Origin: a virus | DNA length: 64,000 nt | Strand: one strand, 5' to 3' | IMG/VR virus record: IMGVR_UViG_3300044614_002073 | Coordinates: 1 to 64,000 of that record | In this document: positions 1 through 64,000 of the stretch, piece by piece | How the letters are laid out: the number at the start of each line of letters is the position of its first letter | Numbering within the stretch: position 1 is the stretch's first letter | Position numbers and translations under genes: made by a program | The notes under the pieces: generated by a model | Database searches by the model: none | Seen by the model: the letters and a program-made list of their open reading frames with translations, nothing else | What the model was told of the DNA's origin: nothing

Positions 1-651
1 ATAGGAAATCCAACATTTGATGATCTTCCACCAGAACACTTAGAGGAATACTTGCTAAAATTTAAATCTAAAAGCCTAACTATCAATAAGCACTATATTA
101 CAAAAAGTAATACTTTATGGAACCAATATTGGTGTTTAGAAGGAAAAGATGCAAATAATAATTATAAAGGAGTATTCTCTCAACATTACAATCTATTGGT
201 AGACAAAAATGTATTAGTAATTAGTCCATTCTCTGAACTTGTAGAATATCAACATAAAAATAATGTAAATAAACTATTTCATGGTTTTCCTAAGTTTAAT
301 CTGATTACATTCACAACTCCTTATACTTTTTTGAATACTGGACCGCATAATAATTTTTTTGAAACTCTAAATTTTATTTATGATCAAATATCTTTGTTAA
401 ATTTTGATATAGTATTGTTGTCTTGCGGAACATATGCTGCTTTGCTGATTGAAAAAATTAATACTCTTTTAAATAAAGACGCTATCTATATGGGCAGGGG
501 ATGTAATTATATGTTTGGAATAGATCCTCAAAGAGACATAACGCAATTCCCAGATTGGATTATAAATATACCAGATCGCATGATTCCATATGACTTCAAT
601 AAAATAGAGGATGGTATTTATTGGAAAAAACAGACACAAAAAGAAACATAA
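1..651 (+). CDS. 5'-truncated protein, possible GT-D-like glycosyltransferase-associated protein
   Basis: The frame is open from base 1, so the first in-frame TTG (base 52) is not a credible start and the gene is cut by the window edge; 216 codons are visible. A hydrophobic strand followed by LLSCGTYAALLIEKI, near residue 140, and then AIYMGRGCNYMFGI resembles the (S/G)xGxY...AIxxGgxxxxLFGI pattern I associate with GT-D-type glycosyltransferase-like proteins of surface polysaccharide loci. That assignment is from memory of the pattern, not a search. The protein ends in a polar tail (KKQTQKET). It fits the phage's interest in sugars seen at 21-30 kb but lies apart from that island. Its stop is followed after 8 bases by the promoter of the next gene, so it ends its own transcription unit or is read through. 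An unrelated Rossmann-type protein is the main alternative. Confidence 0.45.
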   Translation: MGNPTFDDLPPEHLEEYLLKFKSKSLTINKHYITKSNTLWNQYWCLEGKDANNNYKGVFSQHYNLLVDKNVLVISPFSELVEYQHKNNVNKLFHGFPKFNLITFTTPYTFLNTGPHNNFFETLNFIYDQISLLNFDIVLLSCGTYAALLIEKINTLLNKDAIYMGRGCNYMFGIDPQRDITQFPDWIINIPDRMIPYDFNKIEDGIYWKKQTQKET

Positions 652-659
652 AGCATTGG

Positions 660-687
660 TTGACACAGCCCCTACCTTTGCTATAAT
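660..687 (+). promoter_or_regulatory. Strong sigma70-type promoter, leaderless output
   Basis: TTGACA at 660-665, a 16-base spacer, and an extended -10 TGcTATAAT (TATAAT at 682-687). Both hexamers match consensus exactly. The expected transcription start, about 7 bases after the -10, falls on or next to the A of the ATG at 694. No Shine-Dalgarno sequence lies between the -10 and the ATG. Confidence 0.8.
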
Positions 688-693
688 GATGGT

Positions 694-1161
694 ATGAATC
701 GACCTGAATGGATTGACTATTTTCTAGGATTGGCTAAAGTTGTTTCTCAACGTAGCCACGACATACACACTCAGCACGGATGTGTAATTACTGATAGATA
801 TAACAGAATTTTGAGTGTTGGATATAATGGTTTTCCTAGAAATCTAGATGATACTTTATTGCCTGTTACTAGACCCGATAAGTATCCGTGGATGATTCAT
901 GCCGAAAGAAATGCTTTAAGCAATTGTGTGGTACGTCCGGATAATGGAATAGCTTATGTAACCGGACAAAGTTGCAATGATTGTATTATGGCTTTATGGC
1001 AAGAAGGTGTGACAAAAGTTGTTATGGCAAATAATCACGGAACCCATCTTTTTGACGAAGACGCTCAAAAAAGATTTGATTTGTTTGTCAAACTTAGCGG
1101 TATAGAAATTGTAAAAATTGATCCAGACTTATCTTGGCTCACCAAAGTATCTGGTGTATGA
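694..1161 (+). CDS. Deoxycytidylate (dCMP) deaminase
   Basis: Converts dCMP to dUMP with a catalytic zinc, feeding dTMP synthesis; cytoplasmic. The 155-residue length is usual for phage and ComEB-type enzymes. The N-terminus (EWIDYFLGLAKVVSQRS) fits the family. The zinc site is HAERNAL (His ligand, proton-shuttling Glu) followed by SCNDC, a variant of the canonical PCxxC in which Ser replaces Pro. GYNGFPR, upstream of the HAE motif, is a family signature. The ATG at 694 is chosen because the strong promoter at 660-687 leaves no room for an upstream start, and the message would be leaderless. The ribonucleotide reductase gene follows, so the two form a dNTP-supply pair. A thymidylate synthase is not visible in the window. 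The family is often allosterically regulated by dCTP/dTTP; I cannot tell whether this member is. Confidence 0.92.
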   Translation: MNRPEWIDYFLGLAKVVSQRSHDIHTQHGCVITDRYNRILSVGYNGFPRNLDDTLLPVTRPDKYPWMIHAERNALSNCVVRPDNGIAYVTGQSCNDCIMALWQEGVTKVVMANNHGTHLFDEDAQKRFDLFVKLSGIEIVKIDPDLSWLTKVSGV

Positions 1162-1275
1162 TATAACATAAACTATTAATTAAAAAGTATGTATCAAAAT
1201 ATTTCTATTATGCTGATGTCACCACTAATCTTTACACAGCAATTCCCAATTTTTATCTGAATCCAAGGAGATATT

Positions 1276-3468
1276 ATGTCAGCTCTGCAAGAATTACAAA
1301 ATTATACTTTTGTTAGTAAATATGCCCGTTGGATAGAAGACAAAAATCGCAGAGAAACATGGAAAGAAGCGGTAGACCGTGTACGCAATATGATGCACAC
1401 CAAATACGCAAATTTTGGAATTGCAGAAGATATTGATTGGGCTTATGATATAATGTATAAAAAGAAAGTATTAGGAAGTCAACGAGCCCTACAATTCGGT
1501 GGTGAACCAATTCTAAAAAGACACGCAAAGATATACAACTGCACAAGTTCGTATTGCGATAGATTACGATTCTTTCAAGAATGTTTTTGGCTACTTCTTT
1601 GTGGAAGTGGTACTGGATTCAGTGTTCAAAAGCATCACGTTGCCAAATTACCAACACTAGAGCATAATCCTCCAGCAGAAGAAGGTATAAAATATACCAT
1701 TGAGGATAGTATCGAGGGTTGGGCGGATGCGCTAGGAGTTTTACTAAGTAGCTATTTTAGTAAGCCTATTGATGAATTCAAGATGTATAAGAATTCTTAT
1801 GTGGTATTTGACTATTCTAATATACGAGCCAAAGGGTCGTCTTTAAGCTCGGGTGTAGGAAAAGCTCCAGGGTTTGAGCCATTAGCTAACGGTCTTGAGA
1901 AGATCAGAGCATTGCTAAATCGTTGCATTGCTAATGGTCAAAAGAAACTTCGTCCTATTGATGCTTATGATATTATCATGCATAGTAGCGACGCTGTGTT
2001 AAGTGGTGGAGTTCGTCGTTCTGCAAGTTTAGCATTGTTCAGTGCTGATGATGAGGAAATGGCAAAGGCCAAAACAGGTAACTGGTTTATTGAAAATCCT
2101 CAAAGAGCACGAAGCAACAACTCTGCATTGTTGTTAAAAGACGAAACAACTTTTGAAGAATTCGAAAAATTGATGGCTAGTGTAAAAGAATTTGGAGAAC
2201 CAGGATTTATCTGGAGTGATTCTACAGAAATGACATTTAATCCATGCGTAGAAGTAGGCATGTGGCCTGTAGACGAAGAAAGTGGTAAAAGTGGATGGCA
2301 AGGTTGTAATCTATCAACTATCAATTGTTCTAGTGTAGTAGATGAGAATGATTTCTTTGAAAGATGCAGAGCCGCTGCTATTATCGGCACTCTACAAGCA
2401 GGATTTACTGAATTAGATTATCTTGGAGATATTAGTAAAAAAATCTTTGAAAGAGAAGCTCTTTTGGGAGTATCTCTCACAGGTATCATGGAAAAGCATG
2501 ATCTTGTATTAACTGAGCAAGTTCTTAAAGAAGGAGCAAAAATTGCTGTAGAAACCAATAAGATTTTTGCTAAGAAGATTAAGATCAATCAAGCGGCCAG
2601 GGTAACGTGCCTTAAGCCAGAAGGTACTAGTTCTAGTATGTTGGGAACAAGCTCTGGCATCCATCCACATCACGCCAAACGCTATATCCGTCACGTACAG
2701 GCCAATGTTTTAGAAGCACCATACCAACACTTTAAGAAGGTAAACCCGCAAGCCTGTCAGAAATCTGCTTGGTCGGCTAATAATACTGATGAAGTGATCA
2801 AATTCCCGATAGAAGTTCCAGATGGAGCAAAGCTTAAGAATCAATTACCAGCAGTAGAAATGTTAGCAATCGTAAAAGATACTCAAAAAAACTGGGTATA
2901 TTCTGGTAAAAATAGATCATTATGTACCCAAGAATACTTGAGTCATAATGTTAGCAATACGGTAACGGTTAAGCCTGACGAATGGGATGATGTAACATCA
3001 TATATTTATCAAAACCGTAAATATTTTGCTGGTATTAGCTTAATTCCACAAAGCGGAGATAAAGACTATCCACAAGCTCCGTTTACTACTGTTTATACAA
3101 GTAGAGAAATTGTTAAAGAGTACGGTGACGCGGCATTATGGTGTTCTGGTTTAATAGAACTAGCACTTAACGCTTTTGATAATAATTTGTGGGCAGCTTG
3201 TGATTACGTTGCTATGAACCAAGCAAAAGAAGAAGATACTACAGAGAAATTAGTATTTATAACCAAAATGAAAAATTTTGCTGGTAAATATTTTGATAGC
3301 GATATCAAGAGACTGACATACTGCATGAAGGATGTATATAACTGGAAAATTTATTGTGATTTGTTCAATAGCTTTAATAAGGTCGATTATACACAACTAT
3401 TGGAAACAGAGGACAATACGCTAGGAATAGAGGAAATTAGTTGTGCTGGCGGCGCATGTCTAATTTAA
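1276..3468 (+). CDS. nrdJ: Class II (adenosylcobalamin-dependent) ribonucleoside-triphosphate reductase, monomeric type
   Basis: Reduces ribonucleoside triphosphates to dNTPs using host-supplied adenosylcobalamin. The 730 residues are close to the monomeric RTPR length (about 740). Visible features are YNCTSSYC near residue 90 (first redox Cys), GVRRSASLALFS, FNPCVEVG near 324 (thiyl-radical Cys in the NPCxE motif), GWQGCNLSTINC about 23 residues on (second redox Cys), LKPEGTSSSMLGTSSGIHPH, and a C-terminal CAGGACLI whose two cysteines correspond to the tail pair that re-reduces the active site. The tail is intact, so the enzyme should be functional. The start is the ATG behind AAGGAG (1265-1270). 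A weak TTTACA at 1231 lacks a convincing -10. No thioredoxin or glutaredoxin gene was seen nearby. Being oxygen-independent, it works in aerobic or anoxic hosts provided B12 is available. Confidence 0.95.
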   Translation: MSALQELQNYTFVSKYARWIEDKNRRETWKEAVDRVRNMMHTKYANFGIAEDIDWAYDIMYKKKVLGSQRALQFGGEPILKRHAKIYNCTSSYCDRLRFFQECFWLLLCGSGTGFSVQKHHVAKLPTLEHNPPAEEGIKYTIEDSIEGWADALGVLLSSYFSKPIDEFKMYKNSYVVFDYSNIRAKGSSLSSGVGKAPGFEPLANGLEKIRALLNRCIANGQKKLRPIDAYDIIMHSSDAVLSGGVRRSASLALFSADDEEMAKAKTGNWFIENPQRARSNNSALLLKDETTFEEFEKLMASVKEFGEPGFIWSDSTEMTFNPCVEVGMWPVDEESGKSGWQGCNLSTINCSSVVDENDFFERCRAAAIIGTLQAGFTELDYLGDISKKIFEREALLGVSLTGIMEKHDLVLTEQVLKEGAKIAVETNKIFAKKIKINQAARVTCLKPEGTSSSMLGTSSGIHPHHAKRYIRHVQANVLEAPYQHFKKVNPQACQKSAWSANNTDEVIKFPIEVPDGAKLKNQLPAVEMLAIVKDTQKNWVYSGKNRSLCTQEYLSHNVSNTVTVKPDEWDDVTSYIYQNRKYFAGISLIPQSGDKDYPQAPFTTVYTSREIVKEYGDAALWCSGLIELALNAFDNNLWAACDYVAMNQAKEEDTTEKLVFITKMKNFAGKYFDSDIKRLTYCMKDVYNWKIYCDLFNSFNKVDYTQLLETEDNTLGIEEISCAGGACLI

Positions 3469-3492
3469 TCCTTTTTCCCTAGGGGTAATACA

Positions 3493-4239
3493 TTGAGAAA
3501 AAATAATAAAAATGCCAAAAAACGCAAGAATGCTATAGACTTAACTGATTCTCTTTTGGAACCACAAAATCAACCAACTTATGGTTTCAAAAATAGACTT
3601 AAGCCCCGTAGTAAAAATCAACAAGAATACATAAGAACAGCAGCGGAGAACAACATCACTTTATGTCATGGTGTAGCGGGTAGTGGTAAAACACACATCG
3701 CTATAGGTATGGCAATCGAATACTTATTGGACAAGAAAGTACAAAAAATAGTCATCACCAGACCAGTAGTAGAATCCGGAGAAAAAATCGGATATTTACC
3801 TGGAACTGCTGAGGAAAAATTGCATCCTTATTTGTTACCAATATTAGATGAAATTAACTATTTTATATCGTCAGGAGAATATAATTCACACAAAACTAAT
3901 AATCGTATAGAAGTAGTGCCTCTTGGTCTAATGAGAGGTAGAAATTTCCATAATACTTTTATTGTTGCCGATGAATGTCAAAATGCATCTTATGATCAAC
4001 TTAAGATGTTATTAACAAGAATTGGTATGAATAGCAAAATGATCTTGACTGGAGATACATCTCAATCAGATTTAATGAAGAATGCTCGTGGAGGATTTGA
4101 AACTATTACTGATGCTTTAACAGAGTTAGAGGGTGTAGGCATTGCCAAACTTGATTATGGCGATATTGTCAGACATCCGATCATAGAGAAAATTTTAGTG
4201 AGACTAGATAGTTTAGAAAACTATGGAAAGAAAACATAA
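3493..4239 (+). CDS. phoH: PhoH-like P-loop ATPase
   Basis: Belongs to the PhoH family of phage and bacterial NTPases, whose exact role is unsettled (RNA metabolism and phosphate stress are usually cited). Residues about 58-65 form Walker A (GVAGSGKT), followed by TRPVVESGEKIGYLPG, a hallmark of the family, and Walker B in FIVADECQN. TGDTSQSD follows as the sensor-like strand of the fold. The length of 248 residues is the usual core-only phage form; the first 35 residues are Lys/Asn-rich and likely disordered. The start is a TTG at 3493 with AGGGG a few bases upstream. No in-frame ATG lies before the conserved core. It overlaps the next gene by 17 bases, suggesting translational coupling. Confidence 0.93.
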   Translation: MRKNNKNAKKRKNAIDLTDSLLEPQNQPTYGFKNRLKPRSKNQQEYIRTAAENNITLCHGVAGSGKTHIAIGMAIEYLLDKKVQKIVITRPVVESGEKIGYLPGTAEEKLHPYLLPILDEINYFISSGEYNSHKTNNRIEVVPLGLMRGRNFHNTFIVADECQNASYDQLKMLLTRIGMNSKMILTGDTSQSDLMKNARGGFETITDALTELEGVGIAKLDYGDIVRHPIIEKILVRLDSLENYGKKT

Positions 4240-4804
4240 ACGATGCCTAATACTAAATGCTGATTACTCATTATTGACTATTATAGATTGGCAAAAGGCC
4301 ATTATATTATCCATGCGTAATCAGGAGAATAGTAAGAAAGGTATAGAAATACTAGATTTTTACAAAGATGATTATATAGCTGGTATCAACAATAAAAAAT
4401 ACCCTATACCAGCAGTAGCTAAAACTGTTAGGTACTTAAAAGTATTTAATCATCAGGTAAAATTTTCTAGGAAAAATCTATTCATTAGAGATGGATTCAC
4501 TTGCCAATATTGTGGTTGTCGTAAAGACATGGCCGAACTAACATACGACCATGTAATACCTAAATCTTCTTGGTCGAATGACAGAGGATCACCAACTTCT
4601 TGGACTAATATTGTAACAGCATGTATCCCTTGTAATAGAAAAAAAGGAAATAAAACGCCAGCACAAGCTAATATGCCAATAAAGAATTTGCCAATTATTC
4701 CAAAAAGAAATGAAAAATACTTGCCTGTAGCCGCCTACCTTTCTAACATAAAGCACAGTATTCCAGAAGAGTGGATTTACTATATTCCCGGATCATATCA
4801 ATAA
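4223..4804 (+). CDS. HNH endonuclease
   Basis: 193 residues. The N-terminal half (CLILNADYSLLTIIDWQKA) is the leader seen in a widespread bacterial and phage HNH family, and the C-terminal half is the ββα-metal nuclease. CQYCG near residue 93 and CIPCNRKKGNKTP near 132 form the structural zinc site. DHVIPKS near 110 carries the catalytic His, and NIVTACIPCN holds the second HNH strand. Free-standing HNH genes in phages may be homing nucleases or part of DNA packaging and repair; nothing here decides between them. The ATG at 4223 lies inside phoH and has no clear Shine-Dalgarno site, so it probably relies on coupling. It ends by sharing one base with the next start (TAATG). Confidence 0.88.
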   Translation: MERKHKRCLILNADYSLLTIIDWQKAIILSMRNQENSKKGIEILDFYKDDYIAGINNKKYPIPAVAKTVRYLKVFNHQVKFSRKNLFIRDGFTCQYCGCRKDMAELTYDHVIPKSSWSNDRGSPTSWTNIVTACIPCNRKKGNKTPAQANMPIKNLPIIPKRNEKYLPVAAYLSNIKHSIPEEWIYYIPGSYQ

Positions 4805-5205
4805 TGCCAATATATTCTTACGCTTGCAATAAATGCAATGATAAATTTGAGTTGTTTTTCTCTTATGCTAAATACGATAGTCAGCCTCAATGTCCAAAAT
4901 GTATGTCTAGTATCCATACTTCCAGACTATATGTAGAGGATGCTTTGACTATTAGTGCCAGCGTTAAAAAGGCTGACTCAGAATTGAAAACCATAGGAGA
5001 CTTAGCCAATAGGAATAGAGATAGACTTTCCGACGACGAAAAAGTAGCTCTACACAACAAGCACAATTCATATAAAGAACAAGAACAACAAAAAGAATTA
5101 CCTAAAGGAATGTCAAGAATACCTAAAAGCAAAAAAACACAATGGACAGATGCACCTCGTACTAAGGTTAAAAGAAAAGTTAATGAGAAAAAACGTAATT
5201 CATAA
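4804..5205 (+). CDS. FmdB-type zinc-ribbon protein
   Basis: 133 residues. The start is placed at the ATG at 4804 because MPIYSYACNKCNDKFE is the typical FmdB opening, although the frame is open slightly further upstream. The zinc ribbon is made by CNKC (residues 8-11) and CPKC (about 31-34). The remainder is a charged helical stretch (LANRNRDRLSDDEK) followed by a basic C-terminal tail (KSKKTQWTDAPRTKVKRK), suggesting nucleic-acid or protein binding rather than catalysis. Such small zinc-ribbon proteins recur in large phages beside replication genes, but no specific role is established. It starts on the stop of the HNH gene (TAATG) and overlaps the next gene by 23 bases, so it is part of a coupled chain. 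Confidence 0.75.
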   Translation: MPIYSYACNKCNDKFELFFSYAKYDSQPQCPKCMSSIHTSRLYVEDALTISASVKKADSELKTIGDLANRNRDRLSDDEKVALHNKHNSYKEQEQQKELPKGMSRIPKSKKTQWTDAPRTKVKRKVNEKKRNS

Positions 5206-5581
5206 TATATCAAATATTGATGGTATAACAGAGTATTACACTCTTAAGGGTCAGGAAGATTTTTTGGACGAGGATGGGTTTCCTAGAATAAATAATCCAA
5301 ACTCTTCAAAAGTCTATGCTAAATGTATAAGAAATAAATTAAGCAAAAACTTTAATGGGAACAACCGCTTTAGATTTTATATTACATCAAAAGCAAATAA
5401 TAAGCCATACAATCCTATACAAAATAAAGCCATACCAGAGGCTTACGAATTTGTAAATTCTGTTTGCAAAGGCGGAATAGTTTTTGTAGAAGTAAATCAA
5501 ACCACTTTTCAGAAATATATCGAATTTTTAAAATCTAAAAACACCAGATGGCTTCTAGACATAGAAAGAGAGGGCTTATGA
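5183..5581 (+). CDS. Hypothetical protein, first of two tandem paralogs
   Basis: 132 residues from the ATG at 5183; an upstream in-frame ATG at 5150 lies deep inside the preceding gene and is less likely. I do not recognise a family. It shares a layout with its downstream neighbour: an acidic N-terminal segment with D-E-D-G-F/N-P-R, an F-x-I/F β-strand, KPYNP near the middle, then VNQxxFxxYxxFLxxKNTxWL and a final ERE. That makes the two genes diverged tandem duplicates. No catalytic residues, membrane segments or signal peptide are seen. Its position between the zinc ribbon and the HTH gene suggests an early accessory role. Confidence 0.65.
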   Translation: MRKNVIHNISNIDGITEYYTLKGQEDFLDEDGFPRINNPNSSKVYAKCIRNKLSKNFNGNNRFRFYITSKANNKPYNPIQNKAIPEAYEFVNSVCKGGIVFVEVNQTTFQKYIEFLKSKNTRWLLDIEREGL

Positions 5582-5970
5582 GAATGCCTGATACAGATAC
5601 GCACATTTTCCAGATGAGCAGAGATAAAGGCGGTGATGATAGTACATTTTATGCTTTTATCGATGATTGCGATTTTATGGATAAGGACAATAATCCTAGA
5701 TCTAATACAGAAGAGAGTCCAAAAACTCTTGCTAAATCAGTATCCAGAGATGATAACAGTACCAAATTCATGATTAAGGTAGATTATCAATATAAACCAT
5801 ATAATCCATTATCTATTTATGGGAACAAGGCTTCCTATAGGGGTATGGATCAGACTAGACCAGCGTCAAAATTTATCGGAGTTAATCAAAGAGCATTTAG
5901 TGCCTATTTAAACTTTTTACGTACAAAAAATACTTCATGGCTTCATAATACAGAAAGAGAGATGCAGTAA
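5578..5970 (+). CDS. Hypothetical protein, second of two tandem paralogs
   Basis: 130 residues. The start is taken at the ATG at 5578, which overlaps the stop of the preceding gene as ATGA; a second Met two codons later is also possible. It aligns with the upstream protein over KPYNP, VNQRAFSAYLNFLRTKNT and the C-terminal ERE, so it arose by tandem duplication. The N-terminal part differs (DSTFYAFIDDCDFMDKDNNP) but keeps the acidic D-x-D-x-x-P-R turn. No known domain is recognised. Its stop shares a base with the next start (TAATG). Confidence 0.65.
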   Translation: MRMPDTDTHIFQMSRDKGGDDSTFYAFIDDCDFMDKDNNPRSNTEESPKTLAKSVSRDDNSTKFMIKVDYQYKPYNPLSIYGNKASYRGMDQTRPASKFIGVNQRAFSAYLNFLRTKNTSWLHNTEREMQ

Positions 5971-6305
5971 TGGCTAAACTTAGTAAGTTACATATCTATT
6001 CTATACAATGGCTGAATAGTCAGGGACATTCCATAGACCAAATTTCTGACGAGCTAGATATCTCATCAAAACAAGTGTCATCTGCTCTAGAAAAGGTAGC
6101 CAGTGTGGGAGACAAGGCGAGTATTCCTGTTACTACTTCCAAGGTGGGAAACTATCCCAATTTGATGATCAATCAGACCTCTGCTAAAAAGAGTAAGTCC
6201 GTAGCGATTATGACAAAGGAAGCGTCAGAACAACACGATGCTGCCAGATCAAAATTGGTATCTAACTCTAACAAAACAAAAGGTATTTTTCGTCCCAGAC
6301 CTTAA
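5970..6305 (+). CDS. Small HTH DNA-binding protein
   Basis: 111 residues. Residues about 5-45 (YSIQWLNSQGHSIDQISDEL then DISSKQVSSALEK) read as a helix-turn-helix of the homeodomain-like or sigma-region-4-like kind. A flexible middle follows, then a short conserved-looking segment (NLMINQTSAKKSKSVAIMTK) and a Pro/Arg tail (GIFRPRP). The layout of an HTH plus a linear peptide tail suggests a transcriptional co-regulator that docks on another protein, possibly host RNA polymerase; that is inference. It lies in the early cluster and its start overlaps the upstream stop. Confidence 0.6.
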   Translation: MAKLSKLHIYSIQWLNSQGHSIDQISDELDISSKQVSSALEKVASVGDKASIPVTTSKVGNYPNLMINQTSAKKSKSVAIMTKEASEQHDAARSKLVSNSNKTKGIFRPRP

Positions 6306-6314
6306 TAATAATCA

Positions 6315-6740
6315 ATGAGCAATAAATATCCATCTAAGTATTCAAATGACAAACTAGTTTCGGCAGCACAGTATATTACAGAGCTTATATGTGAGAAAAA
6401 GGCCTTATTGCAAAAAGAAGATCTACATACCAAATTTTGGTTAACAAAAAAATGGGCTGCTTACTATCGTAATCAAATAGCTACAGCTAATAAACTTACA
6501 AAAAAATATAATGCTAAAGCTATAATAAGAGCGTTGAATAGTCAGCAAGCACAAAAAATATACTCCCTGCGAGCACCTCATCTTCTTGCTATTATAGAGC
6601 GTGAAGAAGCTAAATTGCAAACAGAAAACAATGAAATTTCCAAACCTCTGGATAGATCAGAAAAAACATCTTTTAGACAAACACATAAGAATTCAAAATC
6701 CATCTTTTCTAAACTACAGGATATAGACAATGGCTCTTAA
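6315..6740 (+). CDS. Hypothetical basic helical protein
   Basis: 141 residues, no recognised family. The first 100 residues look mostly helical and basic (LICEKKALLQKEDLHTKFW, KKWAAYYRNQIATANKLTKK). The tail is Ser/Lys-rich and ends in FSKLQDIDNGS. There is no signal peptide or membrane segment. It overlaps recA by 11 bases, so it is probably co-translated with the recombinase and may be a DNA-binding accessory. No clear Shine-Dalgarno site precedes the ATG. Confidence 0.6.
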   Translation: MSNKYPSKYSNDKLVSAAQYITELICEKKALLQKEDLHTKFWLTKKWAAYYRNQIATANKLTKKYNAKAIIRALNSQQAQKIYSLRAPHLLAIIEREEAKLQTENNEISKPLDRSEKTSFRQTHKNSKSIFSKLQDIDNGS

Positions 6741-7746
6741 AGAAGATATTACAAAAACATTCGGATCCAATATTATTTTATCTGGCAATGCTATAGTAGA
6801 CAAAAAGTCTATTGTCATGTCTGTTAGTCCAGCTTTGGATATGATATTAAATGGAGGTATACCAGAAGGAAGTTTTGTTGTATTTACAGGGCAGCCAAAA
6901 TGCGGCAAAACAACATCGGCATTAACATTTGCTGCGGCAGCACAAAGCGAAATATACCAGGGAGATCTCAAGAAGCCAAGAAATGTCTATTATCTCAATA
7001 TCGAGGGGCGACTAAAGAAAAGAGATTTAGAGGGTATTCCCAATATAGATCTAGCTAGATTTAATGTTATAGGTTCTCAAGAAGGCAAAATTTTACACGC
7101 AGAAGAATATTTACAAATTGCTGAAAGAATTATTAATGAAGAGCCAGGAAGTATCCTTATCATAGACTCATACTCAGCCCTGTGTACAGAAGCCGAAATC
7201 ACAAGCGATATGGATAAAATGCAAAGAGCAGACGGAGCTAAACTATTAGCAAAGTTTTGTCGCAAAGTAGCTAATGTTATTCCCGTTAATAGAAATGTGG
7301 TAATAGGTATTACTCACTTAATGGGTAATCCTACAGGATACGGTGCTGAGTTCAAGGAAAAGAGCGGTCAAGCCATAGCATATCAAACAGACATCAAACT
7401 AAGAGCCAAGTCTTTTAAGCCCTGGACAGTTGGTACTGAGGCAACTCAAATAGGACAAGAAGTTGAGTGGCAAGTCTTGTGTTCAGCACTTGGGCCACCG
7501 GGTGGTAATATTACTAGTTATATTCGTTATGGTCATGGTATAGATAAGCATATGGAGTTAGTCACCTTAGCATCTGATATGGGTCTAATTAATAAGGGTG
7601 GAGCATGGTACACATTGGACTTCATGAAGGGAGAAAAACCAAAACTGCAAGGAGCAGAAAAGGTTAGGCAATATCTAATAGACAATCCAAAGATATACGA
7701 CGAACTTTATCAAGAAGTCAAAAATACTATCGGAATAAAATGCTAA
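6730..7746 (+). CDS. recA: RecA/UvsX-type recombinase
   Basis: ATP-dependent strand-exchange protein for recombination-dependent replication and repair. It has 338 residues, near the bacterial RecA length. The order is an N-terminal linker (SVSPALDMILNGGIPEGSFV), Walker A GQPKCGKTT near residue 53, the catalytic-Glu strand YYLNIEG, and Walker B ILIIDSYSAL near 145. A loop-1 region follows, then THLMGNPTGYGAEFKEKSGQ (loop 2 area) and the C-terminal KGGAWY motif seen in true RecA proteins. The sequence around loop 2 is diverged from E. coli RecA. It is coupled to its neighbours by overlaps of 11 and 7 bases. The adjacent nuclease-fold and helical genes may be its partners. Confidence 0.92.
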   Translation: MALKEDITKTFGSNIILSGNAIVDKKSIVMSVSPALDMILNGGIPEGSFVVFTGQPKCGKTTSALTFAAAAQSEIYQGDLKKPRNVYYLNIEGRLKKRDLEGIPNIDLARFNVIGSQEGKILHAEEYLQIAERIINEEPGSILIIDSYSALCTEAEITSDMDKMQRADGAKLLAKFCRKVANVIPVNRNVVIGITHLMGNPTGYGAEFKEKSGQAIAYQTDIKLRAKSFKPWTVGTEATQIGQEVEWQVLCSALGPPGGNITSYIRYGHGIDKHMELVTLASDMGLINKGGAWYTLDFMKGEKPKLQGAEKVRQYLIDNPKIYDELYQEVKNTIGIKC

Positions 7747-8147
7747 TTGTAGATTTGGACAATAATGAACACACTTGGTCATTAGTTGGAAACTATGTTC
7801 ATGCTAAACAGCAAAATAAATCTTCTTTGCATTTAAGAGCAAGGGCATTGTTGTCGAGTTTATATCCTACATTACAGGTTCTAGAGGAAGTACCAATTCC
7901 TTTGCGTAAATCCGAAACTTTATATCTTGATTTTTATTTACCACTTAGTAAAACATGCATAGAGACTCATGGAGAGCAGCACTATAAATTTATAGGACAT
8001 TATCACCATACTAAACTGAATTTTCTAAAGCATCAAAAGAGAGATAGAGAAAAAGCTGAGTGGTGTAGAATAAATAATATTCAATATATAGAATTACCAT
8101 ATGATGAAACTGATGAACAGTGGACTAATAGGATAAAAGGATCATGA
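7740..8147 (+). CDS. PD-(D/E)XK (Vsr/DUF559-like) nuclease-fold protein
   Basis: 135 residues. The core LYLDFYLPLSKTCIETHGEQHY gives the pattern D...E-x-H-G-x-QHY seen in Vsr-like and DUF559-type endonuclease folds. YIELPYD forms the last strand. The Lys of a strict PD-(D/E)XK site is not obvious, as is common in Vsr relatives, so activity is uncertain. It starts inside the recA stop region (7-base overlap) and ends overlapping the next gene as ATGA, placing it firmly in the recombination operon. A role in processing branched or mismatched DNA is plausible but inferred. A second protein with the same kind of core is encoded at 27712-28506. Confidence 0.65.
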   Translation: MLIVDLDNNEHTWSLVGNYVHAKQQNKSSLHLRARALLSSLYPTLQVLEEVPIPLRKSETLYLDFYLPLSKTCIETHGEQHYKFIGHYHHTKLNFLKHQKRDREKAEWCRINNIQYIELPYDETDEQWTNRIKGS

Positions 8148-8629
8148 ATACAAAAGAGCAAGTTGAAGAATGGGATCGAGTTTTAGACGAATACGAAAAG
8201 TCTATTGGTATAGGGAAATATACGGATGTTCATGGATTTACAAATGAAGAAATCAATGGATATTTTACAATGTCTAGGGACACTATAGAAAAACTTATGC
8301 CAGAAGATTGTGCCCAAATTGCTCTTAGACTATCCCAATATGCTCTTTTCTTACAAAGAACTCTTAATAGAGAAATAGCTAGATACAATTGGGCTGAGGA
8401 ATCTATTAAAGAAACCATAGCTGACGAAATTAATAATTACAAAGGATATGGTTTTATAGAAAAATCACTCCAAGCTATCAAGCACAATGATAAAGCCAGC
8501 GGATTAAATAAGATCAAAAAATATGCCAAACAAAGAATGGATAGATTGTCTTATATAGCCAATAATATCAAAAATTTATCTGATATACTTTTAGCTGTAC
8601 AAAAAACAAAGGTGAAACATGGATCTTAA
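8144..8629 (+). CDS. Hypothetical helical protein of the recombination operon
   Basis: 161 residues, predicted nearly all-helical. Conserved-looking stretches include KSIGIGKYTDVHGFTNEEI near the N-terminus, LRLSQYALFLQRTLNREIA in the middle and KYAKQRMDRLSYIANNI near the end. These long amphipathic helices suggest an oligomeric or coiled-coil protein. I do not recognise a named family. Its location two genes after recA makes a recombination mediator or RecA-loading role conceivable, but there is no direct evidence. It overlaps both neighbours (4 and 11 bases). Confidence 0.6.
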   Translation: MNTKEQVEEWDRVLDEYEKSIGIGKYTDVHGFTNEEINGYFTMSRDTIEKLMPEDCAQIALRLSQYALFLQRTLNREIARYNWAEESIKETIADEINNYKGYGFIEKSLQAIKHNDKASGLNKIKKYAKQRMDRLSYIANNIKNLSDILLAVQKTKVKHGS

Positions 8630-8999
8630 TGATTTAGCAAAAAACCCAGAACAAGTTCAAGCACTGATTACTCTACTCTCTTCTTTACTACCACAAAATG
8701 ACAAAGTAGAGACTGATGAGGAAGCTCCAACAAACAACATTAGAACTAAAAAGGTTAAAAGAGACAAGAAGAAAAACAACAACAAGTTCTTGTCTATGCC
8801 AGAATTTAAAATGCACAAAGAAGATGTTGAAATTGACAAACTTCTTCAGGTGCATCCTCCCACAGCAAGACAGCGAGACACTCCTTTAGTAGATGTTGTA
8901 TGTCGCGTCTGCGGAAAAAAAGAGACAGTATCAACCACACTTGCCTCGGAAAACCGAGGACGCTATAAGTGTAATACATGCTCAACGAACGCGGGGTAA
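8619..8999 (+). CDS. Small protein with C-terminal zinc ribbon
   Basis: 126 residues. A helical N-terminus (NPEQVQALITLLSSLLP) is joined by a highly charged linker (TKKVKRDKKKNNNK) to a C-terminal zinc ribbon built from CRVCGKKE and YKCNTCS. The charged linker plus ribbon suggests nucleic-acid binding. The specific function is unknown. It overlaps the upstream gene by 11 bases and is three bases from the next gene, so it belongs to the recA-helicase operon. Confidence 0.62.
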   Translation: MDLNDLAKNPEQVQALITLLSSLLPQNDKVETDEEAPTNNIRTKKVKRDKKKNNNKFLSMPEFKMHKEDVEIDKLLQVHPPTARQRDTPLVDVVCRVCGKKETVSTTLASENRGRYKCNTCSTNAG

Positions 9000-9002
9000 T
9001 CC

Positions 9003-9434
9003 ATGATAACAGACAATATTATAGCATCCTTATCTGATGAAGAAAGAGAATTGCTACTAAAACTATATACTAAGATAGCGGAAAATGAACATAAGCGTCA
9101 CAACAGTGACGATGATATATATTTTGAACCAACAGAGAAAACACCATCTCAAGAGGAAATACTCCAACAAATAGAACATGATTCTATTCATCAATATGAT
9201 GAGATTAAAAATGGTGAAGCGATAATGGACACGCCTGTAGAATTGATCTTTAATGTAAATGGTGTTGTATTTGAAAAAAATACTTTAGGTGAGATTATCA
9301 GACAAAGCGATCTTTTCGTCAAGAGTTATCATGTTCCACTTGTAAACCACAATCAGATTAAAGAATATATAGAAAAGTTTTTCCAAAAATTTGCATCAAC
9401 GCTAGAAGCCACAGCAAAGGAAGTAATTGAGTGA
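9003..9434 (+). CDS. Hypothetical acidic protein upstream of helicase
   Basis: 143 residues, acidic, no recognised domain. A helical N-terminus (SLSDEERELLLKLYTKIAEN) is followed by an acidic linker and a C-terminal portion with VELIFNVNGVVFEK and a long helix ending in ATAKEVIE. The stop overlaps the helicase start as GTGA, so its expression is likely coupled to the helicase. A helicase loader or primosome accessory would fit the position, but nothing in the sequence proves it. Confidence 0.55.
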   Translation: MITDNIIASLSDEERELLLKLYTKIAENEHKRHNSDDDIYFEPTEKTPSQEEILQQIEHDSIHQYDEIKNGEAIMDTPVELIFNVNGVVFEKNTLGEIIRQSDLFVKSYHVPLVNHNQIKEYIEKFFQKFASTLEATAKEVIE

Positions 9435-10897
9435 CAATGATTTTATCGGATCCAGCAGCGGAAAGAGCCGTCTTGGCTGGTGTTTGTGCCTATTCTGATA
9501 AGGCATATTACGAAGTCTCGGATATTTTATCTGAGACTTGTTTCACAATTGATAGCAATGTTATCATCTATAAGTGCTTAAAGCATTTATTTGACAAAGG
9601 ACACTCTACAAATATAGACATAGCATGTATAATGTCCGCTGCTCAAGAATTGGATTTGTCTCATATTCTTTCCAAAAAGGAAGAAGCGCAGCATTTAAAA
9701 GCTATTATTGACTTCCCAGTAAGTCTGGATAACATTAGAAAGTTTGCTGCTAAAGTTAAAAAGCTAGATGTAGCCAGACTATTGCATAAGCAGCTTAAGC
9801 TGGCTCAAGAGAGAATATTAGATATAAATGGATCAGAAAGTATAACGGCAATTTTGGGTATTGCCGAAGATACTGTCTTTGATTTTACCAATAAATTAAA
9901 CGATAGTGAAAGTGGTCCAGAAGCTATCGGTAATAATCTAGAAGAGTACATTCAATATCTAGAAGAACATAAAGTAGACCAAGTTGGCATATCTACAGGA
10001 TTTAACGTTTATGATCAGGCCATCGGTGGAGGATTAAGAAAAAGCACAGTTAATGTGATTGCCGCAAGACCAAAAGTAGGTAAAACTCTTTTATCAGACA
10101 ACATGGGATTTCATATTGCGAGCAAGGGTATACCAGTATTGAACATGGACACCGAAATGACAAAAGAAGATCATTTGCACAGAGTTTTGGCAATGATGAC
10201 CGAATTAGAAATTAATTCTATTGAAACTGGTGCGTTTAGTCAAAATACCGATAAAAAAGCAAAGATTACAGATGCAGTAGAACAACTTAAGAAAACTAAA
10301 TTGTACTACAAATCTATTGCCGGCAAGTCTTTTGAAGAACAATTAGCAATAATGCGTAGATGGGTTATTAGAGAAGTTGGGCTAAACCCAGATGGGTCGG
10401 CCAAAGATTGTGTCATATTTTATGATTATCTTAAACTCATGGATTCAGCAGGCATATCTCAGGACATGAAAGAATATCAAGTCTTAGGCTTCATGATGAC
10501 TTCTCTGCATAATTTTGCAACGAAATACAAGGTACCAATTGTTGCATTCGTTCAGTTAAATAGGGATGGAATTACCAAGGAAAGCACGGACACCGCATCT
10601 GGATCAGATAGAATTATTTGGCTATGCAGCAACTTTACAATCTTTAAGAGGAAAAGCGATGAGGAAATAGCTGAAGATGGTCCGAGCAATGGTAATCGTA
10701 AACTAGTTCCTCTTATTAGCCGACACGGCGGAGGATTAGACGATAATGACTATATCAATTGTCATATGAAAGGTTGGTGTGCCAAGATAACAGAAGGCAA
10801 AACAAGACTAGAACTAATTAATAAAATTGAGAAGAAATCTACAAACGGATTTATTATAGATGAAAACAATGACAATCAAGAAATCAGCTTCGTATAA
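9431..10897 (+). CDS. dnaB: Replicative DnaB-like helicase
   Basis: Hexameric 5'-3' helicase of the phage replisome. 488 residues with the two-domain DnaB layout. The N-terminal domain (SDPAAERAVLAGVCAYSD to about residue 130) is followed by a linker and the RecA-fold motor opened by STGFNVYDQAIGGGLRKS. Walker A ARPKVGKTL lies near residue 210, TEMTKEDHLHRVLAMM near 240, and Walker B VIFYDYLKLMD near 325, then AFVQLNRDG. The start is a GTG overlapping the upstream stop and 7 bases after AAGGAAG; an ATG two codons later is the alternative. The primase gene follows with a 38-base overlap, so the two primosome parts are co-translated. Confidence 0.93.
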   Translation: MTMILSDPAAERAVLAGVCAYSDKAYYEVSDILSETCFTIDSNVIIYKCLKHLFDKGHSTNIDIACIMSAAQELDLSHILSKKEEAQHLKAIIDFPVSLDNIRKFAAKVKKLDVARLLHKQLKLAQERILDINGSESITAILGIAEDTVFDFTNKLNDSESGPEAIGNNLEEYIQYLEEHKVDQVGISTGFNVYDQAIGGGLRKSTVNVIAARPKVGKTLLSDNMGFHIASKGIPVLNMDTEMTKEDHLHRVLAMMTELEINSIETGAFSQNTDKKAKITDAVEQLKKTKLYYKSIAGKSFEEQLAIMRRWVIREVGLNPDGSAKDCVIFYDYLKLMDSAGISQDMKEYQVLGFMMTSLHNFATKYKVPIVAFVQLNRDGITKESTDTASGSDRIIWLCSNFTIFKRKSDEEIAEDGPSNGNRKLVPLISRHGGGLDDNDYINCHMKGWCAKITEGKTRLELINKIEKKSTNGFIIDENNDNQEISFV

Positions 10898-12017
10898 TCA
10901 AAACGAGCTAAAAGCTATTTGTGACCAACTGTGCGACAATATTGAGGTTTTACTTGACTCTTTGGGTGTTGAGTACAAACAAAATCACAAGATGATATCA
11001 ATGTCATGCCCTATCCATGGCGGGGATAATATTTCTGCTTTAAATCTATACCCTGACGGAGACAGATACAGGGGAAATTGGAAATGTCGAACTCATGGAT
11101 GTGAGAATACTTTTAAATCATCTGTTATAGGATTTATTAGAGGGGTATTGTCACACAATGAATTTGGATGGATGAAAGAAGGAGACTCTACCGTATCCTT
11201 CAATGATGCGCTGATCTTTGCTAGAAAAATTCTAAAAGATAACTTTAAAGATATAAAGATATCAAAAACAGCCATAGAAAAAAATAACTTTACGGCATTC
11301 GTATCTAATATATCTCCTAATAGTCAGGACGACATCCCAAAGATATCTCGTCAAAGCATTAGAAAAAGCCTAACGATTCCCGCTCAATATTTTATTGATA
11401 GAGGGTTTCATACCGATATCTTGAATAAATATGATGTTGGTCTATGTGATAAATCAGGAAAAGAAATGTTTGGAAGAGCCGTTGCTCCTATCTACGATAT
11501 AGATCATCAATATATGGTAGGTTGCACAGGACGTAGTATATTCAATAAGTGTGATAAATGTAGTAGTTATCATAATGACACAGAAGCGTGTCCGTCTGAA
11601 GAAAATAGATGGAAATACTCTAAGTGGAAGCATAATTTTGGCTTTAAAACACAAAACCATTTGTATAATCTATGGTATGCTAAAGACTATATTAAAGATA
11701 CCAAAACTATTATTGTTGTAGAGAGTCCTGGCAATGTTTGGAAACTGGAAGAATGTGGGTTCAGAAACAGCGTAGCCATCTTCGGATCTTCTATGTCTGA
11801 TACTCAAAAAATGCTTATTGATTCTAGTGGTGCCATGCAAATGATTCTTTTATTAGATAACGATGAGGCTGGACAAAAGGCCACATCCATTATATCCAAA
11901 AAATGCTCTAGAACATATAATATATATACTCCTGCATTTGTTACCACAGATATTGCTGATATGTCAACAGAGACTATCATAACAGAATTAACCAAATTAA
12001 CTGAAAGATTTATATGA
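10860..12017 (+). CDS. DnaG-like primase (zinc finger plus TOPRIM)
   Basis: 385 residues. The N-terminal zinc-binding part has SCPIHGGDN near residue 49 and WKCRTHGCE near 80. The middle includes a second cysteine cluster (CDKCSSYHNDTEAC) that may bind another zinc. The TOPRIM domain carries VVESPGNVWKLEECG near 286 (catalytic Glu) and LLLDNDEAGQKA near 330 (Asp-x-Asp metal site). It is shorter than bacterial DnaG (about 580) and lacks the C-terminal helicase-binding domain, which is usual in phage primases. The gene overlaps the helicase by 38 bases; a Met three codons in (10869) is an equally possible start. Confidence 0.88.
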   Translation: MKTMTIKKSASYNQNELKAICDQLCDNIEVLLDSLGVEYKQNHKMISMSCPIHGGDNISALNLYPDGDRYRGNWKCRTHGCENTFKSSVIGFIRGVLSHNEFGWMKEGDSTVSFNDALIFARKILKDNFKDIKISKTAIEKNNFTAFVSNISPNSQDDIPKISRQSIRKSLTIPAQYFIDRGFHTDILNKYDVGLCDKSGKEMFGRAVAPIYDIDHQYMVGCTGRSIFNKCDKCSSYHNDTEACPSEENRWKYSKWKHNFGFKTQNHLYNLWYAKDYIKDTKTIIVVESPGNVWKLEECGFRNSVAIFGSSMSDTQKMLIDSSGAMQMILLLDNDEAGQKATSIISKKCSRTYNIYTPAFVTTDIADMSTETIITELTKLTERFI

Positions 12018-12751
12018 CCAAGATTATAGGATTTTCTGGCAAAAAACAATCTGGAAAGAATACTTGTGCCAATTTTATTTATAGTTTATATTTGGTTAAT
12101 CAAAATCTATGTAAAAAGGCAAAAATTAATAATGTTGGTAGTATAGATATACTAAAACATAATGATGCAAATATCACAGTAGATATCAACGAATACCATG
12201 TCAAGCCCAACACGTCTGTTTTGGATCAAGAGGTTCTTGGTATGGTTGAACAGCTTAATAGCTATGTCAAATTATATAGCTTTGCAGACATCTTAAAGCA
12301 AGATATATGCATGAAATTGTTAGGATTAACCTATCAGCAGTGTTATGGATCGGATATTGAAAAAAATGAAATTACAAATGTGCATTGGGAGAATAAATTC
12401 TTAACCGCTAGAGAAGTCATGCAAGTGGTTGGTACTGATATTTTTAGATCAATGAGATCAAATATTTGGCCCGATACAACTATAGAAAAGATTCTTAATG
12501 ACAATACAGAATTAGCCATTATCACAGATTGTAGATTCCCTAATGAGGTTGATGCTATCAAACAGGCCGGTGGCTTGGTAATTAGGTTAACCAGAGATAA
12601 GCTTAATTCTTCTGATCATTTGAGCGAGATTGCATTGGATAAAAATAGATATGATTGGAGTAATTTTGACCACGTTGTAGATAATGACAATATGACAATC
12701 TATGATCAGTCTATGACGATACTAAATCTATTCCAACAAATTTTCGCATGA
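12014..12751 (+). CDS. Deoxynucleoside monophosphate kinase
   Basis: Phosphorylates dNMPs to dNDPs for phage DNA synthesis; resembles T4 gene 1-type kinases. 245 residues. The P-loop GKKQSGKNT lies at residues 9-17, followed by a lid/insert region, FADILKQDICMKLLGL, the family-like LTAREVMQVVGTDIFRS, and IITDCRFPNEVDAIKQAGG, the DxRFPNE motif typical of these kinases. The gene overlaps the primase stop (ATGA) and complements the deaminase and the reductase at the left of the window. Confidence 0.85.
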   Translation: MTKIIGFSGKKQSGKNTCANFIYSLYLVNQNLCKKAKINNVGSIDILKHNDANITVDINEYHVKPNTSVLDQEVLGMVEQLNSYVKLYSFADILKQDICMKLLGLTYQQCYGSDIEKNEITNVHWENKFLTAREVMQVVGTDIFRSMRSNIWPDTTIEKILNDNTELAIITDCRFPNEVDAIKQAGGLVIRLTRDKLNSSDHLSEIALDKNRYDWSNFDHVVDNDNMTIYDQSMTILNLFQQIFA

Positions 12752-12762
12752 GGTGACATATT
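12750..12762 (+). promoter_or_regulatory. Ribosome binding site deciding an AUU start
   Basis: GAGGTGA (12750-12756) pairs with seven bases of the anti-Shine-Dalgarno sequence. The GAGG core is six bases from ATT at 12760, an ideal spacing. The first in-frame ATG (12805) is about 50 bases away and has no such site. TGA at 12754-12756 closes the frame upstream, so only ATT 12760, ATC 12763 or ATT 12766 can use this site. Confidence 0.55.
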
Positions 12763-13803
12763 ATCATTACTTATTTTCGTAGTTCGTCTTATAATGCGCA
12801 CTCTATGTGCGAACAGCAATACTTTTTAGAATATGTATTGGGGTGGAGAGGTCCGTCTGGACAAAAGGCAGATAAGGGGACTATAGTACATAAAGTGCTA
12901 GAGATATTAGCAGTTATTAAACAAGCACAACAGAATAAAAACGATACCATAACAGACGATCTACTTGGTAATATATCTACTAAAAAATATGATTTGGAAG
13001 AAATTATCAGACAAGTATACGATTATTACATTAATAAATGTCAACACCATAAGTGGTCAACTAAAGATTTTGACGACTGTAGAAAATGGGTATACAAGGC
13101 TATAGAATATAATAACGGAATGTTTGATCCTAGAAATAGGACTATACTCTGTCCAGAGCAGCATTTTGATATCGCTATTAATAAAAAGTGGGCTAAGTAC
13201 AATTACTTGATAGACGGTAAAAATATTGAAGGAACGCTGGGCCTCAAGGGCACTATTGATCTGATAACAAAAGTAGATGATAAAACACTAGAAATAGTAG
13301 ACTGGAAAACAGGACGCAGGCTAGATTGGGCTACTGGTCAAGAAAAGACTCAAGAAAAACTTGAAAATGATCCCCAGCTAAGAATATATCATTATGCTGC
13401 ACAACAATTATATCCTGAATATGATCATATCATTGTTACTATTTTCTTTATAAATGATGGTGGACCATTCAGTATTCTATTTGATAAATCAGATTTGGCA
13501 CAAACAGAAACAATGTTAAAAAATAAGTTTGAAACAATAAAAAATACTCGTAAGCCACTCTTGAAAAAAAGCTGGATGTGTAGTAAACTGTGTCACTTCG
13601 GCAAAACTACTTTTGAAAATACTCATATTCATCCGCTAGAAGAATATAGAGACAATCAAACATGCTCTAAAAATACAGTCATGACTAAATGCGAACAAGT
13701 AAAACACGACATAGAGCTTAAGGGCATGGACATAGTAGTGGAAGAATATTCAGCACCAGGACATTCTATAGGTCATTATAAAGCCCCAGGAAGTACAGAA
13801 TAA
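12760..13803 (+). CDS. RecB/Cas4-type PD-(D/E)XK exonuclease
   Basis: About 347 residues if started at the ATT at 12760. The frame upstream of the first ATG (12805) encodes ITYFRSSSYNAHS, the S-x-S-x...C leader that precedes CEQQYFLEYVLGW in RecB-family nucleases, so an ATG start would remove conserved sequence. Nuclease motifs are GTIVHKVLE (His), GTIDLI (Asp) and LEIVDWKTGR (Asp, Lys). The C-terminus has CSKLCHFGK and later NQTCSKN; with the early Cys these could bind an iron-sulfur cluster as in Cas4/AddB, though the spacing is not canonical. Likely role: DNA end processing for recombination or host DNA degradation. It follows the dNMP kinase and directly precedes the polymerase. Confidence 0.8.
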   Translation: MIITYFRSSSYNAHSMCEQQYFLEYVLGWRGPSGQKADKGTIVHKVLEILAVIKQAQQNKNDTITDDLLGNISTKKYDLEEIIRQVYDYYINKCQHHKWSTKDFDDCRKWVYKAIEYNNGMFDPRNRTILCPEQHFDIAINKKWAKYNYLIDGKNIEGTLGLKGTIDLITKVDDKTLEIVDWKTGRRLDWATGQEKTQEKLENDPQLRIYHYAAQQLYPEYDHIIVTIFFINDGGPFSILFDKSDLAQTETMLKNKFETIKNTRKPLLKKSWMCSKLCHFGKTTFENTHIHPLEEYRDNQTCSKNTVMTKCEQVKHDIELKGMDIVVEEYSAPGHSIGHYKAPGSTE

Positions 13804-13804
13804 T

Positions 13805-15679
13805 ATGAAGAGTTATGTTCCCTTACACGTTCACAGTCACTATAGTCTGTTAGACGGTCTGTCTAAACCAGATCAAATAGCTCAAAGATGTTTGAACATA
13901 GGAGCAACATCATGTGCTCTTACTGATCATGGATCTATATCTGGTGCTGTTGCTTTTTATCAGTCAATGAAAAAGAGCAATATTAAGCCAATTTTAGGAT
14001 GCGAATTGTATATTTGTCAAGACTTATCAACGAATCAAAGCAAAGAAAATGGCTCTTTATCGCATATGCTGGTTTTGGCCAAAAACCAGACAGGATGGAA
14101 AAACCTCATCAGTTTAGTTTCTGCATCCAACGACCCCAGCCGCTTTTATCGCAAGCCCAGGACCAGCATTAATGAGCTTGAGGAGATGGATACGTCGGGC
14201 TTGATCTGTATTACTGGACACTTAGGATCAAACTTGGCCAATACGATTGATAATGGCTCAGATTTGAGTACAGCCTCAAACCTAATTGAACAGTTAAAGT
14301 CTATTTTTGGTAATCAAAATGTATTCCTAGAAGCCCAATTAATGGACAAAAACCACATACCATTTCAGATTACCTTAACAGATATTGTGCGTAATTTGGC
14401 TAAAAAACATAATCTAAAAGTTATAGCAACTCCTGATGCTCACTATGCTAATAAAGAGGATGCTATAGATCAAAGAGTCCTGTTATGCAACACACTAAAG
14501 ACTACATTTCCAGACATCAATAAGAAGCTACTCAATAATGAAGATGTAGCACTTGGCTGTTTTTTCAAGTCTGATAATTTTTATATCTTATCAGATGAAG
14601 AAATGAGACACCTACATACTGAAGAAGAATTATATAATACAAGACTAGTATCAGATATGTGCGAAGACTATAACATTCTTAATAGGCCACAACTGCCTCG
14701 CTTTATAGACAATGAAGACGAGTATCTGAGACAATTATGTAGAGAGGGCTGGAGAAAGAGAGGTTTTACAAAGATACCAGAATCCGAGCAACAAATTTAT
14801 ATAGATCGCATTAAACAAGAGCTTTCTGTATTACAGGGTGCTGGATTATCTGGATATTTTTTGATTGTACAAGACATCGTGAATTATATTAGAACAAATA
14901 ATTGGCTACCTGGTCCTGGACGTGGATCTGCTGCTGGGTGTTTGGTTTCTTATTTATTGGAAATCACTAATATTGATCCAATCAAATATGATTTACTATT
15001 TGAAAGATTCTACAATGCTGGTCGTAACAGCGCAGATAGAATTTCTATGCCAGATATTGATATTGATGTACCAATGACAGCTAGAGATAATGTAATCGGA
15101 TATATCAAAAATAAGTATGGCGCAAACAAGGTTTCTCAAATGATTACCTTTAATACGATGAAAGGTAGAGGAGCTTTAAAAGAAGTTCTAAGAGTTTATG
15201 GCGGTTTGACATACGAGGAAATGAATCAGATTACCAAGCATATACCTGATGAAGCTAAAATTGCAGATGATCTTCAAGAAATGAAAGACGATAGAGGAGA
15301 ATCATCCATTATACAATGGTCATTGGAAAATATGCCAGAGAAATTTAAAGAATGGTGCAAGATAGAGGAAGACGGATCAATAACAGGACTATTTGCAAAA
15401 AGATTTGAGCAGGCTATCCGTTTAGAGGGTACAAAATCAAACCAATCTAAACACGCGGCAGGCATCGCTATTTCGGCCCATAATTTGGACGGTATGTGTC
15501 CTATGGTGTATGATTCTAAGACAGGTAATAGCATTGCTGGTATGGAAATGCAAGATTTAGAATCTCTTGGAATTGTTAAATTTGATATATTAGGTATTGG
15601 TATGTTAGACAAAATTATGTGTATTCAATCTCTTTTAAAGGGTAAAAATTATGCCGGAATATCAAACAACATTTGCTAA
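13805..15679 (+). CDS. dnaE: DNA polymerase III alpha subunit, N-terminal half (PHP plus palm)
   Basis: 624 residues covering the PHP domain and the catalytic palm of a C-family polymerase. PHP motifs include HVHSHYSLLDG (residues 8-18), LTDHGSISG and PDAHYA. The palm has PGPGRGSAAGCLVSYLLE near 368 and MPDIDIDVP near 415, supplying the catalytic Asp residues, then KHAAGIAIS. The protein stops after VKFDILGIGMLDKIM plus about 18 residues, exactly where an intact DnaE continues toward the IPLDD...FQLESRG region. That continuation is a separate gene at 19014. The two products sum to 1164 residues, matching a full-length DnaE. No intein sequence ends this half. Product assembly in trans is inferred. 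Confidence 0.93.
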   Translation: MKSYVPLHVHSHYSLLDGLSKPDQIAQRCLNIGATSCALTDHGSISGAVAFYQSMKKSNIKPILGCELYICQDLSTNQSKENGSLSHMLVLAKNQTGWKNLISLVSASNDPSRFYRKPRTSINELEEMDTSGLICITGHLGSNLANTIDNGSDLSTASNLIEQLKSIFGNQNVFLEAQLMDKNHIPFQITLTDIVRNLAKKHNLKVIATPDAHYANKEDAIDQRVLLCNTLKTTFPDINKKLLNNEDVALGCFFKSDNFYILSDEEMRHLHTEEELYNTRLVSDMCEDYNILNRPQLPRFIDNEDEYLRQLCREGWRKRGFTKIPESEQQIYIDRIKQELSVLQGAGLSGYFLIVQDIVNYIRTNNWLPGPGRGSAAGCLVSYLLEITNIDPIKYDLLFERFYNAGRNSADRISMPDIDIDVPMTARDNVIGYIKNKYGANKVSQMITFNTMKGRGALKEVLRVYGGLTYEEMNQITKHIPDEAKIADDLQEMKDDRGESSIIQWSLENMPEKFKEWCKIEEDGSITGLFAKRFEQAIRLEGTKSNQSKHAAGIAISAHNLDGMCPMVYDSKTGNSIAGMEMQDLESLGIVKFDILGIGMLDKIMCIQSLLKGKNYAGISNNIC

Positions 15680-15833
15680 TATTGCAACGGACACCGTATT
15701 TGTTTATAATAATGTAGAGTATAGGAAGATGCCTGAGGTTAGGGTATCTTGCTGTCGTAAACTTAATGCTGTCGTAGTAAGTACTGGCGAACAAACCTTC
15801 ATCCAAGATAATGCTACTATTACAGTAAAATAA
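15651..15833 (+). CDS. Small protein with CC-x-x-NA motif
   Basis: 60 residues, overlapping the end of the polymerase N-half by 29 bases, with AAAGGGT at a suitable distance before the ATG. The sequence TTFANIATDTVFVYNNVEY, then RKMPEVRVSCC and RKLNAVVV, looks like a small β-barrel-like phage domain (F-x-x-I/L-x-x-x-D/G-x-x-F...Y-x-K...CC-x-x-NA). The same arrangement recurs inside the next gene's product near residues 190-232 (TFDQLYVGDYFTLYE ... IYKKV ... CCTFNAI), suggesting a free and a fused copy of one domain. The function is unknown. Confidence 0.6.
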   Translation: MPEYQTTFANIATDTVFVYNNVEYRKMPEVRVSCCRKLNAVVVSTGEQTFIQDNATITVK

Positions 15834-15859
15834 TTGCCTAATAGACATAGCAGGACATA

Positions 15860-18322
15860 ATGGGACATATACTAGAATTAGATAGTGGAAATCTATACTC
15901 AACCGGAGACAACCAATACGGACAGTTGGGCATAGGCAATACTGACGATACTCCACTAAGATTTAAAGTATTAACCGGTATAGAACAGTATGATAATATC
16001 CCATGGATAGATGCTAAGGTAGGCCAAAACCATTCTATAGCCATCAAACAGGATAAGAGCATATGGATGTGGGGCTCTAATATTGAAGGTCAAATGGGAC
16101 TACCTCAAGATATCAAATACTTGACCAGTCCAACCAAAAAAGATTTTCCTATTAATCCAGACAAAGATATAGATATTAATATAGGATTATATTTTACTAT
16201 TATATCCCAAACCAATGAAAAATCTTATGCTGTAGGAACATTTCAAAATTTAGGTTCGCAATTTGTATCTATTAATAGGGAAATAGTACCCCTATACTTG
16301 AGAGATCCACAAGGAGAATCTTTTATAAGTGTTGATGCTGGACCAAAAACTATTATCGCTAGAATTGGTAGCGGTAGTCAGGTTTTTTCCGATTGGTCGG
16401 GGGACTTAATAGAAAGAGATTTTATAACATTTGACCAACTATATGTTGGAGACTATTTTACTCTTTATGAACCATTTAATCGCGAGAGATTAATTTACAA
16501 AAAAGTTGATAAATATCAACAAGAAGCAGGATGCTGTACTTTTAATGCTATCTGTATGCATAGAAAATACAGAGAGCTTATTAGTCAAGTGGAAGCGGTT
16601 TATCCGGAAACCAAAGTTTTTGTTCTTAGTGATCTGTTATCAGAGGAAAACAGACCCAAAATAGTTTCAGCACAAGATCAATATAATGTAGATTTTGTTT
16701 TCTATTCAGCTTTAGCTGGTATAGACTATATGTCTGGTGCATATCCAAATAAGATTGATCCGTTCACTTTAAAAGGATTGTTTTTAGCTACTGGCACTAA
16801 AAACTTATTGGACGTCATATTGTTTGGAGGATTGCATTTTACAGATAATCCACAAGATCAGTACAATACCAAAACTATTGTTGAAAAAATTAACGCTAAA
16901 GAAGTTTTCCAAAAAGGTAGTTTTCCAGAATACTTCGAAGAAGTAGGTGGATATAAGATATTACCTGGAGATAGTTACACTTTACATCCAGAATTTGTTA
17001 ACGATTATTATCGAGCCCAGCCACTATATTATTTCAAAATTAATGGAAATAAAGAACCAAGAAAATATATTACTGCTAATAGATACAATTTACCATATAC
17101 TGGATTGTCTAAATCTTATTATGAATTAGAATCTGAGGATAATCTATTTGATTTATTTTTTAATCGCAGTAACGGTTTCTTTTATAATAAGGTTAATCCC
17201 CAAGATCCAACAGATCCAATTATAACGAGAGAAGCAGTTGATCTGCCAGCAGATGAAAACAATAGAGTAACCGTTGAGGATTTATTTTATACTCCTCCAT
17301 ACTTGTTAAAGTATGAATTATCACAAGGTAAAAGTAGTTTTTCTCAAAATTTTGTCGATCCATATGTAAGAGTCCAAGCTCAACAGCCAGAAGACCCCGT
17401 ATTGGATTGTGGAGCTTATACGGCTGGAGCACAAGCTATTCCTGGTGAGCAAACAGATTGGCTATATGCTTGCTATGCTAGGGCAGACAATAATACTGCT
17501 GCTGGAAGAAGATATATCACATACAATATCGGACCTTATGCCGATACGCTTATAAAATACTTTTTAGATCCAAAAACTGATCCAGAGTTAACAAAACAAT
17601 TATTTGGTTTTACAAAAATAGAATTAGAAGAACTGTATGATGCCATTAGAAATGGTAAGCCAGACACTAGCAATAACCCAGCAGATGCTCAAAAATATGA
17701 AAAAGTTACTGGTGATTCTTTTAGAATGCTAAGGGATGTATTCAATACACAATTTCAAGGGAAAATATACATCGATGCTAAAACTAATAAGCCAATTATT
17801 AGGACATCGGCAAATACTCTCTCTACTATGCCATATAGTGAAATGATTAACGGTCTCATTACATATACATCTAGAGGGCCAGTTTATTATCATCACTACA
17901 TTAAGATACCAAATAGAATTATTTGTTATACGTATTTTACTAAAACTTTAACCACGGACGGCGATAGGTCAGTCTATAGATATGAGTCTGACAGACAAAC
18001 ATTAATAGTGCCTATAGATGTAACAGGGAAAATTGTTCCCGGCACAACCACTATACGTTATTGGGTCAGAAATCCGACATCAACAGATACTGAAGATAAA
18101 CTGTCTCAGCAAGCTCTTTCTATTCGCATAGTATCTGTAACCTACGACAAAGAGCTGAATATAACAAAACTAAGGCTAGACAAACCCATGACAGCCCCTT
18201 ACCTTATAGGATGTACCAGAGTTCCTGATCCTAGATATGGTGTGGTTTGCGGACCAAGATTGTATATAGACATTGATTACAACGGTTATTCTTTTGACAT
18301 GATTGAAGCATTACAAAGCTAA
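15860..18322 (+). CDS. 820-residue virion-like protein with RCC1 repeats, located between polymerase halves
   Basis: The N-terminus contains RCC1-type repeats: STGDNQYGQLGIGN near residue 15 and MWGSNIEGQMGLPQ near 70, with the intervening AKVGQNHSIAIKQDKSIWMW strand pattern. Around 190-232 sits a copy of the small domain encoded by the preceding gene. The remaining 580 residues are β-rich with many Tyr, Asn and Asp, and no enzyme motif (for example NGFFYNKVNPQDPTDPIITR, RRYITYNIGPYADTLIKYF). The end, near 780, has GCTRVPDPRYGVVCGPRLY. Composition and RCC1 content match the late virion proteins at 47-55 kb, not replication factors, so a structural or adhesion role is inferred. Its location inside the replicase operon is odd. 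The stop is 8 bases from the exonuclease start. Confidence 0.7.
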   Translation: MGHILELDSGNLYSTGDNQYGQLGIGNTDDTPLRFKVLTGIEQYDNIPWIDAKVGQNHSIAIKQDKSIWMWGSNIEGQMGLPQDIKYLTSPTKKDFPINPDKDIDINIGLYFTIISQTNEKSYAVGTFQNLGSQFVSINREIVPLYLRDPQGESFISVDAGPKTIIARIGSGSQVFSDWSGDLIERDFITFDQLYVGDYFTLYEPFNRERLIYKKVDKYQQEAGCCTFNAICMHRKYRELISQVEAVYPETKVFVLSDLLSEENRPKIVSAQDQYNVDFVFYSALAGIDYMSGAYPNKIDPFTLKGLFLATGTKNLLDVILFGGLHFTDNPQDQYNTKTIVEKINAKEVFQKGSFPEYFEEVGGYKILPGDSYTLHPEFVNDYYRAQPLYYFKINGNKEPRKYITANRYNLPYTGLSKSYYELESEDNLFDLFFNRSNGFFYNKVNPQDPTDPIITREAVDLPADENNRVTVEDLFYTPPYLLKYELSQGKSSFSQNFVDPYVRVQAQQPEDPVLDCGAYTAGAQAIPGEQTDWLYACYARADNNTAAGRRYITYNIGPYADTLIKYFLDPKTDPELTKQLFGFTKIELEELYDAIRNGKPDTSNNPADAQKYEKVTGDSFRMLRDVFNTQFQGKIYIDAKTNKPIIRTSANTLSTMPYSEMINGLITYTSRGPVYYHHYIKIPNRIICYTYFTKTLTTDGDRSVYRYESDRQTLIVPIDVTGKIVPGTTTIRYWVRNPTSTDTEDKLSQQALSIRIVSVTYDKELNITKLRLDKPMTAPYLIGCTRVPDPRYGVVCGPRLYIDIDYNGYSFDMIEALQS

Positions 18323-18330
18323 GGATAAAA

Positions 18331-19017
18331 ATGAAAAATAAAATTTGTGTTTTTGATTTTGAGACTGATGGTATCGATACCGGCACCTGTAGTCCAGTAC
18401 AAATAGCAGCAGTAATAGTTGACCCATATAATTTATCCATTATGAAAGATTCAGAGTTTAATATTACAGTTAGGCCGGAAAAACTAGAAATAGATAAGGA
18501 CTACAAATATGATGACTCAGACATATTGGATTTTCATGCAAAAGTAAGGGGTTGTTCCAAAGAAGATATACTAAAATCTTGGCAGGAAGCAATGTCTCAA
18601 CAACAGGCATGGTCTATGTTTTCTCAATACTTGGAAATTTACCATCTAAACAGAAGCAAAAAAAGTATGTTTTCGGCTCCTGTAGCCGCTGGGTATAATA
18701 TACTCAGGTTTGATATGAAAATTGTAGAAAGATTTAGTCGTAAACTTGGATATGTTAATAATGAAAATACATCAAGTTTATTTTTCCCAAGAGATACTTT
18801 AGATATAATGAATTTATTATTCTACTGGTTTGAAAGTAATGACGATGTAAAAAATCTAACATTAGACAATATAAGAGACTATATGGGTATAGACAAGACC
18901 AACGCTCACGATGCTCTGAAAGATGTTAGAGATTGTGCAGAATTACTTATTCGATTTTTAAGACTGCATAGGAATTTATCCAAAAAAATTAAATTTAGGG
19001 ACTCATTTGTTTCATGA
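18331..19017 (+). CDS. dnaQ: DEDDh 3'-5' proofreading exonuclease (DnaQ-like)
   Basis: 228 residues. The DEDDh catalytic set is complete: FDFETDG (D9, E11), GYNILRFDMK (Asp near 130) and HDALKDVRD (His and Asp near 193-198). PRDTLDIMNLLFYW lies between the second and third motifs, and YMGIDKTNAHD before the last. It most likely acts as the epsilon-type proofreader of the split alpha subunit, as it overlaps the C-terminal half gene by 4 bases (ATGA). It lacks an obvious clamp-binding motif. A general DNA or RNA 3' exonuclease is the alternative, but the context favours proofreading. Confidence 0.88.
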   Translation: MKNKICVFDFETDGIDTGTCSPVQIAAVIVDPYNLSIMKDSEFNITVRPEKLEIDKDYKYDDSDILDFHAKVRGCSKEDILKSWQEAMSQQQAWSMFSQYLEIYHLNRSKKSMFSAPVAAGYNILRFDMKIVERFSRKLGYVNNENTSSLFFPRDTLDIMNLLFYWFESNDDVKNLTLDNIRDYMGIDKTNAHDALKDVRDCAELLIRFLRLHRNLSKKIKFRDSFVS

Positions 19018-20636
19018 CTAGATATTATCAATTTGATTGCGGTTGTAAGTTTCCAGTATTAGAATCAGACGAGCAACTTGACTTTGACATCAATAATATT
19101 CCTTTGGATTGTGATAAAACATGGAATTTAATCTCTGATGGCAATACCAAGGGATGTTTCCAGTTAGAGTCTAGATTGGGCCAATCAATGGCTAAAAAAC
19201 TTAAACCAGAGAATATAGAGCAGCTAGCAGGTCTTATCAGCATTATGCGACCCGGTTGCTTAGAAGCCATTAGAGAGGGTAAAAGTGTTAGTAACCATTT
19301 TATAGATAGAAAAAATGGTAAAGAAAGTATAGACTATTATAATCCAAATCTCAAAAGCATATTAGAGACAACATATGGAGAAATGGTTTATCAAGAACAG
19401 TCTATGCAAATAGCACAAGAGTTAGCCGGATTTGATTTGCAAGAAGCCGATATGTTACGCAAGGCCATCGGTAAAAAGAAGCCAGAAGAAATGGCAAAGT
19501 TGAGAACGGTGTTCATCAATGGCTGTAAAAACAAAAACATAGTCAATGAAGATGAAGCAGAAGAGATCTTCGGTTGGATCGAAAAAAGTCAAAGATATTC
19601 ATTCAACAAAAGCCATGCCGTTAGTTATGCAATTAATGGCTATTTGTCTGCATATGCAAAAGCCCATTTCCCACAGATATTTTTTGTATCATATTTGCGT
19701 TTTGCAAAAGACAAGATAGATCCTCATCAAGAAATCAAAGAATTAATACATAATGCTAATTCTATGAATATTGATGTACTGTTGCCTAGATTTAAATTTA
19801 TGAATAAAGAATTTGAGATTATTAATGATCAAATATATTTTGGAATAACTAATATTAAGGGTGTTGGGGAATCGGTATATGAATCTATTAATAAACTTAG
19901 ACTAGATTTAGCGAATAAAAATATTACCGGAATCATTCCCATTTTTTGCAGAGTTTTGGCTAATGTTAACAGTGCAGCGGCTAAGGCTATCATATCTGTT
20001 GGAGCATTTGATGAATATTCTATTCCTAGAACAGAATTATTATTTTATTTGGACATGCTGAATAAATTAACTAAAAAAGAACTAGAACAAATATCCTTAC
20101 TTAATATTGATATTGCAAGTATAAAATTTAGAGACGTTTTTATTAGCTTATTAAGCAAAGGCAAGGTTACAAAAAAACGCCAAATAGTCATTCAAGAATT
20201 TATTAACAGTATTGATAGGCCTCCCTATTCCTTAAAGGACAATATGCATTGGATAGCAGAAACCGAAGCGGCTTTGCTCGGCATACCACTAACTTGCACC
20301 AAAACAGACTCTTATATGCAAAATTATGAGTCTAACTTAATAACATGTAAAGAGTTTCAAAATGTTGATAGTGGTAAAAAAATTGCTATCATGGGAGAAA
20401 TTAGTAGACTTAGCACCATTAAAACAAAACAGGGTAAAAACAAAGGTGCTAACATGTCTTTCTTAGAGATATTCGATAGTTCTGGTATCTTGGATTCGGT
20501 GGTCGTATTTCCAGAACAATATATGCAATTTAAGGATATCCTGAAAGAAAACGAAGTTCTGGTGTTTATTGGAACCAAATCAAAAAAATCCGGCAGTGGC
20601 CTGATCGTAGAAAAATGTTTTGTTCCAGAGTCTTGA
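19014..20636 (+). CDS. dnaE: DNA polymerase III alpha subunit, C-terminal half
   Basis: 540 residues continuing the fold missing from the gene ending at 15679. A short Cys-containing leader (YYQFDCGCKFP) precedes INNIPLDCDKTWNLI, TKGCFQLESRLGQSMAKKL, ALISIMRPG-type sequence, YQEQSMQIAQELAGF, MLRKAIGKKKPEEMAKLR, SFNKSHAVSYAINGY and GITNIKGVGE, all conserved blocks of the fingers and tandem HhH region. The last 100 residues form an OB-fold (KIAIMGEISRLSTIKTKQGK onward). The leader is not part of ordinary DnaE and may be an interaction surface for the N-half. No intein C-terminal His-Asn is seen. Its stop codon lies inside the -35 of the ssb promoter. Confidence 0.93.
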   Translation: MTRYYQFDCGCKFPVLESDEQLDFDINNIPLDCDKTWNLISDGNTKGCFQLESRLGQSMAKKLKPENIEQLAGLISIMRPGCLEAIREGKSVSNHFIDRKNGKESIDYYNPNLKSILETTYGEMVYQEQSMQIAQELAGFDLQEADMLRKAIGKKKPEEMAKLRTVFINGCKNKNIVNEDEAEEIFGWIEKSQRYSFNKSHAVSYAINGYLSAYAKAHFPQIFFVSYLRFAKDKIDPHQEIKELIHNANSMNIDVLLPRFKFMNKEFEIINDQIYFGITNIKGVGESVYESINKLRLDLANKNITGIIPIFCRVLANVNSAAAKAIISVGAFDEYSIPRTELLFYLDMLNKLTKKELEQISLLNIDIASIKFRDVFISLLSKGKVTKKRQIVIQEFINSIDRPPYSLKDNMHWIAETEAALLGIPLTCTKTDSYMQNYESNLITCKEFQNVDSGKKIAIMGEISRLSTIKTKQGKNKGANMSFLEIFDSSGILDSVVVFPEQYMQFKDILKENEVLVFIGTKSKKSGSGLIVEKCFVPES

Positions 20637-20660
20637 CACCCACCGCGTTCTTTTTATTAT
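20633..20660 (+). promoter_or_regulatory. Sigma70-type promoter of ssb
   Basis: TTGACA (20633-20638), 16-base spacer, TATTAT (20655-20660). It has the same -35, the same following C and the same spacer length as the promoter at 660-687. It gives an untranslated leader of roughly 45 bases before the ssb Shine-Dalgarno site GAGGAG (20698-20703). Confidence 0.6.
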
Positions 20661-20710
20661 AACCCAGTGGTCGGTTTTGAATTTAGTAACTTTATTTTGA
20701 GGAGATTCGT

Positions 20711-21094
20711 ATGAATATTGTAATCTTGCGTGGAAATTTAACAAGAGACCCTGAGTTAAGGCACATCACAGCCTCTGATAAAAAGACAGCAGTTGTTAAC
20801 TTTACTGTTGCTGTATCTAGAGAATTTAACAGGGCAAATGGAAGCAAGGACAAGGTAACATCTTTCATCTCTTGTGAAGCATGGGACAGTGGTGCAGAAA
20901 CTATTGCAGCTTCCTTCCAGAAGGGAGATCTTGTACTAGTTGAAGGTACTCTTAGGAATGATTCTTGGGAGAAGGACGGCGTTAAGCACAGTACTCTAAA
21001 GGTTAGAGTAAATAACTTTTCCAAGATTACAAAGATTTCTAAAAAGGCAGCAGCAGGAGTTTCATCGGAGGAAGAGGAAACGGTTGCCTTCTGA
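20711..21094 (+). CDS. ssb: Single-stranded DNA-binding protein
   Basis: 127 residues with the bacterial SSB OB-fold: MNIVILRGNLTRDPELRHI, VVNFTVAVSREFNR, SFISCEAWDSGAETIAASF, KGDLVLVEGTLRNDSWEKDG and LKVRVNNFSKI. The acidic C-terminus (SSEEEETVAF) is the usual protein-docking tail, ending in Phe. It coats ssDNA at the phage fork and recruits partners such as primase or recombinase. It has its own promoter, a good ribosome site and a following hairpin, so it is a separately transcribed gene, consistent with high demand for the protein. Confidence 0.95.
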   Translation: MNIVILRGNLTRDPELRHITASDKKTAVVNFTVAVSREFNRANGSKDKVTSFISCEAWDSGAETIAASFQKGDLVLVEGTLRNDSWEKDGVKHSTLKVRVNNFSKITKISKKAAAGVSSEEEETVAF

Positions 21095-21115
21095 TTTAAC
21101 AAGAAGTTGATTTTG

Positions 21116-21148
21116 GTAGAGTTGGGGGTTAACAGCCCCCAATTCTAC
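21116..21148 (+). terminator. GC-rich hairpin after ssb, probable terminator or mRNA stabiliser
   Basis: A 13-base-pair stem (GTAGAGTTGGGGG pairing with CCCCCAATTCTAC, one G-T pair) closes a 7-base loop, in otherwise AT-rich DNA. It is followed by TTAACCCC, not a T-run, so classical rho-independent termination is incomplete. It could instead protect the ssb mRNA 3' end. It lies 22 bases after the ssb stop and 17 before the next start. Confidence 0.55.
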
Positions 21149-21165
21149 TTAACCCCGGAAGTATT

Positions 21166-22833
21166 ATGTCTAAACCAAAAATTCTAATGTGTTCAGAGGC
21201 TAGTTTTTTGCACTCTGGATATAGTACGTATGCCAAAGAACTATTAAATAGGCTCTATAAATCTGGCAAATATGAAATAGCTGAATTTGCCTCATATGGG
21301 ATATTAGGAGATCCAAGAGACCGAGATATACCTTGGACATATTACCCAAATGCGGTAAAAGAAAACGATCCAAGATTTGGTGAATACAATAATTCTGGAG
21401 AAAACGCTTTCGGTAAATGGCGATTCGAAAGAGTTGTTTTAGATTTCATGCCAGATATAGTATTCGATATTAGAGATTTTTGGATGAACTCTTATCAAAA
21501 ATTCTCTGTTCTTAGACAGTTTTATAATTGGGTTGTGATGCCCACAGTAGATTCCAGACCTCAGCAAGAAGAATGGCTAGATGTTTATATGGACGCCGAT
21601 GCTGTTCTATCATATTCTGATTGGGGCGGTCAGGTTTTACAAGATCAAACAAACAACAAAATAAAATATGCAGGATCGGCCTCTCCTGCTGTAGATTTAG
21701 ATGTTTTCAAGCCTATGGACATGAAAGAAGCCAGATCTCAATTGCGTATTCCAGAATCAATGAAAATTATTGGTTCAGTAATGCGAAACCAAAAAAGAAA
21801 ATTGATTCCAGAATTAATGCAGTCTGTTAGGGGTCTGCTGGACCAATTCGAATTGCAAAACAAAGAGTTGGGACAGGATGTTTATCTATATTTGCACACT
21901 AGTTATCCAGATGCTGGGTGGAACCTACCAAATCTACTCAAAGAACATAGCATGGGTAAAAGAGTTTTGTTTACATATGTATGCAAAAATTGTGGTAAAA
22001 TACATGCACATACTTTTAATCATTCCATTAAAAACTGTCCTCATTGTGGTCAAAAAACTGCTGTGTTTCCGTCAGTATCCGAGGGTGTTTCTACACAGCA
22101 GCTAAGTTCGATATACAATTCTTTTGATATTTATGTTCAATATGCTATATGCGAAGGCTTTGGAATGCCACAAGTCGAGGCTGGCGCCTGTGGGGTTCCT
22201 ATAGTCTCCATAGATTACAGTGCCATGTCGGATATCGTTAGACTATTAGATGGATATATCGTACAGCCTCAAACTTTTTTTAAAGAATTAGAAACAGAAG
22301 CATATAGAGTTTATCCAAATAACGATCAACTAATATACCATCTATGGACCTTCTTCAATCTGTCGAAAGAAGAACAATTGCAAAAAAGAGAAAAGGTTAG
22401 AGAGCTAACAGAAACTCATTTCAATTGGGATGCAACTGCCAATAAGTGGATGAAAGTTTTTGATGAAATTTTAGCCAATCCTCATAGAAAACACTGGTCA
22501 AATATACCTCCAAATTATTTAGCAAAATTAGATATAAATGAATTCAGAAATTTCAATAAATCTTATGAAGCATTCCAATATATTTGTTGTGACAGAATGG
22601 GCTCACCACAGCTACTAAATAATATGATGGGTCTTAATCTACTAAAATACAGTGATTATGGCTATATATCTAATGGTATGAACATTAAGAAATTTAATTT
22701 TCAAAATCTTGTTGAGGTTTATAACAAGTATATGGAAAATCAAAATCTAGTTAAGTACGCCATTGCCAATTCTCATGTTCTTAATGGCGAAGATTATATT
22801 AGGTATGCACACGAGAGACAGGCGAATAAATGA
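21166..22833 (+). CDS. GT4-like glycosyltransferase with inserted zinc ribbon
   Basis: 555 residues, GT-B fold. The N-terminal domain opens with KILMCSEASFLHSGYSTYAK. The C-terminal nucleotide-sugar domain begins around IIGSVMRNQKRK and has EGFGMPQVEAGACGVP, the E-x7-E donor-binding motif of GT4. Between these, near residues 267-300, lies a zinc ribbon (CKNCGKIHAHTF ... KNCPHCGQ) inserted in a loop. The last 130 residues are extra to the fold. It probably transfers a sugar to a phage-chosen acceptor (DNA base, virion protein or host surface); the acceptor is unknown. It overlaps the next gene by 4 bases and heads the sugar island. The ATG is behind GGAAG. Confidence 0.85.
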   Translation: MSKPKILMCSEASFLHSGYSTYAKELLNRLYKSGKYEIAEFASYGILGDPRDRDIPWTYYPNAVKENDPRFGEYNNSGENAFGKWRFERVVLDFMPDIVFDIRDFWMNSYQKFSVLRQFYNWVVMPTVDSRPQQEEWLDVYMDADAVLSYSDWGGQVLQDQTNNKIKYAGSASPAVDLDVFKPMDMKEARSQLRIPESMKIIGSVMRNQKRKLIPELMQSVRGLLDQFELQNKELGQDVYLYLHTSYPDAGWNLPNLLKEHSMGKRVLFTYVCKNCGKIHAHTFNHSIKNCPHCGQKTAVFPSVSEGVSTQQLSSIYNSFDIYVQYAICEGFGMPQVEAGACGVPIVSIDYSAMSDIVRLLDGYIVQPQTFFKELETEAYRVYPNNDQLIYHLWTFFNLSKEEQLQKREKVRELTETHFNWDATANKWMKVFDEILANPHRKHWSNIPPNYLAKLDINEFRNFNKSYEAFQYICCDRMGSPQLLNNMMGLNLLKYSDYGYISNGMNIKKFNFQNLVEVYNKYMENQNLVKYAIANSHVLNGEDYIRYAHERQANK

Positions 22834-23993
22834 AAAATATCCTATATGTTGCCCCTTATAAACAAAACGATGGATGGGGAGAAGCATCAAAACAATATCT
22901 AAAGTCTATAGCTTATTGCTGTGAAAAATTAGGATATGACTTACAAGCAAAACCTATTTTTCTTTCTCATAATGTAGATTTTACTCCTGATCCAATCATT
23001 AGTCAATACGAAAACAATCATCTATCACATATTGATGTTGTTATACAAAAAGCATTGCCTCAAGCTATAGCTCCAATTTATCCATACAAAAATATAGCAA
23101 TGTCCGTATTTGAGCAAACAAATCTGGACCATGTTTCTATTATAAGACAAGTTTTTAATCGAATGGATGCCGTGCTGGTCCCTTCTGCATTAGAACAACA
23201 AACCATAGCCGGTATGATTAATAAACCAGTATATGGCATATCTCAACCAATTGATATCCAAGAAATCAGAAGTATAGAAACTGAAATTGAAAATAATCAA
23301 ATGGATATATTGTCTTTACATTCAAGATATAAAGACTTTGTTAAGTTTTATTTTGTAGGATCTTTCGTTCCTAGAAAAAATATTGTTAATCTAATTTTAG
23401 CTTTTAATTATGAGTTTGCACAAAACGAAAAGGCTTTGCTTGTTATCAAAACAGATAAGTTAGACAACAACAGCAGAGAACTAATGATTAAAGGAATTAG
23501 AGAAACGATAGAAAGAAATAAATATCTTAATAAGCTTACCAAAAACTTAATTTTAATTACTGATCATTTGGATAGGCAAAATCTGTTAAGATTGCATAAT
23601 GCTTGTGATATATTTGTTTGTCCATCAAAGGGAGAAGCATTTTGTAGACCATTAGCGGAATCTATTTGCATGGGTAGTACTCCTATTGCTGTTGAGCATA
23701 CTGGTGCCGCAGAGTTAATTGATTCCAAGATTGGAGGTTTGATTATTCCTTCAAGATTAGAAATGGCAGAATCGAATCCCAGCAATAAATTTTTGGAACA
23801 CGAATCAGAGATAGAATACTCTAGCGAGCCAACCCTGTTAGATATAAGAAAAACTCTTAGAAAAGCATATGATAATCACATAGATATGAATGACACAAAG
23901 AAGAAAGACTTACGACAGAGATTAAAACTTTATAGCGATAGATTTTCTGTACAGTCTATAGGAGAAAAAATATGTTCTTTGGATATAATGTAG
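22830..23993 (+). CDS. Second GT-B glycosyltransferase
   Basis: 387 residues. NILYVAPYKQNDGWGEASKQ opens the N-terminal Rossmann domain. The C-terminal domain starts with FYFVGSFVPRKNIVNLILAF and contains VCPSKGEAFCRPLAESICMG, a GT4-like donor site (first Glu in KGEAF, second in LAES), then VEHTGAAELI. It lacks the zinc ribbon and long tail of its upstream neighbour. Donor and acceptor are unknown. It overlaps the upstream gene (ATGA) and the next by 22 bases, so the two transferases are made together. Confidence 0.83.
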   Translation: MKNILYVAPYKQNDGWGEASKQYLKSIAYCCEKLGYDLQAKPIFLSHNVDFTPDPIISQYENNHLSHIDVVIQKALPQAIAPIYPYKNIAMSVFEQTNLDHVSIIRQVFNRMDAVLVPSALEQQTIAGMINKPVYGISQPIDIQEIRSIETEIENNQMDILSLHSRYKDFVKFYFVGSFVPRKNIVNLILAFNYEFAQNEKALLVIKTDKLDNNSRELMIKGIRETIERNKYLNKLTKNLILITDHLDRQNLLRLHNACDIFVCPSKGEAFCRPLAESICMGSTPIAVEHTGAAELIDSKIGGLIIPSRLEMAESNPSNKFLEHESEIEYSSEPTLLDIRKTLRKAYDNHIDMNDTKKKDLRQRLKLYSDRFSVQSIGEKICSLDIM

Positions 23994-24895
23994 GATCAAC
24001 AATACACAGAGCTGTAGAAGATCAAATAAATATTATATATGAGCCTATAAATCCTATTGTGGATAATTTTATTGCAAATTTATGGGGCGGCTGTGAAAAT
24101 GTTAATATTGTGACTGGCCCATCGGAGACTGCTGTCAGGCCAGATAACATGATGGTAGTAAAGCAGGTCGATGCTCCTCCTATATATTATGATTGTTGGC
24201 TAAAATCTCCAGACAATCAATACGAACAAATAAACTTTATGCATCTCCCAGAAATAATGCATATTGTTAATCCATTGTCAATGGACCGTAATGCCTATCA
24301 CAAACATAGACACATGACATTTGTCTGTTATGAAGAAAACACTTATAGGTATTTGGTCCAAGAGCTTGGGATACAGAGATGCGCAATGATAAATCCTGTC
24401 ATTAATCCTAGTTTTTTGATGAACAATACATCTGAAAAGCTTAAATCAGTAGACCTCACAATTCTGCAAAACAATTATGATCTTGACAGAATACAGCAAA
24501 TTGTTAATACAATACAGACATCAATACCTTCATTAAAAATTCAAATAGCTTCATCTAATGCTACTAATGATTATATCATTAAGATTTTGACAGAGAGTAA
24601 GATGGTTTTTTCTATAGATGCAATATCTATTATAGAAAGTAAATACGCTATTAGTTTTCAAACTCTGTTATTGGGTGGAGACAGTAGAAACATTAGTTAC
24701 CCTGGTTTAGTTTATCAAACCCCTACCATTGAAGACATGGTTAAAACTATAGAGTCTATAATGTCTGACTACAGTGGTCAATTTAATAAGCTAACATTGG
24801 AAAAAAACAAATTGTTATTAGATTCAGATATTAAGAAAACACAAGAATCAATACAAGATATATTAAATACAATTTTACAGAAGGTTTCAGCATGA
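23972..24895 (+). CDS. Hypothetical sugar-island protein, possibly degenerate GT-B
   Basis: 307 residues, no firm family. The N-terminal half contains ENVNIVTGPSETAVRPDNMM and a segment rich in His/Met (FMHLPEIMHIVNPLS, YHKHRHMTFVCYEENTYR). The C-terminal half (IQIASSNATNDYIIKIL, MVFSIDAISIIESKYAISFQ, TLLLGG) resembles the β-α-β pattern of the donor domain of GT-B enzymes, without a clear E-x7-E. It may be a diverged transferase or a partner of the two upstream enzymes. It overlaps both neighbours. Confidence 0.5.
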   Translation: MFFGYNVGSTIHRAVEDQINIIYEPINPIVDNFIANLWGGCENVNIVTGPSETAVRPDNMMVVKQVDAPPIYYDCWLKSPDNQYEQINFMHLPEIMHIVNPLSMDRNAYHKHRHMTFVCYEENTYRYLVQELGIQRCAMINPVINPSFLMNNTSEKLKSVDLTILQNNYDLDRIQQIVNTIQTSIPSLKIQIASSNATNDYIIKILTESKMVFSIDAISIIESKYAISFQTLLLGGDSRNISYPGLVYQTPTIEDMVKTIESIMSDYSGQFNKLTLEKNKLLLDSDIKKTQESIQDILNTILQKVSA

Positions 24896-25308
24896 ATAAA
24901 AAATATGTGCATTGTTATATCAACGAAAAAGCAAAGATATCCGGGGCTAACAATATACAAATAGATCAAATGAATCATGTACCGAATGGTTCGTGTGATA
25001 TCCTTTCATTCAATGAGGCAAATAGTATACATAAAACACAGCTAGCACCAGTACTTAGCGGCTTAAGTCGTAAAATTAAAATTGGAGTTGGATTGATGTG
25101 TTTAGAGTACATTAACTTCGATAAAGTATGTAATGATATACGTTACAATAAAATATCTATTGAGCAAATCAATGACATACTCTCGGATAAATTAGGGTTT
25201 TTTCTAGAAAAAGATATAGAAGAGATATTACAACAATTCCAATTAACTACCAAACAGGTCATGTATGACGGATACAGAACTAAGCTCACAATACAAAGAG
25301 TACAATAA
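24892..25308 (+). CDS. Hypothetical sugar-island protein, possible remnant methyltransferase-like fold
   Basis: 138 residues. NGSCDILSFNEANSIHKTQL, then LSRKIKIGVGLMCLEYI, and a C-terminal segment (FFLEKDIEEILQQFQLTTKQ) resemble the second half of small SAM-methyltransferase-like proteins found in phage glycan clusters (CDxLxF ... LxxGGxLxIxG ... IxxLLxxxxF). The SAM-binding glycine motif is missing, so a catalytic role is doubtful. This comparison is from memory only. The end overlaps the next gene by 44 bases. Confidence 0.4.
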   Translation: MNKKYVHCYINEKAKISGANNIQIDQMNHVPNGSCDILSFNEANSIHKTQLAPVLSGLSRKIKIGVGLMCLEYINFDKVCNDIRYNKISIEQINDILSDKLGFFLEKDIEEILQQFQLTTKQVMYDGYRTKLTIQRVQ

Positions 25309-25798
25309 TAGTTACTATTATATTGTTTTTGTCAATATTTTTGATAAAGACAAAATACTAGAAATTCTTAATTATGAACAACCTATCAATTATTGTTCAT
25401 TAATTTATAAACCAGAATACAATTATAAGTTTTCAGATTTATTAGACTATGTTAAAACCATAGATAAAAAATATGATTGGAAATTACACGAAATCACATT
25501 AGAAAATTATACTCTGATAGATAGCATAGATGTCGTATTAGACACCAATATTAGAAAAAATAAAACTACACATTACATTGTCTATGATAATATCATGGAT
25601 TGCAAACCAAATTATTTTGATCAGTTATCGTTAATATTTAAAAATTCTGATAAACATATAGACGCCATAATAAATAAAGACAACCCATATAGCGGTTTAG
25701 TAGTTCCATTTTCTACACATATGATATTGAATAAGAATAATTATGAACCATTGATTAAAAAAATGATTGATAATGAAAAAAACATCATCTATATCTAG
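25265..25798 (+). CDS. Hypothetical sugar-island protein
   Basis: 177 residues, Tyr/Asn/Ile-rich, no recognised family. HYIVYDNIMDCKPNYFDQL near residue 100 has the look of a GT-A or nucleotidyltransferase central strand followed by an acidic turn, but the rest does not confirm a catalytic site. It overlaps the upstream gene by 44 bases and the nucleotidyltransferase-like gene by 26, suggesting coupled expression. Base composition is even more AT-rich than the replication genes. Confidence 0.45.
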   Translation: MTDTELSSQYKEYNNSYYYIVFVNIFDKDKILEILNYEQPINYCSLIYKPEYNYKFSDLLDYVKTIDKKYDWKLHEITLENYTLIDSIDVVLDTNIRKNKTTHYIVYDNIMDCKPNYFDQLSLIFKNSDKHIDAIINKDNPYSGLVVPFSTHMILNKNNYEPLIKKMIDNEKNIIYI

Positions 25799-26450
25799 TC
25801 AATATAATGTTATTCTATTAGCATATGAAATAACAAAAGGAATGAAGTCTATAGGATCTAAAAGCTTGATGCCTGTTAAGATAGATAATCAGACAGACAC
25901 TTTGATCAGACATCAACTACAAAGCATCAAAAAACATATAAAAAACATTTCATCAATTAATATTGTGCTAGGCTTTGATAAAGAGAAACTGAAGAAAAAA
26001 ATATCATGCGATAAAGATGTTAACATTATTGAAAATAACGAATACGACAAACTAGGTCAAGCCCATGCGATATCTTTGGCACTTAAAAAAATTGACAATA
26101 ATTATCCAACTATTATTATTAGTAATTATATTGTATTAAGAAAAAACATTTTTCAAGACTGTAAAGATAATTCAAATCACGTTTTTTGCATTAAAAATTG
26201 TAATAACAAATTTTTTAAAATAGGATGTACACATGATAACGGAAACGTAGAATATCTGTGTTACGAATTAACACCTAAATGGACAGAAATTTTTTTATTG
26301 CAACCAACTTGTAAAGACATATTACAAAGAGTACTAGACAGCAATCACAATATGTTATTATTTGAGGCTATTAATAACACTTTGTCGTCTTACCCTACCA
26401 CAAATACCTACGTATACAATAATTCATTAATCACCATTAATCATAAATAA
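25773..26450 (+). CDS. Sugar-nucleotidyltransferase-like protein (GT-A fold)
   Basis: 225 residues from the ATG at 25773; a TTG at 25767 is less likely. The N-terminus VILLAYEITKGMKSIGSKSL followed by MPVK is a diverged form of the LAaGxGxRMxxxxxKxLxPv motif of NDP-sugar pyrophosphorylases. TLIRHQLQSIKKHI and INIVLGFDKEKLKK follow as in that fold, then LGQAHAISLALKKI. The glycine-rich loop is altered (AYEITKGM) and the Asp metal site is replaced by ISNYIVL, so the activity may be changed or lost. A role in making an activated sugar for the neighbouring transferases is the natural guess. Confidence 0.6.
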   Translation: MKKTSSISSQYNVILLAYEITKGMKSIGSKSLMPVKIDNQTDTLIRHQLQSIKKHIKNISSINIVLGFDKEKLKKKISCDKDVNIIENNEYDKLGQAHAISLALKKIDNNYPTIIISNYIVLRKNIFQDCKDNSNHVFCIKNCNNKFFKIGCTHDNGNVEYLCYELTPKWTEIFLLQPTCKDILQRVLDSNHNMLLFEAINNTLSSYPTTNTYVYNNSLITINHK

Positions 26451-26451
26451 C

Positions 26452-27243
26452 ATGAAATTTACTTTAGAATTTGTTTTATCCAATAAGTTTACTCAACACA
26501 TCGCGTATGATCTTGTCGCATACGGGGCAGTAGATAATTATATTCCTGGAGAATTATTTGATAAATTTTATTCTGATGAAGAAAACGAGAACCACAAGTA
26601 TATTTTTTGTGCTTCGACAATTAATTCAGAAACAATTGGCTTTATCAGAGAAACGCCTTATCCAAATAATGTTTTTTTATATTTTGATAAACTTAATAAG
26701 TCTCTATACAAGGACGCATCAGATAGGGGAGTTAAGTGTTTAGTTGGGGCAAAAGATTTTGCAACAATAAAGAATCCAAAATCATGCATCAAATTAGACC
26801 ACTATTATAGTGAGTATCTATTAAATATTCTTGATAGAAAAAAGACCATACCCAATATAGACATCATAACAAGTTTATATAGTTTGAATAAAATTCCAGA
26901 AGAGATAGAGTCTATTATATATCCCAATTCTAATCTTAATATCAAAATGTTTGATGGATATGAAATCAACCACCCTCAAAATTTGGGATTTCTTGATGAT
27001 TTGTCTTTCATAGAGCTTATTAATAATTGTCAATTGTTGATAGCCATTAACAATATTTATTTGCCATATGCTCTATTATTACAAAAACAAGCCATTGCTA
27101 TGGAATCTAATAATTGGATCAAAAAAACAGCTCTCACTAAGGAGATTCTGGAAGATAGAAGTAAGATTCCAGAACCATCTCTATCTATACAAGACATTCG
27201 TAATAATTCATATAAAAATTTCATTGAAAAGTATATACTATGA
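26452..27243 (+). CDS. Hypothetical sugar-island protein
   Basis: 263 residues. The N-terminal part (FCASTINSETIGFIRETPYP) and the end (INNCQLLIAINNIYLPYALL, then LQKQAIAMESN) show alternating strand-helix patterns reminiscent of a minimal GT-B donor domain, but no signature residues can be named. There is no membrane segment or signal peptide. It starts 2 bases after the upstream stop and overlaps the next gene by 4 bases. It is best left as unknown within the carbohydrate operon. Confidence 0.5.
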   Translation: MKFTLEFVLSNKFTQHIAYDLVAYGAVDNYIPGELFDKFYSDEENENHKYIFCASTINSETIGFIRETPYPNNVFLYFDKLNKSLYKDASDRGVKCLVGAKDFATIKNPKSCIKLDHYYSEYLLNILDRKKTIPNIDIITSLYSLNKIPEEIESIIYPNSNLNIKMFDGYEINHPQNLGFLDDLSFIELINNCQLLIAINNIYLPYALLLQKQAIAMESNNWIKKTALTKEILEDRSKIPEPSLSIQDIRNNSYKNFIEKYIL

Positions 27244-27731
27244 ACAAAACATTAGGCTTCTTAGCCCTCAGCATCGAAAACACAGAACAATCCAAATTTG
27301 TTTTGGAAACCATTGATCGTTTGAGTAAGGCCGCCCCATTTATGGATCATATTTTGTTTAATACATATTATTTTACTCATATGTCTCCATTTAATAATTT
27401 TGCTACTTTGCATATTAATGAAGCAAAATACTTTAAAGGACCGATTGTATGCTTCACTCTAAAAGACATGGTATTTTTAACTGAGTGCATCTCTAAACAA
27501 AAGATCTTTCTAACGAATACTGACGAATGGTCTACTGCAATACAAGCCCCAAGGAACAATTATCAAAACGATAGATTGTCACAATATAAAGAGCTATACA
27601 ATCTTTATGTTGAGAGCAACGACCTATTATGTACAACATGCTCAGAACTACATCCTCTGTTAGATATTTGTTGGAAAAAATCATTATTACTATCAAACGT
27701 AGAGTCTATATATGAATACATCAAACTATAA
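27240..27731 (+). CDS. Hypothetical sugar-island protein
   Basis: 163 residues, no recognised family. The order LGFLALSIENTEQSKFVLET, FKGPIVCFTLKDMVFLTECI, KIFLTNTDEWSTAI suggests a compact α/β protein. The C-terminus contains a CTTCSELHPLLDICW segment with three Cys. It overlaps its neighbours at both ends (4 and 20 bases). It is probably a small accessory of the glycan operon; the function is unknown. Confidence 0.5.
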   Translation: MNKTLGFLALSIENTEQSKFVLETIDRLSKAAPFMDHILFNTYYFTHMSPFNNFATLHINEAKYFKGPIVCFTLKDMVFLTECISKQKIFLTNTDEWSTAIQAPRNNYQNDRLSQYKELYNLYVESNDLLCTTCSELHPLLDICWKKSLLLSNVESIYEYIKL

Positions 27732-28506
27732 ATTATTATCGGATAAACAAAAACAACAAGTTATAAAAGATTTATATATTAAACAAAAATTAAGTTTGGG
27801 TGATATTGCTGAGCAACTAAATACATATCCTAATAAAATTCGTAGAGATGCAAAAAGATTTAATATTACTCTGAGAGATAAGAGTGATGCTCAAAAGAAT
27901 GCTTTGAAAACTGGAAAACATAAACATCCAACAAAAGGAACCCAAAGAGACGAAGAGACTATTCAAAAGATAGGTTTGGGTGTTATGCAAAATTGGGAAA
28001 GTATGTCAAAATCAGAAAAACAGAGAAGAGTAGAGCAGGCTAAAGAACAATGGGAAAATCTATCTGAAGACCAAAAAGAATTGATGCAAAAGAAGGCAAT
28101 AGATGCCGTAAGGAAATCTAGCAAGGAAGGGTCCAAGCTAGAAAAGTTTATACTAAAAGCCTTATTATCAAATGGATACAAGGTTGATTTTCACAAAGAG
28201 CAGATGTTATCAAATACAAAATTGCAAATCGACATTTTTCTTCCCGCTCATAACATAGCTATAGAAGTTGATGGGCCGTCTCATTTTGAACCAGTGTGGG
28301 GCGATGATGCTCTTAAGAGAAATCAAAAATATGATTCGAAAAAAACCGGATTATTGGTTGGTAAAGGAATTAAATTAATTAGAGTCACACAAAAGCACGA
28401 CTTTTCTAAAGCAAGGGCTTCTGTTTTGGTTGGGGCTATTATCAACACAATTAACGAAATCATTAGTCAAAAACAATCAGTTAATACTATAGAAATAGGA
28501 GATTGA
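27712..28506 (+). CDS. HTH plus Vsr-like nuclease, possibly a free-standing homing-type endonuclease
   Basis: 264 residues in three parts. Residues 1-60 are an HTH (LSDKQKQQVIKDLYIKQKLS, then LGDIAEQLNTYPNKIRR). About 75-145 is a charged repeat-like helical linker (QNWESMSKSEKQRRVEQAKE), reminiscent of NUMOD-type DNA-binding linkers. The C-terminal nuclease fold contains LQIDIFLPAHNIAIEVDGPS, HF and IKLIRV, the D...E-x-D core of Vsr/DUF559-like enzymes. The combination of modular DNA-binding elements and a Vsr-like domain is characteristic of phage homing-type endonucleases. It lies between the sugar island and the recombinase pair, consistent with a mobile gene. It overlaps the upstream gene by 20 bases. 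Confidence 0.72.
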   Translation: MNTSNYKLLSDKQKQQVIKDLYIKQKLSLGDIAEQLNTYPNKIRRDAKRFNITLRDKSDAQKNALKTGKHKHPTKGTQRDEETIQKIGLGVMQNWESMSKSEKQRRVEQAKEQWENLSEDQKELMQKKAIDAVRKSSKEGSKLEKFILKALLSNGYKVDFHKEQMLSNTKLQIDIFLPAHNIAIEVDGPSHFEPVWGDDALKRNQKYDSKKTGLLVGKGIKLIRVTQKHDFSKARASVLVGAIINTINEIISQKQSVNTIEIGD

Positions 28507-28511
28507 ATTTT

Positions 28512-29240
28512 ATGGCAAAAGCCAAGATGAATGCAGAACAGGTTGCGGAAAATGTTCAGGTTAATATTCCCAAGCCAAATGATTTGGAATGGACGGATTA
28601 TGTTTTGACCTTATTATCCGATGATGAAAAAATTGCTGGCAACCCCACTACTGACGGATTAAGGCGTATTTTTGAAATTGCTCTTAATTGCCATTTAATA
28701 TCATCAACTTCTACTGTTGTTCAGTCTCCTAGTCCAGATAACGAAAAAAGAGCCACTGTGGTTCATTCGCTGTCCTATCGTTTAAATACAGGCAAGACAG
28801 ACCAGGATAGTTTTAATATTCAGTCTGTAGATGGCGCTGCGGACGTTTATTGGGGAAATTGTGACAAGGTATATCGTAATCATCCGGTTGCGGTGGCGGA
28901 AACCAGAGCCGAAGGACGAGCCTTGCGTAGAGCATTAAAATTACGCAAAGTTGTTGCTGCTGAAGAAATATCATCATCTATTGAGGACGATCCAAATGGA
29001 GATACAGTTTCTAAGATTACTCCTAATCAGATCAATTTTATTGATGTTATTGCTAAACGTATTGATATTAATCCATTGAAAGTGTTAGCTAGTTTAGGGA
29101 TAGAAGAGAAGAATATTAAGAACATTGACTATCCTCATGGGATCTCTATTATTAGAGAGTTATCAAAATTGCAACAAAATCTTGATAGCGTCCCGTCAGA
29201 ACTAAAAGGCTACTCCGATACATGGAAAGGTGAATCATGA
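28512..29240 (+). CDS. Probable single-strand-annealing recombinase (ERF/Rad52-like)
   Basis: 242 residues from the ATG at 28512, ten bases after AGGAG; an upstream TTG (28503) would be too close to that site. The key region is ADVYWGNCDKVYRNHPVAVA followed by ETRAEGRALRRALKLR; an ETRAxGRALR block is typical of ERF/Rad52-type phage annealing proteins. The C-terminal part (KITPNQINFIDVIAKRIDIN) resembles the small helical tail domain found after the core in such proteins. It would anneal complementary ssDNA during recombination-dependent replication, alongside RecA and SSB. The next gene, a zinc ribbon, overlaps by 4 bases and is likely its partner. Confidence 0.65.
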   Translation: MAKAKMNAEQVAENVQVNIPKPNDLEWTDYVLTLLSDDEKIAGNPTTDGLRRIFEIALNCHLISSTSTVVQSPSPDNEKRATVVHSLSYRLNTGKTDQDSFNIQSVDGAADVYWGNCDKVYRNHPVAVAETRAEGRALRRALKLRKVVAAEEISSSIEDDPNGDTVSKITPNQINFIDVIAKRIDINPLKVLASLGIEEKNIKNIDYPHGISIIRELSKLQQNLDSVPSELKGYSDTWKGES

Positions 29241-29584
29241 AATTAAGATATAAAGTTGGCGATAAATTAGAGTTTGAAGTTGAAGGAGCTGGACAAAAAG
29301 AGGTTTTTAAAGAATTAGCCTCTATTCAGGAAATTTTCGGTGAAGAAAAATGCGGACTGTGTAGTAGTACTAATTTAAGATTCATAGTACGAAATGTGGA
29401 AGGAAATGATTATTTCGAACTTAGGTGTGCTGATTGTGGCGCTGTATTAGCATTTGGTCAACACAAAAAAGGAGGAACTCTATTTCCCAAACGCAAGGAT
29501 GACGATGGCAACTATCTACCTAATAAGGGATGGCATAAGTGGTCTAAGGATGATAAGCCAGAGAAGGATTCTAAAAAGAAGTGA
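29237..29584 (+). CDS. Zinc-ribbon partner of the annealing protein
   Basis: 115 residues. An N-terminal β-strand region (KLRYKVGDKLEFEVEGAGQK) is followed by a zinc ribbon with CGLCSSTNLRFIVR and LRCADCGAVLAFGQHKKGG, then a Lys/Asp-rich tail (KWSKDDKPEKDSKKK). The coupling to the annealing-protein gene by ATGA overlap suggests that the two work together on ssDNA. The catalytic function is unknown, probably none. Confidence 0.62.
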   Translation: MKLRYKVGDKLEFEVEGAGQKEVFKELASIQEIFGEEKCGLCSSTNLRFIVRNVEGNDYFELRCADCGAVLAFGQHKKGGTLFPKRKDDDGNYLPNKGWHKWSKDDKPEKDSKKK

Positions 29585-30273
29585 AACTAGATCAGCTATG
29601 CATTATTTCCGATAATAAATCGGTTAGATATGCCGAACTGCAAGGCGAGTTAGAAATTCTGACTCGCTTTGTTTTTTTCAATAACATTAATTACATATAT
29701 AAATACGATTATAAAACCTTAACAGATTATGATCGTTCTATGTTTAGTACTAATGCTATAGATAGGATCATAAGACTGAATTATAGTGAAGGACAAATAA
29801 CTGATCGGTCCTTAGCGGTCTGTCTGAATCATCTAGAAGCGTTAACGAAAATAGGTTTTGACTCTGATCCTAATTTATGGTCCATTATATGTGAAGATGA
29901 TATTTATATAGCAAATAAATCATCTTTTGAAAATGAACTTTGTGACCTAACTGCTTTGCCAAATGATGCCGGTATAGTTTGGATATCTTCTGGGAAAAAA
30001 CCATTGGACTCGACTTTTAGAGATGTTACAGGGTTCGACTATGTTGATTGTCCAAAGCCTGTGGGCAGATATGTGAACATTCAGCGATCCAGATACGCTG
30101 ATTGCATCTTAATAAAGAACGAAACTGCCAAATTTATAGCTAACAAATTTATAGAGCATAAGTTTGCTACGCCTATCGATTGGGAATATAATTATCTTTT
30201 TTCTTTATATCCTCAAATTATCTCTTATTGGATGATGCCAGCATTGATACAGCAGAATCCTAAGTTCTTTTAA
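29581..30273 (+). CDS. GT25-like glycosyltransferase
   Basis: 230 residues, GTG start at 29581 overlapping the upstream stop (GTGA). The features are those of LPS-type glycosyltransferase family 25: RIIRLNYSEGQI, SLAVCLNHLEALTKI, and IICEDDIYIAN with the acidic EDD metal site near residue 103. PIDWEYNYLFSLYPQI, near the C-terminus, matches the D-x-x-x-Y-x-L region of the family. It probably transfers galactose or a similar sugar. It is separated from the main sugar island by the homing-type nuclease and the recombinase pair. It ends tail to tail with the - strand operon at 30270-30273. Confidence 0.72.
   Translation: MKLDQLCIISDNKSVRYAELQGELEILTRFVFFNNINYIYKYDYKTLTDYDRSMFSTNAIDRIIRLNYSEGQITDRSLAVCLNHLEALTKIGFDSDPNLWSIICEDDIYIANKSSFENELCDLTALPNDAGIVWISSGKKPLDSTFRDVTGFDYVDCPKPVGRYVNIQRSRYADCILIKNETAKFIANKFIEHKFATPIDWEYNYLFSLYPQIISYWMMPALIQQNPKFF
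30270..30273. other. Convergent stop overlap (TTAA) at the strand switch
   Basis: The TAA of the + strand GT25-like gene (30271-30273) and the TAA of the - strand zinc-site gene (30270-30272 on +) share one TTAA tetranucleotide. There is no room for a terminator between the early and late blocks. Any terminator would have to lie inside one of the coding regions. Confidence 0.85.
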
Positions 30274-30683
30274 ATTAATCTTTTCCATTTTCCTATCGGG
30301 CATTCTTGGTCCTTCCACGCTAGTTTATTCATGTAAATTTGATCTCTTACAGTATGACATCCACACTTTTCACAAGTGCTTTCTTTATAAAACTCGCAAC
30401 CTGAACATATACTAAATCTTTCCTCTATCTGTTCTGTGGAGCATTTTTTAATCTCGTCTATCGCTTGATCCGTTTTTATTTGGTTGGATGGGTCCATTTG
30501 AGGATCTATGGGTTTAAATATTATTCCATGCTGTTCTGGTGGATACATTTTAATTTTTGTGGCACATATTATAGATGGGTATTCTAATGGATCAAAACTC
30601 ATCGCAACTGTTCCGCATAGTCTACACTTATATCTAAAATTTTCTGTTTTAATGAATTCACACATTAAATCATAAACATTCAT
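30270..30683 (-). CDS. Cys-rich zinc-site protein at the end of the late operon
   Basis: 137 residues. YKCRLCGTVAM near residue 18 is a first Cys pair. The C-terminal 50 residues have CSGCEFYKESTCEKCGC and, later, KDQECPIGKW, a dense Cys cluster recalling small phage proteins ending in CP-x-GKW. It may bind two metal ions. The middle is acidic and unstructured. It is the last gene of the - strand operon, 3 bases after the 2208-residue protein. Not obviously structural; the function is unknown. Confidence 0.65.
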   Translation of the reverse strand: MNVYDLMCEFIKTENFRYKCRLCGTVAMSFDPLEYPSIICATKIKMYPPEQHGIIFKPIDPQMDPSNQIKTDQAIDEIKKCSTEQIEERFSICSGCEFYKESTCEKCGCHTVRDQIYMNKLAWKDQECPIGKWKRLI

Positions 30684-30686
30684 ATA

Positions 30687-33600
30687 TTATAGATTCCTTT
30701 CATTACTAAATCTATCGGTGTCATCATAATCGTATGGTACCCATTTGTAATGATTTTGCGTTATGTATAATTTCTCGTCATAAGTGTCTTCTAATGCTAT
30801 TTTTTGTCTTTCCCCAAACCATGCTCTAAATATCATTTCATTTAATATTTGATAAAATGGAGGAGTATTTGTTACAGTGCTGGTATTGTATACATTATAT
30901 GGATTAGTTTTGTGACACTCCCATAAATAAAGTTGACTTTGATTAACTATATTATTTCCTAATGTAACTTTAAAGTCTGTTGGAATCTTGCGTGGCAAAT
31001 ATTTAAATCTTACAGTAATCTCATTAGAAGCCATCAGCTCAGAAACTGGTACGTAAGTATTGGATTGCTCCGGAACCTCGTAAATCTGTATAACATCCAT
31101 TCTCACTAATGAATCATTTCTTATTTCACCGCAACCAACATAATATGTTTGAGACGTTTGTCTTTCTTCATACACAACACCATCTGCTCTTGCAGCATTT
31201 TCACTAGGCAATCTATATATACTTTCAGTAGATGAACCACTGGTATTATCCATGTTTGGCCATACAGGACCGCGACCTTCAGTATTGCACATATTAGCAC
31301 AGTAAGAGAATGTTCCTTTTGAGTGATAGCATCTTTGTATCACTGCAACAGGAATCTTTGATGATCCGCTAATAACTCCGCTAGCATTCATAGGAACACT
31401 AATCCAATAATAATTATTATCATATATAATTTTATTGTTATTAGTAAAAATATTCTCTAGTTGTATAACGCCGCTTGCCGACGATAAGCTGCCAGGAGTA
31501 ATAGGAGTACTGCTTGTTAGCTCCTCGTCTAATATTGTATTATCTAAAGTTAGATCATAAAATGGTAGATAATAATCAAGGATTTCTGGATTATATCTAT
31601 ATTTTTTATGCATTTCTTTACTATCCATATTTAATATACTGGCGTTTTGCTCAGATATACTCAATACATTATGAGCATAAATTCTATTAGGAATAATATC
31701 TAATGGTCTTGGATAACCAGTAAAAGAGATAAACTCGTTTTCTTTACTATAAGAATATGGATGCTTAGGCATATCTTTATATGTTAAACGAGGATTAAAC
31801 TTAACATAACCTATATGTGTATCTTCTTCGTCGTAGGATTTAGTAAATTTAATATTACCACAATAATTAGTTTTAGTAATGTGGTAATCTAGATCTAACA
31901 GTGTTAAATATTTTTCTTTATTTCCAATAACCGGAATAGACTCTGGTTTAATTAAATTTGTGCCCCAGCCAAGACCGCCCTCTGCATATAATTGATCAAA
32001 AGGATAAGATGAAGTAAAAGCTCCTAAATTGCGATCCCTAACGTTGGACCATTTACCAAAATTTAATACATCAAATGTATTAGAAATACTGGATAATACA
32101 GGATACATTTTTGGAGTCGCAGTATCGTCTGCGCCTCTTTTATAGTTAACATTACCAGTTGGAGATATCTTTCCCCCAGTTATTATAGGATCAAACAATA
32201 AGAATGAGGAGCAGGACGATCCTTCTCCCTTATAGATAACACCCTCAACAAATTTCTCATTCGAAGCGAATTCTATTGACGAATCTAATTCTATCACTAC
32301 TTTTGCAGATCTAATTCTATCTGGATTGGGATTTTCATCCAGTTGGTCATCCGGATACAAACTATCCGGTGGTCCTAGATTCGCTTCTATCGACGAAGGA
32401 TCTTGTATCATTAATTCCGTTTTAATGTAGAATGGATTTGACTCATCTTCTATGTATATATTATTTATTTTTTTGGTTATTTTGCGTGAGTATATAGTGT
32501 ACGAATCATAACACTGAACACATGGCCCTGTTCCATCGTCTTGTCGTATTGTAGTATCAATAACTTTATAGTTTAATTCTATTGGCTCATTCTTCATAAA
32601 AGAATAGTACGCCCTAACTCCATCTATAACCAAAGTTCTATTGTCTCTTAATGAGTCAATATGAAAATCGAAAGCAGGATAGTTGAGCGGTTTTGTATAT
32701 TTGGTATCTAGAGGAACACCAGACTCGTGGAACTTGGTATATTTTAGATAATTAAATTTGGTATTCTCTAATACTGGGGAAGAATATGATGAGTACTTAA
32801 ATATATCTGCTTCTACATTATACCATAATCCATTAGGGTGTTTAACCTCTAATTGAATTTTATCTGCTTGTCCAAAAGGAGAATCGTCATATAAACCTAT
32901 ATTTTTGACCTGGAAACCAGTTAATTGTTTGGCTGCTTCTGTAGAGCCTTCTATTTGAAGATATCCTTTGTTTTCCATGTATCTATTTAGTTTTTCTCTG
33001 CGAGTAGCTCCAAAATAGAATGGACTAGGGAAAAATACTCCAGTAAGGAAACCCAAATCCCACCCATAGCCAGCAGCCTGCAAAGTTTCTGCTGCTGCCA
33101 TATAAGTCAATAATCCAACTATAGAAGGATGAAAAGGTGGTAAAAATACAGGTTCTGGTTTGAGTTCTTCCACGGGCATTTCTCGTGGCCTAGGAGGATC
33201 GGGTTGAGCAATACATCCTAACTGTACAGGATAATTCACTCCTACATCCTGTTTTGGATATTCAGGATTAATAGTCGAATAAGGAGCATCTAGATTAACT
33301 GGAGGCAATAAGTGTTGTTTATTTCTAAAATTAGCAATAAAATTATATCCAGAAGGATATGCAATATCGAACGTATCATTATTATACAAAAATCTGTTAT
33401 AAATGTAAGATTGAGTATATCCGGGGACCGGACAGCCTGTGCATACCTGTAAATCAAAACATGCTCCTCCTTCATCTTCGGCACCCATATCAGAGATTTG
33501 TATGCCCCATTTATATGCTAATTCATTAGATGGATCCCCGATAAATGGCTCTTGTTGTGTAGGAAGAGATTCTGGGTCAGAAGAACTGTTAGATGTAGGA

Positions 33601-36600
33601 ATTGGACCATCATAATCCCAAAATCCCCCATAAACACCACTAGTCCCTATGTAGTAATCTAACGATTGAGACGGTAGTATAAAATCATTACTAAATGCAT
33701 AATTAGATACTCTTCTAGAAGCATTCGTAAATATTCCATTAAAATTACTGCCATAATTTAAAAAACTAGAATGAAACATAACGTGTCTTGGATTACTTCG
33801 TTGCTGATTACTCCAAGGTCCAAGCCAAGCGTTTCTTTCTTGAGCTATTTGTTTTTGAATTTTTTTAACATAATTTTCATCCTCTCCTTTATATGTCGCA
33901 GCCATCCTATCTAAAGTTGCTTTGACGCAGTTGAATCCGATCCATCTATACTCCAGAGAATCAAAGAGAGCCACCTTTAATTCTTTAGGTGCTGGATGGG
34001 TTAGATTTTTAAGAGTAACAGCCATATGAGTTATAAAATCGGTTTTAGGATCTATATCAACAGTTAATATATTTGGAAAGGCGAGAAAACCTCTTTCTCC
34101 ATCCATATAAATTTCCATAGGATCTCTAATAATAATACTATAATCTTTTCCTGTTTTTATCGGAGAACTAGCTTTTAATTGATCATCTGCTTTAGTTATT
34201 TCTACTTCTCTAAATAAAGCCCCTGTTCCAATATATTGGCGACATGGCGAATCTAAGATGCTTTTAACTGCTGTTTTTTGCTGTAGTTCTGATGGCAGTA
34301 AGGTATAATCTATCCATCCTTTATTGGGGTGGAAAAATCCTTTTCTGAATGTAACTTCATTAGCAAAGTCTGTGGGTGTTAGAAAACATTTGACTAATGA
34401 CTTGTCCCTACGAGTACCTAATCCTAATTGAGAAGCCTCTCTATCTAATTCTGATTGATTACGGTTATAGTAAAAAGAACTCTTTGCTGCTTGTGGTAAA
34501 ATATTTCCTGATGCAACAGTGTATTGTCCATTCTCCCCAGAAGCAATTGGGGAGGGATGATCAAGAATTTTTAAACCTAACGCAGAGATATCGTCTGCTC
34601 TGTGTCCACCATAAGCTAATATGGGTGGTGCAAATTGGGTGCTTAGTATATGAGAACTCTCATTAAAGTCGTATCCTACGACCGCACTGTAAACACTAAC
34701 TTCATCTCCATCTACCGGAATCTTATTAGGAAAAGGTCGGCAATTAGCATTTTCTAATGTATCGTCTCTAAGTTTGGTAATATTAATACCATATAGTTCT
34801 ACTGTTGTTGAACTACCACAATCAAATTCTATTGTAACATTGCGCCTATTTTCTGGCCTAATAGCCATATCATTACGTATTCCAGTATCAAGAAAATACT
34901 GTTGCTTAGACATATTTACCGGTGCTGTACGGGCTCTAAAAAATTTGTTACGACCAACTGTAAGAAAAGAAGATGTTGGTAAATAAAAACCGCCTATACG
35001 ATGTAAGTACAATTCTTTAATATTGGGAAAGATTCCTTGCTGAGAACTTATTCTATCGCTAAATCTTTGTTCCACTAACCTCATTGTTTTATCGAATTTA
35101 TCATTAGTAGAAGCATATTCGTCTATAGAAGATTTAAAAAATCTTACAGAATTATCAAAGGTTTGATTTTCTTGGTATGTTGTGTTTTTATAAACTTTTA
35201 GATTGTCTCCTCTGTTATTGGTTAACAAGACATCATAATATTGTCCATTATTATCTCCAGCTAAAATATTATTTTCTAAATTATACTTTTGTTGAAATAA
35301 TTTAGCAATGCCGAATTTTTCATAAACGCTATTAATTACTTGATTATAATAATCGTTGGAAGAATCCACAAAGTCTTGAGACATAGCTATATTAATTTCT
35401 GTCTTGCCTTTATCTTGTCCTTGAGAATCTATATATTTTAGTACTAGGGCCTCTCTTTCGTTAGGCTGTAAGACACTAGCATCAGGAAACTTAAGTCGAG
35501 TAAAAAGATCTAAGCCGGCCGCATTGATTCTTTGTTTATACCACAAGCCACGCATGTCAGAGCTATTACTTCCTAAGGCTTTCATGTCTTGAAAATCTAA
35601 TAATATTCTCATATGTGGTTCTTTGACCGCAAATTTTGATACTAATTTAGTTTTCATTCCTTTTGGAAATTCTATATACCTATTTTGCTTATTAGTTTTA
35701 AATAAAGCCATCAGCAAATCTTTTTTAGTATTGACTAAATTATTAGTAAAAGAATGTGTTAAGGCATTTTGAGCTTTAATATTTGCTGTATAGGTTTGTG
35801 TCATAATGCTGGGAGTATTAGATGCTGCTGGAAGTAAAGGAATGTCTCCCTTGGCTTGCGTGATAGCATCTACTTGATTATATCCAAAAATATTTTCCAA
35901 ATCTGTTCTTAGGCTATATATACTGTTAAAGTTCTTTAGATTTAAGTTGTCCAACGTAATGTCTGTAGCCCTAATATGTTCTGTAGCGGCTACCGGCGCT
36001 GTAGTTAAAAAACGAGCCAGGTTTTTTATTGCTAAATAGTCCAATTGTAACTGAGAGTCTGTATAAATACCGGCCTCAAAAGATGCAGAATCATCTCCAG
36101 AGTTTGACGATCCTCCTGTGCTATCTCCAGAGGAGCCAGACTGATTGAATAAATTTTGTAATCCAATATTATTTTCAAAGTTTAATAATTTATTCAAAAT
36201 ATTGGAATATCTATCCATATCTTTAGTAACTAAAGATGTCTTTGGATACGTAAATACATCAACCTCTTCTGGTTTTTGTCCTTTCTGATTCCAGTCTTCT
36301 CTGTCATATGAGGAACCAAAGAAAACACTAAATTGATCCTCAGGGATATACATATCTATCCCCGGCATAAATCTTTTTTTGCCTAAATTAATCCAATAGT
36401 TGTCGGTTACTTCATAAATATACTCATCTTGATTACTTTCTTTGATAATAACTTTATCCCCTGCATTTAAACCAGAATGCAAACCATATCTTTCTATATT
36501 ATTTGATGAAGATGTTGTTGTGTATTGGTGATATTCATGCTGACCAGCATAATTGACATTATTCAATGTAGCTGGCGATATAGCGGTATTCTGTACAGTC

Positions 36601-37313
36601 TCGGAGTATTCTGTAATCTCAAATGTAGCCTTGATATTGTTTTCTCTACCCATATCGTAATATCTATACCAAAATAATAACCCTAAAACTGAGTTAGTTA
36701 AAAAATTCTCTTTGGGTATTCTCCAATTGACTCTAAATTGAGAACCCCCACTCAATGTCCAGTTTTTCAATGTTGGATTAGTGATAGTTATAAAATTTTC
36801 CCATACCAAACCAGCCTCGTAAGGATTTTCTTGTGCAGATGCTGATCTTGTTAACCTGGTATTTTTTACGCTAGAATTTTGCGAATCAATATACAAGAAG
36901 AAGGGCCTCCAAATACCGCTAATGTTTGCATTGAATGGAGTTAGTCCCCATCTAGGGTCAGGATCTAAAACAATTTGACTATCTTGTATACTGTTTATGT
37001 CTAGGTCATATTCTAAATCTGTAGCAAAAATATCGCAATTGTTATTGCTAAAAGATAAAAAATCTCCTTCTATTTGATTCTCAACATTAGCAACATAGGT
37101 ATTTATGCTCTGACTTGAGGATATTGGCTGCGGTATAGGTCTAGGAACAAATGGTGGAGGTGGAGGAATACTGGTTTGTTGAATATAAGTATTATATATA
37201 TCTAAATTATATGGGGGATATGTATTGTATATATTTTGAGCCGCAATGTCTAATAACTCTTGCGCTGTTGCTACAAAAGCCTGAGCTTCAAAAATAACTG
37301 GAGATGTAGGCAT
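30687..37313 (-). CDS. 2208-residue virion-associated protein, unrecognised
   Basis: The largest gene in the window. An N-terminal helical region (FVATAQELLDIAAQNIYNTY) is followed by a Pro-rich stretch (IPPPPPFVPRPIPQPIS, about residues 50-66), then a long β-rich body. A Gly/Ser linker (SGSSGDSTGGSSNSGDDS) lies near residue 394. Mid-protein segments such as KSFAVKEP-like helices and KKIQKQIAQERNAWLGPWSN break the β pattern. Cys-containing loops (CFDLQVCTGCPVPGY near 1280, CVQCYD near 1580, CGEIRN near the end) could form disulfides or metal sites. No transmembrane segment or enzyme motif was seen. By size, location and composition it is probably a baseplate, tail or fibre component. The start (37313) shares a base with the preceding stop (TAATG). 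Confidence 0.7.
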   Translation of the reverse strand: MPTSPVIFEAQAFVATAQELLDIAAQNIYNTYPPYNLDIYNTYIQQTSIPPPPPFVPRPIPQPISSSQSINTYVANVENQIEGDFLSFSNNNCDIFATDLEYDLDINSIQDSQIVLDPDPRWGLTPFNANISGIWRPFFLYIDSQNSSVKNTRLTRSASAQENPYEAGLVWENFITITNPTLKNWTLSGGSQFRVNWRIPKENFLTNSVLGLLFWYRYYDMGRENNIKATFEITEYSETVQNTAISPATLNNVNYAGQHEYHQYTTTSSSNNIERYGLHSGLNAGDKVIIKESNQDEYIYEVTDNYWINLGKKRFMPGIDMYIPEDQFSVFFGSSYDREDWNQKGQKPEEVDVFTYPKTSLVTKDMDRYSNILNKLLNFENNIGLQNLFNQSGSSGDSTGGSSNSGDDSASFEAGIYTDSQLQLDYLAIKNLARFLTTAPVAATEHIRATDITLDNLNLKNFNSIYSLRTDLENIFGYNQVDAITQAKGDIPLLPAASNTPSIMTQTYTANIKAQNALTHSFTNNLVNTKKDLLMALFKTNKQNRYIEFPKGMKTKLVSKFAVKEPHMRILLDFQDMKALGSNSSDMRGLWYKQRINAAGLDLFTRLKFPDASVLQPNEREALVLKYIDSQGQDKGKTEINIAMSQDFVDSSNDYYNQVINSVYEKFGIAKLFQQKYNLENNILAGDNNGQYYDVLLTNNRGDNLKVYKNTTYQENQTFDNSVRFFKSSIDEYASTNDKFDKTMRLVEQRFSDRISSQQGIFPNIKELYLHRIGGFYLPTSSFLTVGRNKFFRARTAPVNMSKQQYFLDTGIRNDMAIRPENRRNVTIEFDCGSSTTVELYGINITKLRDDTLENANCRPFPNKIPVDGDEVSVYSAVVGYDFNESSHILSTQFAPPILAYGGHRADDISALGLKILDHPSPIASGENGQYTVASGNILPQAAKSSFYYNRNQSELDREASQLGLGTRRDKSLVKCFLTPTDFANEVTFRKGFFHPNKGWIDYTLLPSELQQKTAVKSILDSPCRQYIGTGALFREVEITKADDQLKASSPIKTGKDYSIIIRDPMEIYMDGERGFLAFPNILTVDIDPKTDFITHMAVTLKNLTHPAPKELKVALFDSLEYRWIGFNCVKATLDRMAATYKGEDENYVKKIQKQIAQERNAWLGPWSNQQRSNPRHVMFHSSFLNYGSNFNGIFTNASRRVSNYAFSNDFILPSQSLDYYIGTSGVYGGFWDYDGPIPTSNSSSDPESLPTQQEPFIGDPSNELAYKWGIQISDMGAEDEGGACFDLQVCTGCPVPGYTQSYIYNRFLYNNDTFDIAYPSGYNFIANFRNKQHLLPPVNLDAPYSTINPEYPKQDVGVNYPVQLGCIAQPDPPRPREMPVEELKPEPVFLPPFHPSIVGLLTYMAAAETLQAAGYGWDLGFLTGVFFPSPFYFGATRREKLNRYMENKGYLQIEGSTEAAKQLTGFQVKNIGLYDDSPFGQADKIQLEVKHPNGLWYNVEADIFKYSSYSSPVLENTKFNYLKYTKFHESGVPLDTKYTKPLNYPAFDFHIDSLRDNRTLVIDGVRAYYSFMKNEPIELNYKVIDTTIRQDDGTGPCVQCYDSYTIYSRKITKKINNIYIEDESNPFYIKTELMIQDPSSIEANLGPPDSLYPDDQLDENPNPDRIRSAKVVIELDSSIEFASNEKFVEGVIYKGEGSSCSSFLLFDPIITGGKISPTGNVNYKRGADDTATPKMYPVLSSISNTFDVLNFGKWSNVRDRNLGAFTSSYPFDQLYAEGGLGWGTNLIKPESIPVIGNKEKYLTLLDLDYHITKTNYCGNIKFTKSYDEEDTHIGYVKFNPRLTYKDMPKHPYSYSKENEFISFTGYPRPLDIIPNRIYAHNVLSISEQNASILNMDSKEMHKKYRYNPEILDYYLPFYDLTLDNTILDEELTSSTPITPGSLSSASGVIQLENIFTNNNKIIYDNNYYWISVPMNASGVISGSSKIPVAVIQRCYHSKGTFSYCANMCNTEGRGPVWPNMDNTSGSSTESIYRLPSENAARADGVVYEERQTSQTYYVGCGEIRNDSLVRMDVIQIYEVPEQSNTYVPVSELMASNEITVRFKYLPRKIPTDFKVTLGNNIVNQSQLYLWECHKTNPYNVYNTSTVTNTPPFYQILNEMIFRAWFGERQKIALEDTYDEKLYITQNHYKWVPYDYDDTDRFSNERNL

Positions 37314-37696
37314 TATTCTAAGGTACTTATTTTATTGAGTAAAATATTTAATACTTGATATAATTCATTAGTAATCTTTTCATTTATATTAGTATACCAT
37401 TGCATAGCAGTAGCCAGATTGGTCTTATTAGTAATGTCTGATAGGTGAGATAAAACGGCCACACCATGCTTAAGGTCTGCGCGAAATTTTTCTATTAGTG
37501 ATTCTAACTCATCAATCACTAAATCTCTGAATTCTAATTTTTGAGTTTTGTTGGTTTGAATGGCTATAGCAGTAATAACTTTAGATTTAATATTGTCAAG
37601 ATCTCTATCAATCCTAATATGGGCTTGTCTAATAAAATCTTGATCATTTAAAAGTTCTATATTTTCATAACTAATAGAATCAATATTCTCTATCAT
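37313..37696 (-). CDS. Small helical protein of the late operon
   Basis: 127 residues from the ATG at 37696 (MIENIDSISYENIE), which overlaps the upstream stop as ATGA; a further-upstream Met lies inside that gene. It is nearly all helical (RDLVIDELESLIEKFRADLK, LYQVLNILLNKISTLE), with Leu/Ile spacing suggesting a coiled coil. It could be a chaperone or an oligomeric structural protein for the two giant proteins it lies between. No family is recognised. Confidence 0.6.
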   Translation of the reverse strand: MIENIDSISYENIELLNDQDFIRQAHIRIDRDLDNIKSKVITAIAIQTNKTQKLEFRDLVIDELESLIEKFRADLKHGVAVLSHLSDITNKTNLATAMQWYTNINEKITNELYQVLNILLNKISTLE

Positions 37697-40600
37697 GGTT
37701 TGCCTACAGCCATTAACGTCCAAGCGCCATCCATATAAATGAATAATGCTCTATGATTAGGTTTAGCTTCTAAATTTAGATTGTTAACGAATTGAACATT
37801 AATTTTAGTTACATCTTGCGTTCTAGTATTATTTGGGACAGCGTATGTTGAGAAAATAGTAGCACTAAATCCTTGCTGAATGACCCCAGAAGTAATAATC
37901 TGTTGTTTTGCAACAGGCTCATAAAACCCGGTATCTCCATTGTATTTGCAATATAGTTTAGCTCCACGCGGTGCTGTATAACCACCGTAATCTTTAACGA
38001 ACACTACTCTCCTTAGTCCTGTTGGTAATGGATCTTTAGAGAATTGTAAATCATCTAAAAAGCCCCTTGCTGGATATGTTGATCTAGAATTACGCTCCAA
38101 CACTAAGTCTTCTTCAAGAACTACATAGACATTCTTGGGGGCTTGAGGAGCAACCCATACCCTACGACTATCATCCCAACGAAGATCGACTGGGCCAACA
38201 GGCCACTTTTCTGGTGCCTGACCCCATTTTTCTGCAAATGCTGCTTCTTTATATGGTTTAGACCATTCTGATTTTTCTTCATCCCATACCTGATTTCGCC
38301 CAATAATAATATCTCCAGAATCAGCACTGTTAGGATCGAATGATCCATATGTTTTTAAATCTTTTGTTCTATGAGGACGCCCAAAACTATCGACCATTTT
38401 AGGCTCACCAGAAGCATTTGGCACAGGATACCCCTCTGTGTCATATCCCCAACCGTGCATAACCATAGGGCCTCTGAAACCCATAAATCTTTGATTCATC
38501 AGTGTAATTTGTGGCTCTTGATCGTCCTGAACTTGACTAACCTGTTTGATAGTTCTGCGGAATTCATAGTCTATATCTAAGTAATCTTTAGGTAGCATTA
38601 TACCGCTAAATGCAGCCGAATCTGCAACGAATTTACCTTGAGTGTCATTCCATTTATATAGTACGTTATTATTTGTTCCATTAACTACCACCTCTCCCGC
38701 AACTATATTGTCTACAACATCTAAAGCATTTTTAGGAGCTATCATACCTCTAGCTACAACTTCGATACCATGTCCGCTCATATCATTATCTAATGCATTG
38801 ATATTGCGGAATTCTCCAGAAGCTACTATAATAGGATTAAGATTAAAAAGATTTATACTTCTACGACCAAAAACCTCTAAATACTTTTTAGGATTACTAA
38901 TTAAATTTTTATCACTTACATATTCATATATAATACTTTGTGTATTGGTAGAATTACCGGTCGGTTCTCTTACTGCCAATCTCAAGCCAGAAGCTAAAAT
39001 ATAAGGAGGTGAACTTTCCGTAACGGTAAAGTTTTTCATATCAGGTATTTTACTTTTATCCTCACAGTATTCACATCTTACCTGAATCTTCTGTTCTGGA
39101 TAACCCATAGTTGGACTAATTTCTTTTTCGTATACTCCAGCACCTTTACAAATAGGACAAAATTTTCTGTCATATTTTACATAACTAACAGTAGATTGAT
39201 GAGGAGTTGGATAAAATGATATTGGAGAGAAAAAACCATCAAGACTCATCATAGATTTAGAAGAATACGCAGTATTTAACTCACGAGAAACTTCTTTAGA
39301 GTCAAAAATACCAACCTGTCCTCTATGTGCTTCAATAGTCCTATCTTTTAATGATATCCCCGATAGTGCAGGATTCTTACTTACGTCTATTTCTTTACTG
39401 AATGCATTAAATGACCCAACCATAATCTCTACTGGACTATTACCGCCAGTTAATGTGTCATATAGATAATCTCTGAATGAAGTTTTAAATGTTTGCTCCT
39501 GCTTTTTCTTCATTCTATCATAAAGAGCTATGCTCAACTGGTGTTGCTCTCTTTGTCTTTTCCTTGATTCTCCAACTAATTTCTTTAGTCTATCCGAATT
39601 CTCTTTGTTGAATAGAGATAGTTTAGATTGATATGTTCTAAATGTATAGGTTGTCTCTGTTTGTTGTCCAACAGTAACTTGAATGTTAGAAATATTACTT
39701 GCAGATGGAGATCTAAAATCAGGATTACGATTAATTGTAATACTATTAACACCGCCTAGTGAATTTTGTATTGGTTGATATTTGAAAATACTAGATGTGC
39801 TTTCTGTTAAAACGTCTCCTAAGGCAAATGCGGGATATCCTGGAACACTTAGTTGTCCTGTTTCTAGGAATTGTTGATATGTTGCTTTTTCTTGTATTTT
39901 AAGCTCGACAGCAAGATCTAATGCGTACATACCTCCATAATTCCAAGGAGCTAAATCGTTATCCACCTCAAGATGAACAGAGCCTATCATGTTTTCTATA
40001 GCTACTTTACGATTAGTATCATTTAATAAAAACGGAAAAATAGTTTGCATTTGTTTATCTGGATAGTTAATCCACGGACCATAAACATGCTGATTAGAAA
40101 CTAACGGAACAGCAGCAAACCCAGGCAACGCGGCCTTTGGAGATAAAGCCAAATTCTTAGAAGTGTGGAAACTTTTTGTAATCTGTTCTGCTAAGGATTT
40201 TGGAGGACCAGAAGGAGTAATTCTTCCTCCATCATCAAAAATATTTGCTGTTGCACCTAAACTTGCGGTACCATTGCTATTGTTCTGCATATACTGTTTG
40301 CCCACTTGCAAGAATGATTCTTGTATAGGGGACATTAATTTCATCAGTATGTCTAGTAATCCAGATGCTTTTCCTGTATTGGTACCAAAATCTCCTAGTC
40401 TCGTAAATAATGCAAATTCTTCGGCAGCGGCGACAGGAACCATTTTTGATGACGGACTTGTATTGGAGTCTCCACCAAGAGCGGCAGAATCATTAAGAGC
40501 AACCATACTATTAATACTTAAAATTGCTCTAGCATCTCCTAAATTAGCAGGATCCAAAAAAATCATTTCTTCTTCGACTTCAGCAGCAACAAATAATTTT

Positions 40601-40947
40601 CTACGCCTGTTAATTTTTTGACCAGATGTACCATTATATTCTGTTCCTACGTTTATTTCAAAAGCATCTAAATGCCCTGCGTTTTGTACAGGAGATTCTA
40701 TTAATATAGATTCGGTTGGACCAAATTGATATTTTAATGCAGGATACCAAAACTCTTGATGGTTGCAGGTTACCCTTGTTATTTTTCTGTCTGCTGGTGG
40801 CGGAGTATTCGCAGCGGTTGAGTTGTCGCTCACTGGTGTTGACGATGCGCCGCTATCTTCAGCTACTGGAGTATTAGAGCTAGGAGTAGGGGCCGGCGGT
40901 GTAGCCGGTTGCGGTCCTCTATTATCTGGTAAAACCGGAGCTGTCAT
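37693..40947 (-). CDS. 1084-residue virion protein with internal zinc ribbon
   Basis: It starts at the ATG at 40947 behind a perfect Shine-Dalgarno site. Residues about 6-52 are Pro/Ala/Thr/Ser-rich and disordered. The body is mostly β with helical stretches (ESRKRQREQHQLSIALYDRM near 460). Near residues 596-630 is a zinc ribbon with CPICKGAGVYEK and VRCEYCEDKS; the first half looks like the CxxCxGxG of DnaJ, but only one such unit is present. Later segments (RTIKQVSQVQDDQEPQITLM, SFGRPHRTKDLKTYGSF) look structural. The end (HRALFIYMDGAWTLMAVGKP) is β. It is probably a tail or baseplate component; no enzyme motif was seen. Confidence 0.65.
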   Translation of the reverse strand: MTAPVLPDNRGPQPATPPAPTPSSNTPVAEDSGASSTPVSDNSTAANTPPPADRKITRVTCNHQEFWYPALKYQFGPTESILIESPVQNAGHLDAFEINVGTEYNGTSGQKINRRRKLFVAAEVEEEMIFLDPANLGDARAILSINSMVALNDSAALGGDSNTSPSSKMVPVAAAEEFALFTRLGDFGTNTGKASGLLDILMKLMSPIQESFLQVGKQYMQNNSNGTASLGATANIFDDGGRITPSGPPKSLAEQITKSFHTSKNLALSPKAALPGFAAVPLVSNQHVYGPWINYPDKQMQTIFPFLLNDTNRKVAIENMIGSVHLEVDNDLAPWNYGGMYALDLAVELKIQEKATYQQFLETGQLSVPGYPAFALGDVLTESTSSIFKYQPIQNSLGGVNSITINRNPDFRSPSASNISNIQVTVGQQTETTYTFRTYQSKLSLFNKENSDRLKKLVGESRKRQREQHQLSIALYDRMKKKQEQTFKTSFRDYLYDTLTGGNSPVEIMVGSFNAFSKEIDVSKNPALSGISLKDRTIEAHRGQVGIFDSKEVSRELNTAYSSKSMMSLDGFFSPISFYPTPHQSTVSYVKYDRKFCPICKGAGVYEKEISPTMGYPEQKIQVRCEYCEDKSKIPDMKNFTVTESSPPYILASGLRLAVREPTGNSTNTQSIIYEYVSDKNLISNPKKYLEVFGRRSINLFNLNPIIVASGEFRNINALDNDMSGHGIEVVARGMIAPKNALDVVDNIVAGEVVVNGTNNNVLYKWNDTQGKFVADSAAFSGIMLPKDYLDIDYEFRRTIKQVSQVQDDQEPQITLMNQRFMGFRGPMVMHGWGYDTEGYPVPNASGEPKMVDSFGRPHRTKDLKTYGSFDPNSADSGDIIIGRNQVWDEEKSEWSKPYKEAAFAEKWGQAPEKWPVGPVDLRWDDSRRVWVAPQAPKNVYVVLEEDLVLERNSRSTYPARGFLDDLQFSKDPLPTGLRRVVFVKDYGGYTAPRGAKLYCKYNGDTGFYEPVAKQQIITSGVIQQGFSATIFSTYAVPNNTRTQDVTKINVQFVNNLNLEAKPNHRALFIYMDGAWTLMAVGKP

Positions 40948-40953
40948 TTCAGT

Positions 40954-40961
40954 ACCTCCTT
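40954..40961 (-). promoter_or_regulatory. Perfect Shine-Dalgarno site (AAGGAGGT)
   Basis: Reads AAGGAGGT on the - strand, six bases before the ATG at 40947. It is the strongest ribosome site noticed in the late operon and suggests that the 1084-residue product is made in quantity. Confidence 0.8.
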
Positions 40962-40962
40962 A

Positions 40963-43900
40963 TTAGCTGCATGGGGCACCGCCATTTCGTGTACCACCTG
41001 TAAACGCAGTATATCTATTAGCATTAGATAATGCATTAGATCTTTTAAGAATATCATAATAGTAAAATACATTTGGTCCAGTAACCAGCTTACAAACATT
41101 ATCTCGTACCCATTCACAGCAAAAATACGCCTCGTGATCAAATTTGTCATCTGCTGGATATCCTAATATTGGTTTAATTTTTCCGCTGTCATCCGTAAAA
41201 GGAGACGCAGTATATGCTCCAACCATAATACAATCATCAATACTATTACCATATTCTTCCCAAGCTCCTTCTGGGCTAATACTATAATTAGAATATATTT
41301 TCCCAGTCCCCTCTGTTAAATATCTAGGATTGTCCGATGTGCCTATATTAATATAAGTAAATCCTGCTGTGGGAATAGTACCAGCATTAGGATTAGATGT
41401 TCCTCCAGTTGTACTACTATTGGAAGATCCTTGAGATGGGTTACTGGATGAAGGAGCAGTAGTAGATCCTATATTAGCTGAATTAGGCGCTGGAGTAGGT
41501 GTTGGTCTAGGATCCAAATTTATCATAGCATCTCTATCTTTATATGATAAAATCATTGGCAATCTCACCATAAATTTTTTACCATAATATTCATCAGCAA
41601 TTTTTCTGAAAAAGGCATGTAGCGTTTTGAGATCGTCTTGTAAAGCGCTTTGCAAACCAGCATTACGATTTTTAGGAGTAGATGCGCCAGCGTTAGCACT
41701 TTTAGTTTTCTGATTTAGTCCTGTCTCAATCTTAAATAAAGCGCAGAATATAGCGCAAGCATCCCAATCATTATCCGATGTTACTTGCCAATCAGATTTT
41801 GTGTCTTTTTGTTGTGGTTTATTATCTCCTTGTCCCGGATTCATATTAGCAACAGCGCCAACATCGGCAGAATTAGGAGCTGTAGGTCCTGCTCTCCTAG
41901 ATGCCTGCGGAGTAGGTTGAGGAGATGGTGTTATAACGCGATTTCCACAAACAGCATTTTTAACCATTTGTTTAATATGAGGATCATGTATTCTTGTACT
42001 AAGATACCCCATCCACGAGTCATATCCTACCAATGCTGCTCTTAGCTCTGTTTCGTGAACAATAAAAGTACCTCCATTAAAAATTCCTTCTAATTCTAAT
42101 CTAGTAATTGGTAGTTCTTTAACATTAAATTCTATAGCTAAACCATTAAGCCAAGTATCAAACCATACTGGTCTGGGTTTTTTGGTTTTGTCTACTGTAG
42201 CATATTGAGTTTTTGTTTTGTCTATAAAGTCCACCGTACCAAAAAATGGACATACACTATGATAAAAAATAGGAATAAATCTCTTGGCTCCGTCATCTCT
42301 TGTCCAACCAAACTGAGCCAAATCATTGAATGTATACTTTAACCTATTCTTAAAATAATGAGTATTAGGATTATACTTAAATACATTATACCCTATATCA
42401 GCTATAGCATCTGCAAAATTACTCAGTACTGTTGATTCTGTAGGAGCTGATCCTGGACTTCCTGTCCCTCCCCTAACGCTAACGCTTCCGACTCCACTAC
42501 TCCATCCACCACCACCGCTGCCTACACTACTACTTCCGCTACCGCTTCCACTCCCACTACTGCCGCTGCTTCCACTGCTGCTTGTACTATTGCTACTACT
42601 TCCGCTACTACTTCCGCTACTACTTCCGCTACTACTTCCGCTACTACTTCCGCTACTACTTCCGCTATCATTACTAGCCGGGCTACTAATCCACCAGTTT
42701 TGTTGTTTATGCAAATCCCTATTTAGACTTTGATTAGCATTGGTTGATGACTTATCTAAAAACTTTGTATATGCCCAGTCAAATAAAACCTTCCCAATGT
42801 CTCTAATAAAAGTATCAGAATTTTTGATGCTAGGAGTACTTGACCCTTTAACCAAGGGACTATCTCCTCCAGTAGTTATTGTGGTTGTCGATGATACAGA
42901 TTTAAGATAATTACCCTTAGCAGGAAAAGCATTATTACTGTGTTTGTTCCAAGATGTATCTATGTCATAAAAATCAGCTTTTTTAATTTCATTTGGTGAT
43001 GTAACGGATGTTTGTCTTTCTATAGCCAATAAGTCTCTTATAGACCCAGGATCTGGAATTCTATATGCATTATATGTTAAATCATTAAAAGTATCATAGT
43101 GGATAAACTTTTTTCTGGTAGTATGATAAATATAATTACTAGCTTTATATGCTAACGTATAATTTTTGGCTTGAAATAATCTTTGTTGTTTTGCCCCTAT
43201 TAACATTGTGCGAGGCTTGGCCGCAGAGTTAAACTCTTTTCCTAAACTTACCGAACTCAACATTACTCCCTGCTCTCTCAATGTAGCAATATAATCTGAT
43301 ATCTTACGATCAGACGGTTGTACTTTTCTAGACACTGTTCTGAGTTTAATAATCTTTATCGATGGCATATTAGTATATACTTTTAGATATAACATTTCCC
43401 AAAAGAAATCTACGCCGGATTTATCGCAAACTTCTGTTATAAAAGAATTAAAATCCATTACAATTTGAGAACAGTCTGTTCTTAACTGCATTGGTACAAC
43501 AGGAAGCTCTCCTAAGTCTATATAGTATAGCTGTTTGTATTGTTGGTTAGCAACCACCGTGTTTGTTCCAACACCGCCGCTTATGGTCTGACTAGCATCA
43601 TCCGGAGGAATTAATCCAAAATCAAAAATACTATATTGTTGTCCACTATCTGCGGTAGGTAAACTATTACGGTGTACACTGCCATCGTCTCCTAATTCTA
43701 AAAATGTACCAACAGTACCGGTGGTGGGTTTTCCTGTTGCAGATGACTGCTGAAGTCTACTATTCGGAAAAGATAGGGCTGCTCCTGTACCACCATATGT
43801 TACGCTATCCTGTTTATTAAATGCTTTGGGTACATTACTACTGGTGGCATGGTAAATTTCCATGTTGGTATTTGTGGGGGCTGCGGATTCTGCGGTTGGT

Positions 43901-45240
43901 GACTTGGGTGTTCCTGTCATTGGAGATCTTCCAACCAAAGCTCCAAAAGTACTAAAAATATTACGTGTTGTCTGTCCGGGTTTGCTTGTATTGTTTACGG
44001 GTAGTCCTAATAAATAATTTAAAGCATAAATAATACTATTAGTACGAATACCACTATCGTTAATATTTGCTCCTCCAAACCCCCCTGGAGCCATGGCTTC
44101 TAAAAATCCATATACATTAATGATATTAGGAATATTTCCATTTAAAATATTCCCCTTAAATGCATTAGTTAAATTGATTTTCTCAGACCAAACATCATTA
44201 GATGGTCCAGATATCTCACTATTATCACTCTTAGAAAAAACACTACCGGCATAGGTACTTAAAATTAATTGTGCTTGATTAATAATTTCGTTTGGTCCTT
44301 CAATATCAACTTGATACGTTCGTCCTCCTGTACCAGAATTTACAGATTTCCATGATTTGAGTATTCCACAAAAAGTAAAATCATCAAACTGGAAAAATAC
44401 GGGACAACCTATAATATCTACTGGTGTGCCTAGTTCTATATTTTGTTTACCAGTGATAGGATCGGTGCCGACATTAGTACGACCACTAGATTTAAAACTA
44501 TTTTTTGCTCCTATAAAGCCAGGATCAGGTCCAAGCCAATATTTTTGTTGTATAGTACCAGTAGTTACATTATAGTAATAAAATAATTTACCAGGAACAA
44601 TAACGTTTCCATTAGAATCTAAAAATTGTTGTATTCTAGTCTTATATGCCTTAGCATCTTCATTAACATTACCTTGAGTATCTTTGTATGGCTTTAAAAC
44701 GTTATAGTAATGATCAGAAGAGCTTTGAAGCCCCATTGCTGCGCTTTTATAGATTCCTCCATCATGGCTCATAACATAATGAGGAGTAGTATCCTCCACC
44801 AAGGTTACGGACAGTTGAGAAGGCTGATTACCCCATCCTAAACTAACATTAAAATTAGCAACACTACATCCTAAAAATAGTGTTTGAGGAAATGGGCCGA
44901 ATACATTAGTTGGCAAAGCCTTTCCGGTATCAATATCTCCACGAGCTAATATAGAATTAGGGGCGGTCGCAGGATTGATACCCATTGCGGCCGTAGCTGT
45001 TTGAGTAGCTGTTGGAGTAACATTGGGCACAGGAGGATTGCGCTTATATGTTGTTGCTAACTGAGGAATATTGGGAGTAGGAGTAGGTCCAGGCAGAGCT
45101 GGAGTCCTAGTTGGACTAACAACAAGAGCATTCTCAGCAGCTGAAAAATTAGTTACTGTACGAAAATTACTAGTAGCGTCTCTTTTTTCCCCTAAAGGAA
45201 TAGGGCTACACGCTGGATCTTCTGGGGGAATATATGGCAT
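40963..45240 (-). CDS. 1425-residue tail/baseplate protein, possible hub-like N-terminal domain
   Basis: Residues 1-110 are Pro/Thr/Ala-rich. From about 120, FGPFPQTLFLGCSVANFNVS leads to LSVTLVEDTTPHY, and at 285-320 VDIIGCPVFFQFDDFTFCGI then LKSWKSVNSGTGG and YQVDIEGPNEIINQAQLIL. This pattern (F-x-G-I-x-x-SW ... V-x-x-x-x-P-x-E-I-x-x-x-x-L-I) is what I expect in baseplate-hub-type proteins of large phages; the match is from memory. A helical-β body follows. Residues 853-933 are a Gly/Ser linker encoded partly by a 12-base tandem repeat. The C-terminal third has AIFCALFKIETGLNQ and Pro/Ser/Thr linkers, ending in a Cys-containing domain (AYFCCEWVRDNVCKLV). The gene starts behind AAGGA. Confidence 0.65.
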   Translation of the reverse strand: MPYIPPEDPACSPIPLGEKRDATSNFRTVTNFSAAENALVVSPTRTPALPGPTPTPNIPQLATTYKRNPPVPNVTPTATQTATAAMGINPATAPNSILARGDIDTGKALPTNVFGPFPQTLFLGCSVANFNVSLGWGNQPSQLSVTLVEDTTPHYVMSHDGGIYKSAAMGLQSSSDHYYNVLKPYKDTQGNVNEDAKAYKTRIQQFLDSNGNVIVPGKLFYYYNVTTGTIQQKYWLGPDPGFIGAKNSFKSSGRTNVGTDPITGKQNIELGTPVDIIGCPVFFQFDDFTFCGILKSWKSVNSGTGGRTYQVDIEGPNEIINQAQLILSTYAGSVFSKSDNSEISGPSNDVWSEKINLTNAFKGNILNGNIPNIINVYGFLEAMAPGGFGGANINDSGIRTNSIIYALNYLLGLPVNNTSKPGQTTRNIFSTFGALVGRSPMTGTPKSPTAESAAPTNTNMEIYHATSSNVPKAFNKQDSVTYGGTGAALSFPNSRLQQSSATGKPTTGTVGTFLELGDDGSVHRNSLPTADSGQQYSIFDFGLIPPDDASQTISGGVGTNTVVANQQYKQLYYIDLGELPVVPMQLRTDCSQIVMDFNSFITEVCDKSGVDFFWEMLYLKVYTNMPSIKIIKLRTVSRKVQPSDRKISDYIATLREQGVMLSSVSLGKEFNSAAKPRTMLIGAKQQRLFQAKNYTLAYKASNYIYHTTRKKFIHYDTFNDLTYNAYRIPDPGSIRDLLAIERQTSVTSPNEIKKADFYDIDTSWNKHSNNAFPAKGNYLKSVSSTTTITTGGDSPLVKGSSTPSIKNSDTFIRDIGKVLFDWAYTKFLDKSSTNANQSLNRDLHKQQNWWISSPASNDSGSSSGSSSGSSSGSSSGSSSGSSSNSTSSSGSSGSSGSGSGSGSSSVGSGGGGWSSGVGSVSVRGGTGSPGSAPTESTVLSNFADAIADIGYNVFKYNPNTHYFKNRLKYTFNDLAQFGWTRDDGAKRFIPIFYHSVCPFFGTVDFIDKTKTQYATVDKTKKPRPVWFDTWLNGLAIEFNVKELPITRLELEGIFNGGTFIVHETELRAALVGYDSWMGYLSTRIHDPHIKQMVKNAVCGNRVITPSPQPTPQASRRAGPTAPNSADVGAVANMNPGQGDNKPQQKDTKSDWQVTSDNDWDACAIFCALFKIETGLNQKTKSANAGASTPKNRNAGLQSALQDDLKTLHAFFRKIADEYYGKKFMVRLPMILSYKDRDAMINLDPRPTPTPAPNSANIGSTTAPSSSNPSQGSSNSSTTGGTSNPNAGTIPTAGFTYINIGTSDNPRYLTEGTGKIYSNYSISPEGAWEEYGNSIDDCIMVGAYTASPFTDDSGKIKPILGYPADDKFDHEAYFCCEWVRDNVCKLVTGPNVFYYYDILKRSNALSNANRYTAFTGGTRNGGAPCS
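42598..42669. repeat. 12-bp tandem repeat encoding a Gly-Ser linker
   Basis: Five perfect copies of ACTTCCGCTACT (42598-42657) and a partial sixth. Read on the - strand they encode (SSGS)n within the Gly/Ser linker of the 1425-residue protein. The flanking region (42470-42597) is imperfectly repeated with the same meaning. In-frame unit length means copy-number changes alter linker length without breaking the gene. Confidence 0.9.
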
Positions 45241-45254
45241 GTCTTGTCCTTGAA

Positions 45255-47303
45255 TTAAGCGTCATAAACCCACGTTATAGTCTTAGAAAAACGTCCTTCT
45301 ATGGGATTCCAGGTTTCATCATCTGATTTAATATACACCTGACCAGCATATGAACCATTAATTAGAGTTATGCTTGGATCTTTTGATCTTAGATCAGCAA
45401 GTTTGGTGGGAATCCAAGTGTCTGGCAATACTGGTCTAAGCATATCTATTATATTTAATAAGTCTTTATAAACTATACCTCCTGTCCACATAGGACAAGC
45501 ATTGTATCTTGTATCAAATTCTCCCATATTACGAGGTATGGTGGTTTGTATTTCTATGCTGACCTGACGTGTTTTAGCCGTTTTGCTACCAGTATCTTGT
45601 AAAATTGGTCCACGTTTTCTTCCCATAACAAACATTTCAGCAATAACATCGGCCGGTTTAGAGTCTTGTACGTTTAATGATAAAATGGTTGCTCCTTTTA
45701 TCTGGTTAGCTCCTCTGCGATTATTAAATTCACAACTATATGTTATAGTCCCACGCGTTGGATCGCTACCTATAGTTTTATTAACAAATCGCGTATCTAA
45801 AATAATGTTTTCTCTTTTATCTAAATAATCACAAGTACCAAAATTAGTTTGAGGATACCTTATCTGAAAATTTCCACCATCACTTACTTGCGGTATGACT
45901 CCTCCCCAAACTGATCTATTTAATTCTCCATTTGTATTATCTAAAGTATTATTAGTAGCATTTATTTTAGTTGTCTGACCCTGCACCATATACATAGCTA
46001 AACTATTACTTCTGGCATATAATAATGGTTCAACAAAATTTCTCCAAGCCTCTAAGGCATTATTATATTTAGCACTATAAATAGCTCCTTCATTAATATT
46101 TTGTAAATCTAATTTACCTCTATCCAATCCCACTCCAGCTGGCGGTAAAGAATTATAGGCATTATGTGTAGTGGTCTGCTTTAATGCTGATCCTTCGGTA
46201 TATCCAGCTTTTTTGATTTCTAGTCCTTGTACAGTACCATTAATCCTTACGGTAACATTAAAGTTATTGTCTTGAGTAACCTCTACGCTGTAATCTTCTA
46301 AGTAATGAGTAGGCTTGCTAAGAGCTAACCATGTATCCGTAATATCGAAAGTACCATTAGACTCACTAACATTAGTGGCTCTTACATGATTATACAAATA
46401 AATTTCTTCGTTTTGAGTTTTACTACCAGTAGCATTATTTTCATTAACATAGCTATGTTGGCCAAATCCATTATTATTATATGCTAAAAATACATGATTA
46501 ATATTATTGTGTGGCATCTTAATGTGTTCTTCAACAAATCGTTTAGCATTATACCATGCAGAATCATTAAAGTTACGGGAAAGACCAGCAGCTTCTCCAG
46601 CATTGTATTGTCCTGTTGGTGCAGATAGTCCTTGTGCTCCTACTCTGTGAGTGATTCTGAATTGTATTAAATTATCTAACTTATTTAGTCCGGCTGGCCA
46701 GTCTTGGACTGTTGCGTTAGGATTATTATTCAATACATTTAAATGATAATATGCCGCATCTTCTACTGGCTCTATAGTCCACTCATCTGTGTAGCTACTA
46801 ATGGTATAAGAATGAGCATGTGGTAAGGTAGCATTCTTTGAATGATTGCATTGTAGTTCCACAGTATAGTCTATTGTTTGAACCCAATTGTCTTCTGTTT
46901 TAGATATGTTATAACTCATCACCTTGCACATAAAACCTTTACCTAACCCATTTGGTGTCTGAATAGTATCATCCCACCAGAATCCAAACTTGCCATTCGA
47001 AACACCATTGGCTAGAGCTTGGCTATTATTAGCAGAACATGTGACGGTTAGTAGGCCATCTCTACTAAAAAGATGTCGTAATTGTTTTTCATCTTCTAAA
47101 AGACGATCTAATCCGGGTTTATGAGCTTGTTCACTTACTCCTTTTTTATATGCTGTGATTTTTCCTTCTAGTGTAATATTAATAGTTTCAGATAAGATAT
47201 GTACATTAGCACTATCTCTATTGGTAGTTTTACTCAGATTAATGAATGGGGTTGGACCAAATTTATTTAGGTCTATCCCATCATACCATATCTTTGCTCC
47301 CAT
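45255..47303 (-). CDS. 682-residue tail/baseplate protein
   Basis: It starts MGAKIWYDGIDLNKFGPTPF after TAAGGA. The N-terminal 180 residues (ETINITLEGKITAYKKG, LLEDEKQLRHLFSRDGLLTV, KCKVMSYNISKTEDNWV-type strands) look like a β-rich domain with a short helix, followed by a long central region with Asn-rich loops. The C-terminal part contains TITYSCEFNNRRGANQIKGA, FVMGRKRGPILQDTG and RQVSIEIQTTIPRN. No catalytic signature is present. Its place next to the probable baseplate protein suggests that it is another baseplate or tail part. It lacks the Thr/Pro linkers of the genes on its other side. Confidence 0.6.
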   Translation of the reverse strand: MGAKIWYDGIDLNKFGPTPFINLSKTTNRDSANVHILSETINITLEGKITAYKKGVSEQAHKPGLDRLLEDEKQLRHLFSRDGLLTVTCSANNSQALANGVSNGKFGFWWDDTIQTPNGLGKGFMCKVMSYNISKTEDNWVQTIDYTVELQCNHSKNATLPHAHSYTISSYTDEWTIEPVEDAAYYHLNVLNNNPNATVQDWPAGLNKLDNLIQFRITHRVGAQGLSAPTGQYNAGEAAGLSRNFNDSAWYNAKRFVEEHIKMPHNNINHVFLAYNNNGFGQHSYVNENNATGSKTQNEEIYLYNHVRATNVSESNGTFDITDTWLALSKPTHYLEDYSVEVTQDNNFNVTVRINGTVQGLEIKKAGYTEGSALKQTTTHNAYNSLPPAGVGLDRGKLDLQNINEGAIYSAKYNNALEAWRNFVEPLLYARSNSLAMYMVQGQTTKINATNNTLDNTNGELNRSVWGGVIPQVSDGGNFQIRYPQTNFGTCDYLDKRENIILDTRFVNKTIGSDPTRGTITYSCEFNNRRGANQIKGATILSLNVQDSKPADVIAEMFVMGRKRGPILQDTGSKTAKTRQVSIEIQTTIPRNMGEFDTRYNACPMWTGGIVYKDLLNIIDMLRPVLPDTWIPTKLADLRSKDPSITLINGSYAGQVYIKSDDETWNPIEGRFSKTITWVYDA

Positions 47304-47330
47304 AAATTAAATCCTTAGCGAAAAATCACA

Positions 47331-50300
47331 TTATGTGAATATTCTGTTTGGTACAATTAGTATATGATTAGCCAGATGTCCTATTCCTATATTATCTATT
47401 ACACTAATATCATTACTTATATTGATAGATCCCCATGGTCCATTTGCACTAATTGGCATTTCAAAAGGAACAATGGGTAGATTAATAACAGATGGTATAT
47501 TACGAATAGAACTAGATAAAGCATCTCTATTGGTAATATTGCCAGTTTGACCAAGATTACTTTCACCCCAAGAATACATTTTATTATCTGTTGACTTTAT
47601 GGCAAATGATGTTATTCTGCCAGCATAAACTCGTTTCCAGTAATTACGACTATTATCATTATTGACGAAACCAAAGTCTACTTCATTAATGTCTATTTCG
47701 TTAGGATCGGCATCAACGGTTTTTGGAGAAGTATTAACTCTAGCCAATTGTCCGAAACTATTATCTCCCCAGGCCCATAGAGAGCCATAAGTTTCTATAC
47801 TACTAAATTCTTTCTTGATGGCTAAATTATGATATGCCCCAGCTGCTATATCTAACCAAACGTCTGTTTCTACAGATCTGTTCTGTATATCAGAATAGTT
47901 ATCTTGTAATACATACATTTTTAATGGTAGTGGAGCATATGGAATAATAACGCTCGACCTATTAGGAAGATCTTTTTCTGCAATGCTTCCTACAGACGGA
48001 TAGCTTTCTTGTACAACAACTGCTTTGTACAATAGGGTCGAACTTTCTCCTAATCCAAGTTGTTTAAAGTCATTATCTCCCCAAACCCACATTTGACCCA
48101 TCTCGTCTAAACCAAGAGTATGGAATCTGCCCAATGAAATTTTCTTCCATGCGAAACCTCTATTATAGCAATACCCGCGACCAGGAGGAGGATTAACTAA
48201 TCTCATTTTGGTAGTCAGACCAATTAAAACTGTTGGCTTATTATTAACTATCACAGGCTCTTTATTATTATTAACCTTTTGAATGATACCTAATCCTAAT
48301 TGTCCGTACTTGTTACTTCCGCATACAAAAAGTCTGCCATTAGTATCTAGAGCCATTGAATGAGATTCACCACCATATACCCTACTAAACTGCTCATATT
48401 CATAATTATTATCATTAGTAGACCATTCTGTATCTAAGAATCTAATAATAGATACATATTTGATGCTATTTATATCAATAGAATTAATATTTTCATGATC
48501 TATACGCAACTTAGTAACGCCATTGCTTGGTATCCATTCAACATTTAATACCTTAACTTTGTGTAATAATGCTGGACTAGAATTTTCAGTATATGCATCA
48601 AGCATTACTTGATTTTTATTAGTATTAGTCAAAATAGAACTAATATCTCCATAGATTGTAATTACAGAAAATGCTGCTTTAGTTGGAGTTACAGTAGGAG
48701 TAGCGGTGCCGGTATTGGTCTGTGTTGGAGTAACAGAACGAGTAGGAGTAACGCTAACTGTAGTCGAAGGAGTAGGACTATTCGTAGGAGTTTGTGTACG
48801 AGTAGCCGTTACAGTTACGGTCGATGTTGGAGTAGCCGTTAATGTACGCGTTGGAGTAGGTGTAGCAGTTGGTGTTGGGGTTTGATTTGGAGAAGCTGAT
48901 GGTGAAGCAGTTATACTCACTGTCGGTGTTGATGTGAGTGTTGTAGTTGATGTTTGTGTGGCCGTTAATGTTGTAGTTGTAGTCGGAGTCGCTGTTTGAG
49001 TAGTTGTTAAGGTTGTAGTTGTACTAGGAGTAAAACTAATAGTGGGGGTCGGAGTTGGAGTTGCTAAGAATACATCATTATTGTCTACACAATATCTATA
49101 TTCCTTATATGCCTTGATCTTTTTAGGAGTTGGATTAGCTAATAAACCAGGGTCTGTGTCAATTTTGGTCTTTGAAACTACAGTAGCAACAACATCAAAA
49201 TCAATTGGCTCATAATCTTCCCATTGTATTCTGATGGTAGTAGAATTAAAAGCAGTTAAAGAGGGAGCATTGATCCATACTTTCGCAACACTTCTCTTAT
49301 GAATATTTCCATCATAATAATCAATAAAAATTTCATCATTAACGGAGAATTCACTTCTAACGTCACCAGGAACAATGATATCATATAGGTCCAAATCACT
49401 AGAAAAAGTACCAATGCTATAGATAGGACGCTCTAAGTAATGATTACCTAATTGTCCATCAGAGTTTCTACCCCATGTCCAAATGTCTCCGTTAGAATCA
49501 AGAGCTATACCGTGCATGGCTCCTAGACTAACCTGTTCGAATGTTACTCCGGCCACTCCGGAGACTCTAGTGAACATAGACTTACTTTCAAAATTACCAA
49601 TACCCAATTGTCCCCAGGCATTAACGCCTATGGCATGTAATGATCCGCTAGTATCAATAGCAACTGTAAAATTAGAACCAGCAGCTACGCTATCAAATTC
49701 AACAGTGTTATTGGTATTGTGATCTCTATAGTAAAGAATATTTTGATAATTGACTAATTTTTCATTAGTTTGTGCTGCAAGACGCGGTGGATCTAAAAAT
49801 CTTTCATTCAATAAATGACTCATACCCAATTGACCATAAGAATTATCACCCCACACTAATGTATTAGATACTAATGCTGTAGGAGTTGGGGTTACTGTAG
49901 GTGTTCTTGTTTGGGTTGGAGTAAGTGTAGCAGTTATGCTTGGTGTGGGCGTTACTGTTGAAGTTAGGCTCGGAGTTAATGTAACTGTAGATGTTGGGGT
50001 GGGAGTGCTAGTTTTGGTTGGAGTAACAGTAATAGTTGAAGTTTGTGTTGGAGTAGGAGTTTGCGTATTTGTAGCGGTTAATGTCAATGTACTAGTTGGG
50101 GTCCTAGTATTTGTTGGGGTTTGTGTTTGTGTGCTAGTTGGTGTTCTTGTAGGAGTACTAGAGTATGTTGGCGTAGTAGTAGGAGTGCGTGTAGGATTAG
50201 GTGTTCTAGTAGGAGTTTGTGTTGGAGTAGCACTTAATGTTTGCGTTGTAGTCTGAGTTAATGTTGGAGTCTGTGTCGGTGTTTGTGTGGCCGTTGGTGT

Positions 50301-50786
50301 TGGGGTTATCAAAACAGACTGGCTAATATATGAATATGGTTGTATATTATTAAAAGGATTAGTGTTATTGGTTTGTCCCATAACCCAATAAGAACTAGGA
50401 GCATAGTTGCTATCTAATTGAGGGAGATAACCAAAAGTAATAGTGGCTCTATAGCCCAAGCCGGTAATATTGGGATTATTTGTGCCATTATTATTTGTAG
50501 TTAAATAAGCTACAACTCTATTATTGGCATCCAGCATGACTAGTTCTAATTCAGCATAAATAAGTTGACTATTAGCTGGAGTAGTATTAATAGCTAGTGA
50601 AATAATATTTTCATATGAATAAGTATAATTGTCATGAGTATCTGTAACGGTACCAACTAATGCGGTGCCCAATGACTGAGAAGCAGTTGTTCCAGTATCT
50701 GGATTCCTAAGAGTAAATTTTCCACTTACTCTGTAAATCTGTAATGGATATTGAATTAATTCATTGTAATTTGTTGCTATTCTCAT
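47331..50786 (-). CDS. 1151-residue adhesin-like protein: RCC1 propeller with Thr/Pro-rich linkers
   Basis: Domains in order: β domain (1-158); Thr/Pro-rich linker (about 159-306); three RCC1 blades ([33 protein letters not shown], about 310-450); an inserted β segment (about 455-570); a second Thr/Pro linker (about 575-702); another β segment; four RCC1 blades ([44 protein letters not shown], about 790-1110); then a closing strand. Three plus four equals the seven blades of a normal RCC1 propeller. RCC1 folds are protein- or ligand-binding scaffolds, so this is probably a virion surface or receptor-binding protein. The start shares a base with the upstream stop (TAATG), so it is coupled to the other RCC1 adhesin. 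Confidence 0.8.
48680..49062 (-). repeat. Thr/Pro-rich linker-coding repeat (second)
   Basis: A degenerate array of GTTGGNGT/GTNGGAGT-type units on the + strand, read on - as (T-P-T-x)n with T-V-T, T-Q-T and T-R-T variants. Codons are scrambled between units, so selection appears to act on the amino-acid pattern, not the DNA. It separates RCC1 blades 3 and 4. Confidence 0.8.
49866..50308 (-). repeat. Thr/Pro-rich linker-coding repeat (first)
   Basis: About 148 codons of T-P-T-x / T-x-T-P units, for example [17 protein letters not shown], between the N-terminal β domain and the first RCC1 blade. Imperfect at DNA level. The complementary frame gives a Val/Gly-rich shadow reading frame that is not a gene. 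Confidence 0.8.
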
Positions 50787-53700
50787 TATTCATCCTTTAA
50801 AACTATAAAATACCCAGCTGTTATATCTGGTACAACAGCTTTGAAACGCGACCTTACGGCACTGTTAGGAGTGGTTCCTGTTCCCCAACCTGTACTGGTG
50901 CTAGTATACAATGCTGCTATTGTCGATCCATATTCATAATACGAGATATTTGTTGAATTTAATGTTGTTGCTATAGCAACATTAGTCGGCACACTGCTTG
51001 GGACAGTACCTATTATAACGGGGCCATTTCCAGCATTGCCTGATCCTCCAGTACCTAATAGTATGTCCTCTACGCCAGTCCAATTGGTTGGTAGATTTTG
51101 AGCTGTGTCTATAAAAGGATTCATGTGTAATTTATTATTAACATCATAAGCTATAAGCACACTACTACTTGCTGATAGCTTAGAATATGCCGTACTATTA
51201 TCAATTAGTACAGGAGCAACAGATGATCCGCTTAGAGTCAATGTGCCCGTATTTACTTTGATGGTACCTCCAACCCAAACATTGCCTCCTCCCCAATAGC
51301 CAGATAAACGATATAATCCTCCGTCGCTCTTTATTCCATAGAAACCTCCAGCATTACCGGCAACTGATTGCCAAGAGTCGGTACTAACTCTAACAGGAGC
51401 AGTAGAGAAAGTAAAAGTACCGGCCGATCCAGCACCGGTTACTAATCTATTGTCTCCCCAAGCCCATAACGTATTATCTGATGCTGAAATCATATACAGA
51501 GTAGAAGTATATAATGTATTAGAATCGTATCCCCATCCTGCTACTGATGTAGCCTGAAGATTAACAGACGTGCCTATTCTGTTCCATGTCGTAGTTGATC
51601 CCAAAATAGAACTAGATGATATACCATATATTTTACCAGATTGAGATATGGCAAATAAATATCTTATTGCACCGGCAGATGTTTGTGGCGATCCAGGATT
51701 ACCTATTAATTTTACAATGGTTTCACCAGCAGGATTGTTAATTATAGACGATCCTCCAAAAGTATTTGCTGATGAACATACTACTACGCCATTGGATAAT
51801 AAAAATGCAGTATAGAAACGATCAACATAGACAGCCTGAGTAACTTTTGTATTTTGATTACCCGATCCTGTTTTAAGTGTCCCGACTGAGCCATAATTAA
51901 ACTCATTCCATTGAGTCCAAATAGCTCCTGGCGTGGTTGGTATAGTTGATGAAACACTACTACGAGTACCTCTATAAAAGACTGCTGCTGATTTATCTAT
52001 TAATGTAGCAGCTGCGGTGACTATGGGGTAGGCGTTATACGATCCAGAGACTATGCAACGATATCTATAACTATCAAAAGTAGTATTTAAGTTTGATAAA
52101 TATAAAATATTATTTGTAGATCCATTGATATTGGACCAATTTATGCCACTGTCGGTTGAGACTTGCCATTGATAAGTTATTTGAGCATAGTTCGTGGCAG
52201 AAGCCGAAACGCTGAACGAAGCTGCTCCGGCTAAAGATTCAACGCTTTGGGGATTTGCAGAAATTGTTAGAATAGCACCACTCCTAATTGCAGCAGAACT
52301 ATTGCCTCCAGCATATACAGACTCCCAATACGTGTCTCCATTTGCACTAATTTGAACAGGACTTGAGCTGTTAATATTTGTTCCATTTCCTAGCTGTCCT
52401 TGTAAGTTATTCCCCCATGCCCATAATGAACCATCAATTTTAATGCCTATTACGTGCGTGTTACCAGCACTAATGTCTAACCATGTTCCTGATAGTTGAT
52501 ATGGACTATTACGAGAAGTTGTTGTAGAATCTCCTAATTGACCAACGGCATTATTTCCCCAAACCCATAGTGATCCATTGGTTTTTAAAGCGGCAGTAAA
52601 ACCTGCTCCGCAGACAACTTTTGACCAATCGCTACCAGCTACAGCAGTTGGAGCCGATGTATTTGTGTTGTTTCCTAAGCCCAGTTGCCCATCAGTATTT
52701 TGTCCCCATGTATATAATGTTCCACTATTATCAATGGCGGCCGAATGATTCTGCCCACATGCTACACTAACAATGTTTGTGGTTATCGTAACAAAAGTAT
52801 TTTGAGAAGTATTATTGCCTGTACCTAATTGACCATTAGAGTTTAATCCGCAAGCAACCAAGGTTCCATCTGTTCTAACTGCTAAACTGTGATTTTCTCC
52901 AACAGCTATATCTTTGTAATCATTAGTATCCGATATTGCAGTCAATGAGGAAATGACTGTTGACGATGTTCCGAGTCCACACTGTCCATTAGTATTGTTA
53001 CCACACGCATATAAGCTATTGCCATTACTATCAGATATAATAAACAAATTATGATTATATTTAGTTACTGCTTTTACTGCATTTAAAATATTGTTAGCAG
53101 AAGCTTGACCCTGGGTATTAATGCCAAAAGAATTAAGTATGCCACTAGCATTAATTAATATCGTATGGTTTTGTCCTAATGAAGCACTTCTGTAAATATT
53201 TGATGGATTGTTTCCGAATCTAGGAAGATTTGAAGAGCCAGTATAGCTTAATTGATCGTTATTATTAGAACCCCATAACAATAAACCACCAAAAGTATCG
53301 GCCACATTTAGTGTGGCGGCGTTACTCGTTACAGGATTTGCTGCTGTATTGGACGAAACAACTACTCTATATTGATCATTATCAGATGATCTGGTCAAAT
53401 TAGTAATAGTTAATGTGGTAGAGCTACCAACTCCGGGAATATTAGTGAAAGTAGCTCCGCCATCAGAACTTCTTTGCCATGTATATGTTAAATTATATAG
53501 AGTGGAACCAAGAGAAGGTATGGATGCTAATGTATAAAAAGTTGCACTAGCATTGAATGATGTGACGTTCTGTGGTTGCAAGGAAATAACAATTTGTGGA
53601 GCCGTGACAATGAGTGTTCCAGCGGTAGTGGTTTGGCTAGTAGCTCCGCCATTTCCAGAGACTATTACACGATACATACTACCACTATCTGCTACTGTTA

Positions 53701-55120
53701 AATTACTCAAGTTTAGCGTACTACTATTAGCTCCGGATATATTGCTATAAGTTGTTCCGCTATTAGTACTTTTCTGCCATTGATAAGATAACGTGCAATA
53801 ATCTGGAGATACATTTGCTTCTACACTAAATGCTCCTGATGTTCCTGATGTAGTCAAATTTTCCGGATCGCTAGTGATTGTTATCTGGGCTGTTGTAACA
53901 GACAATACAGAATTACTACTGTTAACCGGGGTCGGAGTTGATCCTCCACCAGAGGCTACTCCACTAATACGAACTCTATAAAAAGCTCCGTTATCAGATA
54001 GCTGGGGGTTTGTAATGGTATAAGATGAGGTTACAGCACCAGAGATATCGTTCCAATTACTACCACTATCGGTGCTTTTTTGCCATTGATACAATAAAGT
54101 TATAGATGATGGTACTGCTACGGCGGTAACACTGATTGTTCGATTAATACCTATAGCAGTGAAGATGTCTGATACTGGTTGACTTGTAATATTAATACCA
54201 GCTGGTAGCGGAGGTCCGCTGTTTGATGGAGTCTGAGTGTTGGTGGGCGTTACGGTCGGAGTGGCGGGAATACCGGCATCGAACCAGAAGCGAGCATTAG
54301 GATAATGATCTATACCGGGAGCCGGATAATTGTTACCAAATAATGGATATGAACCATCTTCTGTTGTGGATGGCCCTTGACGTCCTTTTGGCTTTCCATT
54401 GGCAATCCAATTTACATAGCGAGCTATATCACTCCAGCTTACATAGCTGATGGTTCTACTAAGATGTTCTGGTTGATTAGGAAAACAAGAAGTAGCACCA
54501 ACAACACATCCATCTACGCTATATACATAAAAGAAACCGTCGTAATCTTTATTAATTCCACAAGCTTTATCTTTTTCCATTTGTGGTTTCCACAACATAT
54601 GTGGATCATCGTATTGTGCTACGCTATTTAAAAATTCTACCCAGTCAGCAACAGTAATAGTTGTCCTATATGTACCGAATGTTTCTTCGTCCCTAGAAAC
54701 TATAGTATAGTTGACTATATTACGATGTCTATCAATATTACGAGGAGTAGGAGTAACTGTTGGAGTTGGAGTAGCAGTACACTGTAAACTAGAACATGAT
54801 GTATTTTTAACGCAAATAATTTGTCTTCTTAACTTAGTAGTTGTCAATTCGCTATATGGACCGTCAGAAGATATTCCATAAAATTCTAAGTTAATAAGAT
54901 AATGGTTATTTGGATTGTCCCTTAAATGTACAATTATATTGAGCGTTTCAGAAGTGCCGTCGGCTTTAAATTCTCCTTGAGATGGATGGAATATGGCCTT
55001 CCCAGCATTCATTAGGCTGAGTTTATATTTGTAGGTTGTGCCAGGAACAAGATCAACCAAATCTATTATGGCTGAAACTTCAAATGGACACTCGCATTTG
55101 TTTACAGTAATTTCTTGCAT
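50786..55120 (-). CDS. 1444-residue modular adhesin: C-type-lectin/FGE-like domain, Ig-like repeats, RCC1 propeller
   Basis: Modules: a Cys-bounded β domain (1-115); a short [10 protein letters not shown] linker; about 135-285 a domain with [44 protein letters not shown] and HYPNARFWF, matching the VSWxDAxxFxNW...GAYxL...NAxFWLP pattern of formylglycine-generating-enzyme-like (C-type lectin fold) domains; a TPT linker; three Ig-like repeats (each with [10 protein letters not shown]- or [10 protein letters not shown]-like cores, about 305-600); a complete seven-blade RCC1 propeller (610-945, blades such as [14 protein letters not shown]); a fourth Ig-like repeat; and a degenerate RCC1-like tail ([12 protein letters not shown]). 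No FGE catalytic Cys pair is evident, so the lectin-fold domain is probably for binding. It is most likely a receptor-binding fibre protein. Confidence 0.8.
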
Positions 55121-55158
55121 TTTTTAGAATCCTATGCTGTTATCTAATAATACCCCAA

Positions 55159-57861
55159 TCAGGGTGTTGGATTTTGACCACAATCCGGAATATAAACACA
55201 CTCATATATCCACTGCCAACATTCCTGTCCTGGTCCAATGCTGACTATTTTTTTGCCAGCCAATAACGGAGTCATACAGTCAGGGCATGTGGGAATAACT
55301 TCTGGCTGCCAGCAGTCTATAATTGGCTTCGTTGGACTAGGAGTGGGTGTTGGTGTTGGACTACTCCTAGGGGTATCTGTGGGCCTATTGGTTGGAGTAG
55401 GAGTCATCTGAGCCGTGGTGGTACTAGTTGGGGTTTGTGTTGGAGTAGCTGTACGAGTAGTTGTAGTTGTTGGGGTAGTGGTTATTGTACTAGTTGGAGT
55501 TCTAGTTGGTGTGCCAGTAGGAGTTCTTGTGATTAAGTCCTTAAAGCCTACCTCAAAACATCTGTCTAATCCAACAGGAGGAGAACTAGGGGTTGGTGTT
55601 GGTAGTGGTTGAGATCCTGTGCTTGTATCTTTGATTGTGAAAATTTCTGATCTTGATATTAGACTTTGATATGCTGAATCAGAGAAAAATTCTATTTGCA
55701 ATAATTCGCTACCTTCTGTTATCTGATCAGAAGATATCTTTAATTCTAAAGAACCAGTAGAAGACGTTAAATTAATCTTTCCTCCAATTATTTTTAAATC
55801 AGTATCCTGAGCCGTAGCAATAGATCCAGTAGCATTGGTTCCGTCATTAAGTCTAGGATTAGTAGCAATTTTCCAATATATTGCTGAGCTAGTAAAATTA
55901 CGAGCTGTAAGATTTAGCGTTAAAGTTTGACCTTCGTTAATTTCATTCGATAATAAAACAGATGGAGTACCATCAACAAATGATTCTACTTCTATGAAAG
56001 GTTGGGGCGCAGCAACCGTTAATGAGTACTCACGAAAAATACTAGTAGCATTAGCACTAGATATTATAACTTTGTACATGTTTCCATTGTTTTCCAATGT
56101 CAATCCGGTCAATGACAAAGAGCTAGATGATGAGCTTGGTATATCAACATATGTTCCTGAAGATGGAGTTTTAATTTGCCATTGATAATTTAATGCTTGA
56201 GAAGGAGTTACATTAGCAGTAACAAACAAAGTGGGAGCGCTATTTCCTGTTTGATATACAATATCATTTGCAGAACCTCCTGTTATTGTAATAACTGGAG
56301 CGCCTATAGATAGCGTTATTTCTCTACTGCTAGATGTTACGGCTCCTGTTGAATCAGTTATCACAGCCCTATATTTATCGCCATTATCTGCAAAGGTTAT
56401 ATTAGTAAGATTCAATGAAGCGGGACTGCTTGTTCCTGTAGCTCCATTAATGTCTGTCCATATAGAAGAACCGGCTTCTTGTTTTTGCCATTTATAAGAT
56501 CCTGTACCATTAGTAATTGTCCAGGGCTCGTTGATAGAGACTGTTGTGCCAGACACTGGCAGAGAAATATCTACCGTACCATTGGTCCAGTTGACCGCTG
56601 TTGGAGCTAAACCATCATCAGCATAAAATTCAGAAAGAGACATTGTAGAATTTAGAATATTATTACCAGTACTAGTAATGTTTCCCTCTAAGAATAATGA
56701 TAAGCAGCCCTTAACTCCTCCCCATAGACTGTAATAGTATCCATAGTATCCTCCTCCAGCAGATGCTCCGCTATAAACTCCTAATCTTATCTGTCCGGCA
56801 GTTACTGGCGTAGATAGTTGGTATATTCTAGTACCATCAATACTATCGCTGCCAGTGTTTGCAAGAGTATCAATCAGAGTTAATGTTGGAAGAGTTATCC
56901 AGTTTTGGGCGGTTGGATCAACAGTATATTGTGCATAAGAGCTTGTTAGAATAGAGGTGTTGTTTCCTGGCTTTACTCCTATATAACTAATGAGTCGTGA
57001 ATTTCCAAATGAAGTCTTTACATATGGTGGGTAGGTGGTCGTCGCGACCGCTGTTTTTAGGGCTGTGGAGCCAAAATTATTAGTAGCTGGATCTCCATAC
57101 AAAATGTACATAGCTCTATTTCTTGGAGATGTTGCTTTGTAAGCTATATCATGTTGTCTTTGTGGTTGCGAAGTTGTTCCAATTAAGCTTAATTTAATGT
57201 AACGTATTTGTCCTATACTAGAAGGCATTGTAATGCTTAGGTCAAGATTTTTAGATAGTGGAGTATCTATAATATTGTCTTGAAAATCTAGAAAACCACC
57301 ACCGGTTATACTATACTGTATTTTGTATCTTGCAGTAGGAGAGTAACCTAAAAATTTAGGATTATCTGACGGAATCAATGATGGAAAACTATCCCCGCAA
57401 TTATTATTTGGTTTTGAAATCAAATATTCTAGCTCTCCAGATGAGCTATAAAATCCACTATCTCCTGCAATCAATTTGGTTGGTAGTGTTCCATTAACAG
57501 CTAAATAAGTAGGATCTGGAGATTCTGATGTTGAGAAATTATATATTCTAACAGAAGCAAATATGGAGTTGGTTCCAGCTAGAGAAATTATACCACCAGG
57601 ATATTCTAATGCTGTTTGGCCTTTAATTCTTAAAGTTTGAACAGTTTTAAGTGATCCTAAGTCCATAATTATGCCGGTGTCTGCTGTTGCTGTATATGTT
57701 CTTGAAGATCCATTAAAAACAGCATTGGTTGTTCCGCTAAAAATCTTAGTTGTACTAGTTAACACACTAGAATTATCAGACAATAACTCAAAAGATGGAG
57801 CAAGATATGCTGGGTCTACGCTTGTTCCCTGAGATAATGTATAAGTAGCATTAATTTTCAT
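55159..57861 (-). CDS. 900-residue modular adhesin with Ig-like, Calx-beta-like and Thr/Pro-linked Cys-rich domains
   Basis: The N-terminal 410 residues are β-rich and resemble discoidin-like jelly rolls (GIIMDLGSLKTVQTLRIKG, QIRYIKLSLIGTTSQPQ), with a second similar unit (LISYIGVKPGNN, AGQIRLGVYSG). Two Ig-like domains follow (SYKWQKQEAGSSIWTDINGA, NYQWQIKTPSSGTYVDI). A Calx-beta-like domain carries NEGQTLTLNLTARNF and ITEGSELLQIEFFSD. Then come a Thr/Pro linker (about 750-845, broken by VGLDRCFEVGFKDL) and a C-terminal Cys-rich domain (CPDCMTPLL, ECWQWIYECVYIPDCG). Discoidin- and lectin-like modules commonly bind glycans, so host-surface attachment is likely. It follows the smaller Cys-bounded proteins in the operon. 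Confidence 0.7.
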   Translation of the reverse strand: MKINATYTLSQGTSVDPAYLAPSFELLSDNSSVLTSTTKIFSGTTNAVFNGSSRTYTATADTGIIMDLGSLKTVQTLRIKGQTALEYPGGIISLAGTNSIFASVRIYNFSTSESPDPTYLAVNGTLPTKLIAGDSGFYSSSGELEYLISKPNNNCGDSFPSLIPSDNPKFLGYSPTARYKIQYSITGGGFLDFQDNIIDTPLSKNLDLSITMPSSIGQIRYIKLSLIGTTSQPQRQHDIAYKATSPRNRAMYILYGDPATNNFGSTALKTAVATTTYPPYVKTSFGNSRLISYIGVKPGNNTSILTSSYAQYTVDPTAQNWITLPTLTLIDTLANTGSDSIDGTRIYQLSTPVTAGQIRLGVYSGASAGGGYYGYYYSLWGGVKGCLSLFLEGNITSTGNNILNSTMSLSEFYADDGLAPTAVNWTNGTVDISLPVSGTTVSINEPWTITNGTGSYKWQKQEAGSSIWTDINGATGTSSPASLNLTNITFADNGDKYRAVITDSTGAVTSSSREITLSIGAPVITITGGSANDIVYQTGNSAPTLFVTANVTPSQALNYQWQIKTPSSGTYVDIPSSSSSSLSLTGLTLENNGNMYKVIISSANATSIFREYSLTVAAPQPFIEVESFVDGTPSVLLSNEINEGQTLTLNLTARNFTSSAIYWKIATNPRLNDGTNATGSIATAQDTDLKIIGGKINLTSSTGSLELKISSDQITEGSELLQIEFFSDSAYQSLISRSEIFTIKDTSTGSQPLPTPTPSSPPVGLDRCFEVGFKDLITRTPTGTPTRTPTSTITTTPTTTTTRTATPTQTPTSTTTAQMTPTPTNRPTDTPRSSPTPTPTPSPTKPIIDCWQPEVIPTCPDCMTPLLAGKKIVSIGPGQECWQWIYECVYIPDCGQNPTP

Positions 57862-57866
57862 TATAT

Positions 57867-59036
57867 TTACTCCACCGATCTAACTATAGGTTGTGATAGC
57901 CTAAATGTAGGGGACTGAGGAGGCGAGTCACAATCAACATATATGCTTAAAATATCTTTATCAATATTTGTAGCACCAATATTTAATGAAGATACTATTG
58001 TAAAAATATTATTATTTGTATTATTAACAAATTTTACCTTAGCATAAATTGAACGATTAGGCAGTTGATTTTTATTTAAATAGAAGTCTTGATTTACAAA
58101 TATAACATTTGTATCTTCAGAATCTAAATGAACGTGGTAGTCTGTATTTTTTTTAAGATTTGTGAGGTTTATAACCACGGAAACTATAGCTGTATAGTCT
58201 TCTTTGCATGTGCCGGGTTTTTGATCTAGTCTTATGGCCTTAACATTATTGTCTATAAAATTTACTTCCTGCTTGTTGATATTAAAACATTGTTCAATAT
58301 CAAATGCTATTCTTTCGAATTTAGTTGATGTAGGAGTGCTTCCTGTAGAATACCATACAAAAGGAAGGGTTTGGTCTTGTCTGGGAATAACAATATATCC
58401 CTCTTCTCTTTTCAAATAAGAAATTTGATTCAGAACATCGTTTATGCGAACGTGTCTATTAGAGATGTATGCGCCATTACTAGTTGTTGTATAAATTTTA
58501 TCTATTTTAGTAAATAGGTTGGTTAGGTCTTCTAAAAATATCCATTCATCATTTTGAGTAATATAGGCTCCTTTACCATCAATCCATACATAGACATTAT
58601 TAGGCAATACCGATATAGGCTCAACAAATATATTTGGTTTAGGAAATACTACTTCTATTTTAGTTTCTGTACCTTCTTTGGAAACTTTACCTCCGGATAA
58701 AGTTATTACTGGTGCCGAAGTATATCCAGCGCCCTCGTTGGTTATTTTAATAGATTGAATAGTTTTAGGATCGCTATTTAAAGTTACAGTTGCTGTGGCT
58801 CCTTTGCCGCCCCCTCCAGTTATAGTTACTGAAGGGGCTTCGCTATACTCTACTGTTCCTAATGTAATTTTTAGATTATTATCAGATAAAGGAACTCCAA
58901 CATCTTTTATGACAAAATCAGTTAGGCCACGAGGAGTAGACGAAGCATCAAGAATATAGGAAAATTTTAATGGCCTATCTTCACCAGTATATTCAACAAT
59001 TTGTATGCTTTTTGATATGATTTCTTCGGTTAGCAT
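57867..59036 (-). CDS. Modular late protein with a shared LPxVWY domain and Cys-bounded β domain
   Basis: 389 residues from the ATG at 59036 (MLTEEIISKSIQIVEYTGED); an in-frame ATG 11 codons upstream (59069) is possible. Residues about 60-120 contain APSVTITGGGGKGATATVTL and GAGYTSAPVITLSGG, a repeated G-x-G-Y-x-x-A-P-x-(V/I)-T strand unit common in phage fibres. About 180-240 matches the next gene's product in DKIY...LNQ...G-x-I-V-I...LPFVWY. The C-terminal region, starting at GTCKEDYTAIVSVVINLTN, is a Cys-bounded β domain found also in two neighbours. No strong Shine-Dalgarno site was seen. Probably a fibre or accessory adhesin. Confidence 0.62.
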   Translation of the reverse strand: MLTEEIISKSIQIVEYTGEDRPLKFSYILDASSTPRGLTDFVIKDVGVPLSDNNLKITLGTVEYSEAPSVTITGGGGKGATATVTLNSDPKTIQSIKITNEGAGYTSAPVITLSGGKVSKEGTETKIEVVFPKPNIFVEPISVLPNNVYVWIDGKGAYITQNDEWIFLEDLTNLFTKIDKIYTTTSNGAYISNRHVRINDVLNQISYLKREEGYIVIPRQDQTLPFVWYSTGSTPTSTKFERIAFDIEQCFNINKQEVNFIDNNVKAIRLDQKPGTCKEDYTAIVSVVINLTNLKKNTDYHVHLDSEDTNVIFVNQDFYLNKNQLPNRSIYAKVKFVNNTNNNIFTIVSSLNIGATNIDKDILSIYVDCDSPPQSPTFRLSQPIVRSVE

Positions 59037-59088
59037 TATAATATGGCCTATATTAAAAAATTTGTGCAACTACAATTAGTATACCCCA

Positions 59089-60645
59089 TTAGATGGGAGA
59101 AGCTGTTGGAGTAGGTGTTCGTTTAGGATACGTAATTCTTGCGTTTGTTGGTGTTGGTGTTGGCGTGGGATCGGGTTCACAGTAATTTTCATCACAAATA
59201 CTTAATGTAATATAAGCTATAGATGAAATATTAGTATTCAAATTTGTTAGTTTAACATACACAGTAGAGCGTACTTTGTGCTCTGTGGAAAAATATGTTC
59301 CAAATTTTTGTGTAAATTTACCAGTTGACAAGTATCCAACTTGTGGTTCAAAAAATTGATCATTTTGACCATCTGTATCTCTAGGAGATAGTTCTCCTTT
59401 ATCAAATAATCCAAATTCATAATAATAGTCACCATCCAGCAATAATGATGATGCTGTGACCGATAGATATCTCTTAACACATCCTTCACATTCGTCTACT
59501 TTGAGATAATTACCATCATCAAATGCAACGCTATGAATTGCGGGAGTCGGAGTGACAGTGGGGGTTGGTTGAGGCATATTAATAACTTTAGTGAGATTGA
59601 AACAATAATTATCTTCAGAAACTACTACTCCTGTAGTAGCATCTGTTAGTTTAAAGAATATATCATAATGTCCATTATAAGTAATGTTAATAATATGATT
59701 AATATATGATGAATCTGGCAAGCTGGCGACAGTTTGTTTTTTGGTTTCAATAACATACTTTTTATTTTTGATTGAATATTCTGATTTGTGTAATTTATCC
59801 AAACCAAGATATCCATTGTATACATATAGATCATCAATTGTATATTCAGAATTGACAATCCAAACTATAGAGCCCTCGCGCAATCCTCCAAACTTATTAG
59901 AAGCTACTGTTGATGATGATAATTGAAACTGAGATGGCCCACCAATAGTTTTTGGAGGAGAAGCAAAGTCAGACTTAATAAGATTGATTTTTGCAGCAAC
60001 ATCTACGTATTCTGGATCTGGGCAGCCTATTATATCAAGCTCCAAGATATAATCTTTAGGGTCTGACGATGCTCCAAGTCTTGAAGTCAAGACCACAGGT
60101 TGATATGTTTTAGAATTTAGATTTAAAGAATATGCTGGTTCATTATGATCCGCATCTTCTACTGTCAATCCAAGATTAATAAAATTATGTTTAGTAATAT
60201 TGCGGTCTACAACAATAGACGGTAACACATCATCATTGTATGTATACCAGACTAATGGTAATTGTGCTTGTGTTTTACAAACAATTATAACTCCTTGTCC
60301 CGGCATGATGCTATGTAGTTGATTTAATGAATTACCTGGCCCAAAAAAGCCTCGATATGATACTTCTCCATCTTTATCATCTATGGCATAAATCTTATCT
60401 ACTGCATTTAAAAAGGCTGATTGATATCTAACTAAATTAGTTCCATTAAATAAATATAAGCCGTTTTCTTTCACATCGGTTTGATTGTTTAAAAGAACCA
60501 AATCATTCGTTACAAAAGTAGCAAAATTACCAGCTACTAAATCAATATTTTTATCATATGTATAATCCGCAGATAGTCTAAATGGCTCTGAACCTTTATA
60601 TTTTGTAATTAATCTTGGTTTACTAATATAGTGTGTTTGTAACAT
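59089..60645 (-). CDS. 518-residue modular late protein with LPxVWY domain and Cys-bounded β domain
   Basis: The N-terminal domain (TNDLVLLNNQTDVKENGLYL) has the look of phage fibre-head regions with V-x-E-N-G-L-Y. Then a block shared with the 389-residue protein: DKIYAIDDKDGEV ... LNQLHSIMPGQGVIIVC ... LPLVWYTY (about 85-135). The centre is β (YILELDIIGCPDPEYVDVAA). The C-terminal part, after a TPTVTPTP linker, is a Cys-bounded β domain (VDECEGCVKRYLSVTASSLL to ICDENYCEP), and the protein ends in a second Thr/Pro tail. Likely a fibre or accessory adhesin. The start is at TAATATG, two bases from the upstream stop. Confidence 0.62.
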   Translation of the reverse strand: MLQTHYISKPRLITKYKGSEPFRLSADYTYDKNIDLVAGNFATFVTNDLVLLNNQTDVKENGLYLFNGTNLVRYQSAFLNAVDKIYAIDDKDGEVSYRGFFGPGNSLNQLHSIMPGQGVIIVCKTQAQLPLVWYTYNDDVLPSIVVDRNITKHNFINLGLTVEDADHNEPAYSLNLNSKTYQPVVLTSRLGASSDPKDYILELDIIGCPDPEYVDVAAKINLIKSDFASPPKTIGGPSQFQLSSSTVASNKFGGLREGSIVWIVNSEYTIDDLYVYNGYLGLDKLHKSEYSIKNKKYVIETKKQTVASLPDSSYINHIINITYNGHYDIFFKLTDATTGVVVSEDNYCFNLTKVINMPQPTPTVTPTPAIHSVAFDDGNYLKVDECEGCVKRYLSVTASSLLLDGDYYYEFGLFDKGELSPRDTDGQNDQFFEPQVGYLSTGKFTQKFGTYFSTEHKVRSTVYVKLTNLNTNISSIAYITLSICDENYCEPDPTPTPTPTNARITYPKRTPTPTASPI

Positions 60646-60646
60646 A

Positions 60647-61297
60647 TTATGCAGCTTCTATTTTAAGGAGACCTAATGATTGATTATTGTATAATCCAGC
60701 CTTGAAGTTTCCAACTAGCGCTTTGAAGCCCGTAGAGTCTTTGAGAATAAATTCGAAATTACTGTCCATATAATCTCCTACGATAGTAACTCTTGCTATT
60801 TCTGTAAACGTTGTGTTTGGCGATGGCGCATAAGAGAATGAGAAAGAGATAGGAAATCCTTGATTTATAGTTGTCAAAGGATTAAATCTTAATTCGTTTT
60901 CTTTATTAGTTGACAAAGTAATGCCAAATAACGACGAGGAGAATATCTTGTCTGGATATGTTTCTGGTACAGAAATAACTGCCGCAAATGTAGATGGTGC
61001 TGGCTTGCCTACGCAGACCATAGTCCCAGGATAATATACAACTTGACCAGAAACTAACTTGGTATATAAATTGCCGGTCATAGCATTAAGAACCAATTCT
61101 CCAACGGCAAGATCATCTGGACATGGATGATTGAGGGTGGTTTCGTCTCTCTTTAAGATAATTCTATTGGCAAATGGGACAAATCCTTGTGCTACAGGAA
61201 CATAGTCCGGTAGCGGTGGTGCAGTAGGTGGCTGTGGTTGAGTAGGGTTGCTGTTGTCGAACTTGGGAACTATATTTGTATATTTTGTAAATGGCAT
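60647..61297 (-). CDS. Tail-fibre-like protein
   Basis: 216 residues. A Pro-rich N-terminus (TQPQPPTAPPLPDYVPVAQG) is followed by RIILKRDETT and LAVGELVLNAMTGNLYTKL. This L-x-x-G-E-L-x-x-N-x-x-x-G-x-L-Y-x-K pattern is the classic motif found at the base of phage tail fibres and short tail proteins. The C-terminal domain is β (FTEIARVTIVGDYMDSNFEF). It is small for a fibre, so it may be an adaptor. The ribosome site AGGTGAT lies close before the ATG. Confidence 0.7.
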   Translation of the reverse strand: MPFTKYTNIVPKFDNSNPTQPQPPTAPPLPDYVPVAQGFVPFANRIILKRDETTLNHPCPDDLAVGELVLNAMTGNLYTKLVSGQVVYYPGTMVCVGKPAPSTFAAVISVPETYPDKIFSSSLFGITLSTNKENELRFNPLTTINQGFPISFSFSYAPSPNTTFTEIARVTIVGDYMDSNFEFILKDSTGFKALVGNFKAGLYNNQSLGLLKIEAA

Positions 61298-61309
61298 AAT
61301 ATCACCTAA

Positions 61310-64000
61310 TTATTGTCCAGGGGTGGGTTGTGGTTCAACACATACGTTAGTGTTACTATTGCACGAGCCCCTAAACTGAACTACTCCTCCATCAATACTA
61401 TTAAATCTATTCAATGTGTCAACATGCATTTGTTGAGCATAAACAGTTCCATACATACTAAAGTTTGCAAAGATTGGCTGCAATTTTTCTGGATTAGAGG
61501 CGCTAATCGGTAGCTCTGGCTTATCTCTGTATTTAACCAGAGATAACGGACGAGGCATATCATTATTAAAGACTAAATGTTTAGTAACGCTATTATTATT
61601 ATTTAATGCTACTACGTCTACATAGCCAAGATTACTGCCAGAGACCAGTCCATTATCGCTGTATAACAATGATTGATTTTTAATGATAACATTATTATTT
61701 TGGTCTTTTTCTCCCAACATTAAGCCATCAGTATATGTCAAACCTCTAATCGAAAAATCTGCATAAAGCGGCACTTTATCCTCTGCCGTGACTACAACAC
61801 CGCCTCCAACAACATCAACTTTCTTAGCTAGCTGTCTCTTAATAACTCTAAACTTGAAGTTACCATTACTGATTACTCCTCCTGTGCTTCTTATTATGTT
61901 CCCAATTTTATCTTCAATCATACCAAGGTTAATAGCTTTGAAAGAAATTGTGATTACTTTATCGTCTATAGTCTGCACACTAGCTTTGATATCCTGATTA
62001 TTATCATAAATAATCTCTATCACATCGCCAGTAACTACGTCTATATTGTCTTCGGCAACAGTTAATGTGTTGTCTTCTTCATCATATGAACCGTCTAGAT
62101 ATTGCCCATTAACATTATAGTTATAGTATAAAGAACTATTAATATTTTTTTCTAAAGACGGGCCTATATTATTAATACTTCTGGTTTCATATCCATATAT
62201 GAAAGGCTTGTTGCTGTTAATCTGTATACTATTAGTTGTTGTATCTGCGTATAATAAAGTTGGCACCGCAGTACCTGACTTGGCTCCGTTAATAGCAAAA
62301 TTAGTAAATTTACCATTTGCATTAAATGTTGTATCAATAAATTCTCTATTGCTAATAACAATATCAGGATTTGTACCGGGGAAGTTAAATGTCAAATATC
62401 CACCGATACTCTGAGAAATTATGGCAACATTACGTAATTCATTGCTAGAGTCTAATAGATATGATGCTTCAGAGACATTCGTTAATAGTTTATCTAAAAC
62501 GACACTAGTTCTCGAATATCTACCATTGATTGGTTCAGTCAATGCAACAGTATAAAGCCCTATGACTCTTGCTCTTTCTATGGTAGACGTGCGGACAATT
62601 TGATTCTGAACTGTTGTATCATACTTATAGTAAATACGAACTATATCATTGATATTGAATCTGCGAGTAGCGTCACCATCAATGACTACTTCTGTCGTTC
62701 CAGACTCTGGATTAACATCTACAATTCCCGCAAGGGCATTAGTATATCCATAATAGAATAGGTTCTCTGTACCATCAATATTCATTTCGTTAGGATTGGT
62801 TGGCAGAGATGACTCATTGAAATCATTACTGAAATTGTCTGTTCTATTAGGCAAAGGATTCTTTGCGAATAATAAGCTATTACGAGTTACTCCACGTAAT
62901 CTTAGTACCGGATTGGCTATGGTAGTTTCATTAGAAACATTAACCGTGTCTCTGTATAGTCTAGCGCTATCTGACTCTAGTCCTTCTAGTCCTAGATTCC
63001 CAACAGAACTAATTGGGTCGAGCACCCCCTCCGTTAGAACAACAGTAGAATCAGATGTTGACTGGGATGATAATGTATCATTTGTTGTTACTGTACCACC
63101 TAATGGTGTCCATGTGGCAAAACCGTATGCATCGGACATCAATACCATGCCTGATGTAGTTTCATATATTGGTTTGCCTTGACTATCTACAGCTTCTACT
63201 AATTTCCCTTCATTGTTGGTAGTGTAAGCTCTGCGGAAACCTTGACCTATTCTAATACCGCTGGCTCCTATCCATCCTCTTACGGTCAAATCAGCAAAAT
63301 TTATACCGCTTTGTATTGGATCGCAAGGTTCACAATCAGCAGCTATTTTTGTTGGAATCCAAGCCGGTCTATCTGTATGAATCATAAACGATCCATTAGA
63401 TGCATTAAAATAGAATGCTGGAACAGTTGTTAAGAACGGGAAGTTGGAGTCTTCTCTACCTAGTCCTGTTTTCTTCCACGAAACATACTGAGAAACATCG
63501 CCAAACAAGAACTTAGAAACTTTATCTTGTGGATACTTGGATCCTGTACCATAAATAACAAAATCTACTTCTTCTCTGTTCAAATTAAAGGCTGTCGGAA
63601 CAGTTCTTTGAATAGTAGAATATCTGAAATCAATTGGCTTGGAACCTTGTCCTCCTGTAGTATCAGAAGGATCATAATACCACCAGCTTTGATATGTCCT
63701 ACTGATACTGACTCCGGGAACAGGAGCTGCCGTACCTCCTGACATCGGCCTTATGACATCATATTGAGCACCAACTAATTCTTCGTCATATGGAGCCATA
63801 TATGGAGAAACTAGCTCATCATAATTATACTTATACTTTGGTCTCAAATAACTATTTTGACCAGCAAGATCCTTTTTAGGAATTGTAGATAATACGATTT
63901 GAGGGGCAGATACTCCACCAGGAAATAGTTTATTATCGACATCAACATCCTCGCCCCTATCTAGTTGTACGGGTTGTGATAGTTCTGCTTTTCTTCTGCC
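61310..64000 (-). CDS. Fibre or baseplate-like virion protein, 5' end beyond the window
   Basis: The frame stays open through the right edge; the TTG at 63847 is not needed as a start, because in-frame sequence continues upstream (VDVDNKLFPGGVSAPQIVLS). 896 codons are visible. YNYDELVSPYMAPYDEELVG, SQYVSWKKTGLGREDSNFPF, NFADLTVRGWIGASGIRIG, GMVLMSDAYGFATWTPL and RGLTYTDGLMLGEKDQNNNV look like a long β-structured fibre or baseplate protein, with a repeated FADLTVRG/ADFSIRGLTY/ANFSMYGTVY β motif through the length. The C-terminus has CNSNTNVCVEPQPTPGQ. It is the most upstream gene of the late operon in the window. Confidence 0.62.
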   Translation of the reverse strand, partial: GRRKAELSQPVQLDRGEDVDVDNKLFPGGVSAPQIVLSTIPKKDLAGQNSYLRPKYKYNYDELVSPYMAPYDEELVGAQYDVIRPMSGGTAAPVPGVSISRTYQSWWYYDPSDTTGGQGSKPIDFRYSTIQRTVPTAFNLNREEVDFVIYGTGSKYPQDKVSKFLFGDVSQYVSWKKTGLGREDSNFPFLTTVPAFYFNASNGSFMIHTDRPAWIPTKIAADCEPCDPIQSGINFADLTVRGWIGASGIRIGQGFRRAYTTNNEGKLVEAVDSQGKPIYETTSGMVLMSDAYGFATWTPLGGTVTTNDTLSSQSTSDSTVVLTEGVLDPISSVGNLGLEGLESDSARLYRDTVNVSNETTIANPVLRLRGVTRNSLLFAKNPLPNRTDNFSNDFNESSLPTNPNEMNIDGTENLFYYGYTNALAGIVDVNPESGTTEVVIDGDATRRFNINDIVRIYYKYDTTVQNQIVRTSTIERARVIGLYTVALTEPINGRYSRTSVVLDKLLTNVSEASYLLDSSNELRNVAIISQSIGGYLTFNFPGTNPDIVISNREFIDTTFNANGKFTNFAINGAKSGTAVPTLLYADTTTNSIQINSNKPFIYGYETRSINNIGPSLEKNINSSLYYNYNVNGQYLDGSYDEEDNTLTVAEDNIDVVTGDVIEIIYDNNQDIKASVQTIDDKVITISFKAINLGMIEDKIGNIIRSTGGVISNGNFKFRVIKRQLAKKVDVVGGGVVVTAEDKVPLYADFSIRGLTYTDGLMLGEKDQNNNVIIKNQSLLYSDNGLVSGSNLGYVDVVALNNNNSVTKHLVFNNDMPRPLSLVKYRDKPELPISASNPEKLQPIFANFSMYGTVYAQQMHVDTLNRFNSIDGGVVQFRGSCNSNTNVCVEPQPTPGQ

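What the first reader, a model, noticed from the sequence alone, without database searches (positions are those of the whole stretch)
13805..20636. DNA polymerase III alpha encoded in two genes 3.3 kb apart
The gene at 13805-15679 ends just after the palm (FDILGIGMLDKIM), and the gene at 19014-20636 resumes at IPLD...FQLESR and runs to the OB fold. The two add up to 1164 residues, the size of one DnaE. The break is between palm and fingers, not at the known cyanobacterial split-intein site (before the FNKSHS block), and neither half carries intein-like sequence. The halves must therefore associate without splicing. The second half has an extra Cys-containing leader (YYQFDCGCKFP) that could form the interface. 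Break and gene content suggest stepwise insertion into an ancestral intact gene.
Basis: partly seen in the sequence, partly recalled or inferred. Interest (0 to 1): 0.78.

Follow-up and report, generated by a model that had tools for sequence, protein, structure and literature searches.

The report
Two-chain split phage DNA polymerase III
A large group of uncultured phages makes its main DNA-copying enzyme as two separate protein chains, cut at the hinge between the palm and fingers domains with no splicing system to join them, so the two chains almost certainly work together as a lasting two-part enzyme.

Summary
DnaE is split between palm (DnaE-N, 13805-15679) and fingers (DnaE-C, 19014-20636), in the linker matching E. 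coli alpha residues 566-582. It is no local accident: 110 fetched loci (90 distinct sequences) carry the same break and form one well-supported clade whose sister is intact phage DnaE. The content of the gap varies from nothing to 5 kb, yet the break stays put. In most lineages a DEDDh exonuclease gene lies between the halves; in the window it overlaps the DnaE-C start. Catalytic residues are essentially invariant, and contigs of 197-244 kb show no other DNA polymerase. No intein or intron was found at the break, although true inteins interrupt this polymerase elsewhere in two relatives. Two other lineages (phage phiT1, locus L178) split independently at the same hinge. The window's RCC1-repeat gene is a late insertion shared only with its nearest relatives. 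A conserved ~60-aa protein, predicted SH3-like, follows DnaE-N and may be a third subunit. Physical association of the halves is inferred, not shown. Closest precedent: the minimal split Pol III of group 2.2 jumbo phages (PMC7824862), which differs in domain content and companion polymerase.

The parts
13805..15679 (+). DnaE-N: PHP + thumb + palm half of Pol III alpha, with the complete catalytic Asp triad (D417, D419, D594)
   Evidence: Pfam PF02811, PF07733; aligns to E. coli alpha 6-565; triad invariant 89/89
15651..15833 (+). conserved 60-aa small protein with VSCC motif, predicted SH3-like barrel; overlaps the DnaE-N stop
   Evidence: present between the halves across the subclade; AF2 pLDDT 90; weak eIF5A/EF-P N-domain match
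15860..18322 (+). 820-aa RCC1-repeat protein, late insertion in the gap
   Evidence: RCC1; only in window and L001-L006; repeats resemble the phage's own minus-strand ORFs with virion-type domains
18331..19017 (+). DnaQ-like DEDDh 3'-5' exonuclease, likely proofreading subunit
   Evidence: RNase_T, phrog_192; D9 E11 D128 H193 D198 invariant 86/86
19014..20636 (+). DnaE-C: fingers + HhH + OB half of Pol III alpha; start overlaps the exonuclease stop by 4 bp
   Evidence: PF17657, PF14579; aligns to E. coli alpha from 583; AF2 pLDDT 90.6 and PDB Pol III alpha match E 2.3e-24
20711..21094 (+). SSB, conserved neighbour
   Evidence: PF00436; same position in relatives
12805..13803 (+). PD-(D/E)XK nuclease, conserved upstream neighbour
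   Evidence: PF12705; same position in relatives
9431..10897 (+). DnaB-like helicase of the same replication cluster
   Evidence: PF03796, phrog_19
10860..12017 (+). DnaG-like primase of the same replication cluster
   Evidence: Toprim, phrog_47

Best explanation
The phage replicase is a bacterial-type Pol III alpha (DnaE) permanently made as two polypeptides. Shown: DnaE-N carries PHP, thumb and palm with the complete catalytic triad, DnaE-C carries fingers, HhH and OB fold, and the break lies in the palm-fingers linker with no intein or intron found. Inferred: the two chains are made from one operon, fold separately and dock through the normal palm-fingers contact to rebuild the active site around DNA. 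The exonuclease encoded between them joins as the proofreading subunit, as epsilon does in bacteria, and the small SH3-like protein may be a further subunit or assembly factor. The split arose once in the ancestor of a large phage clade and has been kept, while other genes came and went in the gap; the RCC1 gene of this window is one of the latest arrivals.
For: Same break in 110 loci, 90 distinct sequences, one clade with SH-aLRT 100 and intact sister. Gap content changes completely while the break stays fixed. Palm triad, fingers motifs and exonuclease DEDDh essentially invariant; pN 0.09-0.15 against pS 0.64-0.85 in nearest relatives. Palm and fingers families on separate ORFs and no PolA or PolB in twelve related records, several of 197-244 kb. 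No intein motif or intron at the break, while true inteins are readily seen elsewhere in L125 and L164. DnaE-C folds alone and matches Pol III alpha. Independent splits at the same linker in phiT1 and L178.
Against: No direct evidence of a complex: two-chain prediction was not possible and no biochemistry exists. The large records are linear, of unstated completeness, so another polymerase could be missed. N-C distance correlation (0.95) is no higher than that of either half with the exonuclease, so it does not single out a physical pair. Nothing shows how the hinge is held without the covalent linker.
Confidence: 0.86

Rival explanations
1. The halves are joined after all, by a split intein or by RNA trans-splicing, giving a normal single-chain DnaE.
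For: DnaE is the classic split-intein host, and inteins do occur in this clade: a split intein in DnaE-N of L125 and an HNH intein in DnaE-C of L164. Some loci have HNH genes in the gap (L157; likely L146).
Against: DnaE-N ends 19-37 residues after the palm Asp, no DnaE-C leader has HN[CST], and Rfam finds no intron. Where inteins exist they are obvious.
Confidence: 0.03
2. The two products are separate enzymes, for example a PHP/palm nuclease and a DNA-binding fingers protein, and do not form a polymerase. The host Pol III or an unseen phage polymerase copies the DNA.
For: The PHP metal ligands are largely kept, so DnaE-N could be a nuclease; DnaE-C folds well alone.
Against: The catalytic triad and the fingers motifs are both kept invariant, which a lone nuclease or binder would not need. 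The halves always occur together with helicase, primase, SSB and exonuclease genes in the loci seen, and no other polymerase was found.
Confidence: 0.07
3. The gene is a decaying remnant in this genome, broken by insertion of the RCC1 and exonuclease genes.
For: L003 has an in-frame stop in DnaE-N and L108 a break in frame, so damage or error occurs in single contigs.
Against: Strong constraint on both halves over a diverse clade; the break long predates the RCC1 insertion.
Confidence: 0.02
4. The split is an assembly or sequencing artefact of this contig.
For: None beyond the general risk of metagenome assembly.
Against: About 110 loci from many independent samples share it.
Confidence: 0.01

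Closest known systems
Minimal split Pol III alpha of group 2.2 jumbo phages (Iyer et al. 2021, PMC7824862)
   Same: Phage Pol III alpha encoded as two proteins expected to rebuild one enzyme without splicing
   Different: That version has only the catalytic core, accompanies a family B polymerase and divides NTP-binding from Mg/template-binding parts in distant genes. Here the domains PHP, HhH and OB are kept, no PolB was found and all three catalytic Asp are in one half
Cyanobacterial split DnaE (split intein; noted in PMC3919608)
   Same: DnaE encoded by two separate genes
   Different: Intein-joined into one chain and broken before FNKSHS; here no intein and a break about 170 residues earlier
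Bacterial DnaE/epsilon core (E. coli Pol III alpha-epsilon)
   Same: Same domain order, palm triad, fingers motifs, and a DEDDh exonuclease partner
   Different: Alpha in two chains; no beta-clamp domain found in the phage records; no tau-binding C-terminal region matched
Rossellomorea phage phiT1 gp20/gp19/gp18 (PV767480)
   Same: Break in the same palm-fingers linker with a small ORF between the halves
   Different: Separate lineage by AU test (p 3.6e-5); its gp19 shows no visible VSCC motif and no exonuclease lies in the gap; annotated only as two Pol III alpha subunits
Split phage PolA or PolB genes (MEP401, PMC10580990; MIJ3, PMC6892783)
   Same: Phage replicase encoded by two ORFs, in MEP401 with a small ORF between
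   Different: Other polymerase families; an intron (MEP401) or intein (MIJ3) is invoked there

Membership tests
DnaE-type Pol III alpha (C family) | PHP domain, palm Asp triad, fingers, HhH, OB fold in DnaE order | tested here: met
   Pfam and PDB alignments; distributed over two ORFs; OB match weak
DnaE-type Pol III alpha (C family) | single continuous chain | tested here: not met
   two ORFs 3.3 kb apart; same in the clade
DnaE-type Pol III alpha (C family) | polymerase activity of the product | not testable with these tools
   needs biochemistry
Split-intein DnaE | IntN/IntC sequence at the break | tested here: not met
   positive contrast in L125
Minimal split Pol III alpha of group 2.2 jumbo phages | core only, without PHP/HhH/OB | tested here: not met
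   PHP and HHH_6 present
Minimal split Pol III alpha of group 2.2 jumbo phages | accompanies a family B polymerase | tested here: not met
   no PF00136 match in 13 records; records may be incomplete
Intron-interrupted polymerase gene | group I/II intron at the break | tested here: not met
   no Rfam match
DnaQ/epsilon-type proofreader | DEDDh exonuclease residues | tested here: met
   86/86
DnaQ/epsilon-type proofreader | binds the PHP domain of alpha | not testable with these tools
   needs complex prediction or pull-down

The most novel reading that the evidence does not exclude
These phages use an obligate multi-chain Pol III core, made of palm chain, fingers chain, exonuclease and a small SH3-like subunit encoded at the break, in which the small protein helps to hold or regulate the palm-fingers hinge; and that hinge is a repeatable break point at which Pol III became two-chain at least three times.
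Probability: 0.25. Interest if true: 0.82.

Novelty: new variant of a known kind. Interest (0 to 1): 0.62.

Why it matters
A replicase that is cut at its palm-fingers joint and stays cut over a diverse clade is a natural test of how palm and fingers cooperate, and a ready-made split polymerase for engineering. The order of steps from intact gene to multi-gene locus can be read from living relatives. It also shows that annotation will report two partial polymerases where there is most likely one enzyme.

Tried and rejected
Intron at the break: no Rfam match. Intein at the break: no motif, while true inteins were found elsewhere in L125 and L164. Cys leader as universal interface or zinc site: missing in 12 of 91 by the script, one of them (L164) a mis-picked start. 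Scan for phiT1-like relatives in IMG/VR with phiT1 gp20 gave none. Small protein against Pfam, PHROGs and NCBIfam: nothing confident; its PDB matches are weak. N-C distance correlation as a test of association: not specific. dN/dS for L003 DnaE-N (1.08) was discarded because an in-frame stop shifted the codon alignment. The AU test on the full 69-row tree did not finish and was replaced by a 28-row tree; L168 was not AU-tested. Literature searches found no description of this clade; subscription papers and most preprints are not covered.

Full report
The observation. Two ORFs at 13805-15679 (624 aa) and 19014-20636 (540 aa) together encode one DnaE. The first holds PHP and the Pol III alpha palm/thumb region, the second the fingers, HhH and OB fold. 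By alignment to solved E. coli alpha, DnaE-N covers residues 6-565 and DnaE-C begins at 583, so the break falls in the linker 566-582. The window is part of a 74.5-kb IMG/VR virus record.

The gap. The 3.3 kb between the halves holds three genes: a 60-aa ORF overlapping the end of DnaE-N (15651-15833), an 820-aa RCC1-repeat protein (15860-18322), and a DnaQ-like exonuclease (18331-19017) whose stop overlaps the DnaE-C start by 4 bp.

Relatives. IMG/VR scans with each half and with a DnaE-C alignment, plus one scan of GTDB genomes, brought in loci from 87% down to 26% identity. All loci of the window's clade in which both halves could be read are split at the same place: 110 loci, 90 distinct DnaE-N sequences; some loci are overlapping fetches of one contig. 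The usual order is PD-(D/E)XK, DnaE-N, 60-aa gene, exonuclease, DnaE-C, SSB. The RCC1 gene occurs only in the window and L001-L006. Deeper relatives lack the 60-aa gene or have a distant version, and carry other genes in the gap: UDG (L129, L130, L141), GroES-like (L144), an HNH gene (L157; likely also L146), a glycosyltransferase-like gene (L149), or almost nothing (L134, L150). In L154, L156 and L164 the halves lie 1-5 kb apart with other genes between them, macro-domain and UDG-like in L154 and a run of others in L156 and L164. A break that stays fixed while its surroundings are replaced is what two independently functional chains would give.

Phylogeny. In a 69-row tree these split sequences form one clade of 46 rows (SH-aLRT 100), next to intact phage DnaEs L158, L159 and L161-L163. 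Rossellomorea phage phiT1 (gp20/gp19/gp18) and L178 are split at the same linker but are rejected as members of the clade (AU p 3.6e-5 and 0.0012). L168 is a further candidate, on a long branch. The L178 split is a bare stop/start overlap and could in principle be a sequencing error; phiT1 has a 49-aa gene in the gap and is a deposited complete genome. Other annotated phages have DnaE broken elsewhere (Onyinye, Jayan, KLEB27-3).

Function. The palm Asp triad, all in DnaE-N, is invariant in 89 of 89. The fingers motifs YQEQ, RKAIGKK and FNKSH are nearly invariant. The exonuclease DEDDh residues are invariant in 86 of 86. PHP metal ligands are kept in 74-86 of 90 (the alignment of ligands to the nine canonical positions was made by motif). 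Among the nearest relatives pN is 0.08-0.15 against pS 0.64-0.85 over the two halves and the exonuclease (dS near saturation, and the L003 DnaE-N row is invalid because of an in-frame stop). The window's record and twelve related ones (37-244 kb, six of them 197-244 kb plus one of 206 kb with two split copies counted among these) contain the palm and fingers families on separate ORFs and no PolA or PolB. No beta-clamp domain was found, so the host clamp may be used. AF2 folds DnaE-C alone with pLDDT 90.6 and pTM 0.83, and it matches Pol III alpha with E 2.3e-24.

No splicing. DnaE-N ends 19-37 residues after the palm Asp in the 84 sequences measured, and no DnaE-C leader has an intein C-terminal motif. 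Rfam finds no intron in the window region or in eight other loci. Inteins do exist in this clade and are easily seen: L125 has a split intein in DnaE-N at GPGRG/SAAG, and L164 has an HNH intein in DnaE-C after RPGPLE.

The small protein. It is conserved across the subclade with invariant S-C-C in the 18 aligned. AF2 gives a small five-strand fold with pLDDT 90, and the best PDB matches are eIF5A and EF-P, whose N domains are SH3-like, weakly (E 0.009). A small SH3-fold gene next to the PolB of group 1 jumbo phages has also been proposed as a possible polymerase subunit (PMC7824862). A role here is a lead, not a result.

Comparison. The closest published case is the minimal split Pol III alpha of group 2.2 jumbo phages (PMC7824862), which lacks the other domains and accompanies a PolB. 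Cyanobacterial split DnaE is intein-based (PMC3919608) and breaks elsewhere. Split phage PolA and PolB are known (PMC10580990, PMC6892783). I therefore rate this a new variant of a known kind: an intein-free, domain-boundary split of a DnaE that appears to be the only replicase of its phages. Limits: association of the halves is inferred; the large records are linear and of unstated completeness; hosts are only hinted at by two short MAG contigs labelled Chitinophagia and Flavobacteriales.

Noticed in passing
L125:5900-6400: A split intein inside DnaE-N at GPGRG/SAAG (IntN ends 6196, IntC starts 6284), so this polymerase is encoded in three pieces.
   Followed up: partly
L164:6975-8000: An in-frame HNH intein in DnaE-C after RPGPLE.
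   Followed up: partly
L003:2782-2850: An in-frame stop codon near the start of the PHP domain of DnaE-N (HVHS*RSHYS) in a 238-kb contig; error or real unknown.
   Followed up: no
L108:3205-4933: DnaE-N is broken within the palm into 430-aa and 168-aa ORFs; possible frameshift error or further split.
   Followed up: no
record of L143 (206 kb), near 53 kb and 199 kb: Two split DnaE copies in one virus record.
   Followed up: no
window 47331-55120, minus strand: Large ORFs with RCC1 repeats, one also with virion-type domains (phrog_613, phrog_25852); the RCC1 gene in the gap shares the repeat, so it may be a virion-type gene moved into the replication cluster.
   Followed up: partly
window 21166-24895: ORFs after SSB that read like glycosyltransferases (by eye, not searched).
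   Followed up: no
window 4223-4804: HNH endonuclease gene next to a PhoH-like gene.
   Followed up: no
L051:10769-11784 and L056: Two ORFs inserted between exonuclease and DnaE-C; the one searched (191 aa) has no Pfam match.
   Followed up: partly
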